Of a DNA stretch of 64,000 bases, positions 1 through 64,000 are shown one piece after another. The translations under genes were made by a program, and so were the position numbers. Origin of the DNA: Polytrichum commune (Eukaryota; Streptophyta; Polytrichopsida; Polytrichales; Polytrichaceae); contig OX485808.1 of assembly GCA_950295325.1 (NCBI GenBank), positions 18,744,527 through 18,808,526 of the forward strand, written 5' to 3'. Position 1 is the stretch's first letter. Every line of letters starts with the position of its first letter. The notes under the pieces were generated by a model that saw only the letters and a list, made by a program, of their open reading frames with translations, was not told where the DNA came from and ran no database searches.

Positions 1-708
1 CCCGAACCATACTAGGCAACTATGGCCTCACAATGGGCCAATGCCCATGGAGGCCGTGCCATTCGGCCTCGGGTGGGTGAGGCCACACCACCTCACCCAT
101 ATAAGCCTCTAGGACTTCACGCGGGGCCCCTACCCCACCGCCAACCAACCTCTTGTCTCTCTACCAAGAGTTGGGGCCAAGTGGACATTTTCCCTTAGCT
201 GCTGGGCCTAGAACCCCCCCAGCAGCTTCAGACCATCATAACTTCCTTGTATGATGTCTGATCATAACAACCAACCACTCCATCTTCATCTACGCTTCAC
301 GTAGATGCCGATGGACTCCTCGCTTGCCCCATTCGGGCAAGTCTTGAGGAAGTTATGCCTGTTTGAACCTTGGCAGTCCCGGGAATCACTCCCAGGCACT
401 GCTGTACCAGGGCGCTGTCCCGGGACAGCACCCCACTCAAATGGCCATAACTCCTAGCTCACACCTCCAATTGAGGTGATCTTGAGCATTCTAGAATCAC
501 CACGCCATGAGCTGCGCATAGCTTATAGCCTTACCCTTGTGCATCCTAGTCTCCGTGGGTGGGAGGCGTTCCCAACGCCCGGGGCCCTCACCCACACTAG
601 GATCACTTGGGCCCTCTCACCAACGGCGCCACAAGTCCCGGGTGTCACTCCGGGGTCCCCCTTGTGCCCATGGTGTTTCGGGCACTCCTCATGGAGAGGT
701 GCGCGACA
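1..708 (-). repeat. 3' LTR of element A (partial)
   Basis: Matches the right 708 bases of the other LTRs and ends in ...GCGACA at 708, the complement of the canonical TGTCGC LTR start. The rest lies left of the window. Confidence 0.93.
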
Positions 709-724
709 CTCACCCCCACCAAAC
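709..724 (-). other. Polypurine tract of element A
   Basis: On the minus strand a G-rich stretch (GGTGGGGGTGAG) lies immediately before the 3' LTR start TGTCGC. The same stretch precedes the LTRs at 17147 (GGTGCGGGTGAG) and 24139, and in complement follows those ending at 29305. It fits the plus-strand priming tract of a Ty3-type element. Confidence 0.75.
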
Positions 725-1529
725 GGAGTCGATGCCCTCATCGACTATACTCGTAGTCGGCACACCAATTCTCAAGTTGCCATCCTCTATGGTGCGGCAT
801 TGTGTTTACCTTAGGGCGCGACCCCCACAATGCATCTTCAAATTTGGCATAGTCCCAAAGGTGTCGTTCCTAGGTGGTCCGTTAGCGACTTTGGATCTCT
901 CATCCAAGGACCTAACCTATACTAGACCCACCTACTTCGGGACTCACTTGGGTTGCCCCTCCTTTGGGGCCCCCCCCGTTAGGCTCCACTAGCCTAACGT
1001 GACACATCTAGGCGAGACCTCAACGCTTCCACTAAGTTGTCTCGGTTGCAACTCCGAGATGGCTTTCCATTGTTAAGCCACGCCTCGATCGCACGGGGCT
1101 GATGCCAAGTCCCGCCCGACTCGGTTCCCACTTTGCTCTTTCGAGACATGGGTTCATGACTCCCATGCGCCAACTTTCGTTTGGTCGCGGGTAGCACTTT
1201 TATGAGCACGCGCCATCACCTTGTTCCCGCCCGGACAAGCCCACTGCTAAGAGGTTTCTTGGTTTTATCCAAGGCCCCTCCAAGCCATGGCCCCCAATTA
1301 CTCGGCTTACCCAACCTAGTTTGGCATGTCTATTCCCCCTCTTCCATTAACCAAGCACAAGTACAAGACTAGGACGTCATCTCATACTTTTCTCTTTGCA
1401 CCACTAAAGTTTGGACTTTATTCCCTCAAGCCAAAAAAACAAGTTCATGTCGTGGAGTAATTAACCTCGAAGCTAAGTGTGCTACTAGCGTCTCTCCCCC
1501 ACTAAAGGAGATTGATGTCCTCATCAATG

Positions 1530-2960
1530 CCTACGCTTCATTTTATTGGAATCCTTAGCCTTAGTTTCTTCAAAGTGCTTCACCAATTCATTGGTGTTCA
1601 CCATGTCTCTTGCCGCCACCCAAGCGGTTTGTTTCTCATGGTATCCTCACCATTTCACCAAGTACTCCTTTGTACATTTTCTTTCATTTTCACTTGGGCT
1701 TCCTACACTTGAGGATGCCCTCCTACCTCATGTTCCAAGTGACCTCCACAAGGTCGGGACATGGCCTAATCACTTGCTTGTGATCGGGCCACAAGGTGTC
1801 GTCCTAAAATGACTTTCGTAATGAGACATGAAATGTCGGATGCACTTTGATCTCCGGCGGTAATTCCAACTTATACATGTCCTTGAACACTTGGTCCACA
1901 ATGGAAAACGAAGTTCCAATTTTGGACATGAACTTTTGGAGTAAGGCCTTTGGGCAAGGTGAAGTTGTCCACATTCAACAACACCTTATTGGCCCACCTC
2001 ATACTCCACTTCGCGTCTTCCGGCATTGATTTGCATTCCGTAGCACCTTCGGGCTTTCTCCACCAACAACTTGGTCATCTCCAAGACTTGTTTACCATCC
2101 TTGGCCAAGTCCTCACCATCTTGGTTGAACTCTAGTGTTGAATGTGCCCCCTCGAGAGCTAGGTTAATAGGTTGGAGCGCATCCACTCCATAAGCCACCA
2201 CCAAAGACCACCCCTTGGTAGCCAAGTGCGTGGCTACATTGCAATTACACTCCGCTCGACCCACATAGTCCGCCCAATCTCCTTGGTCCGCCCCCACCAA
2301 GTTCCTCAAGTATTGCTTCAAGACTCCATTCACACGCTCCGATTTCCCATTCATTTGGGAATGCAAGGTCGTGCTAAACCTTAGTTTCATTCCGACCTCC
2401 TTAGAGAAATGCATTGAAAATGCACTTGTGAACTTTGAATCTTGATCCCACACAATCACTCTTGGCAACCCGTGGTGCCTCAACCATCCTTTGAGAAAAG
2501 GCTATGCGGTCTCCAACGCGGTGGCGGTTCCCACAATCGGCACCATGTGTGCCAACTTGGCAAACCGCTCTACCATCAACAAGATGGCATCATACCCATG
2601 TGACTCCGGCAAACTTGTGATCAAGTCCATGCACATACTATGCCATGACGCCGACGGGATAGGCAACGATTGCAAGAAACCGCCTTGCTTTTGGTAAGAG
2701 GCTCGGTTCACTTGGCACTTCATCCAAACCTTCACAAAGTGGGTTATATCCTCCTTTATGCACCCCCAATGGTACCTCTTTGACACCATTCTATGGCGGT
2801 TGTTACTTTCTCCTTTATGGCCGGCAATAGAACTATCATATTCCTCCTTCAAAACCGATAGCCTCAACTTGCCTTGTGGCACATACACCCAACTTTGCTT
2901 GCACTTGAACAATCCGTCCACCAACTTAACCTCTTTGAGCACCTTGCTCTTGCGAAGCTC
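1530..2960 (-). pseudogene. Element A integrase and chromodomain relic
   Basis: Minus-strand pol 3' portion. The zinc-binding and N-terminal integrase part is at 2502-2942 and contains [14 protein letters not shown] with the first catalytic Asp. The core continues at 1986-2483 with VWDQDSKFTS and QMNGKSERVN, giving the second Asp and the Glu of a D,D35E integrase. The segment around 2000-1850 matches the Ty3 integrase C-terminal KVHPTFHVSFL region, and 1730-1550 is a chromodomain remnant resembling EYLVKW-GYHEKE...WVAARDM. In-frame stops separate these blocks, for example after TATALETA near 2500, so no functional integrase can be made. Confidence 0.85.
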
Positions 2961-3389
2961 ACCTAAAAGCTTTTGTGCTTTGGGGTAGTTAATTTACCCC
3001 TCCCGTATCTTGCATTACAAGTTTCCTTCGCCGGCACACATTAGCCACAAGGTTTGGATGGTTCTCATTGCTTGGAACTCTTCCGGTCTACTTCGCGCAT
3101 CCGGCACCACATTTCCACGGTCCGGTTTGTGGATCAAATCCACGTTCATAAGCGCCAAACTATCATGCCACCGCAATGACTTGGCGCTCACTTGCGCTTG
3201 AATGTCAAAATTCTTTTAGGACACATTGTCCATATAGACCTTTGCTTTGTGCGACCCCAAATAGTGTCGCCACATCTTCAAGTAATGCACTACGGCAAAG
3301 AAGTTGTTTGGCATGAGTTGGTTGTCTTCTTTGACAACCATCGAGTTTCATGCTCCCATATGCAATGGCCATCCATCTTAAATCAACCG

Positions 3390-4030
3390 TCCGCCATTGG
3401 CAAAGTCATTCACCCCCGTATGCACCTCAAAAGGTTTGTCAAGCTCCGCGAACTTGAGCACGGGCGTCTAAGATAACTTGCTCTCAAGCTCCCCAAAGAC
3501 TTGGTGGCAAGGCTCCTCCCACTCTTGGGATAGCCAATTCTTCCACAAGTCGGATAAGGTCGGATAACCATCAAGCTTAACGCTCTCATATGCAATGGCC
3601 ATCCATCTTACGTTAACCATCCGCCAATGGCAAAGTCACTCGGCCCCCCCCCCGTATGCACCTCAAAAGGTTTGTCAAGCTCCGCGAACTTGAACACGGG
3701 TGGCAAAGACAACTTTGTATTAAGCTCCCCAAAGACTTGGGGACAAGGCTCATCCCACTCTTGGGATAGCCATTTCTTTCATAGGTCGCACAAGGTTTGA
3801 CAACCTTTAAGCTTAATACTCCCATATGCAATGGGCATCCATCTCGGATCAACATCCGCCAATGGTAAAATTACTCGCCCCCATATGCACCTCAAAAGGT
3901 TTGTTAAAGTCCTCGAACTTAAGCACGGACGGCGAAGAGAATTTGTTTTTGAGCCCCCCAAAGGCTTGGTGACAAGGCTCATCCCACTCTTGGGATAGCC
4001 ATTTTCCTCAATAAGTTGAATAAGGTCCTA
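3390..4030 (-). repeat. Three tandem RT-RNase H junction units in element A
   Basis: Three imperfect ~229-bp direct repeats, recognisable by AAAGGTTTGTCAAGCTCC-type starts near 3431, 3668 and 3895. Each encodes on the minus strand the RT thumb-to-RNase H joint (W-SQEWDE...F-SLK...PVLKF...KPFEVHTGASDF). An intact Ty3 element has one such module. A poly-C run at 3641-3652 lies inside one unit. Confidence 0.85.
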
Positions 4031-4129
4031 GGAACCTTAGAAAACTCTCGAATGAAGTTGTGGTACTAATTGGCTAGGCCAACAAATGACCTAAGCCCTT
4101 TTGAATCAAGGGCCAATTCTCCTTTTGGA

Positions 4130-4810
4130 TTGCCTTGACATTCTTCATGTTCGTCCACCAACTTCCTTTGTCACCACATACCTCAAGAACTCAATCTCTC
4201 GTTGAGCAAAGTTATTTTTCACTCCTTGGCGGCAATTTTCTTTTGGACAACACATTGGTGAATACATCCTTGTATCTCACCAACATCACACCAATGTTGT
4301 TTGGGGGAGGCCCGTCTTTCCTAGCCTCCCCATACGTTCCTTGGAGTTGCTCCAATTGAACCACGACCATTATGCTTTCTATTTTTCATTTGGTCCATTA
4401 AGACCAAATTCAACTTAGGTCCTCCTACCATAGGAGTCCTTGTCAATTTGAACTTCAATTCTTTGCCATTATGACACATCATAATGCACCGCAAGCACAC
4501 CGGCTTGCACCTCACATCTATCATGTGAGTTTCAAAGAAGGCGGCCTTCACAATGACATGCATTTCATCTATTTCACTTGGTGTGAAATTTTGACAAAAA
4601 TCCAATGTCCCACATTGAAAGGTTACATGCATCGCGGCCTCCTTTGTCTCATGCGGATCGCCCTTTCCAAACCGCACCTTGGTGGGCTTGCCCGCTCTAC
4701 CAATCGGCAAGCCCCAACTCCCTTATGAGTTTTGGGCTCAAGAAGAAGTGGTAGCCTCTTTATCAATACATGAGACATTTCTCCCATTCATTTGAGCCTC
4801 AAGGTACAAA
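4130..4810 (-). pseudogene. Element A protease relic with RT-core deletion joint
   Basis: On the minus strand 4710-4321 encodes the C-terminal part of a retropepsin-type region (LDFCQNFT...MIDVRCKPVCLRC). The catalytic position is at 4756-4764, where the expected Asp-Thr-Gly reads Asp-Lys-Glu (DKEA). Downstream (about 4310-4140) the sequence passes from the RT N-terminal edge (YKDVF...LPPR) directly to REIEFLRYVV, which is beyond the YxDD motif. The whole RT palm and fingers are missing. Confidence 0.8.
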
Positions 4811-4884
4811 GACTTGGCCTCGGCTTAAGGCTACTAGCCTTGGCCACAATGCCATCGTCTTACATTCGGTTCGTGGCACAAGTA

Positions 4885-5482
4885 TTATTTGGCGGGGTAC
4901 CTATCTCCCCTCAACGTCCATTGTTGTAACGCATTGCCAAATTGCTTAATGGGGTCATCGGCCTTGATGCTCATGGCAATTTTGATGATCCCCGCCACAA
5001 CCTCAATAAACTTTGGAAATTTGAACTTGGTATTCACCACCCGCTTTTGAAACCCACCTAAAACGATGCATTTCTTAGAAAGCTCGTTCATCAAAGATGT
5101 ACTATTCATTTGGGTGTGAAATGCGCGCATATACGCCTTAAGAGGCCCGGACGCCTCATTTCCACCAAATTCATTCCAACATCAATACCTTCCAATCATT
5201 TCGAATTGGAATTTCAATCCAACATTAATGCCCTCCAAGGTTTTGGGTGCATTCGGTATTCTAGGCCCCAAATATTTTTTTGAGGTGTGCGGGAGCCCTT
5301 TCAAAGGACTCTACCATATTCCTTACTAAATCCACCATCATGCCCACCATTGTCATTAGAACTAATGGTATGGCCAAATTACATTTACACATGATCTTTG
5401 TTCCAATTTGAGCCTTACAACCTTTTGGAAAACCCGGGCTCACCATAATAACCCTCAGGTTTGATAGCCATGTCTCCCTCAA
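4885..5482 (-). pseudogene. Element A gag-like remnant
   Basis: Position between the PBS and the protease relic fits gag. Short open stretches exist on the minus strand (5130-4885 and 5482-5261) but no zinc knuckle or capsid motif is recognisable. This segment aligns by eye with 33945-34560 in element F. Assignment rests on position only. Confidence 0.5.
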
Positions 5483-5509
5483 AGTGCTAGCTCAAAATAT
5501 TGGAACCCT

Positions 5510-5521
5510 GCTCTGATACCA
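5510..5521 (-). other. Primer binding site, initiator-Met tRNA type (element A)
   Basis: The minus strand reads TGGTATCAGAGC two bases after the 5' LTR end. This 12-mer is the standard plant LTR-retroelement PBS complementary to initiator methionine tRNA. Confidence 0.92.
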
Positions 5522-5523
5522 AA

Positions 5524-6495
5524 TGTTGCAACCCTTGCTAGCTCCCTTAACAATCTTGCCAATTTTCGTTTCTAGCAAAGGTTACGAGCGCTAACCATTC
5601 GCATTCCGCCATGCTAATGGATAGCTCCTCTTACCCCGGACCAATAGTTCATAGGAGGGAACCAACCCTCCTACTTTGCTTTCGGGACTCACCCCTTAAT
5701 CGGTAACCCATTTCCCCAATGTGGACTTCCATCCATGGAAGTCCAATCCTATGTTGATCATCGCGTTGCCGGACCAACACTACAACAACCCGAACCATAC
5801 TAGGCAACTATGGCCTCACAATAGGCCAAAGCCCATGGAGGCCTTGCCGTTCGGCCTCGGGTGGGTGAGGCCACACCACCTCACCCATATAAGCCTCTAG
5901 GACTTCACGCGGGGCCCCTACCCCACCGTCAACCAACCTCTTGTCTCTCTACCAAGAGTTGGGGCCAAGTGGACATTTTCCTTTAGCTGCTGGGCCTAGA
6001 ACCCACTAGCAGCTTCAGACCATCATAACTTCCTTGTATGATGTCTGATCATAACAACCAACCACTCCATCTTCATCTACGCTTCACGTAGATGCCGATG
6101 GACTCCTCGCTTGCCCCATTCGGGGAAGTCTTGAGGAAGTTATGCCTGTTTGAACCTTGGCAGTCCCGGGAATCACTCCCAGGCACTGCTGTACCAGGGC
6201 GCTGTCCCGGGACAGCACCCCACTCAAATGGCCATAACTCCTAGCTCACACCTCCAATTGAGGTGATCTTGAGCATTCTAGAATCACCACGCCATGAGCT
6301 GCGCATAGCTTATAGCCTTACCCTTGTGCATCCTAGTCTCCGTGGGTGGGAGGCGTTCCCAACGCCCGGGGCCCTCACCCACACTAGGATCACTTGGGCC
6401 CTCTCACCAACGGCGCCACAAGTCCCGGGTGTCACTCCGGGGTCCCCCTTGTGCCCATGGTGTTTCGGGCACTCCTCATGGAGAGGTGCGCGACA
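5524..6495 (-). repeat. 5' LTR of element A
   Basis: 972-bp LTR. On the plus strand it starts TGTTGCAACCC (others TGTCGCAACCC) and ends GTGCGCGACA. Inside are a TATA-like CATATAAGCC, several hairpins (CTTCCATCCATGGAAG; TACGCTTCACGTAGA) and a palindrome centred on CCCGGG. It abuts TCAGAAGCGG of the transposase-like ORF. Confidence 0.95.
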
Positions 6496-9400
6496 TCAGA
6501 AGCGGTGTCGTCTTCAAGCGCCGGGTGAAGCGGGGAGCAATGACTTTGCAGGGGAGCCCCAAGTAGAAATTAGAGTTGATGAAGTTGTCCAACCGTGTGC
6601 TGCGGACATCTTGCTCTGCGGTGTTGCCCCGACGTTGGAAGAGGCAGATCTGATTGAAGTTCATGAAGAGGAAGAGACTTTGCTGCAATCGACACTCTTA
6701 TCTGTTGACGTGCTTGAGAATTACAAGCGGGGTGCTGAGAAGCTTAGAAGGGAGTTGGAGTCCATGGATTTCGCTGATCACGTGTGGAACCTCAAAACAT
6801 ACGATCACCATGACGTGGCAGTTGTGAAAATATTTTGTGGGGAGTGCAAGAGAGAAATCGGGGGTACAGGTCGTGATCACTCCCGGATTGCCATACAAAA
6901 CTTGTTTGCGAATTTCAAAAAGTCTCACTTGCATTCCACTCTTCACATCAAGCAGTGGTGTAGGAAGAGGAATATCTTGTACAACGATCAACCGAAGAAG
7001 GAGGGCAACTCTAGCAAACCCATAATTTTGACACCAGCCGATCACAAGCGTCTCGTGGAGGAAGGTGTCAGCATTCTTCAAAGTGTGAATGATTCCATCT
7101 CGGAAGATGATCCTCCATTTGTAATAGTGGGAGATGTGGGGGTTCCTCAGTTCAAGTCCTTTTGGTTCAAGGTGCGTTGCAAAATCGACGGAGAACTAAT
7201 GCACTTGTGCCCGCAAAAGGGAAATCTCAGAGCTAATTTAGAGAATCATGTCCATGGGCTCCTTCATACCAAGTGTTGTGAAGATTTGGTAAGGGCAAAC
7301 AGTTCTTCAAAGACATCATGTGCATTGAGCTCCGGGAAGCGAGGGAGACCTAGTGCAAGGTCGAGAACAACAATTGGAAATCAACGGGACCTACATTCTT
7401 GGTTCAGCAGTTCGGGCAGTACAGATTCCGTAACTACAAGCGAATCTCCATCAGGTATGCACTCAGACTCTATCTTGTCATTGTTGTGTTGGGGATTTAG
7501 GAAGAAAATCATTGAGTACGCTGGGAAGTGCTATAGAATGGATTCATTGCTCAATGATTCAAAGCCTGGATCGTTGTGGATAGCGGAGCCCAACACAACT
7601 GCAAATTTTGTATTCAAAGGCAAGATTGTCGTTGTGAAAGGTTGCTTCCGTCGTGTACAATGTAAACGTTTGAATGGCACAGGAGAACCTTTCACGGATT
7701 TCACTTGTTCTTGTTGCATAGAAATTGAGCAGGCCACTGATTTCAGACTTAGAGTGCTTAGGGAAGGTCATGCTCTTGTTAAGCGCGGTTGCAGGGATAC
7801 ACAGTCTAGAAGAAGGATAGACTACTTGCAATGTATTGAGGTGGCCGCACAGTCTAGGACATTAGCGAGGAAATATCGTGAGGAAAAGGCTAAGCATTGG
7901 CTCATGAAGGCTAGGGTCGCGCAATTGAAAGTAAGTCACCACGGTCTGAAACTTAGTGCCGTAGAAAGCTTTAATAGAAAGGATGTTCTCTCTTTTTGTA
8001 ACAACATTTTGGCGGCTCACAGAACCAACGCCTTTGGCGGAAAGCCAGCTTTGTGGGACTTCCTTAGGGATGTTGCCACAAACTTGAATCGTGTGAGGCA
8101 GGGTCATACATTCTCAAAAAATTCAAAATCATTTGCACAAGCTATGAGGATCTATGGTGGGAGGCGAATGTGTGATTTGTTTGCTTTGAATTTTGGTGGA
8201 CCGTCATATGATTGTACCAAGAGGGAAAACAAAAAAGGAGTTCAGTTCATTGCCGGGGAACATTCTTCGTTGTTTGCTGCTGTGGCTGACATTTACAAGG
8301 AGGCCAAAGCAAGTCACGGAGTGGTAGGACCAGTCCCAGTCATCTTAGCTGAAGACGAGACGAAAGTTAAGTCCCGTATTTCTTGGGACGCTCGGTCAGA
8401 TGGATTGGTAGGCTTTTGTGGAGAAAAGGAGAATCATGTGTGCATCTCTACTTTCAAACCGCAAGTAGGGAATGGTGAGAGTGGATATTCATCCATAGTT
8501 GATTCTTTTCGAATGAATGTCAAAGGAAGTTTTGCTCGTGTCATCATGGTCAATCCGTTGCATGATAAGTTGCCCAGACTTGTCCTTGTTGTGTCATGCA
8601 CTTGCAATCGATTTAATTCGAGTTGGGTGAGAAGTCAGTGGGAGAGTATTGACACCCTTTGGCAATATAGTTGTGGGCCGGTTGTTGGACCTATTATAGG
8701 GCATTCTTCAGATGGCGACTCTAGGAGAAGGCAATTGATGGTTGAAGACTACTGCAGCAAGGTAGGATTCAGGTATGAAATTCCATGGGAAGGCTGGTCT
8801 TTATCTTGTGAGTGGCTTGGGGAGAATAAAATTAAAGGCTTGCATGATCAGGATTTCATCCATAACGGAAAAAAATTGATCAACCCACTTGACAGTGCTC
8901 TAAAGAACCTTCAACTAGGGGCTGATGTATGTTACCTAGATCATCTTGGTCAAGTTTATCAAAAGTTTGGTATTGATCAGCATGGTCTTAGAAAAGAAGA
9001 TGTGGACCGAACAGACAGACAAAATTGGGCTAGTGCACAACGCATTTGTGCAAAGAAGGCAAGGACTTGCTTGCAGGAACTTAGAACTTGTAAGGACGCA
9101 CATCAGGAAAGAACTTTGGGGACTGAGCTGTACTTGTCTATATGTGCTGATTATATCGACATTTTCCTTTCCGTGTCTTTGACTTTGAGGGAGAGGGTGG
9201 TTCTTGCTAGCAAAGTGTCATTCTTTTTTAGAATATGGAGGTTGTGGTTCGACCATGGTGACCACGGTGTAGGAGGAAATACAAAGAAGCCCACGCTACA
9301 AGAATGCTTTGTGAGCAACCAATGCTATCTTGATGTGCAGTTGTCTTGCCATTTTGTGGTCTTACTGATAAGGTATTTTCGTGATGGATTCTCTCACTTG

Positions 9401-10765
9401 CCAGTTCCACTGCACCTCACAGGATCTGATTCGTGTGAAATTTTTTTTAGCAAGGTGGGAGGGATGCAGGGTATGGAGAGAGCTTACGATTTCCAAGAGC
9501 TTGTGGGTTGTGCTAACACAGTGAACCAGCTTGCTGCGATTGAATATGGACCCAATGGATTGCAATTTGGTAGAGCGCATAACAAGCAGCGTAACATCTG
9601 GGCTGACTTGCATCCTTTAGAACGGGGACAGTCCCCTGCAGATTTGGGAGATTACAGCGCCCTTGCCACAGATGAGGACTTCGTATCAGCGTTGAAGGAA
9701 GGTCTAAAGGCAGCCCAAACCCAATTGAAGGTGCTAAATATGGCTCCATCCTCTTATGCTAGAAATAAACAGTGGTTCTTGCAGCCTTGGACGGTCGAGA
9801 GGGCGGATCCAAAGCACTGGGCATATGTGGCTCCCGAAAAACCTGTCCCCGGCGAAGATGGCGATGGTGAGGCCATGAGGGACTCCAAAATTTTGCCAAT
9901 GGAAGAAGAGACCGTGGATGGTGACGGCGCCAATGTAGACCCGGATAAGAGTGTTGTGGACATTGACGTGGATATGAGTATTGTGGACGATTCTTTGGAT
10001 GATAGGGAAGAAATTTTAAGACTTGCTGAGGAGGAATGCAGGGATGCAATCTCGCAAATGCTAGATTCAGCTGAGCCGAGCCCACCAATGCCTCCAACTG
10101 GGCAGAACCTTGTACAGAAAATAGAGCCGGTGGTGGAGTACAAGGGCAGGGCCATTTACAAATCAACGTTAGTAGGTGAATTGAATGGGAATCCTTTCTT
10201 ATCAAAGGACCGCTTGACTCGCATCAAGAACTCTATTTATTTCAATAACGCAGAGGATTACCTTTCAGCTGCAAATTCAACATCAACCGCTTTCCTTGGA
10301 CTTGGAAGTGACTGCGCTGTGATGTTCATGCAATCACGAACTCTGGGCCAAAGTTTTGGAGTGAGAGCAGCACAGAAGAGGAACCGCACCAGTGCTCATG
10401 TGGGACACCCGACTGCTGTGACCGTTGGCCCGAACATTGGCACTTGGTGGCTGGGCCGAGTCCAAAAAATGCGAAGGACGGTTGGAAAAACGTGGAGATT
10501 GTGTAGAAACCCTGTCAACCTTATGGCTCACACCTTAGTAGGTAAGAAGGGAAGTTCTTCACCGTCCATTCAAATAATGTTGAATTGGTTCAAATCAGCA
10601 CCGGGGAGGAACAAATACAAGTACGATGTGACTGACACCCAATGGATTGACATTGAAAGCGTGATTTGCATCATTGCATTGTCATTCAAATCTAATAGCA
10701 ACGTTTACACCCTAAAAGAAACTGATCGGCAGGTGCTAGATGAATTTGTGTCAAAAACTACTTAG
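6496..10765 (+). CDS. Large transposase-like protein (zinc-finger N-terminus, RNase H-like DDE core), 5' end interrupted
   Basis: An uninterrupted reading frame of about 1420 codons ending TAG at 10763-10765. The frame stays open upstream into the adjoining LTR, which supplies an artificial N-terminus starting at 6263; the true start is not seen and the first native in-frame Met is in ELESMDF. Visible features: CGEC followed by an H-rich block (SHLHSTLH), resembling a BED/C2H2 finger; a second Cys/His cluster (CPQKGNL...HVHGLLHTKC); an AT-hook-like KRGRP; a CSCC cluster; then VPVILAEDETKVKSRISWD, IGHSSDGDSRRRQLM and LTGSDSCEIFFSKVGG. These three blocks have the spacing and context of the D, D and E of P-element/THAP9-like or hAT-like transposases. 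After that comes an acidic linker and a conserved-looking tail (KSTLVGELNGNPFLSKDRLTRI). The open frame suggests recent activity or selection. Alternative: a domesticated host gene. The class assignment is from motif memory only. Confidence 0.65.
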
Positions 10766-11489
10766 CATTGCAGGTTATTCAAGTAGCTACGGTTTTATCT
10801 TTATTTGTCAGTGTCTCCATGATATGCACATTTAGTTTCATTCATTGTGTTTGTAAACACAATGAGAACATTTATTTCATACTACTATGATTGTGCACAA
10901 ATACTTTGTAAATTGGAGTTATCCTAAAAGTCAAATGGCGTTTGAACAAGATATCATGTGTTTTGATTTAATGTACTCTTATTTGTTCATTGTAAATAGT
11001 TATGAAGTTTGAAAGAGCTTGGTGGTCCCTCATTGGAGTTATTTTAAAAGTCAAGTGGCATTTGAACAAGATGCCATGTGTTTTGATTTAATGACTCTTA
11101 TTTGTTCAAAGGCCACTTGACTTTTAGGATAACTCTATTGTGATTCATAATATGAATGATTTCATACTAAAGGTTTGTATAGTTTTTATGTGATCTATAC
11201 AAATTGCTCTTTTATATCATTTACACTTTAACCTACATTGTTTGATTTCATGTATGTGTTCATAATTTGATGTAGGACAAAAACTGTAGTAGAATTTTTT
11301 TTTAAATCTAAATTACCATATCGTTTATTCATATCAATTTGGAATTATAAGTAATGCAAGCCCCTGTAATAATAAGCCAAATTAGAAAATTATATAATGA
11401 TAGCCCGTGGAAAAAAAAAAAGTAATACCCCCCTATAAAATGGTGGTTGTTCGCACCTATATCCTTAAATTTCTAACACACTGCCCCCC
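10766..11489. other. AT-rich 3' flank of the transposase-like gene
   Basis: No coding potential seen. It is far more AT-rich than its neighbours and holds the inverted-repeat unit at 10916-11135. It ends near 11485 where retroelement sequence starts abruptly in mid-chromodomain, probably a deletion breakpoint. Confidence 0.6.
10916..11135. repeat. 220-bp MITE-like unit with 34-bp inverted ends
   Basis: The left end GAGTTATCCTAAAAGTCAA (10916) and the right end TTGACTTTTAGGATAACTC (to 11135) are inverted copies, extending to about 34 bp with few mismatches. A second direct copy of the left end begins at 11036, so the unit is a direct repeat of ~75 bp plus an inverted end. No clear target duplication was found. 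It could be a MITE or the terminal structure of the transposon encoding the 6496-10765 protein. Confidence 0.55.
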
Positions 11490-12106
11490 CCGAGGAAAGA
11501 AGCCGTTTGGATAGCGGCAAGAGACATGATGAACGCCAAGGAATTGGTAAAGCACTTTGAAGAAACTAAGGCTAAGGATTCCAATAAAATGAAGCGTAGG
11601 CATTGATGAGGACATCAATCTCCTTTAGTGCGGCAGAGACGCTAGTAGCACACTTAGCTTCGAGGCTAATTCCTCCACAACATGAACTTGTTCTTTGGCT
11701 TGAGGGAATAAAGTCCAAACTTTAGTGGTGCAAAGAGAAAAGTATGAGATGAGGTCCTAGTCTTGTACTTGTGCTTGGTTAATGGAAGAGGGGGAATAGA
11801 CATGCCAAACTAGGTTGGGTAAGCCGAGTAATTGGGGGCCATGGCTTGGAGGGGCCTTGGATAAAACCAAGAAACTTCTAAGTTGTGGGCTTGTCCGGGC
11901 GGGGACAAGGTGATGGCGCGTGCTCATAAAAGTGCTACCCGCGAGCTAACGAGAGTTGGCGCATGGGAGTCATGAACCCATGTCTCGAAAGAGCAAAGTG
12001 GGAACCGAGTCGGGCGGGACTTGGCATCACCCCCGTGCAATCGAGGCGTGGCTTAACAATGGAAAGCCATCTCAGAGTTGCAACCGAGACAACTTAGTGG
12101 AATAAG
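11490..12106 (+). mobile_element. Element B fragment (3' internal region only)
   Basis: Plus-strand piece matching 16206-16830 of element C: chromodomain tail (AGCCGTTTGGATAGCGGCAA), AAGCGTAGGCATTGATGAGG, and the CCGAGACAACTTAGTGGAA segment. At about 12100 it jumps straight into the post-PBS leader of the next copy (GCGGGTTGTGATGGTGA). The distal 310 bp, an entire LTR and the start of the next copy are missing. It is best explained as B-LTR-C with the LTR deleted. Confidence 0.8.
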
Positions 12107-12699
12107 CGGGTTGTGATGGTGACCCGGGGTTTCCAAAAGGTTGTGAGGCTCAAATTGGAACAAAGATCATGTGTAAATGGAATTTGACCGTACCATTGGT
12201 TCTAATGACAATGGTGGGCATGATGGTGGATTCGGTAAGGAAAATGGTGGAGTCCTTTGAAAGGGCTCCCGCACGCCTCAAAAAACATTTGGGGCCTAGA
12301 ATACCGAATGCACCCAAAACCTTGGAGGGCATTAATGTTGGATTGAAATTCCAATTCGAAATGCTTGGAAGGTATTGATGTTGGAATGAATTTGGTGCTA
12401 ATGAGGCACCCGGGGCCTCTTAAGGCCTATGTGCGCTATTCAAACGCACAAATGAAGGATACACCTAAAACGGACGAGCTTTCTAAGAAATGCATCATTT
12501 TAGGTGGGGTTTTAAAAGCGGGTGGTGGATGCCTTGTTTAAGTCCCTAAGGCTTCTTGAGGACATGGTGGGGACCATCAAGTTTGCAAGAGCATTGAAGC
12601 CGATGGTCCCATAGAGAAGTGTGGCGGCGCATCACCACAAGTGGCTTTAGCCAAAGTAGGTCCCAAAGAAATGAGTGCAAATTGTTTGGTCCATTTTAC

Positions 12700-12995
12700 T
12701 TAGGCAAAACATGTTGGTGCCGCGGACGGAATGTTGAAAGGTGGCTTTATGCTTCCAAAGCAAATCATACTTGTGCCGCGGACGGAATGTTGGGAGGTGG
12801 GTTTGTCCTACCAAGGCAATTCATGTTCGTGCCGCGGACGGAGTGTGGGAAGGTGGCTTTGTGCTACCAAGGCAAAACATGTTTGTTTTGCGGACAAACT
12901 ATTAGAAATTGGTTTTGTGGCGCCAAACCAATTTGTCCCGCGGACGAAATGTTTAAAGTTGGCTTTGCGGACCAAGCCAAGCCAAGTTGCCGAGG
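12700..12995 (+). repeat. CCGCGG-centred ~57-bp tandem array (element C)
   Basis: About five imperfect units, each with GCCGCGGACGGAATG or a close variant (TTTGCGGACAAAC, CCCGCGGACGAAATG) at a spacing of roughly 47-58 bp. The surrounding text repeats as AAGGTGGCTTTGTGCTACC. It lies between the gag-like and protease regions, where Ty3 elements carry the nucleocapsid zinc knuckle. Cys-rich frames exist, but no clean CCHC motif can be read. Confidence 0.8.
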
Positions 12996-13059
12996 ACCGA
13001 ATGTAAGACGATGGCATTGTGGCCAAGGCTAGTAGCCTTAAGCCAAGGCCAAATCTTTT

Positions 13060-13545
13060 GTACCTTGAGGCTCAATGAATGGGAGAAATGTCTCATGTGT
13101 TGACAAAGAGGCTACCACTCCTTCTTGAGCCCAAAACTCACAAGGGAGTTGGGGCTTGCCGATTGATAGAGAAAGCAAGCCCACCAAGGTGCGGTTTGGA
13201 AAGGGTGAACCGCATGAGACAAAGGAGGCCGCGATGCATGTAACCTTTCAATGTGGGACATTGGATTTTTGTCAAAATTTCACACCATGTGAAATAGATG
13301 AAATGCATGTCATTGTGAAGGCCGCCTACTTTGAAACTCACATGATAGATGTGAGGTGCAAGCCGGTGAGCTTGCGGTGCATTATGATGTGTCATAATGG
13401 CAAAGAATTGAAGTTCAAATTGACAAGGACTCCTATGGTAGGAGGACCCAAGTTGAATCTGGTCTTAATGGACCAAATGAAAAATAGAAAACATAATGGT
13501 CGTGGTTCAATTGGAGCAACTCCAAGGAAAGTATGGGGAGGCTAG
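13060..13545 (+). pseudogene. Element C protease relic (DKE in place of DTG)
   Basis: The frame at 13156-13545 encodes the retropepsin C-terminal half (TFQCGTLDFCQNFTPCEIDE; MIDVRCKPVSLRC). Just upstream, GAC AAA GAG at 13102-13110 gives Asp-Lys-Glu where the catalytic Asp-Thr-Gly should be. A stop follows within a few codons. The downstream joint at 13631-13665 skips the RT core. Confidence 0.8.
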
Positions 13546-13849
13546 GAAAGATGGGCCTCCTCCAAACCACATTGGTGGGATGTTGGTGAGATACAAGGAT
13601 GTATTCACCAATGTGTTGCCCAAAAAGTTACCGCCAAGAAGTGAAAAATAACTTTGCTCAACGAGAGATTGAGTTCTTGAGGTATGTGGTGACAAAGGAA
13701 ATTGGTGGACGAACATGAAGAATGTCAAGGCAATCCAAGAAGAGAATTGGCCCTTGATTCAAGAAAAGGGCTTAGGTCATTTGTTGGCCTAGACAACTAC
13801 TACCACCACTTCATTCATGGTTTTTCTAAGGTTGCTAGAACCTTAGTCA

Positions 13850-14480
13850 ACATGTTGGAAAAAATGGCTATCCCAAGAGTGGGATGAGCCTTGCCACCAA
13901 GCCTTTGGGGAGCTCAAGAGGAAGTTCTCTTCACAACATGTGGTTAAGTTTCCGGGTTTTCATGAGCATGTTGAGGTGCACATGAAGGCGAAGGATTTTA
14001 CCATTGGCGGATGTTGATCCAAGATGGATGACCATTGCTTATAGGAGCATTAAGCTCCATGGTTGTAGAAGCTTGTCCAACTTGTGAAAGAAATGGCTAA
14101 CCCAAGAGTGGGATGAGCCTTGCCACCAAGTCTTTGAGGAGCTTAAGACCAAGTTCCTCTTTGCCACCCGTGTTCAAGTTCGCGGAGCTTGAAAAACCTT
14201 TTGAGGTGCATACGGGGGGCGAGTGACTTTACCATTGGCGGATGTTGATGCAAGATGGATGGCCATTGCATATGAGAGCATAAAGCTCGATGGTTCTCCC
14301 ACCTTGTCCGACTTGTGGAAGAAATGGCTATCCCAAGAGTGGGATGATGTTTGTCACGAGTCTTTGGGGAGCTTAAGAGCAAGTTCTCTTCGCCGCCCGT
14401 GCTCAAGTTCGCGGAGCTTGACAAGCCTTTTGAGGTGCATAAGGGGGTGAGTGCCTTTGCCAATGGTGGATTATGTGTAC
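13850..14480 (+). repeat. Three tandem RT-RNase H junction units in element C
   Basis: TGGCTATCCCAAGAGTGGGA-type starts at 13865, 14094 and 14325 give a period of 229-231 bp. Each unit encodes W-SQEWDE...PVLKF-ELDKPFEVH. The frame just upstream, FVGLDNYYHHFI, is the RT connection domain. Confidence 0.85.
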
Positions 14481-14879
14481 GATGGATGGCCATTGCATTT
14501 GGGTGCATGAAGCTCGATGGTTGTCAAAGAAGACAACCAACTGATGACAAAGAACTTCTTTGCCGTAGTGCATTGCTTGAAGACGTGGCGACACTATTTG
14601 GGGTCGCACAAAGTAAAGGTCTACAAGGACAATGTGTCCTAAAAGTATTTTGACATACAAGCGCAAGTGAGCGCCAAGTCATTGCGTTGGCATGATAGCT
14701 TGGCGCTTATGAAGGTGGATTTGGTCCACAAACCGGACCGTGGAAATGTGGTGCCGGATGCGCTAAGTAGACCGGAAGAGTTCCAAGCAATGAGAACCAT
14801 CCAAACCTTGTGGCTAATGTGTGCCGGCGAAGGAAACTTGTGATGCAAGATACGGGAGGGGTAAATTTACTACCCCAAA

Positions 14880-16330
14880 GCACAAATGCTTTTAGGTGAG
14901 CTTCGCAAGAGCAAGGTGCTCAAAGAGGTTAAGTTGGTGGACGGATTGTTCAAGTGTAAACAAAGTCGGGTGTATGTGCCACAAGGCAAGTTGAGGCTAT
15001 CGGTTTTGAAGGAAGAATGTGATAGTCCTATTGCCGGCCATAGAGGAGAAAGAAAAAGCCGCCATAGAATGGTGTCATGGGGGTACCATTGGCGGTGCAT
15101 AAAGAAGGATATAGCCCACTTTGTGAAGGCTTGGATGAAGTGCCAAGCGAACCGAGCCTCTTACCAAAAGTAAGGCGGCTTCTTGCAACCGTTGCCTATC
15201 CCGTCGGCGCCATGGCATAGTATGTGCATGGACTTGATCACAAGTTTGCCGGAGTCACATGGGTATGATGCCATCTTGTTGATGGTAGAGCGGTTTGCCA
15301 AGTTGGCACACATGATGCCGATTGTGGGAACCGCCACTGCGTTGGAGACCGCATAGCCTTTTCTCAAAGGATGGTTGAGGCACCACGGGTTGCCAAGAGT
15401 GATTGTGTGGGATCAAGATCCAAAGTTCACAAGTGCATTTTCAATGCATTTCTCTAAGGAGGTCGGAATGAAACTAAGGTTTAGCACGGCCTTGCATTCC
15501 CAAATGAATGGGAAAGCGGAGCATGTGAATGTAGTCTTGAAGCAATACTTGAGGAACTTGGTGGGGGCGGACCAAGGAGATTGGGCGGTCTATGTGGGTC
15601 GAGCGGAGTGTAATTGCAATGTAGCTACGCACTTGGCTACCAAGGGGTGGTCTTTGGTGGTGGCTTATGGAGTGGATGCGCTCCAACCTATTAACCTAGC
15701 TCTCGAGGGGGCACATTCAACACTAGAGTTCAACCAAGATGGTGAGGACTTGGCCAAGGATGGTAAACAAGTCTTGGAGATGACCAAGTTGTTGGTGGAG
15801 AAAGCCCGAAGGTGCTACGGAGTGCAAATCAATGCCGGAAGACGCGAAGTGGAGAATGAGGTGGGCCAAAAGGTGTTGTTGAATGTAAACAACTTCACTT
15901 AGCCGAAAGGCCTCACTCCAAAGTACATGTCCAAAATTGGAACTCCGCTTCCCGTTGTGGAACAAATGTTCAAGGACATGTATAAGTTGGAATTACCGCC
16001 CAAGATCAAAGTGCATCCAACATTTCATGTCTCATTCCTAAAGCCATTTAAGGAGAACACCTTGTGGCCCGATCACAAGCAAGTGATTAGGCCACCTCCC
16101 GACCTTGTGGACGTCATTTGGAACATGAGGTAGGAGGGCATCCTCAAGTGTAGGAAGCCCAAGTGAAAAGGAAAGAAAATGTACAAAGGAGTAATTGGTG
16201 AATTGGTGAGGATACCATGAGAAAGAAGCCGTTTGGGTAGCGGCAAGAGACATGATGAACGGCAAGGAATTGGTAAAGCACTTTGAAGAAACTAAGGCTA
16301 GACACTCCAATGAAATGAAGCGTAGGCATT
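14880..16330 (+). pseudogene. Element C integrase and chromodomain relic
   Basis: 14886-15173 is the integrase N-terminal region (YHWRCIKKDIAHFVKAWMKC, part of the zinc-binding fold). The first catalytic Asp lies in [14 protein letters not shown] near 15228. The second is GAT at 15411 (VWDQDPKF) and the Glu is GAG at 15519-15521, giving a D,D35E spacing. 15927-16133 holds the C-terminal part (LPPKIKVHPTFHVSFLKPF), and a chromodomain remnant follows. Stops at the QK*GG position and after TATALETA interrupt it. Confidence 0.87.
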
Positions 16331-17146
16331 GATGAGGACATCAATCTCCTTTAGTGGGGGAGAGACGCTAGTAGCACACTTAGCTTCGAGGTTAATTACG
16401 CCACAACATGAACTTGTTCTTTGGCTTGAGGGAATAAAGTCCAAACTTTAGTGGTGCAAAGAGAAAAGTATGAGATGAGGTCCTAGTCTTGTACTTGTGC
16501 TTGGTTAATGGAAGAGGGGGAATAGATATGCCAAACTAGGTTGGGTAAGCCGAGTAATTGGGGGCCATGGCTTGGAGGGGCCTTGGATAAAACCAAGAAA
16601 CTTCTTAGTTGTGGGCTTGTCCGGGCGGGGACAAGGTGATGGCGCGTGCTCATAAAAGTGCTACCCGCGAGCTAACGAGAGTTGGCGCATGGGAGTCATG
16701 AACCCATGTCTCGAAAGAGCCAAGTGGGAACCGAGTCGGGCGGGACTTGGCATCACCCCCGTGCGATCGAGGCGTGGCTTAACAATGGAAAGCCATCTCG
16801 GAGTTGCAACCGAGACAACTTAGTGGAAGCGTTGAGGTCTCGCCTAGATGTGTCACGTTAGGCTAGTGGAGCCTAACGGGGGAGGCCCCAAAGGAGGGGC
16901 AACCCATGTGAGTCCCAAAGTAGGTGGGTCTAGTATAGGTTAGGTCCTTGGATGAGAGATCCAAAGTCGCTAACGGACCACCTAGGAACGACACCTTTGG
17001 GACTATGCCAAATTTGAAGATGCATTGTGGGGGTCGCGCCCTAAGGTAAACACAATGCCGCACCATAGAGGATGGCAACTTGAGAATTGGTGTGCTGACT
17101 ACGAGTATAGTCGATGAGGGCATCGACTCCGTTTGGTGCGGGTGAG

Positions 17147-18119
17147 TGTCGCGCACCTCTCCATGAGGAGTGGCCGAAACACCATGGGCACAAGGGGGAC
17201 CCCGGAGTGACACCCGGGACTTGTGGCGCCGTTGGTGAGAGGGCCCAAGTGATCCTAGTGTGGGTGAGGGCCCCGGGCGTTGGGAACGCCTCCCACCCAC
17301 GGAGACTAGGAGGCACTAGGGTAAGGCCATGAGCTATGCGTAGCTCATGGCGTGGTGATTCTAGAATGCTCAAGAACACCTCAATCGGAGGTGTGAGCTA
17401 GGAGTTATGGCCATTTGAGTGGGGCGCTGTCCCGGGACAGCGCCCTGGTACAGCAGTGCCTGGGAGTGATTCCCGGGACTGCCAAGGTTCAAACAGGCAT
17501 AACTTCCTCACCACTTGCCCGAATGGGGCAAGTGAGGAGTTCATCGGCATCTACGTGAAGCGTAGATAAAGATGGAGTGGTCACGTGTTAGCATCAGACA
17601 TCATACAAGGAAGTTATGATGGTCTGAAGCTGTGGGGGCTTCTAGGCCCAGCGGCTAAGGGAAAATGTCCACTTGGCCCCAACTCTTGGTAGAGACAAGA
17701 GGTATTGGTTGACGGTGGGGTAGGGGCCCCGCGTAGAGTCCTAGAGGCTTATATGGGTGAGGTGGTGTGGCCTCACCCACCCGAGGCCAAACGGCAAGGC
17801 CTCCATGGGCATTGGCCCATTGTGAGGCCATAGTTGCCTAGTATGGTTCGGGTTGTTGTAGTGTTGCTCCGGCAATGCGATGATCAACATGGGATTGGAC
17901 TTCCATGGATGGAAGTCCACATCTAGGAATGGGTTACCGATTAAGGGGTGAGTCCCGAAAGCAAAGTAGGAGGGTTGGTTTCCCTCCTATGAACTATAAG
18001 GTCCGGGGTAGGAGGAGCTAACCATTAGCATGGCGGAATGCGAATGGTTAGCGCTCGTAACCTTTGCTAAAATTGAAAATTGGCAAGATTGTCAAGGGGG
18101 GCTAGCAAGGGTTGCGACA
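17147..18119 (+). repeat. LTR shared by elements C (3') and D (5')
   Basis: 973-bp LTR from TGTCGCGCACC to GTTGCGACA, preceded by the polypurine stretch GGTGCGGGTGAG. It contains a perfect 24-bp palindrome at 17422-17445 (core GCGCTGTCCCGGGACAGCGC), a hairpin CATCTACG...CGTAGAT and CTTCCATGGATGGAAG. It is followed directly by GCAGGGTTCCAAG, so the next copy's PBS is missing. Confidence 0.95.
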
Positions 18120-18687
18120 GCAGGGTTCCAAGTTTTGAGCTCGCACTTTGAGGGAAACATGGGTATCAAAAATGCGGGTTATGATGGTGAGCCTGGGGTT
18201 TCCAAAAGGGTGTGAGGCTCAAATTGGAACAAGGATCATGTGGAAGTGGATTGTGACCATACCATTGATTCTAATGACAATGGTGGGCATGAGGGTGGAT
18301 TCGGTGAGGAAAATGGAGGAGTGCTTTGAAAGGGCTCCCGCAAACCTCGCAAAGTATTCGGGGGCTAGAATACCGAATGCATCCGAAAGCTTGGACGGTG
18401 GTAATATTGGATTGAAATTCCAATCCAAATTGCTTAGAATGTGGTGAAGTTGGAATGGGTGCAAATGCGGCACTCAAGGCTTTTAGGCCTATGTGTACGA
18501 TTTAACCACCATAATGAATGGCACAACTAAGATTGACTAGTTGGCTAAGAAACACATCGTTTTAGATGGGGTTTCAAAAGCGGGTGGTGAATACCATCTT
18601 CAACTCCCCAAAGCTTCTTGAGGACGTATCGGGAATCTTTAAGATTTGAAGAACATTGAAGCCAATGGTCCCGAAAAGAAGTTGGGC

Positions 18688-19663
18688 TGTCGCGCACCTC
18701 TCCATGAGGAGTGCCCGAAACACCATGGGCACAAGGGGGACCCCGGAGTGACACCCGGGACTTGTGGCGCCGTTGGTGAGAGGGCCCAAGTGATCCTAGT
18801 GTGGGTGAGGGCCCCGGGCGTTGGGAACGCCTCCCACCCACGGAGACTAGGAGGCATGAGGGTAAGGCCATGAGCTATGCGTAGCTCATGGCGTGGTGAT
18901 TCTAGAATGCTCAAGATCACCTCAATCGGAGGTGTGAGCTAGGAGTTATGGCCATTTGAGTGGGGCGCTGTCCCGGGACAGCGCCCTGGTGCAGCAGTGC
19001 CTGGGAGTGATTCCCGGGACTGCCAAGGTTCAAACAGGCATAACTTCCTCAAGACTTGCTCAAATGGTGCAAGTGAGGAGTCCATCGGCATCTACGTGAA
19101 GCGTAGATGAAGATGGAGTGGTCGCGTGTAAGCATCAGACATCGTACAAGGAAGTTATGATGGTCTGAAGCTGCTGGGGGGTTCTAGGCCCAGCGGCTAA
19201 GGGAAAGTGTCCACTTGGCCCCAACTCTTGGTAGAGAGACAAGAGGTTGGTTGACGGTGGGGTAGGGGCCCCGCGTGAAGTCCTAGAGGCTTATATGGGT
19301 GAGGTGGTGTGGCCTCACCCACCCGAGGCCGAACGGCATGGCCTCCATTGGCATTGGCCTAATGTGAGGCCATAGTTGCCTAGTATGGTTCGGGTTGTTG
19401 TAGTGTTGCTCCGGCAACGCGATGATCAACATAAGATTGGACTTCCATGGATGGAAGTCCACATCTAAGGATTGGTTACCGATTGAAGGGGTGAGTCCCG
19501 AAAGCAAAGTAGGAGGGTTGGTTCCCCTCCTATGAACTATAAGGTCCGGGGTGAGAGGAGCTAACCATTAGCATGGCGGTATGCGAAGAGTTAGCACTCG
19601 TAACCTTTGCTAGGAAATGAAAATTGCCAAGATGGTCAAGGGGGACTAGCAAGGGTTGCGACA
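18688..19663 (+). repeat. Nested solo LTR with TGGGC target duplication
   Basis: 976-bp LTR from TGTCGCGC to GTTGCGACA, flanked by TGGGC at 18683-18687 and TGGGC at 19664-19668. The uninterrupted site exists in element E near 27735 (minus strand AGTTGGGCGGCGCATC), confirming a true insertion followed by LTR-LTR recombination. Confidence 0.96.
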
Positions 19664-19744
19664 TGGGCGGCGCATCACCACAAAGTGGGTTTTAGCCGAT
19701 ATTGGTCCCAAAGAAATGGGCGAAAGTAGTTTGGCCCATTATAC

Positions 19745-19990
19745 CAAGGCAAAACATACTCGTGCCGCGGACGGAATGATGGGAGGTGGGTTGATCCTAC
19801 CAAGGCAATTCATGTTCGTGCCGCGGACAAAGTGTGAAAGGTGGCTTTGTGCTACCAAGGCAAATCATGTTTGTTCCGCATACAAACTATTAGAAATTTG
19901 TTTTGTGGCACCAAACCAATTTGTCCCGCGGACGAAATGTTTAAAGTTGGCTTTGCGGACCAAGCCAAGCCAAGTTGCCGAGGACCAAAT
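19745..19990 (+). repeat. CCGCGG-centred tandem array (element D)
   Basis: About four units with GCCGCGGACGGAATG, GCCGCGGACAAAGTG, TTCCGCATACAAAC and CCCGCGGACGAAATG. One unit fewer than in C or G. Confidence 0.78.
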
Positions 19991-20039
19991 GTTGGACGAT
20001 GGCTTCGTGGCCAAGGCTAGTAGCCTTAAGCCGAGGCCA

Positions 20040-20466
20040 AGTATTTTGTACCTTGAGGCTCAAATGAATGGGAGACTTGTCTCATGGGTTGACAAAGAGT
20101 TAAGGCATTCTTTCATGACCCCAAAGCTCACAAGGGAGTTGGGGTTTGCCGATTGGTAGAGTGGTGAAGCCCACCAAGGTGTGGTTTGGAAAGGGCGAAC
20201 CGCATGAGACAAAGGAGGCCGCGATGCATATAACCTTTCAATGTGGGACATTGGATTTTTGTCAAAATTTCACACCAAGTGAAATAGATGAAATGCATGT
20301 CATTGTGAAGGTCGCCTTCTTTGAAACTCACATGATAGATGTGAGGTGCAAGCCGGTGTGCTTGCGGTGCATTATGATGTGTCATAATGGCAAAGAATTG
20401 AAGTTCAAATTAACAATGACTCCTATGGTAGGAGGACCTAAGTTGAATTTGGTCTTAATAGACTGA
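20040..20466 (+). pseudogene. Element D protease relic (DKE in place of DTG)
   Basis: The frame around 20050-20160 reads YLEAQMNGRLVSWVDKE then RHSFM, closely matching the retropepsin start (VDTGA-HSFM) except for DKE at 20091-20099. 20146-20466 continues with TFQCGTLDFCQNFT and MIDVRCKPVCLRC. This copy best shows that the motif is a protease active site. Confidence 0.82.
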
Positions 20467-20839
20467 ATAAAAAAAGAAAAGAAAACATAATGGTCGTGGT
20501 TCAATTGGAGCAACTCCAAGGAACGTATGGGGAGGCTAGGAAAGATGGGCCTCCCTCAAACAACATTGGTGTGATGTTGGTGAAATACAAGGATGTATTC
20601 ACCAATGTGTTGCCCAAAAAAAAATTACCGCCAAGAAGTGAAAAATAACTTTGCTCAACGAGAGATTGAGCTCTTGAGGTATGTGGTGATAAATGAAGTT
20701 GGTGGACGAACATGAAGAATGTCAAGGCAATCCAAAAGGAGAATTGGCCCTTGATTCAAAAGGGCTTAGGTCATTTGTTGGCCTAGCCAATTAGTACCAC
20801 AACTTCATTCGAGAGTTTTCTAAGGTTGCTAGGACTTTA

Positions 20840-21460
20840 TTCAACTTATTGAGGAAAATGGCTATCCCAAGAGTGGGATGGGCATTGTCACCAAGCCTTT
20901 GGGGGGCTCAAAAACAAGTTCTCTTCGCCGTCCGTGCTTAAGTTCGCGGACTTTGACAAACCTTTTGAGGTGCATACGGGGGCGAGTGACTTTAGCATTG
21001 GCGGATGTTGAGGCAAAATGGATGGCCATTGCATATAAGAGCATGAAGCTCGATGGTTGTCCGACCTTGTCCAACTTATGCAAGACATGGCTATCCCAAA
21101 AGTGGGATGAGCCTTGCCACCAAGTCTTTAAGGAGCTTAAGACCAAGTTCTCTTCGCCGCCCGTGCTTAAGTTCGCGGACTTTAACAAACCTTTTGAGGT
21201 GCATATAGGGGCGAGTGACTTTGCCATTGGCGGATGGTTAACGTAAGATGGATGGCCATTGCATATGAGAGCGTTAAGCTTGATGGTTATCCGACCTTAT
21301 CCGACTTGTGGAAGAATTGGCTATCCCAAGAGTGGGAGGAGCCTTGCCACCAAGTCTTTGGGGAGCTTGAGAGCAAGTTCTCTTAGACGCCAATGCTCAA
21401 GTTCGCGGAGCTTGACAATCCTTTTGAGGTGCATACGGGGGTGAATGATTTTGCCAATGG
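20840..21460 (+). repeat. Three tandem RT-RNase H junction units in element D
   Basis: Unit starts (TGGCTATCCCAA) at 20859, 21088 and 21318, period 229-230 bp. The frame at 20878-21246 gives KPFEVHTGASDF- and KPFEVHIGASDFAIGG. The RNase H catalytic Asp of DASD is Gly here. Confidence 0.87.
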
Positions 21461-21879
21461 TGGATTATGTGTAAGATGGATGGCCATTGCATATGCGAGC
21501 ATGTAGCTCGATGGTTGTCAAAGAAGACAACCAACTAATGACAAAGAACTTCTTTGCGTAGTGTATTGCTTGAAGATGTGGCGACACTAGTTGGGGTCGC
21601 ACAAAGTAAAGGTCTACAAGGACAATGTGTCCTAAAAGTATTTTGACATACAAGCGCAAGTGAGCGCCAAATCATTGCGTTGGCATGATAGCTTGGCGCT
21701 TATGAAGGTGGATTTGGTCCACAAACCGGACCGTGGAAATGTGGTGCCGGATGCGCTAAGTAGACGGGAAGAGTCCCAAGCAATGAGAACCATCCAAACA
21801 TTGTGGCTAATGTGTGCCGGCGAAGGAAACTTGTGATGCAAGATACGGGAGGGATAAATTAACTACCCCAAAGCACAAA

Positions 21880-23320
21880 AGCTTTTAGGTGAGGTTCGCA
21901 AGAGCAAGGTGCTCAAAGAGGTTAAGTTGGTGGACGGATTGTTCAAGTGCAAGCAAAGTTGGGTGTATGTGCCACAAGGCAAGTTGAGGCTATCGGTTTT
22001 GAAGGAGGAATATGATAGTCCTATTGCCGGCCATAAAGGAGAAAGAAACAACTGCCATAGAATGGTGTCAAAGAGGTACCATTGGCAGTGCATAAAGGAG
22101 GATATAACCCACTTTGTGAAGGCGTGAATAAAGTGCCAAGTGAACCGAGCCTCTTACCAAAAGCAAGGCGGTTTCTTGCAACCGTTGCCTATCCCGTCGG
22201 CGTCATGGCATAGTATGTGCATGGACTTGATCACAAGTTTGCCTGAGTCACATGGGTATGATGCCATCTTGTTGATGGTAGAGCGGTTTGCCAAGTTGGC
22301 ACACATGGTGCCGATTGTGGGAACCGCCACCGCGTTGGAGACCGCATAGCCTTTTCTCAAATGATGGTTGAGGCACCACGGGTTGCCAAGAGTGATTGTG
22401 TGGGATCAAGATCCAAAGTTCACAAGTGCATTTTCAATGCATTTCTCTAAGGAGGTCGGAATGAAACTAAGGTTTAGCATGACCTTGCATTCCCAAATGG
22501 ATGGGGAAGCGGAGCGTGTGAATGGAGTCTTGAAGCAATACTTGAGGAACTTGGTGGGGGCGGACCAAGGAGATTGGGCGGACTATGTGGGTCGAGCGGA
22601 GTGTAATTGCAATGTAGCCACGCACTTGGCTACCAAGGGGTGGTCTTTGGTGGTGGCTTATGGAGTGGATGCGCTCCAACCTATTAACCTAGCTCTCGAG
22701 GGGGCACATTCAACACTAGAGTTCAACCAAGATGGTGAGGACTTGGCCAAGAATGTAAACAAGTCTTGGAGATGACCAAGTTGTTGGTGGAGAAAACCCG
22801 AAGGTGCTACGGAGTGCAAGTCAATGCCGGAAGACGCGAAGTGGAGAATGAGGTGGGCCAAAAGGTGTTGTTCAATGTGAACAACTTCACTTAGCTGGAA
22901 GGCCTCACTCCAAAGTTCATGTCCAAAATTGGAGCTCCGTTTCCCATTGTGGAACAAGTGGTCAAGGACATATATAAGTTGGAATTACCGCCGGATATCA
23001 AAGTGCATCCGACATTTCATGTCTCATTACGAAAGTCATTTTAGGACGACACCTTGTGGCCCGATCACAAGCAAGTGATTAGGCCACCTCCCCACCTTGT
23101 GGACGTCATTTGGAACATGAGGTAAGAGGGCATCCTCAAGTGTAGGAAGCCCAAGTGAAAAGGAAAGAAAAAATACAAAGGAGTACTTGGTGAAATGGTG
23201 AGGATACCATGAAAAAGAAACCGCTTGGGTGGCGGCAAGAGACATGGTCAACACCAATGAATTGGTGAAGCACTTTGGAGAAACTAAGGCTAAGGATTCC
23301 AATAAAATGAAGCGTAGGCA
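21880..23320 (+). pseudogene. Element D integrase and chromodomain relic
   Basis: 21909-22127 and 22140-22349 give the zinc-binding part and [14 protein letters not shown]. 22368-22775 gives VWDQDPKFTS and QMDGEAERVN. A one-base loss near 22755 shifts the frame. The chromodomain near 23170-23290 reads KEYLVKW, stop, GYHEKETAWVAARDM; the stop is TGA where CGA (Arg) is expected, as from CpG deamination. Confidence 0.86.
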
Positions 23321-24138
23321 TTGATGAGGACATCAATCTCCTTTAGTGGGGGAGAGACGCTAGTAGCACACTTAGCTTCGAGGTTAATTACTCCACAACA
23401 TTAACTTGTTCTTTGGCTTGAGGGAATAAAGTCCAAACTTTAGTGGTGCAAAGAGAAAAGTATGAGATGAGGTCCTAGTCTTGTACTTGTGCTTGGTTAA
23501 TGGAAGAGGGGGAATAGATATGCCAAACTAGGTTGGGTAAGCCGAGTAATTGGGGGCCATGGCTTGGAGGGGCCTTGGATAAAACCAAGAAACTTCTTAG
23601 TTGTGGGCTTGTCCGGGCGGGGACAAGGTGATGGCGCGTGCTCATAAAAGTGCTACCCGCGAGCTAATGAAAGTTGGCGCATGGGAGTCATGAACCCATG
23701 TCTCGAAAGAGCAAAGTGGGAACCGAGTCGGGCGGGACTTGGCATCACCCCCGTGCGATCGAGGCGTGGCTTAACAATGGAAAGCCATCTCGGAGTTGCA
23801 ACCGAGACAACTTAGTGGAAGCGTTGAGGTCTCGCCTAGATGTGTCACGTTAGGCTAGTGGAGCCTAACGGGGGAGGCCCCAAAGGAGGGGCAACCCAAG
23901 TGAGTCCTAAAGTAGGTGGGTCTAGTATAGGTTAGGTCCTTGGATGAGAGATCCAAGGTCGCTAACGGACCACCTAGGAACGACACCTTTGGGACTATGC
24001 CAAATTTGAAGATGCATTGTGGGGGTCGCGCCCTAAGGTAAACACAATGCCGCACCATAGAGGATGGCAACTTGAGAATTGGTGTGCCGACTACGAGTAT
24101 AGTCGATGAGGGCATCGACTCCGTTTGGTGGGGGTGAG

Positions 24139-25111
24139 TGTCGCGCACCTCTCCATGAGGAGTGCCCGAAACACCATGGGCACAAGGGGGACCCCGGAGT
24201 GACACCCGGGACTTGTGGCGCCGTTGGTGAGAGGGCCCAAGTGATCCTAGTGTGGGTGAGGGCCCCGGGCGTTGGGAACGCCTCCCACCCACGAAGACTA
24301 GGAGGCACAAGGGTAAGGCCATGAGCTATGCGTAGCTCATGGCGTGGTGATTCTAGAAAGCTCAAGAACACCTCAATCGGAGGTGTGAGCTAGGAGTTAT
24401 GGCCATTTGAGTGGGGTGCTGTCCCGGGACAGCGCCCTGGTACAGCAGTGCCTGGGAGTGATTCCCGGGACTGCCAAGGTTCAAACAGGCATAACTTCCT
24501 CAAGACTTGCCCGAATGGGCCAAGCGAGGAGTCCATCGGCATCTACGTGAAGCGTAGATGAGGATGGAGTGGTTGGTTGTTATGATCAGACATCATACAA
24601 GGAAGTTATGATGGTCTGAAGCTGCTAGTGGGTTCTAGGCCCAGCAGCTAAAGGAAAATGTCCACTTGGCCCCAACTCTTGGTAGAGAGACAAGAGGTTG
24701 GTTGACGGTGGGGTAGGGGCCCCGCGTGAAGTCCTAGAGGCTTATATGGGTGAGGTGGTGTGGCCTCACCCACCCGAGGCCGAACGGCAAGGCCTCCATG
24801 GGCTTTGGCCTATTGTGAGGCCATAGTTGCCTAGTATGGTTCGGGTTGTTGTAGTGTTGGTCCGGCAACGCGATGATCAACATAGGATTGGACTTCCATG
24901 GATGGAAGTCCACATTGGGGAAATGGGTTACCGATTAAGGGGTGAGTCCCGAAAGCAAAGTAGGAGGGTTGGTTCCCTCCTATGAACTATTGGTCCGGGG
25001 TAAGAGGAGCTAACCATTAGCATGGCGGAATGCGAAGGGTTAGCGACTCGTAACCTTTGCTAGAATTGAAAATTGGCAAGATTATTAAGGGACCTAGCAA
25101 GGGTTGCGACA
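24139..25111 (+). repeat. 3' LTR of element D
   Basis: 973-bp LTR preceded by GGTGGGGGTGAG and ending GTTGCGACA at 25111, where it meets TATATCTTC of element E in the opposite orientation. Confidence 0.95.
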
Positions 25112-25340
25112 TATATCTTCTTTTATGCACGGCCAATGGTACCTCCTTGACACCATTCTACGGCGGTTTTTTCTTTCTCCTCTATGGCCGGCAATAAGAC
25201 TATCATATTCCTCCTTCAAAACCGATAGCCTCAACTTGCCTTGTGACACATATACCCGACTTTGCTTGCATTTGAACAATCCGTCCACCAACTTAACCTC
25301 GTTAAGCACCTTGCTCTTGCGAAGCTCACCTAAAAGCATT
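25112..25340 (-). pseudogene. Element E truncated integrase N-terminus
   Basis: On the minus strand it reads ELRKSKVLNEVKLVDGLFKC up to RRYHWPCIKEDI and is then cut by the D LTR end. No catalytic residues remain. Confidence 0.8.
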
Positions 25341-25769
25341 TGTGCTTTGGGGTAGTAAATTTACCCCTCCCGTATCTTGCATCACAAGTTTCCTTCACCG
25401 GCACACATTAGCCACAAGGTTTGGATGGTTCTCATTGCTTGGAACTCTTCCGGTCTACTTCGCGCATCCGGCACCACATTTCCACGGTCCGGTTTGTGGA
25501 TCAAATCCACCTTCATAAGCGCCAAACTATCATGCCACCGCAATGACTTGGCGCTCACTTGCGCTTGAATGTCAAAATTCTTTTAGGACACATTGTCCAT
25601 GTAGACCTTTGCTTTGTGCAACCCCAAATAGTGTCGCCACATCTTCAAGCAATGCACTACGGCAAAGAAATTCTTTGTCATGAGTTGGTTGTCTTCTTTG
25701 ACAACCATCGAGCTTCATGCTCCCATATGCAATGGCCCTCCAATTACACATAATCCACCATTGGCAAAG

Positions 25770-26620
25770 TCGCTCACCCCCGTATGCACCTCAAAAGGTT
25801 TGTCAAGCTCCGCGAACTTGAGCACGGGCGTCTAAGAACACTTGCTCTCAAGCTCCCCAAAGACTTGGTGGCAAGGCTCATCCCACTCTTGGGATAGCCA
25901 TTTCTTCCACAAGTCGGATAAGGTCGGATAACCATCAAGCTTAACGCTCTCATATGCAATGGCCATCCATCTTACGTTAACCATCCGCCAATGGCAAAGT
26001 CACTCGCCCCCCCCCCCCCCCCCGTATGCACCTCAAAAGGTTTGTCAAGCTCCGCGAACTTGAACACGGGTGGCAAAGGCAACTTTGTATTAAGCTCCCC
26101 AAAGATTTTGGGGCAAGGCTCATCCCACTCTTGAGATAGCCATTTCTTTCACAAGTCGCACAAGGTTTGACAACCTTTAAGCTTAATGGTCCCATATGCA
26201 ATGGGTATCCATCTCGGATCAACATCCGCCAATGGTAAAGTTACTCGCCCCCGTATGCACCTCAAAAGGTTTGTCAAATTTCGCAAACTTGAGCATGGGC
26301 GGCGAAAAGAACTTCGTCTTAAGCTCCTTAAAGACTTGGTGGCAAGGCTCATCCCACTTTTGGGATAGCCATTTCTTGCATAAGTTGGACAAGGTCGGAC
26401 AACCATCGAGCTTCATGCTCTTATATACAATGGCCATCCATTTTGCCTCAACATCCGCCAATGCTAAAGTCACTCGCCCCCGTATGCACCTCAAAAGGTT
26501 TGTCAAAGTCCGCGAACTTAAGCACGGGCGGCGAAGAGAACTTGTTTTTGAGCCCCCAAAGGCTTGGTGACAAGGCTCATCCCACTCTTGGGATAGCCAT
26601 TTTCCTCAATAAGTTGAATA
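25770..26620 (-). repeat. Four tandem RT-RNase H junction units in element E
   Basis: Repeats start near 25796, 26037, 26267 and 26497 (CTCAAAAGGTTTGTCAA), giving periods of about 230-240 bp. A poly-C run around 26007-26023 lengthens one unit. The minus-strand product again contains PFEVHTGASNFTIGG-like segments. Confidence 0.83.
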
Positions 26621-26983
26621 AGGTCCTAGCAACCTTAGAAAACTCTCGAATGAAGTTGTGGTACTAATTGGCTAGGCCAACAAATGACCTAAGCCCCTTT
26701 TTGAATGAAGGGCCAATTCTCCTTTTGGATTGCCTTGACATTCTTCATGTTCGTCCACCAACTTCCTTTGTCACCACATACCTTAAGAACTCAATCTCTC
26801 GTTGAGCAAAGTTATTTTTCATTCCTTGGCGGTAATTTTTTTTTGGACAACACATTGGTGAATACATCCTTGTATCTCACCAACATCTCACCAATGTGGT
26901 TTGGGGGAGGCCCATCTTTCCTAGCCTCCCCATACGTTCCTTGGAGTTGCTCCAATTGAACCACGACCATTATGTTTTTTTTT

Positions 26984-27430
26984 TTAAAAAAAAAAAACAA
27001 TTCGGTCCATTAAGACCAAATTCAACTTAGGTCCTCCTACCATAGGAGTCATTGTTAATTTGAACTTCAATTCTTTGCCATTATGACACATCATAATGCA
27101 CCGCAAGCACACCGGCTTGCACCTCACATCTATCATGTGAGTTACAAAGAAGGTGGCCTTCACAATGACATGCATTTCATCTATTTCACATGGTGTGAAA
27201 TAGTGACAAAATTCCAATGTCTCACATTGAAAGGTTACATGCATCGCGGCCTCCTTTGTCTCATGCGGTTTGCCCTTTCCAAACCGCACCTTGGTGGGCT
27301 TCACCACTCTACCAATCGGCAAACCCCAACTCCCTTGTGAGCTTTGGGGTCATGAAAGAATGCCTTAACTCTTTATCAATACATGAGACATTTCTCCCAT
27401 TCATTTGAGCCTCAAGGTACAAAATACTTG
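26984..27430 (-). pseudogene. Element E protease relic
   Basis: 27322-26984 on the minus strand encodes TFQCETLEFCHYFTPCEIDE and MIDVRCKPVCLRC. Upstream the DKE triplets lie at 27369-27377. The relic ends at a T/A homopolymer hairpin near 26985. Confidence 0.78.
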
Positions 27431-27469
27431 GCCTCGGCTTTAGGCTACTAGCCTTGGCCACAAAGCCAT

Positions 27470-27680
27470 CGTCCAACATTTGGTGCTCGGCAACTTGGCT
27501 TGGCTTGGTCCGCAAAGCAAACTTTAAACATTTCATCCGCGGGACAAATTGGTTTGGTGCCACAAAACAAATTTCTAATAATTTGTCCGCAAAACAAACA
27601 TGTTTTGCCTTGGTAGCACAAAGCCACCTTCCCACACTCCGTCCGCGGCACCAACATGTTTTGCCTAAGTAAAATGGACC
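27470..27680 (-). repeat. CCGCGG-centred tandem array (element E)
   Basis: Three to four units in the complement (CATTTCATCCGCGGGAC; GTTTTGCCTTGGTAGCAC; CTCCGTCCGCGGCAC). It is shorter than in C and G. Confidence 0.75.
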
Positions 27681-28316
27681 AAACAATTTGCACTCATTTC
27701 TTTGGGACCTACTTTGGCTAAAGCCACTTGTCGTGATGCGCCGCCCAACTTCTCTTTGGGACCATCGGCTTCAATGCTCTTGCAAACTTGATGGTCCCCA
27801 CCATGTCCTCAAGAAGCCTTGGGGACTTAAACAAGGCATCCATCACCCGCTTTTAAAACCCCACCTAAAAGGATGCATTTCTTAGAAAGCTCGTCCGTTT
27901 TAGGTGTATCCTTCATTTGTGCGTTTGAATAGCGCACATAGGCCTTAAGAGGCCCCGGGTGCCTCATTAGCACCAAAATCATTCCAACATCAATACCTTC
28001 CAAACATTTCGAATTGGAATTTCAATCCAACCTTAATGCCCTCCAAGGTTTTGGGTGCTTTCGGTATTCTAGGCCCCAAATGTTTTTTGAGGTTTGCAGG
28101 AGCCCTTTCCAAAGCACTCCTCCATTTTCCTTACCAAATCCACCCTCATGCCCACCATTGTCATTAGAACCAATGGTATGGTCAAATTCCACTTGCACAT
28201 GATCCTTGTTCCAATTTGAGCCTCACAACCTTTTGGAAACCCCGGGCTCACCATCACAACCCGCATTTTTTATAGCCATATTTCCCTCAAAGTGTGAGCT
28301 CAAAAGTTGGAACCCT

Positions 28317-28328
28317 GCTCTGATACCA
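28317..28328 (-). other. Primer binding site (element E)
   Basis: The minus strand reads TGGTATCAGAGC two bases from the LTR end, complementary to initiator-Met tRNA. Confidence 0.92.
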
Positions 28329-28330
28329 AG

Positions 28331-29305
28331 TGTCGCAACCCTTGCTAAGCCCCTTAGCAATCTTGCCAATTTTCAATTCTAGCAAAGGTTACGAGCGCTA
28401 ACCATTCGCATTCCGCCATGCTAATGGTTAGCTCCTCCTACCCCGGACCTTATAGTTCATAGGAGGGAACCAACCCTCCTACTTTGCTTTAGGGACTCAC
28501 CCCTTAATCGGTAACCCATTTCCCCAATGTGGACTTCCATCCATGGAAGTCCAATCCCATGTTGATCATCGCGTTGCTGGAGCAACACTACAACAACCCG
28601 AACCATACTAGGCAACTATGGCCCCACAATGGGCCAATGCCCATGGAGGCCGTGCCGTTCGGCCTCGGGTGGGTGAGGCCACACCACCTCACCCATATAA
28701 GCCTCTAGGACTTCACGCGGGGCCCCTACCCCACCGTCAACCAACCTCTTGTCTCTCTACCAAGAGTTGGGGCCAAGTGGACATTTTCCCTTAGCTACTG
28801 GGCCTAGAACCCCCCCCAGCAGCTTCAGACCATCATAACTTCCTTGTATGATGTCTGATCATCACAACCAACCACTCCATCCTCATCTACGCTTCACGTA
28901 GATGCCGATGGACTCCTCGCTTGCCCCATTCGGACAAGTCTTGAGGAAGTTATGCCTGTTTGAACCTTGGCAGTCCCGGGAATCACTCCCAGGCACTGCT
29001 GTACCTGGGCGCTGTCCCAGGACAGCACCCCACTCAAATAGCCATAACTCCTAGCTCACACCTCCGATTGAGGTGATCTTGAGCATTCTAGAATCACCAC
29101 GCCATGAGCTACGCATAGCTCATGGCCTCACCCTCATGCCTCCTAGTCTTCGTGGGTGGGAGGCGTTCCCAACGCCCGGGGCCCTCACCCACACTAGGAT
29201 CACTTGGGCCCTCTCACCAACGGCGCCACAAGTCCCGGGTGTCACTCCGGGGTCCCCCTTGTGCCCATGGTGTTTCGGGCACTCCTCATGGAGAGGTGCG
29301 CGACA
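28331..29305 (-). repeat. LTR shared by elements E (5') and F (3')
   Basis: 975-bp LTR. Its left side carries the PBS of E, and its right side is followed by CTCACCCCCACC, the complement of the polypurine tract that ends element F. One LTR therefore serves two internal regions. Confidence 0.95.
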
Positions 29306-30099
29306 CTCACCCCCACCAAACGGAGTCGATGCCCTCATCGACTATACTCGTAGTCGGCACACCAATTCTCAAGTTGCCATCCTCTATGGTGCGGCATTGT
29401 GTTTACCTTAGGGCGCGACCCCCACAATGCATCTTCAAATTTGGCATAGTCCCAAAGGTGTCGTTCCTAGGTGGTCCGTTAGCGACTTTGGATCTCTCAT
29501 CCAAGGACCTAACCTATACTAGACCCACCTACTTCGGGACTCACTTGGGTTGCCCCTCCTTTGGGGCCCCCCCCGTTAGGCTCCACTAGCCTAACGTGAC
29601 ACATCTAGGCGAGACCTCAACGCTTCCACTAAGTTGTCTCGGTTGCAACTCCGAGATGGCTTTCCATTGTTAAGCCACGCCTCGATCGCACGGGGGTGAT
29701 GCCAAGTCCCGCCCGACTCGGTTCCCACTTTGCTCTTTCGAGACATGGGTTCATGACTCCCATGCGCCAACTCTCATTAGCTCGTGGGTAGCACTTTTAT
29801 GAGCACGCGCCATCACCTTGTCCCCGCCCGGACAAGCCCACAACTAAGAAGTTTCTTGGTTTTATCCAAGGCCCCTCCAAGCCATGGCCCCAATTACTTG
29901 GCTTACCCAACCTAGTTTGGCATGTCTATTCCCCCTCTTCCATTAACCAAGCACAAGTACAAGACTAGGACCTCATCTCATACTTTTCTCTTTGCACCAC
30001 TAAAGTTTGGACTTTATTCCCTCAAGCCAAAGAACAAGTGCATGTTGTGGCATAATTAACCTCGAAGCTAAGTGTGCTACTAGCGTCTCTCCCCCACTA

Positions 30100-31640
30100 A
30101 AGGAGATTGATGTCCTCATCAATGCCTACGCTTCATTTTATTGGAATCCTTAGCCTTAGTTTCTTCAAAGTGCTTCACCTATTCATTGGTGTTCACCATG
30201 TCTCTTGCCGCCACCCAAGCGGTTTCTTTTTCATGGTATCCTCACCATTTCACCAAGTACTCTTTTGTACATTTTTTTCATTTTCACTTGGGCTTCCTAC
30301 ACTTGAAGGTGCCCTCCTACCTCATGTTCCAAATGACCTCCACAAGGTCGGGAGGTGGCCTAATCACTTGCTTGTGATCGGGCCACAAGGTGTCGTCCTA
30401 AAATGACTTTCGTATTGAGACATGAAATGTCGGATGCACTTTGATCTCCGGCGGTAATTCCAACTTATATATGTCCTTGACCACTTGTTCCACAATGGGA
30501 AACGGATCTCCAATTTTGGACATGAACTTTGGAGTGAGGCCTTCCAGCTAAGTGAAGTTGTTCACATTCAACAACACCTTTTGGCCCACCTCATTCTCCA
30601 CTTCGCGTCTTCCGGCATTGACTTGCACTCCGTAGCACCTTCGGGCTTTCTCCACCAACAACTTGGTCATCTCTAAGACTTGTTCACCATCCTTGGCCAA
30701 GTCCTCACCATCTTGGTTGAACTCTAGTGTTGAATGTGCCCCCTCGAGAGCTAGGTTAATAGGTTGGAGCGCATCCACTCCATAAGCCACCACCAAAGAC
30801 CACCCCTTGGTAGCCAAGTGCGTGGCTACATTGCAATTACACTCCGCTCGACCCACATAGTCCGCCCAATCTCCTTGGTCCGCCCCCACCAAGTTCCTCA
30901 AGTATTGCTTCAAGACTCCATTCACACGTTCCGATTTCCCATTCATTTGGGAATGCAAGGTCGTGCTAAACCTTAGTTTCATTCCGACCTCCTTAGAGAA
31001 ATGCATTGAAAATGCACTTGTGAACTTTGGATCTTGATCCCACACAATCACTCTTGGCAACCCGTGGTGCCTCAACCATCCTTTGAGAAAAGGCTATGCG
31101 GTCTCCAACGCGGTGGCGGTTCCCACAATCGGCACCATGTGTGCCCACTTGGCAAACCGCTCTACCATCAACAAGATGGCATCATACCCATGTGACTCCG
31201 GCAAACTTGTGATCAAGTCCATGCACATACCATGCCATGGCGCCAACGGGATAGGCAACGGTTGCAAGAAGCCGCCTTGCTTTTGGTAAGAGGCTCGGTT
31301 CACTTTGCACTTTGATTCAAGCCTTCACAAAGTGGGCTATATCTTCCTTTATGCACCGCCAATGGTACCTCCATGACACCATTCTATGGCGGTTTTTTCT
31401 TTCTCCTCTAAGGCCGGCAATAGGACTATCAAATTCTTCCTTCAAAACCGATAGCCTCAACTTGCCTTGTGGCACATACACCCAACTTTGCTTGCACTTG
31501 AACAATCCGTCCACCAACTTAACCTCTTTGAGCACCTTGCTCTTGCGAAGTTCACCTAAAAGTTTTTGTGCTTTTGGGGTAGTTAATTTACCCCTCCCGT
31601 ATCTTGCATCAGAAGTTTCCTTTGCTGGCACACATTAGCC
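30100..31640 (-). pseudogene. Element F integrase and chromodomain relic
   Basis: 31631-31317 carries the zinc-binding part (YHWRCIKEDIAHFVKA). 31303-31094 carries [14 protein letters not shown]. 31075-30548 is a 175-codon open core with VWDQDPKFTS and QMNGKSERVN, reaching NAGRREVENEVGQKVLLNV. The chromodomain remnant is near 30130-30300. This is the best preserved integrase core in the window, but stops still split it. Confidence 0.87.
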
Positions 31641-31989
31641 ACAAGGTTTGGATGGTTCTCATTGCTTGGAACTCATCCGGTCTACTTCGCGCATCCGGCA
31701 CCACATTTCCACGGTCCGGTTTGTGGATCAAATCCACCTTCATAAGCGCCAAACTATCATGCCACCGCAATGACTTGGCGCTTACTTGCGCTTGAATGTC
31801 AAAATACTTTTAGGACACATTGTCCATGTAGACCTTTGCTTTGTGCGACCCCAAATAGTGTCGCCACATCTTCAAGCAATGCACTACGACAAAGAAGTTC
31901 TTTGTCATGAGTTGGTTGTCTTCTTTGACAACCATCGAGCTTCATGCTCCCATATGCAATGGCCATCCATCTTACATCAACAATCCGCC

Positions 31990-33080
31990 ATTGGCAAAGT
32001 TAATCAACCCCGTATGCACCTCAAAAGGTTTGTCAAGCTCTGCGAACTTGAGCACGGGCGTCTAAGAACACTTGCTCTCAAGCTCCCCAAAGACTTGGTG
32101 GCAAGGCTCATCCCACTCTTGGGATAGCCATTTCTTTCACAAGTCGGATAAGGTCGGATAACCATCAAGCTTAACGCTCTCATATGCAATGGCCATCCAT
32201 CTTACATTAACCATCCGCCAATGGCAAAGTCACTCGCCACCCCGTATTCACCTCAAAAGGTTTGTCAAGCTCCGCGAACTTGAACACGGGTGGCAAAGAC
32301 AACTTTGTATTAAGCTCCCCAAAGACTTTGGGGGCAAGGCTCATCCCACTCTTAAGATAGCCATTTCTTTCATAAGTCGCACAAGGTTTGACAAACTTTA
32401 AGCTTAATGCTCCCATATGCAATGGGCATCCATCTTGGATCAACATCCGCCAATGGTAAAGTCACTCGCCCCCGTATGCATCTCAAAAGGTTTGTCAAAT
32501 TTCGCAAACTTGAGCACGGGCGGCGAAGAGAGCTTGCTCTTAAGCTCCTCAAAGACTTGGTAACAAGGCTCATCCCACTCTTGGGATAGCCATTTCTTGC
32601 ACAAGTTGGACAAGGTCGGACAACCATCGAGTTTCATGCTCTTATATGCAAAGGGCATCCATTTTGCCTCAACATCCGCCAATGCTAAAGTCACTTGCCC
32701 CCGTATGCACCTCAAAGGTTTGTCAAACTCCACGAACTTGAGCACGGGTGGCGAAGAGAACTTGGTCTTAAGCTCCCCAAAAGGCTTGGTGGCAAGGCTC
32801 ATCCCACTCTTGGGATAACCATTTCTTGCACAAGCCGTACAAGGTTCGACAACCATGGAGCTTAATGCTCCCATAAGCAATGGTTATCCATCTTGGACCA
32901 ACATCCGCCGATGGTAAAGTCCTTCGTTTCCATGTGCATCTCAAAATGCTTGTGAAAGCTCGGGAACTTAACCACATCTTGTGAAGGAAACTTGCTCTTG
33001 AGCTCCCCAAAGGCTTGGTGACAAGGCTCATCCCACTCTTGGGATAGCCATTTTTCCAACAAGTTGACTAAGGTCCTAGC
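31990..33080 (-). repeat. Five tandem RT-RNase H junction units in element F
   Basis: Copies of CATCCCACTCTTGGGATAGCC or variants near 32110, 32342, 32571, 32801 and 33029 mark five units of about 229 bp. The innermost unit (about 32880-33060) is the most diverged and adjoins the RT connection domain FVGLANYYHHFI (33212-32862). Confidence 0.85.
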
Positions 33081-33499
33081 AACCTTAGAAACACCTCGAA
33101 TGAAGTGGTGGTAGTAGTTGGCTAGGCCAACAAATGACCTTAGCCCTTCTCTTGAGTCAAGGGCCAATTCTCCTCTTGGATTGCCTTGACATTTGTCATG
33201 TTCATCCACCAACTTCCTTTGTCATCACATACCTCAAGAACTCAATCTCTCGTTGAGCAAGTTTTTTTTTTTTTTTTTTTTTCCCAATCGTTGGCGGTAA
33301 CATTTTGGACAACTCATTGGTGAATACATCCTTGTACCTCACCAACATCCCACCAATGTGGTTTTGGGGAGGCCTATCTTTCCTAGCCTCCCCATGAGTT
33401 CCTTGGAGTTGCTCCAATTGAACCACGACCATTATAATTATGTTTTTCCGTTTATTCATTTGGTCCATTAAGACCAAATTCGAATTGGTTCCTCCTACC

Positions 33500-33900
33500 A
33501 TAGGAGTCCTTGTCAATTTGTAGTGCAATTCTTTGCCATCAAGACATCACAAATGCACCGCAAGCTCACCGGCTTGCACCTCACATCTATCATGTGAGTT
33601 CCAAAGAAGGCGGCCTTCACAATGACATGCATTTCATCTATTTCACATGGTGTGAAATTTTGACAAAAATCCAATGTCCCACATTGAAAAGTTACATGCA
33701 TCGCGGCCTCCTTTGTTTCATGCGGTTCGCCCTTTCCAAACCGCACCTTGGTGGGCTTGCCCGCTCTATCAATCGGCAAGCCCCAACTCCCTTGCGAGTT
33801 TTGGGCTCAAGAAGGAATGGTAGCCTCTTTATCAACCCATGAGACATTTGTCCCATTCATTTGAGCCTCAAAGTACAAAAGACTTGGCCTCGGCTTGAGG
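33500..33900 (-). pseudogene. Element F protease relic
   Basis: 33779-33513 on the minus strand encodes TFQCGTLDFCQNFT and MIDVRCKPVSLRC. DKE lies at 33825-33833. Confidence 0.78.
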
Positions 33901-34583
33901 CTACTAGCCTTGGCCACAATGCCATCATCTTACATTCGGTCCGCGGCATAAGTATTATTTGGCGTGGTACCTATCTCCCCTCAACGTCCATTGTTGTAAG
34001 GCACCACCAAATTTCTTATTGGGGTCATCGGCCTTAATGCTCGTTGCAATTTTGATGATCCCCGCCACAACCTCAATAAACTTTTGGAAATTTGAACTTG
34101 GTATTCACCACCCGCTTTTGAAACCCCACCTAAAACGATGTACTTCTTAGAAAACTCGTTCATCTAAGATGCACAATTCATTTGGGTGTGAAATTCGCGC
34201 ATATACGCCTTAAGAGGCCCGCACGCCTCATTTCCACCAAATTCATTCCAACATCATCAATATCTTCCAAGCATTTCGAATTGGAATTTCAATCCAACAT
34301 TAATGCCCTCCAAGGTTTTGGGTGCATTCGGTATTCTAGGCCCCAAATGCTTTTTTGAGGTGTGCGGGAGCCCTTTCAAAGGACTCCACCAATTACCTTA
34401 CCGAATCCACCATCATGCCCACCATTGTCATTAGAACCAATGCTATGGTCAAATTCCCTTTACACATGATCTTTGTTCCACTTTGAGCCTCACAACCTTT
34501 TGGAAACCCCGGGCTAACCATAATAACCCTCACGTTTGATAGCCATGTCTCCCTCAAAGTGCTAGCTCAAATATTGGAACCCT

Positions 34584-34595
34584 GCTCTGATACCA
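34584..34595 (-). other. Primer binding site (element F)
   Basis: The minus strand reads TGGTATCAGAGC, two bases from the LTR at 34598. Confidence 0.92.
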
Positions 34596-34597
34596 AG

Positions 34598-35572
34598 TGT
34601 CGCAACCCTTGCTAAGCCCCTTAGCAATCTTGCCAATTTTCAATTCTAGCAAAGGTTACGAGCGCTAACCATTCGCATTCCGCCATGCTAATGGTTAGCT
34701 CCTCCTACCCCGGACCTTATAGTTCATAGGAGGGAACCAACCCTCCTACTTTGCTTTAGGGACTCACCCCTTAATCGGTAACCCATTTCCCCAATGTGGA
34801 CTTCCATCCATGGAAGTCCAATCCCATGTTGATCATCGCGTTGCTGGAGCAACACTACAACAACCCGAACCATACTAGGCAACTATGGCCCCACAATGGG
34901 CCAATGCCCATGGAGGCCGTGCCGTTCGGCCTCGGGTGGGTGAGGCCACACCACCTCACCCATATAAGCCTCTAGGACTCTACACGGAGCCCCTACCCCA
35001 CCGCCAACCAACCTCTTGTCTCTCTACCAAGAGTTGGGGCCAAGTGGACATTTTCCCTTAGCTACTGGGCCTAGAACCCCCCCCAGCAGCTTCAGACCAT
35101 CATAACTTCCTTGTATGATGTCTGATCATCACAACCAACCACTCCATCCTCATCTACGCTTCACGTAGATGCCGATGGACTCCTCGCTTGCCCCATTCGG
35201 ACAAGTCTTGAGGAAGTTATGCCTGTTTGAACCTTGGCAGTCCCGGGAATCACTCCCAGGCACTGCTGTACCTGGGCGCTGTCCCAGGACAGCACCCCAC
35301 TCAAATAGCCATAACTCCTAGCTCACACCTCCGATTGAGGTGATCTTGAGCATTCTAGAATCACCACGCCATGAGCTACGCATAGCTCATGGCCTCACCC
35401 TCATGCCTCCTAGTCTTTGTGGGTGGGAGGCGTTCCCAACGCCCGGGGCCCTCACCCACACTAGGATCACTTGGGCCCTCTCACCAACGGCGCCACAAGT
35501 CCCGGGTGTCACTCCGGGGTCCCCCTTGTGCCCATGGTGTTTCGGGCACTCCTCATGGAGAGGTGCGCGACA
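34598..35572 (-). repeat. 5' LTR of element F
   Basis: 975-bp LTR, TGTCGCAACCC to GTGCGCGACA. By eye it is very close to the 28331-29305 LTR over most of its length, sharing the CTACTGGGCCTAGAACCCCC and CTGGGCGCTGTCCCAGGACAG variants, which supports pairing of these two. Confidence 0.95.
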
Positions 35573-36440
35573 TCTAGTGTTGAATGTGCCCCCTCGAGAG
35601 CTAGGTTAATAGGTTGGAGCGCATCCACTCCATAAGCCACCACGAAAGACCACCCCTTGGTAGCCAAGTGCGTGGCTACATTGCAATTACACTCCGCTCG
35701 ACCCACATAGTCCGCCCAATCTCCTTGGTCCGCCCCCACCAAGTTCCTCAAGTATTGCTTCAAGACTCCATTCACACGCTCCGTTTTCTCATCCATTTGG
35801 GAATGCAAGGCCGTGCTAAACCTTAGTTTCATTCCGACCTCCTTAGAGAAATGCATTGAAAATGCACTTGTGAACTTTGAATCTTGATCCCACACAATCA
35901 CTCTTGGCAACCCGTGGTGCCTCAACCATCCTTTGAGAAAAGGCTATGCGGTCTCCAATGCGGTGGCGGTTCCCACAATCGGCACCATGTGTGCCAACTT
36001 GGCAAACCGCTCTACCATCAACAAGATGGCATCATACCCATGTGACTCCGGCAAACTTGTGATCAAGTCCATGCACATACTATGCCATGACGCCGACGGG
36101 ATAGGCAACGGTTGCAAGAAACCGCCTTGCTTTTGGTAAGAGGCTCGGTTCACTTGGCACTTTATTCACGCCTTCACAAAGTGGGTTATATCCTCCTTTA
36201 TGCACCGCCAATGGTACCTCTTTGACACCATTCTATGGCAATTGTTTCTTTCTCCTTTATGGCCGGCAATAGGACTATCATATTCCTCCTTCAAAACCGA
36301 TAGCCTCAACTTGCCTTGTGGCACATACACCCAACTTTGCTTGCACTTGAACAATCCGTCCACCAACTTAACCTCTTTGAGCACCTTGCTCTTGCGAAGC
36401 TCACCTAAAAGCTTTTGTGCTTTGGGGTAGTTAATTTACC
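35573..36440 (-). pseudogene. Element G truncated integrase
   Basis: 36384-36166 zinc-binding region, 36153-35944 [14 protein letters not shown], 35925 leftwards VWDQDSKFTS and QMDEKTERVN, cut at 35573 after EGAHSTL. The ORF that continues past this point reads into LTR sequence. Confidence 0.85.
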
Positions 36441-36849
36441 CCTCCCGTATCTTGCATTACAAGTTTCCTTCGCCAGCACACATTAGCCACAAGGTTTGGA
36501 TGGTTCTCATTGCTTGGAACTCTTCCGGTCTACTTCGCGCATCCAACACCACATTTCCACGGTCCGGTTTGTGGATCAAATCCACCTTCATAAGCGCCAA
36601 ACTATCATGCCACCGCAATGACTTGGCGCTCACTTGCGCTTGAATGTCAAAATTCTTTTAGGACACATTGTCCATATAGACCTTTGCTTTGTGCGACCCC
36701 AAATAGTGTCGCCACATCTTCAAGTAAGGCACTACGGCAAAGAAGTTGTTTGGCATGAGTTGGTTGTCTTCTTTGACAACCATCGAGCTTCATGCTCCCA
36801 TATGCAATGGCCATCCATCTTAAATCAACAATCCGCCATTGGCAAAGTC

Positions 36850-37460
36850 ATTCACCCCCGTATGCACCTCAAAAGGTTTGTCAAGCTCCGCGAACTTGAG
36901 CACGGGCGTCTAAGAGAACTTGCTCTCAAGCTCCCCAAAGACTTGGTGGCAAGGCTCCTCCCACTCTTGGGATAGCCAATTCTTTCACAAGTCGGATAAG
37001 GTCGGATAACCATCAAGCTTAACGCTCTCATATGCAATGGCCATCCATCTTACGTTAACTATCCGCCAATGGCAAAGTCACTCGCCCCCCTCCGTATGCA
37101 CCTCAAAAGGTTTGTCAAGCTCCGCGAACTTGAACACGGGTGGCAAAGACAACTTTGTATTAAGCTCCCCAAAGACTTGGGGACAAGGCTCATCCCACTC
37201 TTGGGATAGCCCTTTCTTTCACAAATCGCACTAGGTTCGACAACCATTAAGCTTAATGCTCCCATATGCAATGGGCATCCATCTCGGATCAACATCCGCC
37301 AATGGTAAAATTACTCGCCCCCATATGCACCTCAAAAGGTTTGTTAAAGTCCGCGAACTTAAGCACGGGCGGCGAAGAGAACTTATTTTTGAGCCCCCCA
37401 AAGGCTTGGTGACAAGGCTCATCCCACTCTTGGGATAGCCATTTTCCTCAATAAGTTGAA
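36850..37460 (-). repeat. Three tandem RT-RNase H junction units in element G
   Basis: Starts near 36879, 37106 and 37337 with the same GTTTGTCAAGCTCCGCGAAC signature; period about 227-231 bp. Confidence 0.85.
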
Positions 37461-37584
37461 TAAGGTCCTAGGAACCTTAGAAAACTCTCGAATGAAGTTG
37501 TGGTACTAATTGGCTAGGCCAACAAATGACCTAAGCCCTTTTGAATCAAGGGCCAATTCTCCTTTTGGATTGCCTTGACATTCT

Positions 37585-38240
37585 TCATGTTCGTCCACCA
37601 ACTTCCTTTGTCACCACATACCTCAAGAACTCAATCTCTCGTTGAGCAAAGTTATTTTTCACTCCTTGGCGGCAATTTTTTTGGACAACACATTGGTGAA
37701 TACATCCTTGTATCTCACCAACATCACACCAATGTTGTTTGGAGGAGGTCCATCTTTCCTTGCCTCCCCATACGTTCCTTGGAGTTGCTCCAATTGAACC
37801 ACGACCATTATACTTTCTATATTTCATTTGGTCCATTAAGACCAAATTCAACTTAGGTCCTCCTACCATAGGAGTCCTTGTCAATTTGAACTTCAATTCT
37901 TTGCCATTATGACACATCATAATGCACCGCAAGCACACCGGCTTGCACCTCACATCTATCATGTGAGTTTCAAAGAAGGCGGCCTTCACAATGACATGCA
38001 TTTCATCTATTTCACTTGGTGTGAAATTTTGACAAAAATCCAATGTCCCACATTGAAAGGTTACATGCATCGCGGCCTCCTTTGTCTCATGCGGTTTGCC
38101 CTTTCCAAACCGCACCTTGGTGGGCTTGCCCGCTCTATCAATCGGCAAGCCCCAACTCCCTTGTGAGTTTTGGGCTCAAGAAGGAATGGCCTGCCTCTTT
38201 GTCAACCCATGAGACAATTCTCCCATTCATTTGAGCCTCA
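37585..38240 (-). pseudogene. Element G protease relic and RT deletion joint
   Basis: A 187-codon open stretch (38148-37585) runs from the protease C-terminal half (TFQCGTLDFCQNFT, MIDVRCKPVCLRC) through the joint to NNFAQREIEFLRYVV. It shows that the RT core is absent without any leftover insert. DKE lies at 38195-38203. Confidence 0.82.
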
Positions 38241-38289
38241 AGGTACAAAAGACTTGGCCTTGGCTAAAGGCTACTAGCCTAGGCCACAA

Positions 38290-38600
38290 TGCCATCGTCT
38301 TACATTCGGTCCTCGGCAACTTGGCTTGGCTTGGTCCGCAAAGCCAACTTTAAACATTTCGTCCGCGGGACAAATTGGTTTGGTGCCACAAAGCCAATTT
38401 CTAATAGTTTGTCCGCAAAACAAACATGTTTTGCCTTGGTAGCACAAAGCCACCTTCCCACACTCCGTCCGCGGCACGAACATGAATTGCCTTGGTAGGA
38501 CAAACCCACCTCCCAACATTCCGTCCGCGGCACAAGTATGATTTGCTTTGGAAGCATAAAGCCACCTTTCAACATTCCGTCCGCGGCACCAACATGTTTT
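38290..38600 (-). repeat. CCGCGG-centred tandem array (element G)
   Basis: Five units in the complement, with GTCCGCGGCACAAG or GTCCGCGGCACGAAC repeated, matching the C array nearly unit for unit. Confidence 0.8.
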
Positions 38601-39255
38601 GCCTAAGTAAAATGGACCAAACAATTTGCACTCATTTCTTTGGGACCTAATTTGGCTAAAGCCACTTGTGGTGATGCGCCGCCAAACTTCTTTTTGGGAC
38701 CATCGGCTTCAATGCTCTTGCAAATTTGATGGTCCCCACCATGTCCTCAAGAAGCCTTGGGGACTTAAACAAGGCATCCACCACCCGCTTTTAAAACCCC
38801 ACCTAAAACGATGCATTTCTTAGAAAGCTCGTCCGTTTTAGGTGTATCCTTCATTTGTGCGTTTGAATAGCGCACATAGGCCTTAAGAAGCCCCGGGTGC
38901 CTCATTAACACCAAATTCATTCCAACATCAATACCTTCCAAGCATTTCGAATTGGAATTTCAATCCAACATTAATGCCCTCCAAGGTTTTGGGTCCTTTC
39001 GGTATTCTAGGCCCCAAATGTTTTTTTGAGGTTTGAGGGAGCCCTTTTCAAAGCACTCCTCCATTTTCCTTACCAAATTCACCCTCATGCCCACCATTGT
39101 CATTAGAACCAATGGTATGGTCAAATTCCACTTGCACATGATCCTTGTTCCAATTTGAGCCTCACAACCTTTTGGAAACCCCGGGCTCACCATCATAACC
39201 CGCATTTTTGATAGCCATGTTTCCCTCAAAGTGCGAGCTCAAAACTTGGAACCCT

Positions 39256-39267
39256 GCTCTGATACCA
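39256..39267 (-). other. Primer binding site (element G)
   Basis: The minus strand reads TGGTATCAGAGC, two bases from the LTR at 39270. Confidence 0.92.
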
Positions 39268-39269
39268 CG

Positions 39270-40241
39270 TGTCGCAACCCTTGCTAGGTCCCTTAATAAT
39301 CTTGCCAATTTTCGTTTCTAGCAAAGGTTACGAGCGCTAACCCTTCGCATTCCGCCATGCTAATGGATAGCTCCTCTTACCCCGGACCAATAGTTCATAG
39401 GAGGGAACCAACCCTCCTACTTGGCTTTCGGGACTCACCCCTTAATCGGTAACCCATTTCCCCAATGTGGACTTCCATCCATGGAAGTCCAATCCTATGT
39501 TGATCATCGCGTTGCCGGAGCAACACTACAACAACCCGAACCATACTAGGCAACTATGGCCTCACAATAGGCCAAAGCCCATGGAGGCCTTGCCGTTCGG
39601 CCTCGGGTGGGTGAGGCCACACCACCTCACCCATATAAGCCTCTAGGACTTCACGCGGGGCCCCTACCCCACCGTCAACCAACCTCTTGTCTCTCTCACA
39701 AGAGTTGGGGCCAAGTGGACATTTTCCTTTAGCTGCTGGGCCTAGAACCCCCCAGCAGCTTCAGACCATCATAACTTCCTTGTATGATGTCTGATCATAA
39801 CAACCAACCACTCCATCTTCATCTACGCTTCACGTAGATGCTGATGGACTCCTCACTTGCCCCATTCGGGCAAGTATTGAGGAAGTTATGCCTGTTTGAA
39901 CCTTTGCAGTCCCGGGAATCACTCCCAGGCACTGCTGTACCAGGGCGCTGTCCCGGGACAGCGCCCCACTCAAATGGCCATAACTCCTAGCTCACACCTC
40001 CGATTGAGGTGTTCTTGAGCTATCTAGAATCACCACGCCATGAGCTACGCATAACTCATGGCCTTACCCTTGTGCCTCCTAGTCTTCGTGGGTGGGAGGC
40101 GTTCCCAACGCCCGGGGCCCTCACCCACACTAGGATCACTTGGGCCCTCTCACCAACGGCGCCACAAGTCCCGGGTGTCACTCCGGGGTCCCCCTTGTGC
40201 CCATGGTGTTTCGGGCACTCCTCATGGAGAGGTGCGCGACA
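39270..40241 (-). repeat. 5' LTR of element G
   Basis: 972-bp LTR, TGTCGCAACCC to GTGCGCGACA; the right flank starts TGAGGGACACG. Confidence 0.95.
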
Positions 40242-40545
40242 TGAGGGACACGCCTGGTGTAAGCAACACAGTTGTGGTGGCCATCTCCGACTCGGTGACG
40301 CCTATGGCCTTGTACTTTGCAGGGAGCAAAAACCAAACCCTACCATCGTCAATGCGAAAGGACATCTAAAGGACAGTGTGAATCAAGTCACCGTTGTCAT
40401 CAAAGACCTCTTCCTCGACATGAATTGAGTCTGGGTGGAATCTAAACCTCAGACTAAGGAACGACTCCGCGACTTTGGCTAGACCATCATCTCCTAGAGG
40501 GATCATAAGGGGGATGGAATGGTGCAGTGCTCGGATGGTGGCCAT
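40242..40545 (-). pseudogene. Coding-like relic interrupted by element G
   Basis: Read on the minus strand from ATG at 40545, the frame runs MATIRALHHSIPLMIPLGDD and continues about 100 codons with a single stop (TAG, between HTVL and MSFRIDD) up to the LTR insertion. No family recognised. The N-terminus and mixed hydrophobic/acidic composition look protein-like, but the length is small enough for chance. If real, its 3' part lies beyond the retroelement series. Confidence 0.35.
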
Positions 40546-40726
40546 TGTAGAAGGAATGTAAATGCGAGCACACAGAAGGGAGTGGCCAAATGGGCAATGG
40601 AATTAAGCTGAGCAGAAAGTGGGGCGGTGTATATAGTGATGTGGTTAGAAGGGCATGGCAAGATGGAATCTATGAAAGACGGCGGAGACTTGGATTAGTA
40701 GTGGAATAATAAGCGGACTCATGATA
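40546..40726. other. Unique spacer
   Basis: No ORF or repeat recognised; it ends in the TGATA target site of the solo LTR. Confidence 0.5.
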
Positions 40727-41700
40727 TGTCGCGCACCTCTCCATAAGGAGTGCCCGAAACACCATGGGCACAAGGGGGACCCCGGAGTGACACCCGGGAC
40801 TTGTGGCGCCGTTGGTGAAAGGGCCCAAGTGATCCTAGTGTGGGTGAGGGCCCCGGGCGTTGGGAACGCCTCCCACCCACGGAGACTAGGATGCACAAGG
40901 GTAAGGCCATGAGCTATGCGTAGCTCATGGCGTGGTGATTCTAGAATGCTCAAGAACACCTCAATCGGAGGTGTGAGCTAGGAGTTATGGCCATTTGAGT
41001 GGGGCGCTGTCCCGGGACAGCGCCCTGGTGCAGCAGTGCCTGGGAGTGACTCCCGGGACTGCCAAGGTTCAAAGAGGCATAACGTCCTCATAACTTGCCC
41101 AAATGGGGCAAGTGAGGAGTCCATCAGCATCTACGTGAAACGTAGATGAAGATGGAGTGGTTGGTTGCTCGCATGGGACGTCATACAAGGAAGTTATGAT
41201 GGTCTGAAGCTGCTAGAGGCTTCTTAGCCCAGCGGCTAAGGGAGAATGTCCACTTGGCCCCAACTCTTGGTGGAGAGACAAGAGGTTGGTTGACGGTGGG
41301 GTAGGGGCCCCGTGGAAAGTCCTAGAGGCTTATATGGGTGAGGTGGTGTGGCCTCACCCACCCGAGGCCGAACGGCACGGCCTCCATGGGCTTTGGCCCA
41401 TTGTGAGGCCATAGTTGCCTAGTATGGTTCGGGTTGTTGTAGTGTTGCTCCGGAAATGCGATGATCAACATGGGATTGGACTTCCATGGATGGAAGTCCG
41501 CATCAAAGAAATGGGTTACCGATTAAAGGGTGAGTCCCGAAAGCAAAGTAGGAGGGTTGGTTCCCCTCTATGAGCTATATGGTCCGGGGTAGGAGGAGCT
41601 AACCATTAGCATGGCGGAATGCGAATGGTTAGCGCTCGCAACCTTTGCTAGAATTGAAAATTGGGAAGATTGTCAAGGGGGGCTAGCAAGGGTGGCGACA
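40727..41700 (+). repeat. Solo LTR with TGATA target duplication
   Basis: 974-bp LTR from TGTCGCGC to GGTGGCGACA. TGATA stands at 40722-40726 and again at 41701-41705. No internal sequence is attached on either side. Confidence 0.96.
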
Positions 41701-41990
41701 TGATAGCAACATGATTAAGAACTGAAAATGCAATGCAACAATTATTTAAGTTAGTCATGAACATATGCCAATCCAATGTAGATATATTAAGAACAAACAT
41801 GAGGCTGAATGCCGAGAGCCGTAATTATAAATACACCAGAGACCACGTGAACCATTTAGTGGATGTAAGCGACATTAAAATAGATATTGGCAAATAAGGT
41901 CATAAGAATGACGGCCACCACGAATAATGTGGAGAGCATGATAGTAGCTATGCAATAATAAATTCTAACAAATAGAATGCAACAATGTGA

Positions 41991-42566
41991 TTAACGACGA
42001 AGACGCTTATGGGGACCTTTGCCATTTTTGTCACCGTCATGTTTATGACAATGGTCAATCCCTAAACTATGAACTGCAATGCATCCTGCGCAACCGAGTC
42101 CTTGATGTTTGGGACGTGGGGCACCCCTTGATAGAGATCTAGAGTAAGTTCCCGGTTTAATAACCCCTACTTTAGAATAGGCATGATTATGGAAAGTAGA
42201 CTTGTCCTCTATCATCTTTGCATCATCCGCCTGCAAAGATGGAGACCGTGGATGTGGAGTGTGATCTGCGACCGCCGGAGTAACGGAGCAGTCAGGGGGG
42301 TTGGCAATCTTCATGTTGTTGTCGACTGCAGAACCATCGATGGACAACGTGGTGTGAATTTGAGATGAAATAGGAGCACCTAAAGGAGCAAGACTTGGGA
42401 GACCATCAGTACCCATTGGAGAAGGATATGATGATATGACATGAAGGAATGGGTACAAGTAATGGGGTATTATATACACCAAGGGTAGACACCAATACCC
42501 GAATATTTGACAACCTGGTAGATCAATTAATAGACAATATATATTCATGTAAATAGTGGACAACAT
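41991..42566 (-). CDS. Hypothetical protein, minus strand
   Basis: 191-codon ORF on the minus strand; a more natural start may be the Met in MGTDGLPSLAPLGAP near 42416, since the first ~50 residues are hydrophobic and follow AT-rich DNA. The C-terminal part contains GCAGCIAVHSLGIDHCHKHD and a basic end (GPHKRLRR), a Cys/His cluster of unknown meaning. No domain recognised. It lies head to head with the methyltransferase-type gene at 42788. It could be an exon of a larger gene that also included the 40242-40545 relic. Confidence 0.4.
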   Translation of the reverse strand: MLSTIYMNIYCLLIDLPGCQIFGYWCLPLVYIIPHYLYPFLHVISSYPSPMGTDGLPSLAPLGAPISSQIHTTLSIDGSAVDNNMKIANPPDCSVTPAVADHTPHPRSPSLQADDAKMIEDKSTFHNHAYSKVGVIKPGTYSRSLSRGAPRPKHQGLGCAGCIAVHSLGIDHCHKHDGDKNGKGPHKRLRR

Positions 42567-42787
42567 GTTTCATTTAGGATTAGATGTACTACCATAATAG
42601 TCATTACTTTATCAAAACAATATAGCTGACACCGATTAGGTAGATTAGACACTAGCAGCGCCTTTTGTAGTGTTTTAATGCAGTGTGGATAAACCGAGGA
42701 ATAAATAAAGAAATTGCAGGTTAATTATCTAAATCCAAGATAATAGGAACATAATCATGGCGCCTAGATGCTTGAGTATGGTAAGAG

Positions 42788-43066
42788 ATGAACACTCGGT
42801 CGAGAGCGAGAGCAGAACGAGAAGTGAGGAGGAGTATTGAGAAACAGAGGCGGATTGAGAGAAATGAGAGGTTCGCTACTAGAGATAACGTAGTGACCCC
42901 ATACAAATTGAGGTCAACCATGGGAAGAAAAGGAGATAATTCAAAAAAAGCTACTCACAGTCGTTCAAAGCGATATGTTGAGTCATTTGAAAAGGCGGAG
43001 GTTGCTCCCATTAGGTTATTCTCTTTAGGAGAGGAAGACAACTCTGTGGAAAATGAAGAAATTCAG
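42788..43066 (+). CDS. ParB/methyltransferase-type gene, exon 1 (basic N-terminus)
   Basis: ATG at 42788 opens 93 codons rich in Arg, Glu and Lys (MNTRSRARAEREVRRSIEKQ), ending in EEIQ at a good donor CAG|GTATGC. The basic Arg-rich start suggests a nuclear protein or nucleic-acid contact. The splice phase is 0. That it belongs to the gene downstream is inferred from strand, phase compatibility and shared intron repeat family, so the link is moderate. Confidence 0.5.
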
Positions 43067-43221
43067 GTATGCTCTGGTTACATTACATTCATGTTGAATT
43101 TATTCAAAGTTTATGAGTCCCCGGCATAGTTGGCTTCAAAGGGAATCATTATGTCTTTAGAGGCAGCTCCCCTATACAATCAACATCAATTGTTGAAGAT
43201 ACTTTGTCGCATCATTGCAAG

Positions 43222-43434
43222 TTTGGAACCAAACCTAAACCTGGTTCCGGGCAGAGGCAACAGCAACCAGGAAGCGCAGCATCGAGTGAATCTACTTCGG
43301 AAAACACTAGGCAACAGATCATTCGGAACAGTGAGGACGTTGAGTGCGAAGAGGAAATATTGGGTCGAGAGGAAGCCAACATGGAGACCGATGGCGAGTA
43401 CTCTACAGAAGAGGTCAACCAGTTAAACCAATGA
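43222..43434 (+). CDS. ParB/methyltransferase-type gene, exon 2 (acidic linker)
   Basis: After acceptor ATTGCAAG at 43220-43221 the frame gives FGTKPKPGSGQRQQQPG, then a Ser/Glu-rich segment to QLNQ and TGA at 43432-43434. To join the next exon in phase it would have to leave at GAG|GTCAAC (43413), a weak donor. Otherwise exons 1-2 are a separate short gene. No domain recognised. Confidence 0.4.
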   Translation, partial: FGTKPKPGSGQRQQQPGSAASSESTSENTRQQIIRNSEDVECEEEILGREEANMETDGEYSTEEVNQLNQ

Positions 43435-43619
43435 AAATTATTTCAATTTGTCTTGTTGTTTGGAATGTAAATAATGAAGGGTAGGGTTTCATTCCCCGAA
43501 CCCTGATTGTTTTCCTAAATCTAAATCGTAGAAGGTGGGCTATAGGCATAGATTTCAGGTTCTCCCATTATGTGGTTGTTGAATATATGGGGTTCGGGAC
43601 CGAACCCTTCATTTGGAGG
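43435..43619 (+). repeat. Start of the 85-bp-family repeat in intron 2
   Basis: Contains GGGCTATAGGCATAGATTTC and ATATATGGGGTTCGGGACCG, the second unit type of the arrays seen further right. It is cut at 43619 by the LTR-type insertion. Confidence 0.7.
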
Positions 43620-46600
43620 TGTGGTACTTTTGGGCCACCCCCTTTCGAGGGAGCCTAAAAGTATCACACAAGCCCTTCGGTGAAGGTGGCCTGCATTTGC
43701 AGGCGCCCAAGCCGAACCCGGATGATAGGTGTATAACGTGAGTAGTTAGATTTTTAAGGGAGATTAAATATGCGTCGTAGTACCTCCGGAGGTTAGGCCT
43801 TAGTTTTTTACTAGTGTGGCTTTAAACTCCACTAACCAATTTCATATCTAGTTCTAACCTTAACCTACAACCTATTCTACGCGCAGACGCACCAGCCTTG
43901 AAACCAAGGCAATCCTAATTTGTGAATTGGGATGGTTCTGATACACCCAACCGGGTGTGACTCATACCACCCTAACTCAACGAACGGAATAACGACAATT
44001 TGATAGACCATTCAATTCTTCCTATTTCTTTATTTAGTTCTATTTAGTTTTCTAAGCGGGGGAACTTGGCCTAAGTCCCACCCTTCACACAAATTCCTTC
44101 TTAATTACTTACTTTTGTTTGCACGTCCTAACTTACTACATTAACATATTAGGCATCACCCCTTACCTCGGGTCTCTTGCCAACAAGGGTTTACGATTTA
44201 TTTTGTATGTTTTGATTGTTAAATGTGTTTACACTGGATAGACCACGAAATGCAACTAAATGGGACCAGGGTGACGGGCGACCTGTAGGTTCAACCTGTT
44301 GCGCAATCTTCATAAATTGGGCCATTACTCCCAATCTATGGGGCCAACAACATAATAGTGGATTCGCGGGTCATTAACCCCACCTTTCCACCAACAACAT
44401 TCAGAGTGGTCGTGTCGGTGATTAATCCGACTTACCACATACGAAACTTGCTAATAAATGAAGCTACTACCACAAAACATACCAAGGGCCCCGAAAACAA
44501 TGGAATTGGGTACTCCCTTGGCGGTCAAGTGGTCAAGCCACTTGACCTTACGAGATAGGTGAGTGGGTTTAGAGATGCGTACCTTAGCCGTGCTCCCTCC
44601 AATCCTAAATGGAAGGCTTAAGGTTAGTTAATTTACCTCAATTTTCCTCGGTTGATTTGGGCTTGATGTAGGCCGAGCCGCTACCTCCTTCCTTGCTCCA
44701 CTTTCCGAGCGTCGACCTTGCCTCCTTCTTTGTAACTAGTTTGGTAGTAAGCGTACCTTAGTTAACAATTAAAATATAAAGTGTCATTCTGCCCTGTAAT
44801 TTAATCCTAAGCATAATATTTATACTTAGTGCACCAAATTATTTTTCCAATGATCTAAAAATCACTCTAATCGGATAAGAAATGCAAAAGTTATGAGGGT
44901 TGGAAGTGTGAGGTCGATTCAACCGACCCTTCCAACCCACCTATCTACCTTCTAACTTCAAGAATTCATAGCACATTCCTTACTACTTGGATCTAGGCTT
45001 TCCTTATACCATTGGAAAGCTATGAACAAGCTCTAACTAGAAAAATTATGACATCAGCAGGTTAAGCTAATAGAAATTCAGCGGACTCCTTGTAACACAG
45101 CAGTCAATCAAGAAGGCTTAAACTATGTATCTCGCCTTCAACAATTCATAGCACATTCCTTACTACTTGGATCTAGGCTTTCCTTATACCATTGGAAAGC
45201 TATGAACAAGCTCTAACTAGAAAAATTATGACATCAGCAGGTTAAGCTAATAGAAATTCAGCGGACTCCTTGTAACACAGCAGTCAATCAAGAAGGCTTA
45301 AACTATGTATCTCGCCTTCAACAATTCATATCTAATTCAAATCTTAGTCAAATCAAACGTTCTATATGACCCTGGAGAGATATTAAAAAGATGTATTTGA
45401 TAAAAATATGTGATTAGAAAGGTAAGCCGAAGTGAACCCAGCAGGTCCTCTGTAATGCAGCAGTCAACCAAAAGTTCTCAAACTATGTGTCCCATCTTGC
45501 ACAATTCATATCTAATTCAAATCATGCTCAAATCAAATGTTCTAAGCCATTTTGGAAAGCTACACAAAAGTTCTACTTGGGAAAAATATAATTTCTTGGA
45601 ATTAAAATTCCTATTGGGCTCGCAGGTCTGATCCAGCAGCCGCTACCCACAAGACCACCCAGTTTTTCTACTCCATCTTTGAAAATCCATAACTAATTGT
45701 CATCTCAACCAAATCACAAATGGGAAATGGCTATGGATAGCTATATGAAATCTCTCTAAGAGAAAAATGATAAGTATCTCGTTCTAGCTTTTGAATTAAG
45801 CCTTCAGGGCATTGGCAGATGAGGTCTATAATGCCTCTACTCAAAAATCTACCATCCAACCTACCTCTACAAAAGAAGGAATAATTTTGTTGGTGTGTTA
45901 ATAAACACACAACCTAACTAGGAGAGAGAGAGTAGAGGAGGTTCTCAAGCCTTTCTTTTAGACCATTGAGAATACATGCTAAAGGATTTTTTCCTAACTA
46001 CATTGAAGCAGGGCTTCGCCCAAAAAACTAGAGAAAGAGAGAGAGCTACAAGGTGGAAGGAGGGGTTTTTAAACCCTCTCACAAAAGGGTTGGACCCCTC
46101 CTCCACCGGATCCATTTTTCAAACCCTTTCCCGAAATTTTGGCTCGGGGGTTTTCCCGGTTGAGGTTGCCACCCTCTCGCCGAGGTGGCTCCGACAAAAA
46201 ACCTTTAGAAATCTTTCTAATTTTTCCGCCATCGAGTTGGCAAGGGGGCAAGTGGGCAAGTATCCCCCTTGCTTTCTTTCTTTTTTGTCTTCAAAATTCT
46301 TCACGCCGATTTTATCTTCTTACGTAAAACACCTCCAATAGTCTTGTGTGCCTCACACTAACTAATAAACTAACACTTGCTTAGCTAGCATCTACTAGCA
46401 TTTGCTTAATAACTAGCATCTACTAATATTTGCTTAGCTAGTTGTTTTTACTAGCTAGCACATTTTTTCTACTTTGCTATCTTCTAGCACTACTTAGTTT
46501 CATTTTGACCTTCCTTCTTCTAGGCTAAATGCTAAATGAACTAATTTTTCCTAAATTCCCTATCAATTCTAACTTTTAATGCTAACATTCTAACTAAAGG

Positions 46601-46638
46601 TGATCCCGCAGAGTGGTGGACCACTCAAAGGGTTCACA
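43620..46638. mobile_element. 3019-bp LTR-type insertion with GGAGG target duplication
   Basis: It begins TGTGGTACTTTTGGG at 43620 and ends AGGGTTCACA at 46638. GGAGG lies at 43615-43619 and again at 46639-46643, and joining the flanks restores the canonical repeat text TTTGGAGGTCCCTAAG. TG...CA ends plus a 5-bp target duplication indicate an LTR retroelement product. No internal PBS, polypurine tract, pol domain or second LTR was seen, so it is probably a solo LTR of a long-LTR element or a non-autonomous large derivative. It carries the 180-bp tandem repeats at 44964-45330 and a GAGAGAGA run near 46033. Confidence 0.8.
44850..45800. repeat. ~180-bp tandem repeat series, two units identical
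   Basis: Bases 44964-45149 recur exactly 180 bp later (45144-45329), covering GCACATTCCTTACTACTTGG through TATGTATCTCGCCTTCAAC. Diverged relatives follow (CAATTCATATCTAATTCAAA at about 45322 and 45503) and precede, giving about five monomers. All lie inside the 3019-bp insertion. Confidence 0.85.
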
Positions 46639-49020
46639 GGAGGTCCCTAAGTGGCCTCATTTCAGGTTAGAATCTAACACTTTGAAGCCTCGGCTCTACT
46701 TTGAGAATTCGGGTGCTCACTTTATATATGTCTAGTTGGCCTCATTTCAGGTTAGAATCTTACAATTAGAGGCCTCCTCTCTAGGTTCAGATTTTAGGTG
46801 ATCAATCTATGTTGTCTTAGTTGGCCTCATTTTGGGTTAGAATCTAAGTTTTTGAAAGTGGCATATAGCCATGGACATCAGGTTATCACTTTATGTGGAT
46901 GTCCAATATATGGGTTTCGGGACCGAAACCTTCCTTTGGAGGTCCCTGGGTGGCCTCATTTCAACTTAGAAACGAACACTTTGAAGCCTCGGCTCCACTT
47001 TGAGATTTCGGGCGCTCACTTTATGTATGTCTTGTTGGCCTCATTTCAGGTTAGAATCTTGAATTTGAAGGTGGGCTATAGGCTAAGATTTCAGGTTCTC
47101 ACTCTATGTTGATTTAGTTCGCCTCGTTCAAGGTTAGAATCTAACTCTTTGAAAGTGGCCTATAGGCTTAGATCTCTGGTAGTCACTTTATGTGGCTGTC
47201 CAATATATGGGTTTCGGGACCGAAACCTTCCTTTTGAGGTCCCTAAATGGCCTCATTTCAGGTTAGAATCTAACACTTTGAAGCCTCGGCTCTACTTTGA
47301 GAATTCGGGTGCTAAGTTTATATATGTCTAGTTGGCCTCATTTCAGGTTAGAATCTTACACTTTGAAGCCTCGGCTCTACATTGAGATTTCGGGTGCTCA
47401 CTTTATATATGTGTAGTTGGCCTCAATTCAGGTTAGAATCTAACACCTTGAAGGAAGGCTATAGGCTCATATTTCAGGTTCTCGCATTATGAGGCTGTCC
47501 AATATATGGGGTTCGGGACCGAACCCTTCATTTGCAGGTGAATAAGTGGCCTCATTTCAGGTTGGAAGGTAACGAATGAAGCCTCGGTTCTAGGTTGAGA
47601 TTTCGGGTGCTCACTTTATATAAGTCCAGATGGCCTCATTTCAGGTTAGAATCTAACACTTTGAAGCCTCGGCTCTACATTGAGATTTCGGGTGCTCACT
47701 TTATATATGTCTAGTTGGCCTCATTTCAGGTTAGAATCTAACACTTTGAAGCCTCGGCTCTACTTTGAGAATTCGGGTGCTCACTTTATATATGTCTAGT
47801 TGGCCTCATTTCAGGTTAGAATCTAACACTTTGAAGCCTCGGCTCTACTTTGAGAATTCGGGTGCTCACTTTATATATGTCTAGTTGGCCTCATTTCAGG
47901 TTAGAGTCTTAAGCTTTGGAGCTTTGAGGATGGGCTCTAAGCTTAGATTTCATGTTTTCAGATTATGTGGCTGTCCAATATATGGGGTTCGGGACCGAAA
48001 CCTTCATTTGGAGGTCCCTAGGCTGTCCAATATATGGGGTTCGGGACCGAAACCTTCCTTTGGTGGTCCCTAGGCTGTCCAATATATGGGGTTCGGGACC
48101 GAAACCTTCTTTTGGAGGTCCCTAGGTGGGCTCATTTGAATTTAGAGACTAACACTTTCAAGCCTCGGCTCTACTTTGAGATTTCAAGTGCTCACTTTAT
48201 ATGTGTGTAGTTGGCCATATTTCAAGTTAGAATGTAGAATTTGAGGATGGGCTCTAGGCTTAGATTTCAGGTTCTCATATTATGTGGTTATCCAATATAT
48301 GGGGTTCGGGACCGAAACCTTTTTTGGAGGTCCCTAAATGGCCTCATTTCAAGTTAGAAACTAACACTTTCAAGCCTCGGCTCTACTTTGAGAATTCGGG
48401 TGCTCACTTTATATATGTCTAGTTGGCCTCATTTCAGGTTAGAATCTCACACCTTGAAGGAGGGCTATAGGCTCAGATTTCAAGTTCTCACATTATGTGG
48501 CTGTCCAATATATGGGGTTCGGGACCGAACCCTTCATTTGGAGGTGCCTGAGTGGCCTCATTTCAGGTTAGAAGCTAACGAATGAAGCCTCGGTTCTAGG
48601 TTCAGATTTCGGGTGCTCACTTTATATAAGTCTACATGGCCTCATTTCATGTTAGAATCTCACACCTTGAAGCCTCGGCTCTACTTTGAGATTTCGGGTG
48701 CTCACTTTATATATGTCTAGTTGGCCTCATTTCAAGTTAGAATGTAGTATTTGAAGCTGGGCTCTAGGCTTAGATTTCACGTTCTCAGATTATGTGGCTG
48801 TCCAATGTATATGGGGTTCGGGACCGAAACCTTCATTGGGAGGTCCCTATGTGGGCTCATTTCAACTTAGAAACTAACACTTTCAAGCCTCGGCTATACT
48901 TTGAGATTTCAAATGCTCACTTTATATGTGTGTAGTTGGCCTCATTTCATGTTAGAATGTAGTACTTGAAGATGGGCTATAGGCTAAGATTTCAGGTTCT
49001 CACATTATATGGCTCTAATG
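46639..49020 (+). repeat. 85-bp minisatellite array in intron 2
   Basis: The core unit starts GGCCTCATTTCAGGTTAGAA, continues with AAGCCTCGGCTCTAC and ends GTGCTCACTTTATATATG; starts at 47717, 47802 and 47887 give an exact 85-bp period. It is interspersed with a longer unit containing GTCCAATATATGGG and GTTTCGGGACCGAAAC (a near-palindrome). Apparent ORFs within it are repeat translations. Confidence 0.9.
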
Positions 49021-49104
49021 GTTAGAGGTTAATTACAAAGCAACATTATCAATTTGGGTCAAATGATACTTACTTTGATCTACAATGTGTTGACTCTTTG
49101 GTAG

Positions 49105-49748
49105 GTGCATGCTATATCTTTGCCACCTTCGACACAAGTATCGGAGGGAAAGCTTCCAGAGATGGATATACTAGAGGACGAGCATGAGGTAGAAGAAGAG
49201 TCTCTTGGAGATGATGCTCACTTTCTAGGTAGTGAGGATGAGATTCGGACCAGGCAAAAAGTTAACTCTGTGGCCACGATTACAAGCTTGAGATTTCAAC
49301 CAAACAGTTCTTCGCGATTTAATATTCCGTTGTGCAGATTGATGGCAATGCCAATGGTACGGCCAACTCTGGCATCCGATCTTGCTAAGCTCGAGCAAGA
49401 ATTTGTGCACGGATACAGGGAAGGCGCTTCGGTCTTTTATGTTACAATCACCAATGAAGACGGAAATACCCATGAAGTGACGGAAGCTGATAAAGCTTCT
49501 TGGGGTCCTATTTGGGACGCCAAAAACGCCATTTTCAACTCATTTCTCCTCTCGGATCCAGCGTTGGCTCCATTCACAAATTTGATGTTTTTTGTGTGCG
49601 ACGGCAACCATAGGCGTCAAGCTTGGTTAAATCACATTGACAGACTTCACCGAACTGATGAGGATTGGCATTATTTGGTGGATTCAATTCTCCTTGACAC
49701 AAAGGGGAAAAATGGACTTGTTATGCAAGTCATGCACAACATAAACAA
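49105..49748 (+). CDS. ParB/methyltransferase-type gene, exon 3 (ParB-like domain)
   Basis: Acceptor TTTGGTAG|GTGCATGC; the frame reads HAISLPPSTQVSEGKLPEMD, an acidic linker, then about 150 residues with ParB/sulfiredoxin-superfamily character: a basic/hydrophobic lead (MVRPTLASDLAKLEQEF), a strand SVFYVTIT, and FFVCDGNHRRQAWLNHI. DGNHR followed by Ala is the hallmark nucleotide-binding box of ParB-type domains. It ends ...VMQVMHNIN at AA|GTATGT (phase 2). In bacteria and phages such domains often accompany DNA methyltransferases, which is exactly what lies downstream here. The fold call is from motif recognition, not a search. Confidence 0.65.
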
Positions 49749-49857
49749 GTATGTTCATTCTCTTTTGATATATAATCTTTCATTGAAAATTCAATATGAT
49801 TTCACTTTCTTACTTACTACGATAATCTAATATCTTCCATTTGATTTTTGTATTTAG

Positions 49858-50020
49858 ACATACAGAGGACTCTCATGTGAAGACCAACATTGTCCATACC
49901 CTCTTCAGGGTTCAGAAGTATGGTCTTATGTCAATTGAACAATTCAATGACATTTTGAGTCCAACCGACCTCAAAAAGGGCAAGAAGTCTCAGAAGACTT
50001 GGTATTCGTTACCATTACAT
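49858..50020 (+). CDS. ParB/methyltransferase-type gene, exon 4
   Basis: Acceptor TATTTAG at 49851-49857. The phase-2 join gives KHTEDSHVKTNIVHTLFRVQ and continues to KKGKKSQKTWYSLPLH with donor CAT|GTATTT, phase 0 with the next exon. An alternative donor TTG|GTATTC lies at 50002 but is out of phase. Helical, no motif recognised; it probably extends the ParB-like module. Confidence 0.55.
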
Positions 50021-50089
50021 GTATTTACAAATTTCATATTTCAGGTGCATCACGGAATAGTCCTAAAATATGTGAACTTTGATGGTGGG

Positions 50090-52280
50090 CTATAGGTTAA
50101 GATTTCAAGTTCTCACATTTTGTGGATGTCCAATATATGGGGTTCGGGACCGAACCCCAATTAGAAGGTTCCTAAGTAGCCTCATTTCAGGTTAGAATCT
50201 AACACTTTGAAGCCTCGGCTCTAGTTTGATTTTTCACATGCTCACTTTATGTTGGTTTAGTTACCTTCATTTCATGTTAGAATGTAAATCTTTGAAAGTG
50301 GCCTATAGGCTTAGATTTCAGGGTCTCATTTTATGTGGGTGTCCAATATATGGGTTTCGGGACCGAAACCTTCCTTTGGAGGTCTAGAAGGTCACATTTT
50401 GAAGCCTCGGCTTCAAGTTTCACATTACAGGTGCTCACTTTATATTTATCTAGTTGGCCTCATTTCAAATTAGAATCTAACAATAAGAGGCCTCGGCTCT
50501 AAGTTCAGATTTAAGGTAAACACTTTATGTTGTTTTAGTTGGCCTCATTTCAGGTTAGACTCTAACTCTAAGTGGCCTCATTTGAACTTAGAAACTGGCA
50601 CTTTGAAGCCTCCGCTCTAGTTTGAGATTTCAGGTGCTCACTTTATGTAAGTCTAGTTGCCACATTTCAAGTTAGAATCTAAAATTTTGAAGCCTAGGCT
50701 CTAGTATGAGAATTTGGGTGCTCACTTTATGTTGGTTTGGATGGCCTCATTTCAGGTTAGAATCTAACACTTTGAAGCCTCGCCTCTTGTTTGAGATTTC
50801 AGGTGCTCACTTTATATAAGTCTAGTTGGCCTCATTTCAGGTTAGAATCTAACACTTTGAAGCCTAGGCTCTAATATGAGAATTCGGGTGCTCACTTTAA
50901 GTTGTTTTAGTTGGCCTCATTTCAGGTTAGAATCTAAGTCTTTGAAAGTGGCCTATAAGCTTAGATATCAGGTTCTCACATTATGTGGCTGTCCAATATA
51001 TGGGTTTCGAGACCGAAACCTTCCTTTTGAGGTCTAGAGGGTCACACCCTGAAGCCCCGGCTTCAAGGTTCAATTAAAGGTGCTCACTTTATATATATCT
51101 AGTTGGCCTCATTTCAAGTTATAATCTAACACTTTGAAGCCTCGGCTCTAGTTTGATATTTCGGGTGCTCACTTTATATATGTGTGTTTGGCCTCTTTTC
51201 AGGTTAGAATCTAACACTTTGAACCTTCGGCTCTAGTTTGATTTTTCACATGCTCACTTTATGTTGGTTTAATTAGCTTCATTTCAGGTTAGAATGTAAA
51301 TCTTTGAAAGTGGCCTATAGGCTTAGATTTCAGGGTCTCATTTTATGTGGGTGTCCAATATATGGGTTTCGGGACCGAAACCTTCCTTTGGAGGTCTAGA
51401 AGGTCACATTTTGAAGCCTCGGCTTCAAGTTTCACATTACAGGTGCTCACTTTATATTTATCTAGTTGGCCTCATTTCAGGTTAGAATCTAACAATAAGA
51501 GGCCTCGGCTCTAGGTTCAGATTTAAGGTAAACACTTTATGTTGTTTTAGTTGGCCTCATTTCAGGTTAGACTCTAACTCTAAGTGGCCTCATTTGAACT
51601 TAGAAACTGACACTTTGAAGCCTCCGCTCTAGTTTGAGATTTCAGGTGCTCACTTTATATAAGTCTAGTTGCCACATTTCAAGTTAGAATCTAACATTTT
51701 GAAGCCTAGGCTCTAGTATGAGAATTCGGGTGCTCACTTTATTTTGGTTTGGATGGCCTCATTTCAGGTTAGAATCTAACACTTTGAAGCCTCGGCTCTA
51801 GTTTGATTTTTCACATGCTCACTTTATGTTGGTTTAGTTAGCTTCATTTCAGGTTAGAATCTAAGTCTTTGAAAGTGGCCTATAAGCTTAGATATGAGGT
51901 TCTCACATTATGTGGCTGTCCAATATATGGGTTTCGGGACCGAAACCTTCATTTTGAGGTCAAGAGGGTCACATTTTGAAGCCTCGGCTTCAAGGTTCGA
52001 ATTACAGGTGCTCACTTTATATATATGTAGTTGGCCTCATTTCAGGTTAGAATCTAACACTTTGAAGCCTCGGCTCTAGTTTGAGATTTCGGGTGCTCAC
52101 TTTATATAAGTCTAGTTGGCCACATTTCAGGTTAAAATCAAAGACATTGAAGCCCTGGATATAGGTTCAGATTTCAGGTCTCACTTAATGTTTTGGATTT
52201 GATGGCCTCATTTCAGGTTAGATTCTAACAATGTGAAGCCTCGGCTCTAGGTTCAGATTTGGGGTGCTCTCATTTGTCTA
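50090..52280 (+). repeat. 85-bp minisatellite array in intron 4
   Basis: Same family and orientation as 46639-49020, with both unit types. A block of roughly 1.0-1.1 kb is itself duplicated: ACATGCTCACTTTATGTTGG and the following units recur near 50230 and 51246. It occupies nearly the whole intron between exons 4 and 5. Confidence 0.88.
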
Positions 52281-52381
52281 GCTCTAGTTCAGTTCTTTTG
52301 TCCAAAACATCTTGTCCAACTTATTAATTTCATTTTCATTTCAAAATTTGGTTTCCTCGTTCTTATTCTCTCTTTGTGCAG

Positions 52382-52573
52382 CATGAGCTGGGTCTCGCTG
52401 CCGACGAGGGTGCACGTCAGCTTGTGGAGCAATCAGAAGGAGAAGTCTCCCCTGCTGACAAGGCGGCTGCGATGAAAGCCGCAGTTGAGAAGAGATCTCT
52501 GGCACTTCGCATGAAAATGGGAAAATTGGTTGCTGTGGCGAACCCGGAGCTTACCGACGGTTGGCTACGTGAG
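52382..52573 (+). CDS. ParB/methyltransferase-type gene, exon 5
   Basis: Acceptor TTTGTGCAG, donor GAG|GTACGC, exactly 64 codons, phase 0 both sides. It reads HELGLAADEGARQLVEQSEG and ends in ELTDGWLRE. Ala/Glu/Lys-rich helical segment; no known motif. Confidence 0.65.
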
Positions 52574-52656
52574 GTACGCACCCTGATCCTTTGTCCATAT
52601 CAATCTTTTAAGCTTATCCGTTTGACTAAGGAACTCACAAGAGCTCTGTCTTTCAG

Positions 52657-52928
52657 ATTGAGCGACATTACACGTTAAACTCACTTTCCCCGGACCTCAA
52701 CTTAGAGAAGTTGCAGCTCATTGCAACTTCAAGGGCGTCTCCAGCAATGAAAATAAAATGGCTAGAGTACTTTAATTCATCTGCTTCCACTCGTGAGGCC
52801 CGAAAGCTACCTCCCAAGCCTATCAACGAAGATAAATTGGCAAATTTCTTGGCAAAGGCTTGTTTCTGGGCAGGAATAAGTCCACTGCTTCTATTCAATT
52901 TTCAGTTCATTGATTTCATCTTTGGCAT
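52657..52928 (+). CDS. ParB/methyltransferase-type gene, exon 6
   Basis: Acceptor CTTTCAG, donor CAT|GTAATT, leaving two bases that are completed by the next exon. The text begins IERHYTLNSLSPDLNLEKLQ, continues with MKIKWLEYFN and ends ACFWAGISPLLLFNFQFIDF. A helical region of unknown function. Confidence 0.62.
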
Positions 52929-53011
52929 GTAATTTACACAACTATCATTCTTTATTTCATCGACTTGATTTAGAAATTGGTCCAGCTGATGCTTATTTTC
53001 TTGCTTAACAG

Positions 53012-53227
53012 ATCTCAGAACAGGCCAGTCTCATTTTTGACGAGACCATGCGTCAAGACCGAGTTCCTATCAACATGAATATTGCCAGTGTATATCGAAG
53101 ACTGTCGCATGAAGTTATGGGACCATGCCTTGAGCACCTACTTCAGAGGACAAGATTCCTTCAAAAAAAGTGACGAGTTTGTTGGATTTAACGGAGCTGA
53201 CCTAGTTGTCCGCCGAGTTCTTTTTCG
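53012..53227 (+). CDS. ParB/methyltransferase-type gene, exon 7 with in-frame TGA
   Basis: Acceptor TTGCTTAACAG at 53001-53011, donor TTTTTCG|GTGCGT. In the phase required by exons 6 and 8 it reads SQNRPVSFLTRPCVKTEFLS, T, stop (TGA 53076-53078), then ILPVYIEDCRMKLWDHALST and on to FVGFNGADLVVRRVLFR. The stop could be an Arg CGA codon changed by C-to-T. The alternative frame starting ISEQASLIF is open longer at first, but cannot join the following exon. Confidence 0.58.
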
Positions 53228-53346
53228 GTGCGTCTCTAATCTTTAAGGACTTTTCATTAATTTCAGTAATTGGTTCAGTCCATATTCTTTGTTTTGCTAG
53301 TTCGGAAGTTGTTGATGTTAATGTTATGTGCTATTTCGTAACACAG

Positions 53347-54032
53347 GTACTTTAAGTACGAGCTTTTGGCGAAAGGAGCTATTTCCAAAGATGACCTTCC
53401 TGTATTCTTGAACACATGGCTTGATAGATCAAACTCAACGTGCATGTTCTCGGCTCTTCAAGAACGCACGTGGACAAGTTCTCACCTTACCGGCGGTGCC
53501 TGCTATCTTGATTGCGCTTTAAGTTTCACTCCTTCTTTTGAGACTGAGCTCAAGAAATCAAGGGAGGCTGTAGGTGAGTCTGGAATTGAAATGGTTGACT
53601 TACAGGCCATAGAAGATGAAAATGAGAGGGCAAAGGCAATGAAACGAAGAGGACCGAAAGAAAGCGCTGAGGGTCAAGGAAGCTGAGGAGAGAGCTGACC
53701 AAAAAGAGCGGGAGAAGGTGCAGAATTCGTTGGATAAGTCCACTAGAAAGGGGAAAAATAAGATGAACCCCCCTCCGGAGCCACAAGGTAAGAGTCCGGT
53801 TGCTCCAAGTCCCACATATGAATCTGGTTCTCATGCTCCAACATTTTCTAGAGGCACAAAACGCGACTCGTCCTACGAGCAGTTGAGTCAAATACCTATT
53901 ATGACATCTGGGGAGGAGCTCGACATCCATATTGAAGAGCTCATTCTCAACTCCTCATTGGACGACGTTCTTGGCGGTGACACGGATGAATTCACCCCTT
54001 CCTACAACGACTTGAAAACATTCATGCTCAAG
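53347..54032 (+). CDS. ParB/methyltransferase-type gene, exon 8 with apparent frameshift
   Basis: Acceptor TAACACAG. It reads YFKYELLAKGAISKDDLPVF, then SALQERTWTSSHLTGGACYL, and then a charged coiled-coil-like stretch. Near 53655 the frame must shift by one base: the initial frame ends QGS-stop at 53686, whereas the +1 frame gives EDRKKALRVKEAEERADQKE and runs to TFMLK at donor AAG|GTACTG. Either a small indel or an undetected mini-intron explains this. The Cys-containing SHLTGGACYLDCALSF block looks conserved in style but is not a motif I can name. Confidence 0.58.
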
Positions 54033-54129
54033 GTACTGCTCTTCCTTTAAATTTATGCATTTCAATCTTGTCAATCCAATGGTGTGACCAGTAGAGTTAG
54101 AAAACTTGAGTATTTGCTCAACCTAGAAC

Positions 54130-56272
54130 CGAGACTTCAAAATGTTTGATTCTAACCTGAAATGAGGCCGATTAGACTTATATAAAGTGAGCACCCGATA
54201 TATGAACTTAGAGCAGAGGCTTCAAATTGTTAGATTATAACCAGAAATGAGGCAAACTAGATATATAAAGCGAGCACATGTAATTTGAACCTTGAAGCCG
54301 AGGCTTCAAAGTGTTAGATTCTAACCTGAAATGAGGCCAACTAGATTTATATAAAGTGAGCACCCGAAACCTCAACATAGAACCGAGGCTTCAAATTGTT
54401 AGATTATAACCTGAAATGAGGCCAACTACATATATATAAAGTGAGCTCCTGTAATTTGAAGCTTGAAGCCGAGGCTTCAAAATGTGACCCTCTTGACCTC
54501 AAAATGAAGGTTTCGGTCCCGAATCCCATATATTGGACAGCCACATAATGTGAGAACCTCGTATCTAAGCCTATAGGCCACTTTCAAAGACTTAGATTCT
54601 AACCTGAAATGAGGCCAACTACATATATATAAAGTGAGCTCCTGTAATTTGAAGCTTGAAGCCGAGGCTTCAAAATGTGACCCTCTTGACCTCAAAATGA
54701 AGGTTTCGGTCCCGAAACCCATATATTGGACAGCCACATAATGTGAGAACCTCGTATCTAAGCCTATAGGCCACTTTCAAAGACTTAGATTCTAACCTGA
54801 AATGAGGCCAACTAAATCAACATAAAGTGAGCACCTTTAATCTGAACCTAGAGCCGAGGCCTCTAATTGTTAGATTCTAACCTGAAATGTGGCCAACTAG
54901 ACATATATAAAATGAGCACTTGAAATCTGAACCTAGAGCCGAGGCTTCAAATTGGTTGATTCTGACCTGAGATGTGGCCAACTAGACTTATATAAAGTGA
55001 GCACATTAAATCTGAACCTAGAGCCGAGGCCTCTAATTGTTTGATTCTCACCTGAAATGTGGCCAACTAGACATATATAAAATGAGCACTTGAAATCTGA
55101 ACCTAGAGCCGAGGCTTCAAATTGGTTGATTCTGACCTGAAATGTGGCCAACTAGACTTATATAAAGTGAGCACATTAAATCTGAACCTAGAGCCGAGGC
55201 CTCTAATTGTTTGATTCTAACCTGAAATGTGGCCAACTAGACATATATAAAATGAGCACTTGAAATCTGAACCTAGAGCCGAGGCTTCAAATTGGTTGAT
55301 TCTGACCTGAAATGTGGCCAACTAGACTTATATAAAGTGAGCACCCGATATATGAGCTTAGAGCTGAGGCTTCCAATTGTTAGATTATAACCTGAAATGA
55401 GGCTAACTACATATATATAAAGTGAGCTTCTGTAATTTGAAGCTTGAAGCCGAGGCTTCAAAATGTGACCCTCTTGACCTCAAAATGAAGGTTTCGGTCC
55501 CGAAACCCATATATTGGACAGCCACATAATGTGAGAACCTCATATCTAAGCCTATAGGCCACTTTCAAAGACTTAGATTCTAACCTGAAATGAGGCCAAC
55601 TAAAACAACATAGAGTGAGAACCTGAAATCTTAGCCTATAGCCAACCTTCAAATTCCAGATTCTAACCTGAAATAAGGCCAACTAAAACAACGTAAAGTG
55701 AGCACCTTAAATCTGAACCTAGAGCCGAGGCCTCTAATTGTTAGATTCTAACCTGAAATGAGGTTAACTAGATATATATAAAGTGAGCACCTTTAATTTG
55801 AACCTTGAAGCCGAGGCTTCAGGGTGTGACCCTCTTGACCTGAAAATGAAGGATTCGGTCCCGAAACCCATATATTGGACAGCCACATAATGTGAGAACT
55901 TGAAATCTAAACCGAAAGCCACTTTCAAAGAGTTAGATTCTAACCTGAAATGAGGCCAGCTAAAATAACATAAAGTGAGCACCCGAAATATGAATTTAGA
56001 GTCGAGGCTTCATATTGTTAGATTCTAACCTGAAATGAGGCCATGTAGACATATATAAAGTGAGCACTTGAAATATGAATTTAGAGCCGAGGCTTCATAT
56101 TGTTAGATTCTAACCTGAAATGAGGCCACGTAGACATATATAAAGTGAGCACTTCAAATATGAATTAAGAGCCGAGGCTTCATATTGTTAGATTCTGACC
56201 TGAAATGAGGCCACGTAGACATATATAAAGTGAGCACTTGAAATCTGAACTTAGAGCCGAGGCTTCAAAGTG
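54130..56272 (-). repeat. 85-bp minisatellite array in intron 8, inverted
   Basis: The complement of the other arrays: TTCTAACCTGAAATGAGGCC and TATATAAAGTGAGCACC recur throughout, with GGTTTCGGTCCCGAAACC-type units at about 54525, 54704 and 55492. A transcript of this gene would carry plus- and minus-oriented copies of the same repeat. Confidence 0.9.
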
Positions 56273-56274
56273 TT

Positions 56275-56605
56275 GATATGAATTTGAGCTTGACTGTGGG
56301 TTGAGGGAATCTGGTTTGGGGGTTAGGAGTTGATATTTGACTGATTATGATTTGAATCTAAGGGTGGGTGAGGGAAGAGGGGATTCTGGTAGGGGGTAGA
56401 TGTATAAAGTTTTGATTTTTCTAAGACTCTGAAATTGAAATGTAGGACTCGTAAGAGGTCTCTCGGCCCCGACACACTCTGTTTAGGGTCTAATATGTTA
56501 GTGATTTTGATATGAATTTGAGCTTGACTGTGGGTTGAGGGAATCTCGTTAGGGGTTAGGAGTTGATATGTGACTGAATTTGATTTGAGTCTAAGGGTGG
56601 CTGGG
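56275..56605 (+). repeat. 234-bp tandem duplication before exon 9
   Basis: GATATGAATTTGAGCTTGAC begins at 56275 and again at 56509, followed in both by TGTGGGTTGAGGGAATCT and GGGGTTAGGAGTTGATAT. The second copy runs almost to the acceptor of exon 9. Confidence 0.82.
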
Positions 56606-56622
56606 GGTTGAGTTGGGTGCAG

Positions 56623-56970
56623 CACTCAAAAGACAAAATCCGGCACTACAAGGGTTCTCCGGAGGACCATCCCTGTTTGGACTTGATTCTTGCAGATATA
56701 CCGGAAGGTCTTCCTGTTCCTGGCATATCAGACCCACCGTCGTCCATTCCCGCTTGGAATCAAGAATCGAAAGAGTGGTTACAACCACTCTTTGACTTTG
56801 CCGACGAACTTCTGCACGACAACGGGGCAATTATTTTGTTTCACCCTTTTCGCATGAGTACGAAGTCCAATATTCTTGGATATTGCAAATCGTATGGTTT
56901 TGCAATTCGGAAAGAGTGGTGGGGAATGAACCGCCTTCATCTCACATCCCCATTAAATCCAGCATCAACT
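56623..56970 (+). CDS. ParB/methyltransferase-type gene, exon 9 (methyltransferase motif IV half)
   Basis: Acceptor TTGGGTGCAG, donor ACT|GTAAGA, 116 codons, phase 0. It reads HSKDKIRHYKGSPEDHPCLD followed by LILADIPEGLP. The position and flanks match the catalytic motif IV of DNA N6/N4 amino-methyltransferases (normally LILADPPYGLP), but the PPY is IPE here. Then come WLQPLFDFADELLHDNGAII and LFHPF, which fit the strand and helix after motif IV. The altered catalytic tetrapeptide predicts weak or no methyl transfer unless the family uses a variant. Confidence 0.66.
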
Positions 56971-57128
56971 GTAAGATAAACCTTATGTCTTCTTGCTGAT
57001 CACCGCATTCAATTTCAATTTAATCCTTGAGGTAGTTCTGAGTATAGACCCACCTAAGTATTATACTCATGCAGTTGTGTTGTTTACTTTGTAAACTAAT
57101 GTTGTTCTTTATGTCTGGTACATTGTAG

Positions 57129-57402
57129 ACCATGAGGTTCGGTATTTCATTGGCGGTCAGGAGCGTGCCGGGGTCACCTGCATCGAAGTTTTCATTTCGC
57201 CTTGTCCCTGCATTGGATCCTTATGGGGTGGATGTTGCACGGGATGATATTCTCCAGAACTTGGTCTCTCGTGAGGACTAGCTAACTAATGGATCCACAC
57301 CATGGCGAGGGCCTCGTGAAAAATCCGTGCTTCTAGTGCAAATGCTAATTGAAGCATGTAGCTCCCCATGGGATATTATTCTAGACTGCACGGCAGCGAC
57401 CG
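57129..57402 (+). CDS. ParB/methyltransferase-type gene, exon 10 with in-frame TAG
   Basis: Acceptor ACATTGTAG, donor ACCG|GTATGT (phase 1). It reads TMRFGISLAVRSVPGSPASK and on to LVSRED, stop (TAG 57279-57281), then LTNGSTPWRGPREKSVLLVQ and MLIEACSSPWDIILDCTAAT. RGPREKS matches the HP-EKP box (motif X area) and DIILDCTAATG is the AdoMet-binding motif I that follows it in beta-class enzymes. Confidence 0.66.
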
Positions 57403-57512
57403 GTATGTCTTTGTAATCTTCCATTTCAGTTGGTTAATCGTTAATATTGTTTTGGTCTACAAAATTCATAGTTATTTTTGTACTAAGTTTTTTCCAACTT
57501 CTTTATTTGCAG

Positions 57513-57720
57513 GATCTTCCATTCATGCATGCCGCAATTTGCACCGTCACATTGTGGCATTAGAGGCTGATGTTGATATTTTTGAGGCCTTACTTGCTCC
57601 ATTGATTATCTCTAGAGCAGCCTCTGAAGTCACTCTTGAAGACCGTGTCACCAGTTTAGAGGATCCTGAGGGTGAAGATATCCCCGTAGAGAGGATTGTG
57701 AAAAGATCTCGGTTTACTAA
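57513..57720 (+). CDS. ParB/methyltransferase-type gene, exon 11 (AdoMet motif I continuation)
   Basis: Acceptor TTATTTGCAG; the phase-1 join completes ATG-G-SSIHACRNLHRHIVAL. EADVDIFEALLAPL gives the acidic residue after strand 2 that binds the AdoMet ribose. Donor AA|GTGAGT. The order IV...X...I identifies the permuted class. Confidence 0.66.
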
Positions 57721-57817
57721 GTGAGTAAGGTCCACAAATTCTCTTACCTGTGTTATGTTTTTTGCTGTCATTTCTTATAAAGTTGAGTTATGAACATGGT
57801 ACCATTGGCATTTGCAG

Positions 57818-58106
57818 ATGCGATAAATTGGGCTATCCTATTCACCGGCCTTTTTTTTGTGACCCTAAATTCTATCCCAGCCCTCCAAAGTCTTGGCAAC
57901 TTCCTACATATGCAAATGATATTGCTAATCAACTAGCTGGAGGTTCTTATCAGACTTTTACATCTAAATATCGTCCGGGAAGAGTTTTAGAGTTTTTGGA
58001 TATAGAAGCTTTAGAATCTGATGGTCAGGCCTCCTCTGATGCAGATATTACTGATTCTAGAATGTCTTCATCATCAGGTGATCACAGTGATTCGGATATG
58101 ATGTAA
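57818..58106 (+). CDS. ParB/methyltransferase-type gene, last exon
   Basis: Acceptor GCATTTGCAG. It reads CDKLGYPIHRPFFCDPKFYP, a mid region (YANDIANQLAGG), and a Ser/Asp-rich tail ending DHSDSDMM and TAA at 58104-58106. No domain. The downstream DNA is AT-rich, as expected for a 3' UTR. Confidence 0.65.
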
Positions 58107-58443
58107 TAGCTTCATGTGAATGTCTGTGTACTATCTAATATACCGTTTTTTCTTCCGTTGGTTTTTCAGTTTGTGCACTCATTCCGCATGGAATTCATTG
58201 TATGTGTATCACTTTCGGAGTTTTTGGGATTGCATATATGAAATTGCATATTTAAGTTAACTTTTGACTTCGTTTTTTTTATATTGTTCAAAATATTTTC
58301 TAACACCACTTGGTTACTTGTTAATGTTTGAGTATTTGGATTTATAAAGTGTGGTGTGGTTTTTAATATTCCAATTGTCTTGTTGAATGCATCTTGTCGT
58401 TGTTCTCAAATAACACTACACTTTTGTGGTCGTCAACTAGTAG

Positions 58444-58690
58444 ACAATCTAAAGACAAGTAGCCAAACCAAATACACCTAACATTTTGATTTCTCAAGCA
58501 TATCCTACCCACAAGAAAGAGGCCTCGGATCCGAGGCCTCTTTCCAAACCTCCTCCTCATGCTAGAACATACAAGAAATGGCCAAATGCAAAAACAAGTA
58601 GCCAACTCAAATATACATAACATTTTGATTTTCAAGCATAAGCTACCCACAACTAAGAGGCCTCGGATCCGAGGCCTCTTCCCATAGGTC
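58444..58690. repeat. Duplicated unit with perfect GGATCC-centred palindromes
   Basis: A ~130-bp unit (AGACAAGTAGCCAAACC.../AACAAGTAGCCAACTC...) occurs twice. Each contains a perfect palindrome, 28 bp at 58516-58543 and 26 bp at 58655-58680, with core GGCCTCGGATCCGAGGCC. It may act as a transcript-end hairpin or be a small repeat family. Confidence 0.8.
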
Positions 58691-58890
58691 CACCATCTTC
58701 TCAACCACACTGAATTTTCCCACGGCCATAGGGACTTGTTGGTAATTTTAAGAAACTTTTGGTCCTAAAAATTAGGCACTCCATAAATATCGGCCTCATA
58801 ATTCCAAAATTAAACTTCAAATATGTCCTAAATCCACGGTCATAGGGGTCCTAACTTTAGTTAAATGGAGTTTTAAATTTTGATTTTCTG

Positions 58891-60964
58891 CTCACGAGAT
58901 CTGCTCACCGCTCACCGCTCACATCGTAGCATTCCTGGGATCCGCTCTCCCCAGGTGAGGTGGAAGAGCACCGGGTCTGTTAGATCCGGACGAGGCCAGT
59001 CCCTTGTTCCGCGGACCTCGGATCGGTCCCGGACTCCAGACAGAGCTCGGACGCCGATAAGGCATCAAACTTCGGATCGAGAGGCAACTCCGAGTAGGGG
59101 TAAGGCCCCTATGACCCAAGCCTCGCCATCGTCTCCTCCGGACTGCCAAATGGTTAGCCCATTCCCTCCGCCACCCTCAAGGGCGGCCTCCAACAGGGAT
59201 CCACGGACTGCCTCGATCTCGGGCGGACAGAATCCGGAACAGCGCACCGGAAGCGATCCTTCCCCGATCCAGAGCGTCCGGAGCGTCCGGAAGGGAAGTA
59301 CAGTTTCCAGAACACCAGGTTCCGGAACACCACGGACAGAAGGAGCAAGGGACTCGGAGGATGAGATTGCCCCTTCTCCGAACATGAGGAGGATGCTTAC
59401 GCAACTATAGAAGGCATCGCCAGGAGGGGGCTCATCCGCCGTCAATGAACTCGGCAGCCATTCGAAGGAGGGAGCAGCTCAGAAGAAGCACCGCTCTTCT
59501 TAGCTTAGGATGGTAGTTAGATTAGTTAGGCAGAATAGAGGTAGGAAGATAGGACTTAGGAGTTTTTGAAGATGAGGAATAAAATTCTCCCTTGGATTTT
59601 GTCAGTGGAAAATCCGGATCTTGATCCGGGAAATCCGGGAGGACGGAAGCAGTCAGGGTTTTCTTAAGGGCCACCGCCCTCAGATTGGGGAATTTGGGCC
59701 TCTACTTAAGGCTGAATAAGGAGTTGGAGAAGGGTTTCTTCTCCATTGTTGTATTCTGGTTGCTCCTACTCTAATAAATTCCTTGATTTCTCACTCCTTA
59801 ACTTTTCTTGCTTGATTTTGTGTACGAATGATTCGGAGATCGTTAGCGGGGGGGAGAGAGAGAGAGCACGAGGGATAGGAGTTCCGGATAGGACATGGGA
59901 GAGGAGACCCGGATTAGATCTAGTTATTGCCTTGCGGATCCTCTCTGTGTGTAGTGGGAGGGAAACCTCACTGTTCCGGATGGTTGAGTAACGTCTAGGT
60001 GGGATAGCCGCTGGGAGGATTGGGTGAGATCCGGAAGGGATCCGGACTTACGCCAATCTGATCTTCTGAAGAGGTCCCACCGCCCTTAGACGGACCAATC
60101 CGGAAAGTGGTACGGATCGCCCAGTTAGCTCAAATTGAGTAGAGTCCAAGGTAGTGGTAGTCGGATCGATCCGCCGGAAGGAGGGAAGGACCGGAACAGT
60201 TAGGATTCCGGGTTGGAGGCCATCTCCGGAGTGTAGTGGGAAGGGGACCTCATTGTTCCGGATGTTTGGGTAACTTCTAGGTGAGATAGTCGTGGGGAGG
60301 ACTGGGTAAAGATCAAGAAGGGATCCAAACTTGCGCCAATCTGATCCTCTGAAGAGGTCTCACCGCTTTTGGACGGGACAATCCGGAAAGTGGTACGGAT
60401 CACCCACTTATCCCGTCGAGTTAGATCTCCGAGTGGAATCTGGAATATTCCGGTCGTTGTAGTCCTAAGATATAATCCGGACCTCCCTGTGTAACCTACC
60501 AAGACGGATTTGGCTAATCCGGATTGGTTGTGAGGGAATATCCGGATCCCAATATTATAAGGGACGTCTTCACCGGAAGAAACCACCTATTCTAGAGGGT
60601 AGAACGTAGAGGGGTAAATCTAGACCATAGGGGTGAGTAAGTATTATAGTTAGGACCTAGAGATACAATCCGGAAAGGCAAACTCCGGAAGAAGAAGAGT
60701 GCCCAAAAGACCGAAAGGCCGGAAACCGGAGTTTCCAGAAATTCGGCTAAGGAGTGGAAGATAAGCGGGTACGGAGAGTTCTCGACTTCCTACACTTCAG
60801 AGAATCCCTGGACGATACTAGGGTCATCCGGACAAAACCGGATTAGGCACTTAAAAACGCCAATCCGGATACTTTGGTGTTCACGTGTTCCCACAAACAC
60901 AACATAATGCGGAATTGGAGGAGGGTTATATGTGAGTAGTGAGCGATGAGCAAGAACTTGTGAG
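58891..60964. mobile_element. TCCGGA-rich unit bounded by ~35-bp imperfect inverted repeats
   Basis: The left end 58891-58924 (CTCACGAGATC, then CTCACCGCTCACCGCTCAC) and right end 60930-60964 (complement starting CTCACAAGTTCTTGCTCATC) are inverted relatives with about one base indel. Between them the hexamer TCCGGA and ATCCGG occur dozens of times. A Ser/Pro/Arg-rich ORF (58880-59410: RTSDRSRTPDRARTPIRHQT) and a GAGAGAGA run at 59862 lie inside. It could be a non-autonomous DNA transposon or foldback element, or an LTR-like leader. No transposase seen and the target duplication is not resolved. Confidence 0.45.
59946..60415 (+). repeat. ~270-bp tandem duplication within the TCCGGA-rich unit
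   Basis: GTGTAGTGGGAGGGAAACCTC (from 59949) and GTGTAGTGGGAAGGGGACCTC (from 60232) begin parallel segments that both continue GCCAATCTGATC-TCTGAAGAGGTC and GGAAAGTGGTACGGATC. Identity is high but not perfect. Confidence 0.78.
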
Positions 60965-61267
60965 TGGTGAGGAAGACAAATTATTTGGTAATAGACCCAA
61001 TGGTATCCTATAACCATGGTATTTTGGCATGAAGAATAATAATTCTAGGGTTCAGTATAAAATGGTAGGCATGATAAACAACATGAATGTTAGCTTGTAC
61101 ATAGAACACTATATTCGTTAAATTGAGACTTTTTGGGCATTTTGAGACATTCACATAAATAAGAACAAGGATAAATGGAACACATATTGGAGAAAGTTGT
61201 AAGATGCGAACACTTTGAAGCGGGTGTTTAGAACAAGAACCCCATTAATAACTCAATATTTGGGATT

Positions 61268-61540
61268 GTTTAGGGTGGGCAATCCAAACCTTAGGCCAAG
61301 TTGAAGGGGAAATCTTAAAACATTCATATTATCGCACAAAAACTTGTATGAATATGGTTTAGGTAGGGCAATCCAAACCATAGATCATATTGAAGGGGAA
61401 ATATGTAAACCAATATAATATAACATACAAAATATTCCAAACTCATATTTGTGATGGTTTAGGTAGGGCAATCCAAACCTTAGACCATATGGAAGGGGAA
61501 ATCATGTGACACTTATATTATTGCAAAAAAAAACATACAA
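61268..61540 (+). repeat. Three ~95-bp tandem repeats
   Basis: GTTTAGG(T/G)(A/G)GGGCAATCCAAACC recurs at 61268, 61357 and 61457, each followed by TTGAAGGGGAAAT or TGGAAGGGGAAAT. No coding content. Confidence 0.75.
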
Positions 61541-61644
61541 AGTGTGGCATGTAAAATGCATAGCATGCTAGCATCACACATCCATTGGATAGTGCGACCC
61601 AAAATGTTCTTGCCTATGGCCCAAAACCCTACGCCTACTATGGC

Positions 61645-61962
61645 CTATCTAGCCTCGGAGACTACCTCTTTTTCTTTTGCTTCATTTTCTTTTGCTTTTT
61701 TTTCTTTTGCCTCTTTTTCTTTTGCTGCGGCTTTTTTTGCTCGCATTGCTTCAACATTCCTGAAAATCTCCGCCCCGCGACTATAGCCATTCTTGGGGTG
61801 ACCGCCATCAATAACACATTTTGGATTCCGTCGGCCGCCCGAATTATACGACGAAGAATTCGAATACGATGAAGTGGACTGTCTTGCATTTCTGGTCATG
61901 GAGTAGAAACGCTCCAACTCGACGGACGTACTAGCCCGCATAGGTTTACGGGTGGGAGCAAC
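61645..61962 (-). CDS. Hypothetical Lys/Ala/Glu-rich exon, minus strand
   Basis: After a plausible acceptor (GCGTTGCAG, minus strand, at 61963) the frame reads VAPTRKPMRASTSVELERFY, a Ser/Asn region, GGHPKNGYSRGAEIF and a KEKEAKEKKAKE tract to a stop at 61645. The charged tract is encoded by a TTCTTTTGC simple repeat. It probably belongs with the exon at 62099-62452 (both phase 0). Function unknown. Confidence 0.4.
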   Translation of the reverse strand, partial: VAPTRKPMRASTSVELERFYSMTRNARQSTSSYSNSSSYNSGGRRNPKCVIDGGHPKNGYSRGAEIFRNVEAMRAKKAAAKEKEAKEKKAKENEAKEKEVVSEAR

Positions 61963-62098
61963 CTGCAACGCGTGAATGCAAGAACACACGTGTTAGTTTA
62001 GGGAGGAAGACCCAAACGTGTCACACGTTCATTTTTTAAGTGCGGGATGATTGTAATGCGCGGTTAACCATGTTTTGGGGGGGGGGGGGGGGGTTCAC

Positions 62099-62452
62099 CT
62101 TGTCACCGGGGGCGTTCCCGTCGGAGTTGGCGAGGAGGGGCAATGCGTCCCGCAAAGGAATAGGAAGGGTGCCACTCTTCGTAGGCCGAGCGTCCATCCG
62201 CAGCCGCCGTTGAGGTGTACTACTGCCGCCGGGCCGAGAGGGGGACGTCCGGACGCATTTGCGATTTATGCCCTTGAGCGGCGACGGGGACGGAGATCGC
62301 CGGAAGATTTTCTTGGGTGGGGGGCTATCGACGACGCCGGCGTCAAGAGGCTCCTTGGAGTAGTCGATGGCGGATGCGGCATCGTAGACAGTCTCGTAGA
62401 AGAAGCTCCCCAAGTTTGATTCGCTGACGATCTCAATCGAGGGCTCCAAACG
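62099..62452 (-). CDS. Hypothetical proline/serine-rich exon, minus strand
   Basis: On the minus strand, acceptor GCGCCAG at 62453 and donor AAG|GTGAAC at 62098 enclose 118 in-frame codons: RLEPSIEIVSESNLGSFFYE, a PPPKKIFRRSPSPSPLKG basic/Pro-Ser block, and ALPLLANSDGNAPGDK. Phosphorylation-type SP motifs are visible. It could be the 3' part of the FCP1-like gene or a separate gene. Confidence 0.42.
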
Positions 62453-62571
62453 CTGGCGCAAAAAAGGAAACAAAACAAAACCCAAGGGGAGGGGGGGAGG
62501 GGGGAGCATGTGAAAATCGATATACAATTGAGGCATAATATATCACACACAATGGCACACCATGTAGTATC

Positions 62572-63380
62572 TCAAATGAGTTTATTATATTTCGCGTGAG
62601 CGTACAACTCTCTGTACATATAGTCCTTCGGATCCATGTATCTTTCGCCTATCAGATTACAACTAAGGAACCGGGGCACGGGTAGTCCGCTCCCCACGAG
62701 CGTTTGAATGTACTTAAGTAGGTCTAACAAAAAACGGTCTCGGACCTTCTCGACCGTCCACGTGGGGCAAACTATGAAGTTCGAGGTCGGGTTCAAAATG
62801 TTTTTGGAAGCGCTGTCGTCCACCATCAACATGTTGTCACGGGTGGGGCGAACGTCGTAGGGACAGCCGACCATGGTCGGACGCTGGTCCCATACGACTA
62901 GCTTCAAGACCTTAAGAAATTGGTTTACGGCGGGGTTGTTGGGCTTCTTCACAACCCTGCCCTCGGGGGTGTACAATGTTTTACAAGAATCTTGTCCTAG
63001 GACCAAGCACGGGGGTTGGAGTCCCTTGAAGATGAACTCCACGACGGCCTGGGTATTCTCGGACTTCATGGAGCTCCAAATGATCACCCACCATTTGGAT
63101 AGGGCGACCTGTAGGAAGCGCCGAAGGGACGGGCGGAGGTACACTAGCTTGCTTTTGATGTACGCGGGGGGTCCATCGTAGTTGGCGTCCTCGGGCTTGC
63201 AGAAAGGCACCGTGGGGACCCTCGGACAATGCACGCACTAGACAAGGACCCCGTTGAGGTCTAGCACCAGGAACCGGATCTTGGGAGGCGAAGGTGGCGA
63301 GGGCAAAATCGGGGGGACCACCGCGCTGTCCTCCACACTCCTCGGAGAGGATCGGTGGGGAGCTGCGACGCTATGCTCCG
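62572..63380 (-). pseudogene. FCP1/NIF-like phosphatase domain protein with in-frame TAG
   Basis: On the minus strand the frame PPKIRFLVLDLNGVLV is followed by TAG (63240-63238) and then CVHCPRVPTVPFCKPEDAN. The domain continues with YLRPSLRRFLQVALSKWWVI, IWSSMKSENTQAVVEFIF, VWDQRPTMVG and MVDDSASKNILNPTSNFIVC, ending at 62572. This is the FCP1-homology (HAD-fold) order: motif I, S/T motif (WSS), and the VDDS motif. The usual DxDx(T/V) is DLNGV, so the second Asp is Asn; DLNG versions are known to me from plant NLI-interacting-factor-like proteins and may be inactive. The TAG sits where a sense codon is expected, suggesting a pseudogene or a sequence error. Confidence 0.68.
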
Positions 63381-63420
63381 AACCCTGCGGCGACGAGCGA
63401 GAGAAGGCGGCGAGGACTAT

Positions 63421-63827
63421 GTTATGCTATGTTTAATTCAAGTAGAACGAAATATTTGTGCAAACACAAGAACAATTGGACCATTGGTGGCAACAAAAAC
63501 ATACAAGGGGACCAACATACATTGGGACACGGATGCTAACATATGGGCGCCAAAAATAATAATTTTATTTTTACAAATCTCTATGTACAATTTGATGGGA
63601 GGGGGCCGCGGTGAACGAGGGCATTCACACTATCCTAATTCTACATCTACAAAATTGGTTGCGCGCCGCCAAGGTCGAGCGTAGTCGAATGCAGACGAGA
63701 CGAAGGGGATCGCGGGGGGGCACGTTGGGGGCAGGGGGAGCAAGTGTAGAGCAGGGGGGGGCAAGGGGGTGTGCATTTCCTCCTAGCAAGGGGGACACGA
63801 CCAGGCCAACAAGACAATGACCCAAGA
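63421..63827. other. G-rich non-coding stretch
   Basis: No convincing ORF. 63711-63775 is strongly G-rich (GGGGGGGCACGTTGGGGGCAG, then further G runs) and could form G-quadruplexes on the plus strand. It lies between the divergently oriented FCP1-like gene and the 63884 ATG. Confidence 0.5.
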
Positions 63828-63851
63828 AGTTTGGGTCAGTCGACCCAAACT
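63828..63851. promoter_or_regulatory. Hairpin AGTTTGGGTC/GACCCAAACT
   Basis: 10-base inverted arms around AGTC, 33 bases before a plus-strand ATG. A TGGGTC-containing inverted element in this position could be a protein-binding site; function unproven. Confidence 0.35.
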
Positions 63852-63883
63852 GGGAGGGCTCAGTGTATTACCTCGCCCTGGTC

Positions 63884-64000
63884 ATGTCTCGACGATGTGG
63901 AAGCCTCCACTGTCCCCGCTGCCCCGCCTCTCTCGCCACCGCCTTCTCCGACGACGTCAGGAACCTTCTCCTGCAAACGATCGGCATCAGGCCCTTGTCC
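63884..64000 (+). CDS. Possible gene start, Cys-rich N-terminus (cut by window edge)
   Basis: ATG at 63884 opens MSRRCGSLHCPRCPASLATA and stays open to the window end (LLLQTIGIRPLS). CGSLHCPRC has zinc-ribbon-like Cys spacing. Only 39 codons visible, so this is tentative. Confidence 0.35.
   Translation, partial: MSRRCGSLHCPRCPASLATAFSDDVRNLLLQTIGIRPLS

Follow-up and report, generated by a model that had tools for sequence, protein, structure and literature searches.

A candidate ParB-like and methyltransferase-fold gene carried by a high-copy DNA transposon in the moss Polytrichum commune

The gene at 42788–58106 of the window (64,000 nt of Polytrichum commune OX485808.1, in whose coordinates all positions are given) is a passenger of a high-copy DNA transposon, not a single host gene. 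It joins a plausibly ParB-like region to a permuted methyltransferase fold and lies divergently beside a putative transposase gene. The original prediction of a plant-type, intron-bearing nuclear gene is supported, while its suggestion of an anciently acquired, eukaryotised DNA-modification module gives way to a DNA-transposon gene with a family-wide altered catalytic motif, present here as a dead copy.

The splice model has 11 phase-compatible exons on the plus strand, from ATG 42788 to the stop codon at 58106, and proteins of the family are ~1180 aa long. Joining of the exons by compatible phases was borne out, exons and junctions being found at the expected places, as were the protein motifs DGNHRRQAW (exon 2), LILADIPEG (exon 8), RGPREKS (exon 9) and DCTAATGS (split across exons 9 and 10). 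The junctions had been described as GT-AG; nine internal donors are GT, but that of exon 5 is GC in the model. Features of the window copy are as follows.

40242..40726, minus strand: stranded element piece with the 5′ part of the divergent transposase-like gene, between two retroelement LTRs
40727..41700, no strand: retroelement LTR inserted in the element (window self-comparison for repeats)
41699..43620, plus strand: element resumed, spanning the intergenic region, exon 1 and the first part of intron 1, at 99% identity with copies A and E
42788..43066, plus strand: exon 1, start codon; basic N-terminus
43621..46638, no strand: other repeat, ~3 kb, inserted in intron 1; 95–99% stretchwise matches near copies C and F
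46639..49104, plus strand: remainder of intron 1, a tandem array holding 9 of the 18 palindromes (TTCGG-GA/TC-CCGAA)
49105..49748, plus strand: exon 2, encoding an acidic N-terminus as well as the ParB-like region, which contains VCDGNHRRQAW and MHNINK
49858..50044, plus strand: exon 3, ParB-like region continued, TEDSHVKTNIVHTL
50045..52381, plus strand: intron 3 tandem array, 4 palindromes
52382..52573, plus strand: exon 4
52657..52869, plus strand: exon 5, GC donor
53012..53227, plus strand: exon 6, frame change; one open frame in copy B
53347..54032, plus strand: exon 7, charged linker, frame change; one open frame in copy B
54033..56622, minus strand: intron 7 tandem array, an inverted version of the repeat in introns 1 and 3, with 4 palindromes
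56623..56970, plus strand: exon 8, encoding DLILADIPEG of the methyltransferase motif IV region
57129..57402, plus strand: exon 9, encoding RGPREKS and the first part of motif I (DCTAATG), with an in-frame stop
57513..57720, plus strand: exon 10, completing motif I, with the acidic SAM-ribose position (ALEAD)
57818..58106, plus strand: exon 11 and stop codon
58890..58937, no strand: right terminal inverted repeat and right element end, where copies A, E and F also end

The in-frame stop in exon 9, absent from copies A, E and F, together with the frame changes in exons 6 and 7, marks the window copy as damaged; this damage did not feature in the original prediction. About 27 residues of exon 6 (VYRRLSHEVMG...) were out of frame in the spliced protein query, affecting Pfam and full-length protein searches there only, and were left out of the methyltransferase queries. 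The stranded piece to the left is 99.4% identical to the left part of copy A, and codons 1–106 of exon 1 of the partner gene match 40545–40228 (94%, tblastn). Long tandem repeats occupy introns 1, 3 and 7, and a single palindrome lies at 43593, at the start of intron 1.

Exon 2 was found at at least 150 scored places in the 408-Mb genome, dispersed over all seven large contigs and both strands, and as a query it matched 330 protein clusters at E<=1 (the best 120 of 330 listed). LEAFY genes bearing a residue of moss type are present in the same genome. Of 149 exon-2 places, 90 have an exon-8 place within 20 kb downstream and in the same orientation, compared with 0.6 on average when places were randomised and two in the upstream control, a linkage above chance. 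None of the 17 exon-2 places of the 42% group had a linked exon 8 among the exon-8 matches listed, because these comprise close relatives; one 42% member read directly does carry one. Where exon queries succeeded, the full-length protein had no match at E<=1 among 7999 scored candidates, because relatives in that protein database are single exons.

Three insertions read at their ends have short terminal inverted repeats and 10-bp target duplications, exact in copy A (GTCCCGCTTG) and copy E (GCGGTGGGAC); in a copy of the 42% subfamily the flanks have an 11-base string in common (ATCTCCAATGG), giving a duplication of 10–11 bp. Element lengths are 20.0 and 21.0 kb. Position 41699, where matches to copies A and E begin, was considered as the left end of the element and rejected, since comparison of A with E adds ~4.4 kb. 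A stretch at 60073–60084 of the window resembles the unoccupied target of copy E.

The divergent partner is a two-exon gene of ~1170 aa, found in copies A and E, as pieces near copy C, and in L038 (54% identity) and L039 (49%), but not in the 9 kb upstream of L037, an 80% member. Of three further subfamilies sampled (42–54% identity), two have the same divergent pair, although about half the residues differ between subfamilies. Position, element ends and motif reading point to a putative transposase; no profile names the gene, and Pfam at E<=1 gave only a weak MYND match (0.92), with neither MULE nor SWIM.

As judged from substitution rates, the gene with the ParB-like and methyltransferase parts has evolved under purifying selection. 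Median dN/dS is 0.235 for exon 2 (37 of 171 pairs, those with dS 0.1–2); for exon 8 it is 0.128 (22 of 45 pairs, same range). Values for young copies are higher and noisy (0.27–0.83 for exon 2, up to 1.12 for exon 8). Relatives retain the exon-intron structure.

The C-terminal part has the permuted beta-class methyltransferase fold suggested by the motif order in the original prediction. Profile searches support this assignment (Pfam N6/N4-methyltransferase, 9e-7), and phage methylases are matched at 2e-7, the value from the database search (E-values in the BLAST of the window against phage methylases were computed for five sequences only). Motif IV precedes motif I, the permuted order of beta-class N6/N4 amino-methyltransferases, and SAM motif I is followed by an acidic residue after the next strand (DCTAATGSS...VALEAD, DLTCSTGAS...LAFEGD). 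The usual form of motif IV in amino-methyltransferases is (D/N/S)PP(Y/F/W). This catalytic form is absent from the 58 aligned rows, 49 of which have D-x-P-E-G; the fourth position is glutamate in 54 and aromatic in none, and the 42% member read has QFPDG. Ordinary amino-methylation by the family protein is therefore doubtful. GISDPPSS, which follows DIPEG and was picked as motif IV in some BLAST alignments, was rejected for that role because it varies among family members, unlike the conserved D-x-P-E-G.

The region encoded by exons 2 and 3 is plausibly ParB-like, from the order of its motifs (DG[FN]HR, a strand ending in D, a box with N, then a conserved SH and helix) and from an hhalign match to YbdM-type ParB with a score of 23.9 and a probability of 4% (a score that 1 of 100 shuffles attained; 12.9 when reversed). 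Canonical ParB scored 18.9, matched by 4 of 100 shuffles, and the methyltransferase control 16.0, matched by 28 of 100. No Pfam ParB family was found in 91 members, searched singly and as an alignment, nor any match to the ParB-like part in PDB sequences. Pfam DUF1015 appeared in five of the 91 (best E 0.061) and NCBIfam DGQHR_dnd_1 in one (0.13), while the commonest weak NCBIfam match was to an unrelated HTH model (19 of 91, best 0.016). AlphaFold2 gave a poor model for exon 2 alone (mean pLDDT 44), and tblastn of one divergent family member against the phage collection a single match at E 0.9. The predicted fusion holds firmly as one gene, given the linkage, and weakly as to the ParB fold. 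YbdM/IbrB-type proteins have the same motif order (DG[FN]HR, strand ending in D, N box), with a difference of ~40 more residues before the DGNHR box as read from the sequences.

Mutator-like (MULE) elements generate target duplications of 9–11 bp and Sola1 transposons of 4 bp. The moss element resembles MULEs in its 10-bp duplications and in the SWIM-like CxC..CxH cluster near the C-terminus of the partner, which nevertheless has no MULE or SWIM Pfam match at E<=1, and differs from Sola1 in duplicating 10 bp, not 4. The combination of ParB and methyltransferase in an intron-containing nuclear gene had been thought unexpected, but has a eukaryotic precedent: PMC12477816 reports a protein with both domains in an Ectocarpus Sola1 transposon (Sola1-1_Ec32) and points to similar proteins in transposons of green and red algae. 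The Ectocarpus accessory protein has the same two domain kinds (1104 aa, compared with ~1180 aa here), its gene is likewise opposite in strand to the transposase, and the giant element is of similar size (21.5 kb, compared with 20.0 and 21.0 kb). Here, too, a ParB-like region, plausible as such, and a methyltransferase fold lie in one gene of a DNA transposon beside a putative transposase. The likeness is one of architecture, and the moss element differs in its land plant host, 10-bp duplications, Pfam-unrecognised partner, at least 150 exon-2 places and several deep subfamilies. ParB-methyltransferase transposon genes have already been reported from algae (PMC12477816); the land plant host, high copy number, altered motif, mosaic halves and palindrome arrays are new. 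What was an algal curiosity extends to a land plant, at high copy and with many natural subfamilies for comparison. Phage fusions of a ParB-CTPase fold to N6_N4 methyltransferase, described in PMC12704722, likewise have both domain kinds in a single polypeptide encoded by mobile DNA, whereas the moss gene is eukaryotic, has introns, a linker of several hundred residues and an altered catalytic motif.

The probable reading is that of a moss transposon gene pair in which the accessory protein recognises DNA of its own element and acts through a non-catalytic or altered methyltransferase-fold effector. The ParB-like part would bind element DNA, possibly at internal palindromes, and the methyltransferase fold would keep its S-adenosylmethionine site with D-x-P-E-G in place of (D/N/S)PP(Y/F/W); such a non-catalytic or chemically altered effector would aid evasion of silencing or organise the ends for transposition. 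Alternatively, the protein could bind its own transposon and methylate it as an active DNA amino-methyltransferase, which is what PMC12477816 suggests for the algal proteins. This agrees with the conserved fold and SAM motif, purifying selection on exon 8 and the Ectocarpus-like architecture, but appears unlikely given the glutamate in place of the aromatic residue of motif IV and QFPDG in the 42% member.

Purifying selection and retained exon-intron structure would also suit a domesticated host gene with many paralogues, which is nevertheless very improbable given dispersal over seven large contigs and both strands, terminal repeats, the divergent partner and decayed copies, and is largely refuted already by the 10-bp target duplications. 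Equally remote is a gene of an endogenised large DNA virus: ParB-methyltransferase fusions are common in phages (PMC12704722), but IMG/VR scans with the ParB-like and methyltransferase parts gave no relative and the element ends are transposon-like; a viral collection scan with the partner gene likewise gave no relative. An elaboration of the gene-pair reading, itself unlikely, has subfamily palindromes serving as parS-like operators that load a cognate ParB-like part, which would spread; the effector would sense SAM and act in anti-silencing or synapsis without amino-methylation, and left halves (partner and ParB-like part) and right halves (methyltransferase) would be exchanged among subfamilies in the manner of specificity and effector modules. 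With a conserved altered motif and internal palindromes, self-recognition or epigenetic self-marking by a transposon becomes directly testable.

Palindromes of 18–24 bp recur in introns and in the region separating the divergent genes. That of the window's subfamily reads GGTTTCGG-GA-CCGAAACC, that of L038 TGTCTCGG-TC-CCGAGACA and that of L039 ACCCTGTGCGTTAACGCACAGGGT. The candidate in L037 (TTTACGGACGCGCGTCCGTAAA) lies at positions 178–542 of its stretch, >8 kb upstream of exon 2, and may be outside the element. Repeated palindromes were also present in 6 of 15 control stretches, and absent from one of nine element stretches (L050). Among controls with palindromes, L026 is located 2–12 kb upstream of copy F, L025 carries the palindrome of the window subfamily, and L032 holds a relative of the partner gene.

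The ParB-like/methyltransferase gene family is carried by a DNA transposon. The window's member is a single gene of eleven exons (42788 to 58106, forward strand) with compatible phases, and its spliced model encodes ~1180 aa. Over its C-terminal 372 aa, the protein scores above Pfam's curated cut-off for N6_N4_Mtase (9.3e-7) and also matches PHROG methyltransferases (8.8e-7) and DpnA structures (1.6e-6); motif IV lies upstream of the REKS box and motif I, bearing out the permuted order of the original prediction. Phage methylases match with a best E of 2e-7 and ~60% of the query aligned; none of the 35 phage records matching at E≤0.01 reaches 80% coverage.

Exons 2 and 8 each have at least 150 scored places in the species' own genome (407.8 Mb searched, 406.1 Mb of it in seven contigs), drawn from 1232 and 1129 first-look candidates, respectively. 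This genome also contains LEAFY domains (4 and 6 exon matches), two copies of which have aspartate in YLFDLYEQC, the moss-type residue, and its seven large contigs would fit a moss with n=7. The 149 typed exon-2 places are spread over all seven contigs (27 at ≥90% identity to the window, 19 at 79–89%, 86 at 60–78% and 17 at 42–44%). At 90 of these 149, exon 8 lies on the same strand no more than 20 kb downstream (median distance 5.6 kb), far above both random placement (mean 0.6, maximum 4 in 200 trials) and an upstream control (2). The exons therefore belong to one gene genome-wide, which speaks, as far as DNA can, against their lying in unrelated transcripts, the outcome named beforehand as fatal to the gene model. 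The exon 2 query gave 330 protein clusters at E≤1 (best 120 listed) among 455 candidates. Exon 2 has a median dN/dS of 0.235 (from the 37 of 171 pairs whose dS falls in the range 0.1–2) and exon 8 one of 0.128 (22 of 45 pairs usable), the pairs left out being too close or saturated. Three copies (L042–L044 with L053–L055) have an exon 2 dS of 2.4–2.5 from the window and an exon 8 dS of only 0.03–0.04; since the same copies are distant in one exon and close in the other, subfamilies have exchanged left and right element halves.

Two complete elements from the window's subfamily (copies A and E; 21,037 and 20,026 bp) terminate in CAACGAC[A/G]CTACCGTGTGAGCGG and, on the opposite strand, CA[A/G]GAATGCTACGATGTGAGCGG; an exact 10-bp duplication flanks each. 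In the 42% subfamily (named, like the 80% and 76% subfamilies, by exon-2 identity to the window), a member ~11.6 kb long has ends related to these (GCTATCTTATGAGCG) and the 11-base string ATCTCCAATGG at each flank. The flanks of copy E match adjacent parts of one window repeat (58941–60084 and 60073–60897) that overlap by 12 bases, as an unoccupied target would. Copies of one repeat adjoin both the window element (58941–60897) and copy E (flanks L033 and L035), which may reflect target preference. The element also carries a divergent partner gene, located in copy A as follows.

L018 4432–2333 and 2172–766, opposite strand to the ParB-like/methyltransferase gene: partner gene, two exons (700 plus 469 aa)

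It starts ~1.3 kb from exon 1 in copy A and is transcribed away from it. By tblastn, it is present in copy E (98–99%), in pieces near copy C, in the 76% (L038; 54%) and 42% (L039; 49%) subfamilies and in two more stretches, L022 and L032 (~50%); the 9 kb preceding exon 2 in L037, an 80% member, gave no match. Pfam does not recognise this gene; from where it lies, how the element ends and a possible DDE/CxC..CxH pattern, we infer that it is a transposase. PMC12477816 reports a Sola1 element of 21.5 kb in which a gene for a 1104-aa protein, ParB-like plus methyltransferase, lies opposite the transposase, and cites green and red algal cases. PMC12704722, a survey of the ParB-CTPase fold, gives N6_N4 methyltransferase fusions as more frequent in phages. 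Among the best matches listed from an open-licence literature library, none reported a land-plant ParB-like/methyltransferase transposon gene.

The window copy of the gene is dead. Exon 9 contains an in-frame stop absent from copies A, E and F, frame changes occur in exons 6 and 7 (copy B reads through each in a single frame), and the element is broken up by LTR retroelements and one other repeat. Neighbouring features are as follows.

Features around the element in the window
1–41700: nested, partly inverted LTR retroelements (window self-comparison)
6245–10765, forward strand: 1506-aa open frame, in a part of the retroelement nest without a second copy in the window
62572–63237, reverse strand: ORF encoding a phosphatase domain of NIF type (CTD-like; Pfam 1.2e-10), within the repeated segment 61105–63727

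The nest includes 229–236-bp tandem near-triplicates and, in one member, an RT/RNase H domain; the 1506-aa frame has no Pfam match. The phosphatase ORF stretch recurs in L020 (77–93%) and L025 (96%) and is probably part of another mobile element.

In amino-methyltransferases, an aromatic residue at the fourth place of motif IV holds the flipped base. Among 60 aligned rows (the window and 59 relatives; two gapped at the motif, 58 scored), motif IV is D-x-P-E-G in 49/58, the fourth residue is glutamate in 54/58 and an aromatic occurs there in none of the 58. The 42% member has QFPDG, with RGPxxKS and motif I retained. Because that aromatic is absent, and inactive METTL14 has a comparable motif IV change, we favour a putative non-catalytic or altered role of the fold over self-methylation. 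Adjoining the 42% member on the opposite strand is a second, decayed member of the same gene family (L050 reverse complement, 4094–6937), in which motif IV reads DLPEG.

'ParB-like' is a working name for the upstream region. Hhalign pairs DGNHR, VDSILLD and MHNINKHTEDSHVKTNIVHTL with DGFHR, a D-ending strand and RHNRARGxH..MSxIVxEL of YbdM-type ParBs (score 23.9, reached in 1/100 column shuffles; reversed profile 12.9; stated probability 4%), compared with scores of 18.9 for canonical ParBs (reached in 4/100 shuffles) and 16.0 for a methyltransferase control (28/100). Weak matches were to Pfam DUF1015 (5/91 members, best 0.061), NCBIfam DGQHR_dnd_1 (1/91, 0.13) and an unrelated HTH model (19/91). 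The strand and helix order predicted in a low-confidence model looks compatible with ParB.

Palindromic parS sites are where ParB proteins load in bacteria, and repeated palindromes in the element are thus a lead on ParB-like function, the boldest here, as candidate parS-like sites. The window holds 18 copies of the core TTCGG-GA/TC-CCGAA (ten in intron 1, one of these at 43593, ahead of the insertion; four each in introns 3 and 7), none of them in its 48 kb outside the element. In the three other subfamily members sampled, on the upstream side, L038 has its own palindrome in intron 1 (5 copies), L039 another in the interval that separates exon 2 from the partner gene (6 copies), and L037 one >8 kb upstream (4 copies), perhaps outside the element. 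However, repeated palindromes are also present in 6/15 control stretches, and the element stretch L050 has none. Arrays of other palindromes (20–28 copies; arms TTGGGTCG, TACGAACG and GGCCTCGG) are found in L020 (the right flank of copy A), L026 and L032.
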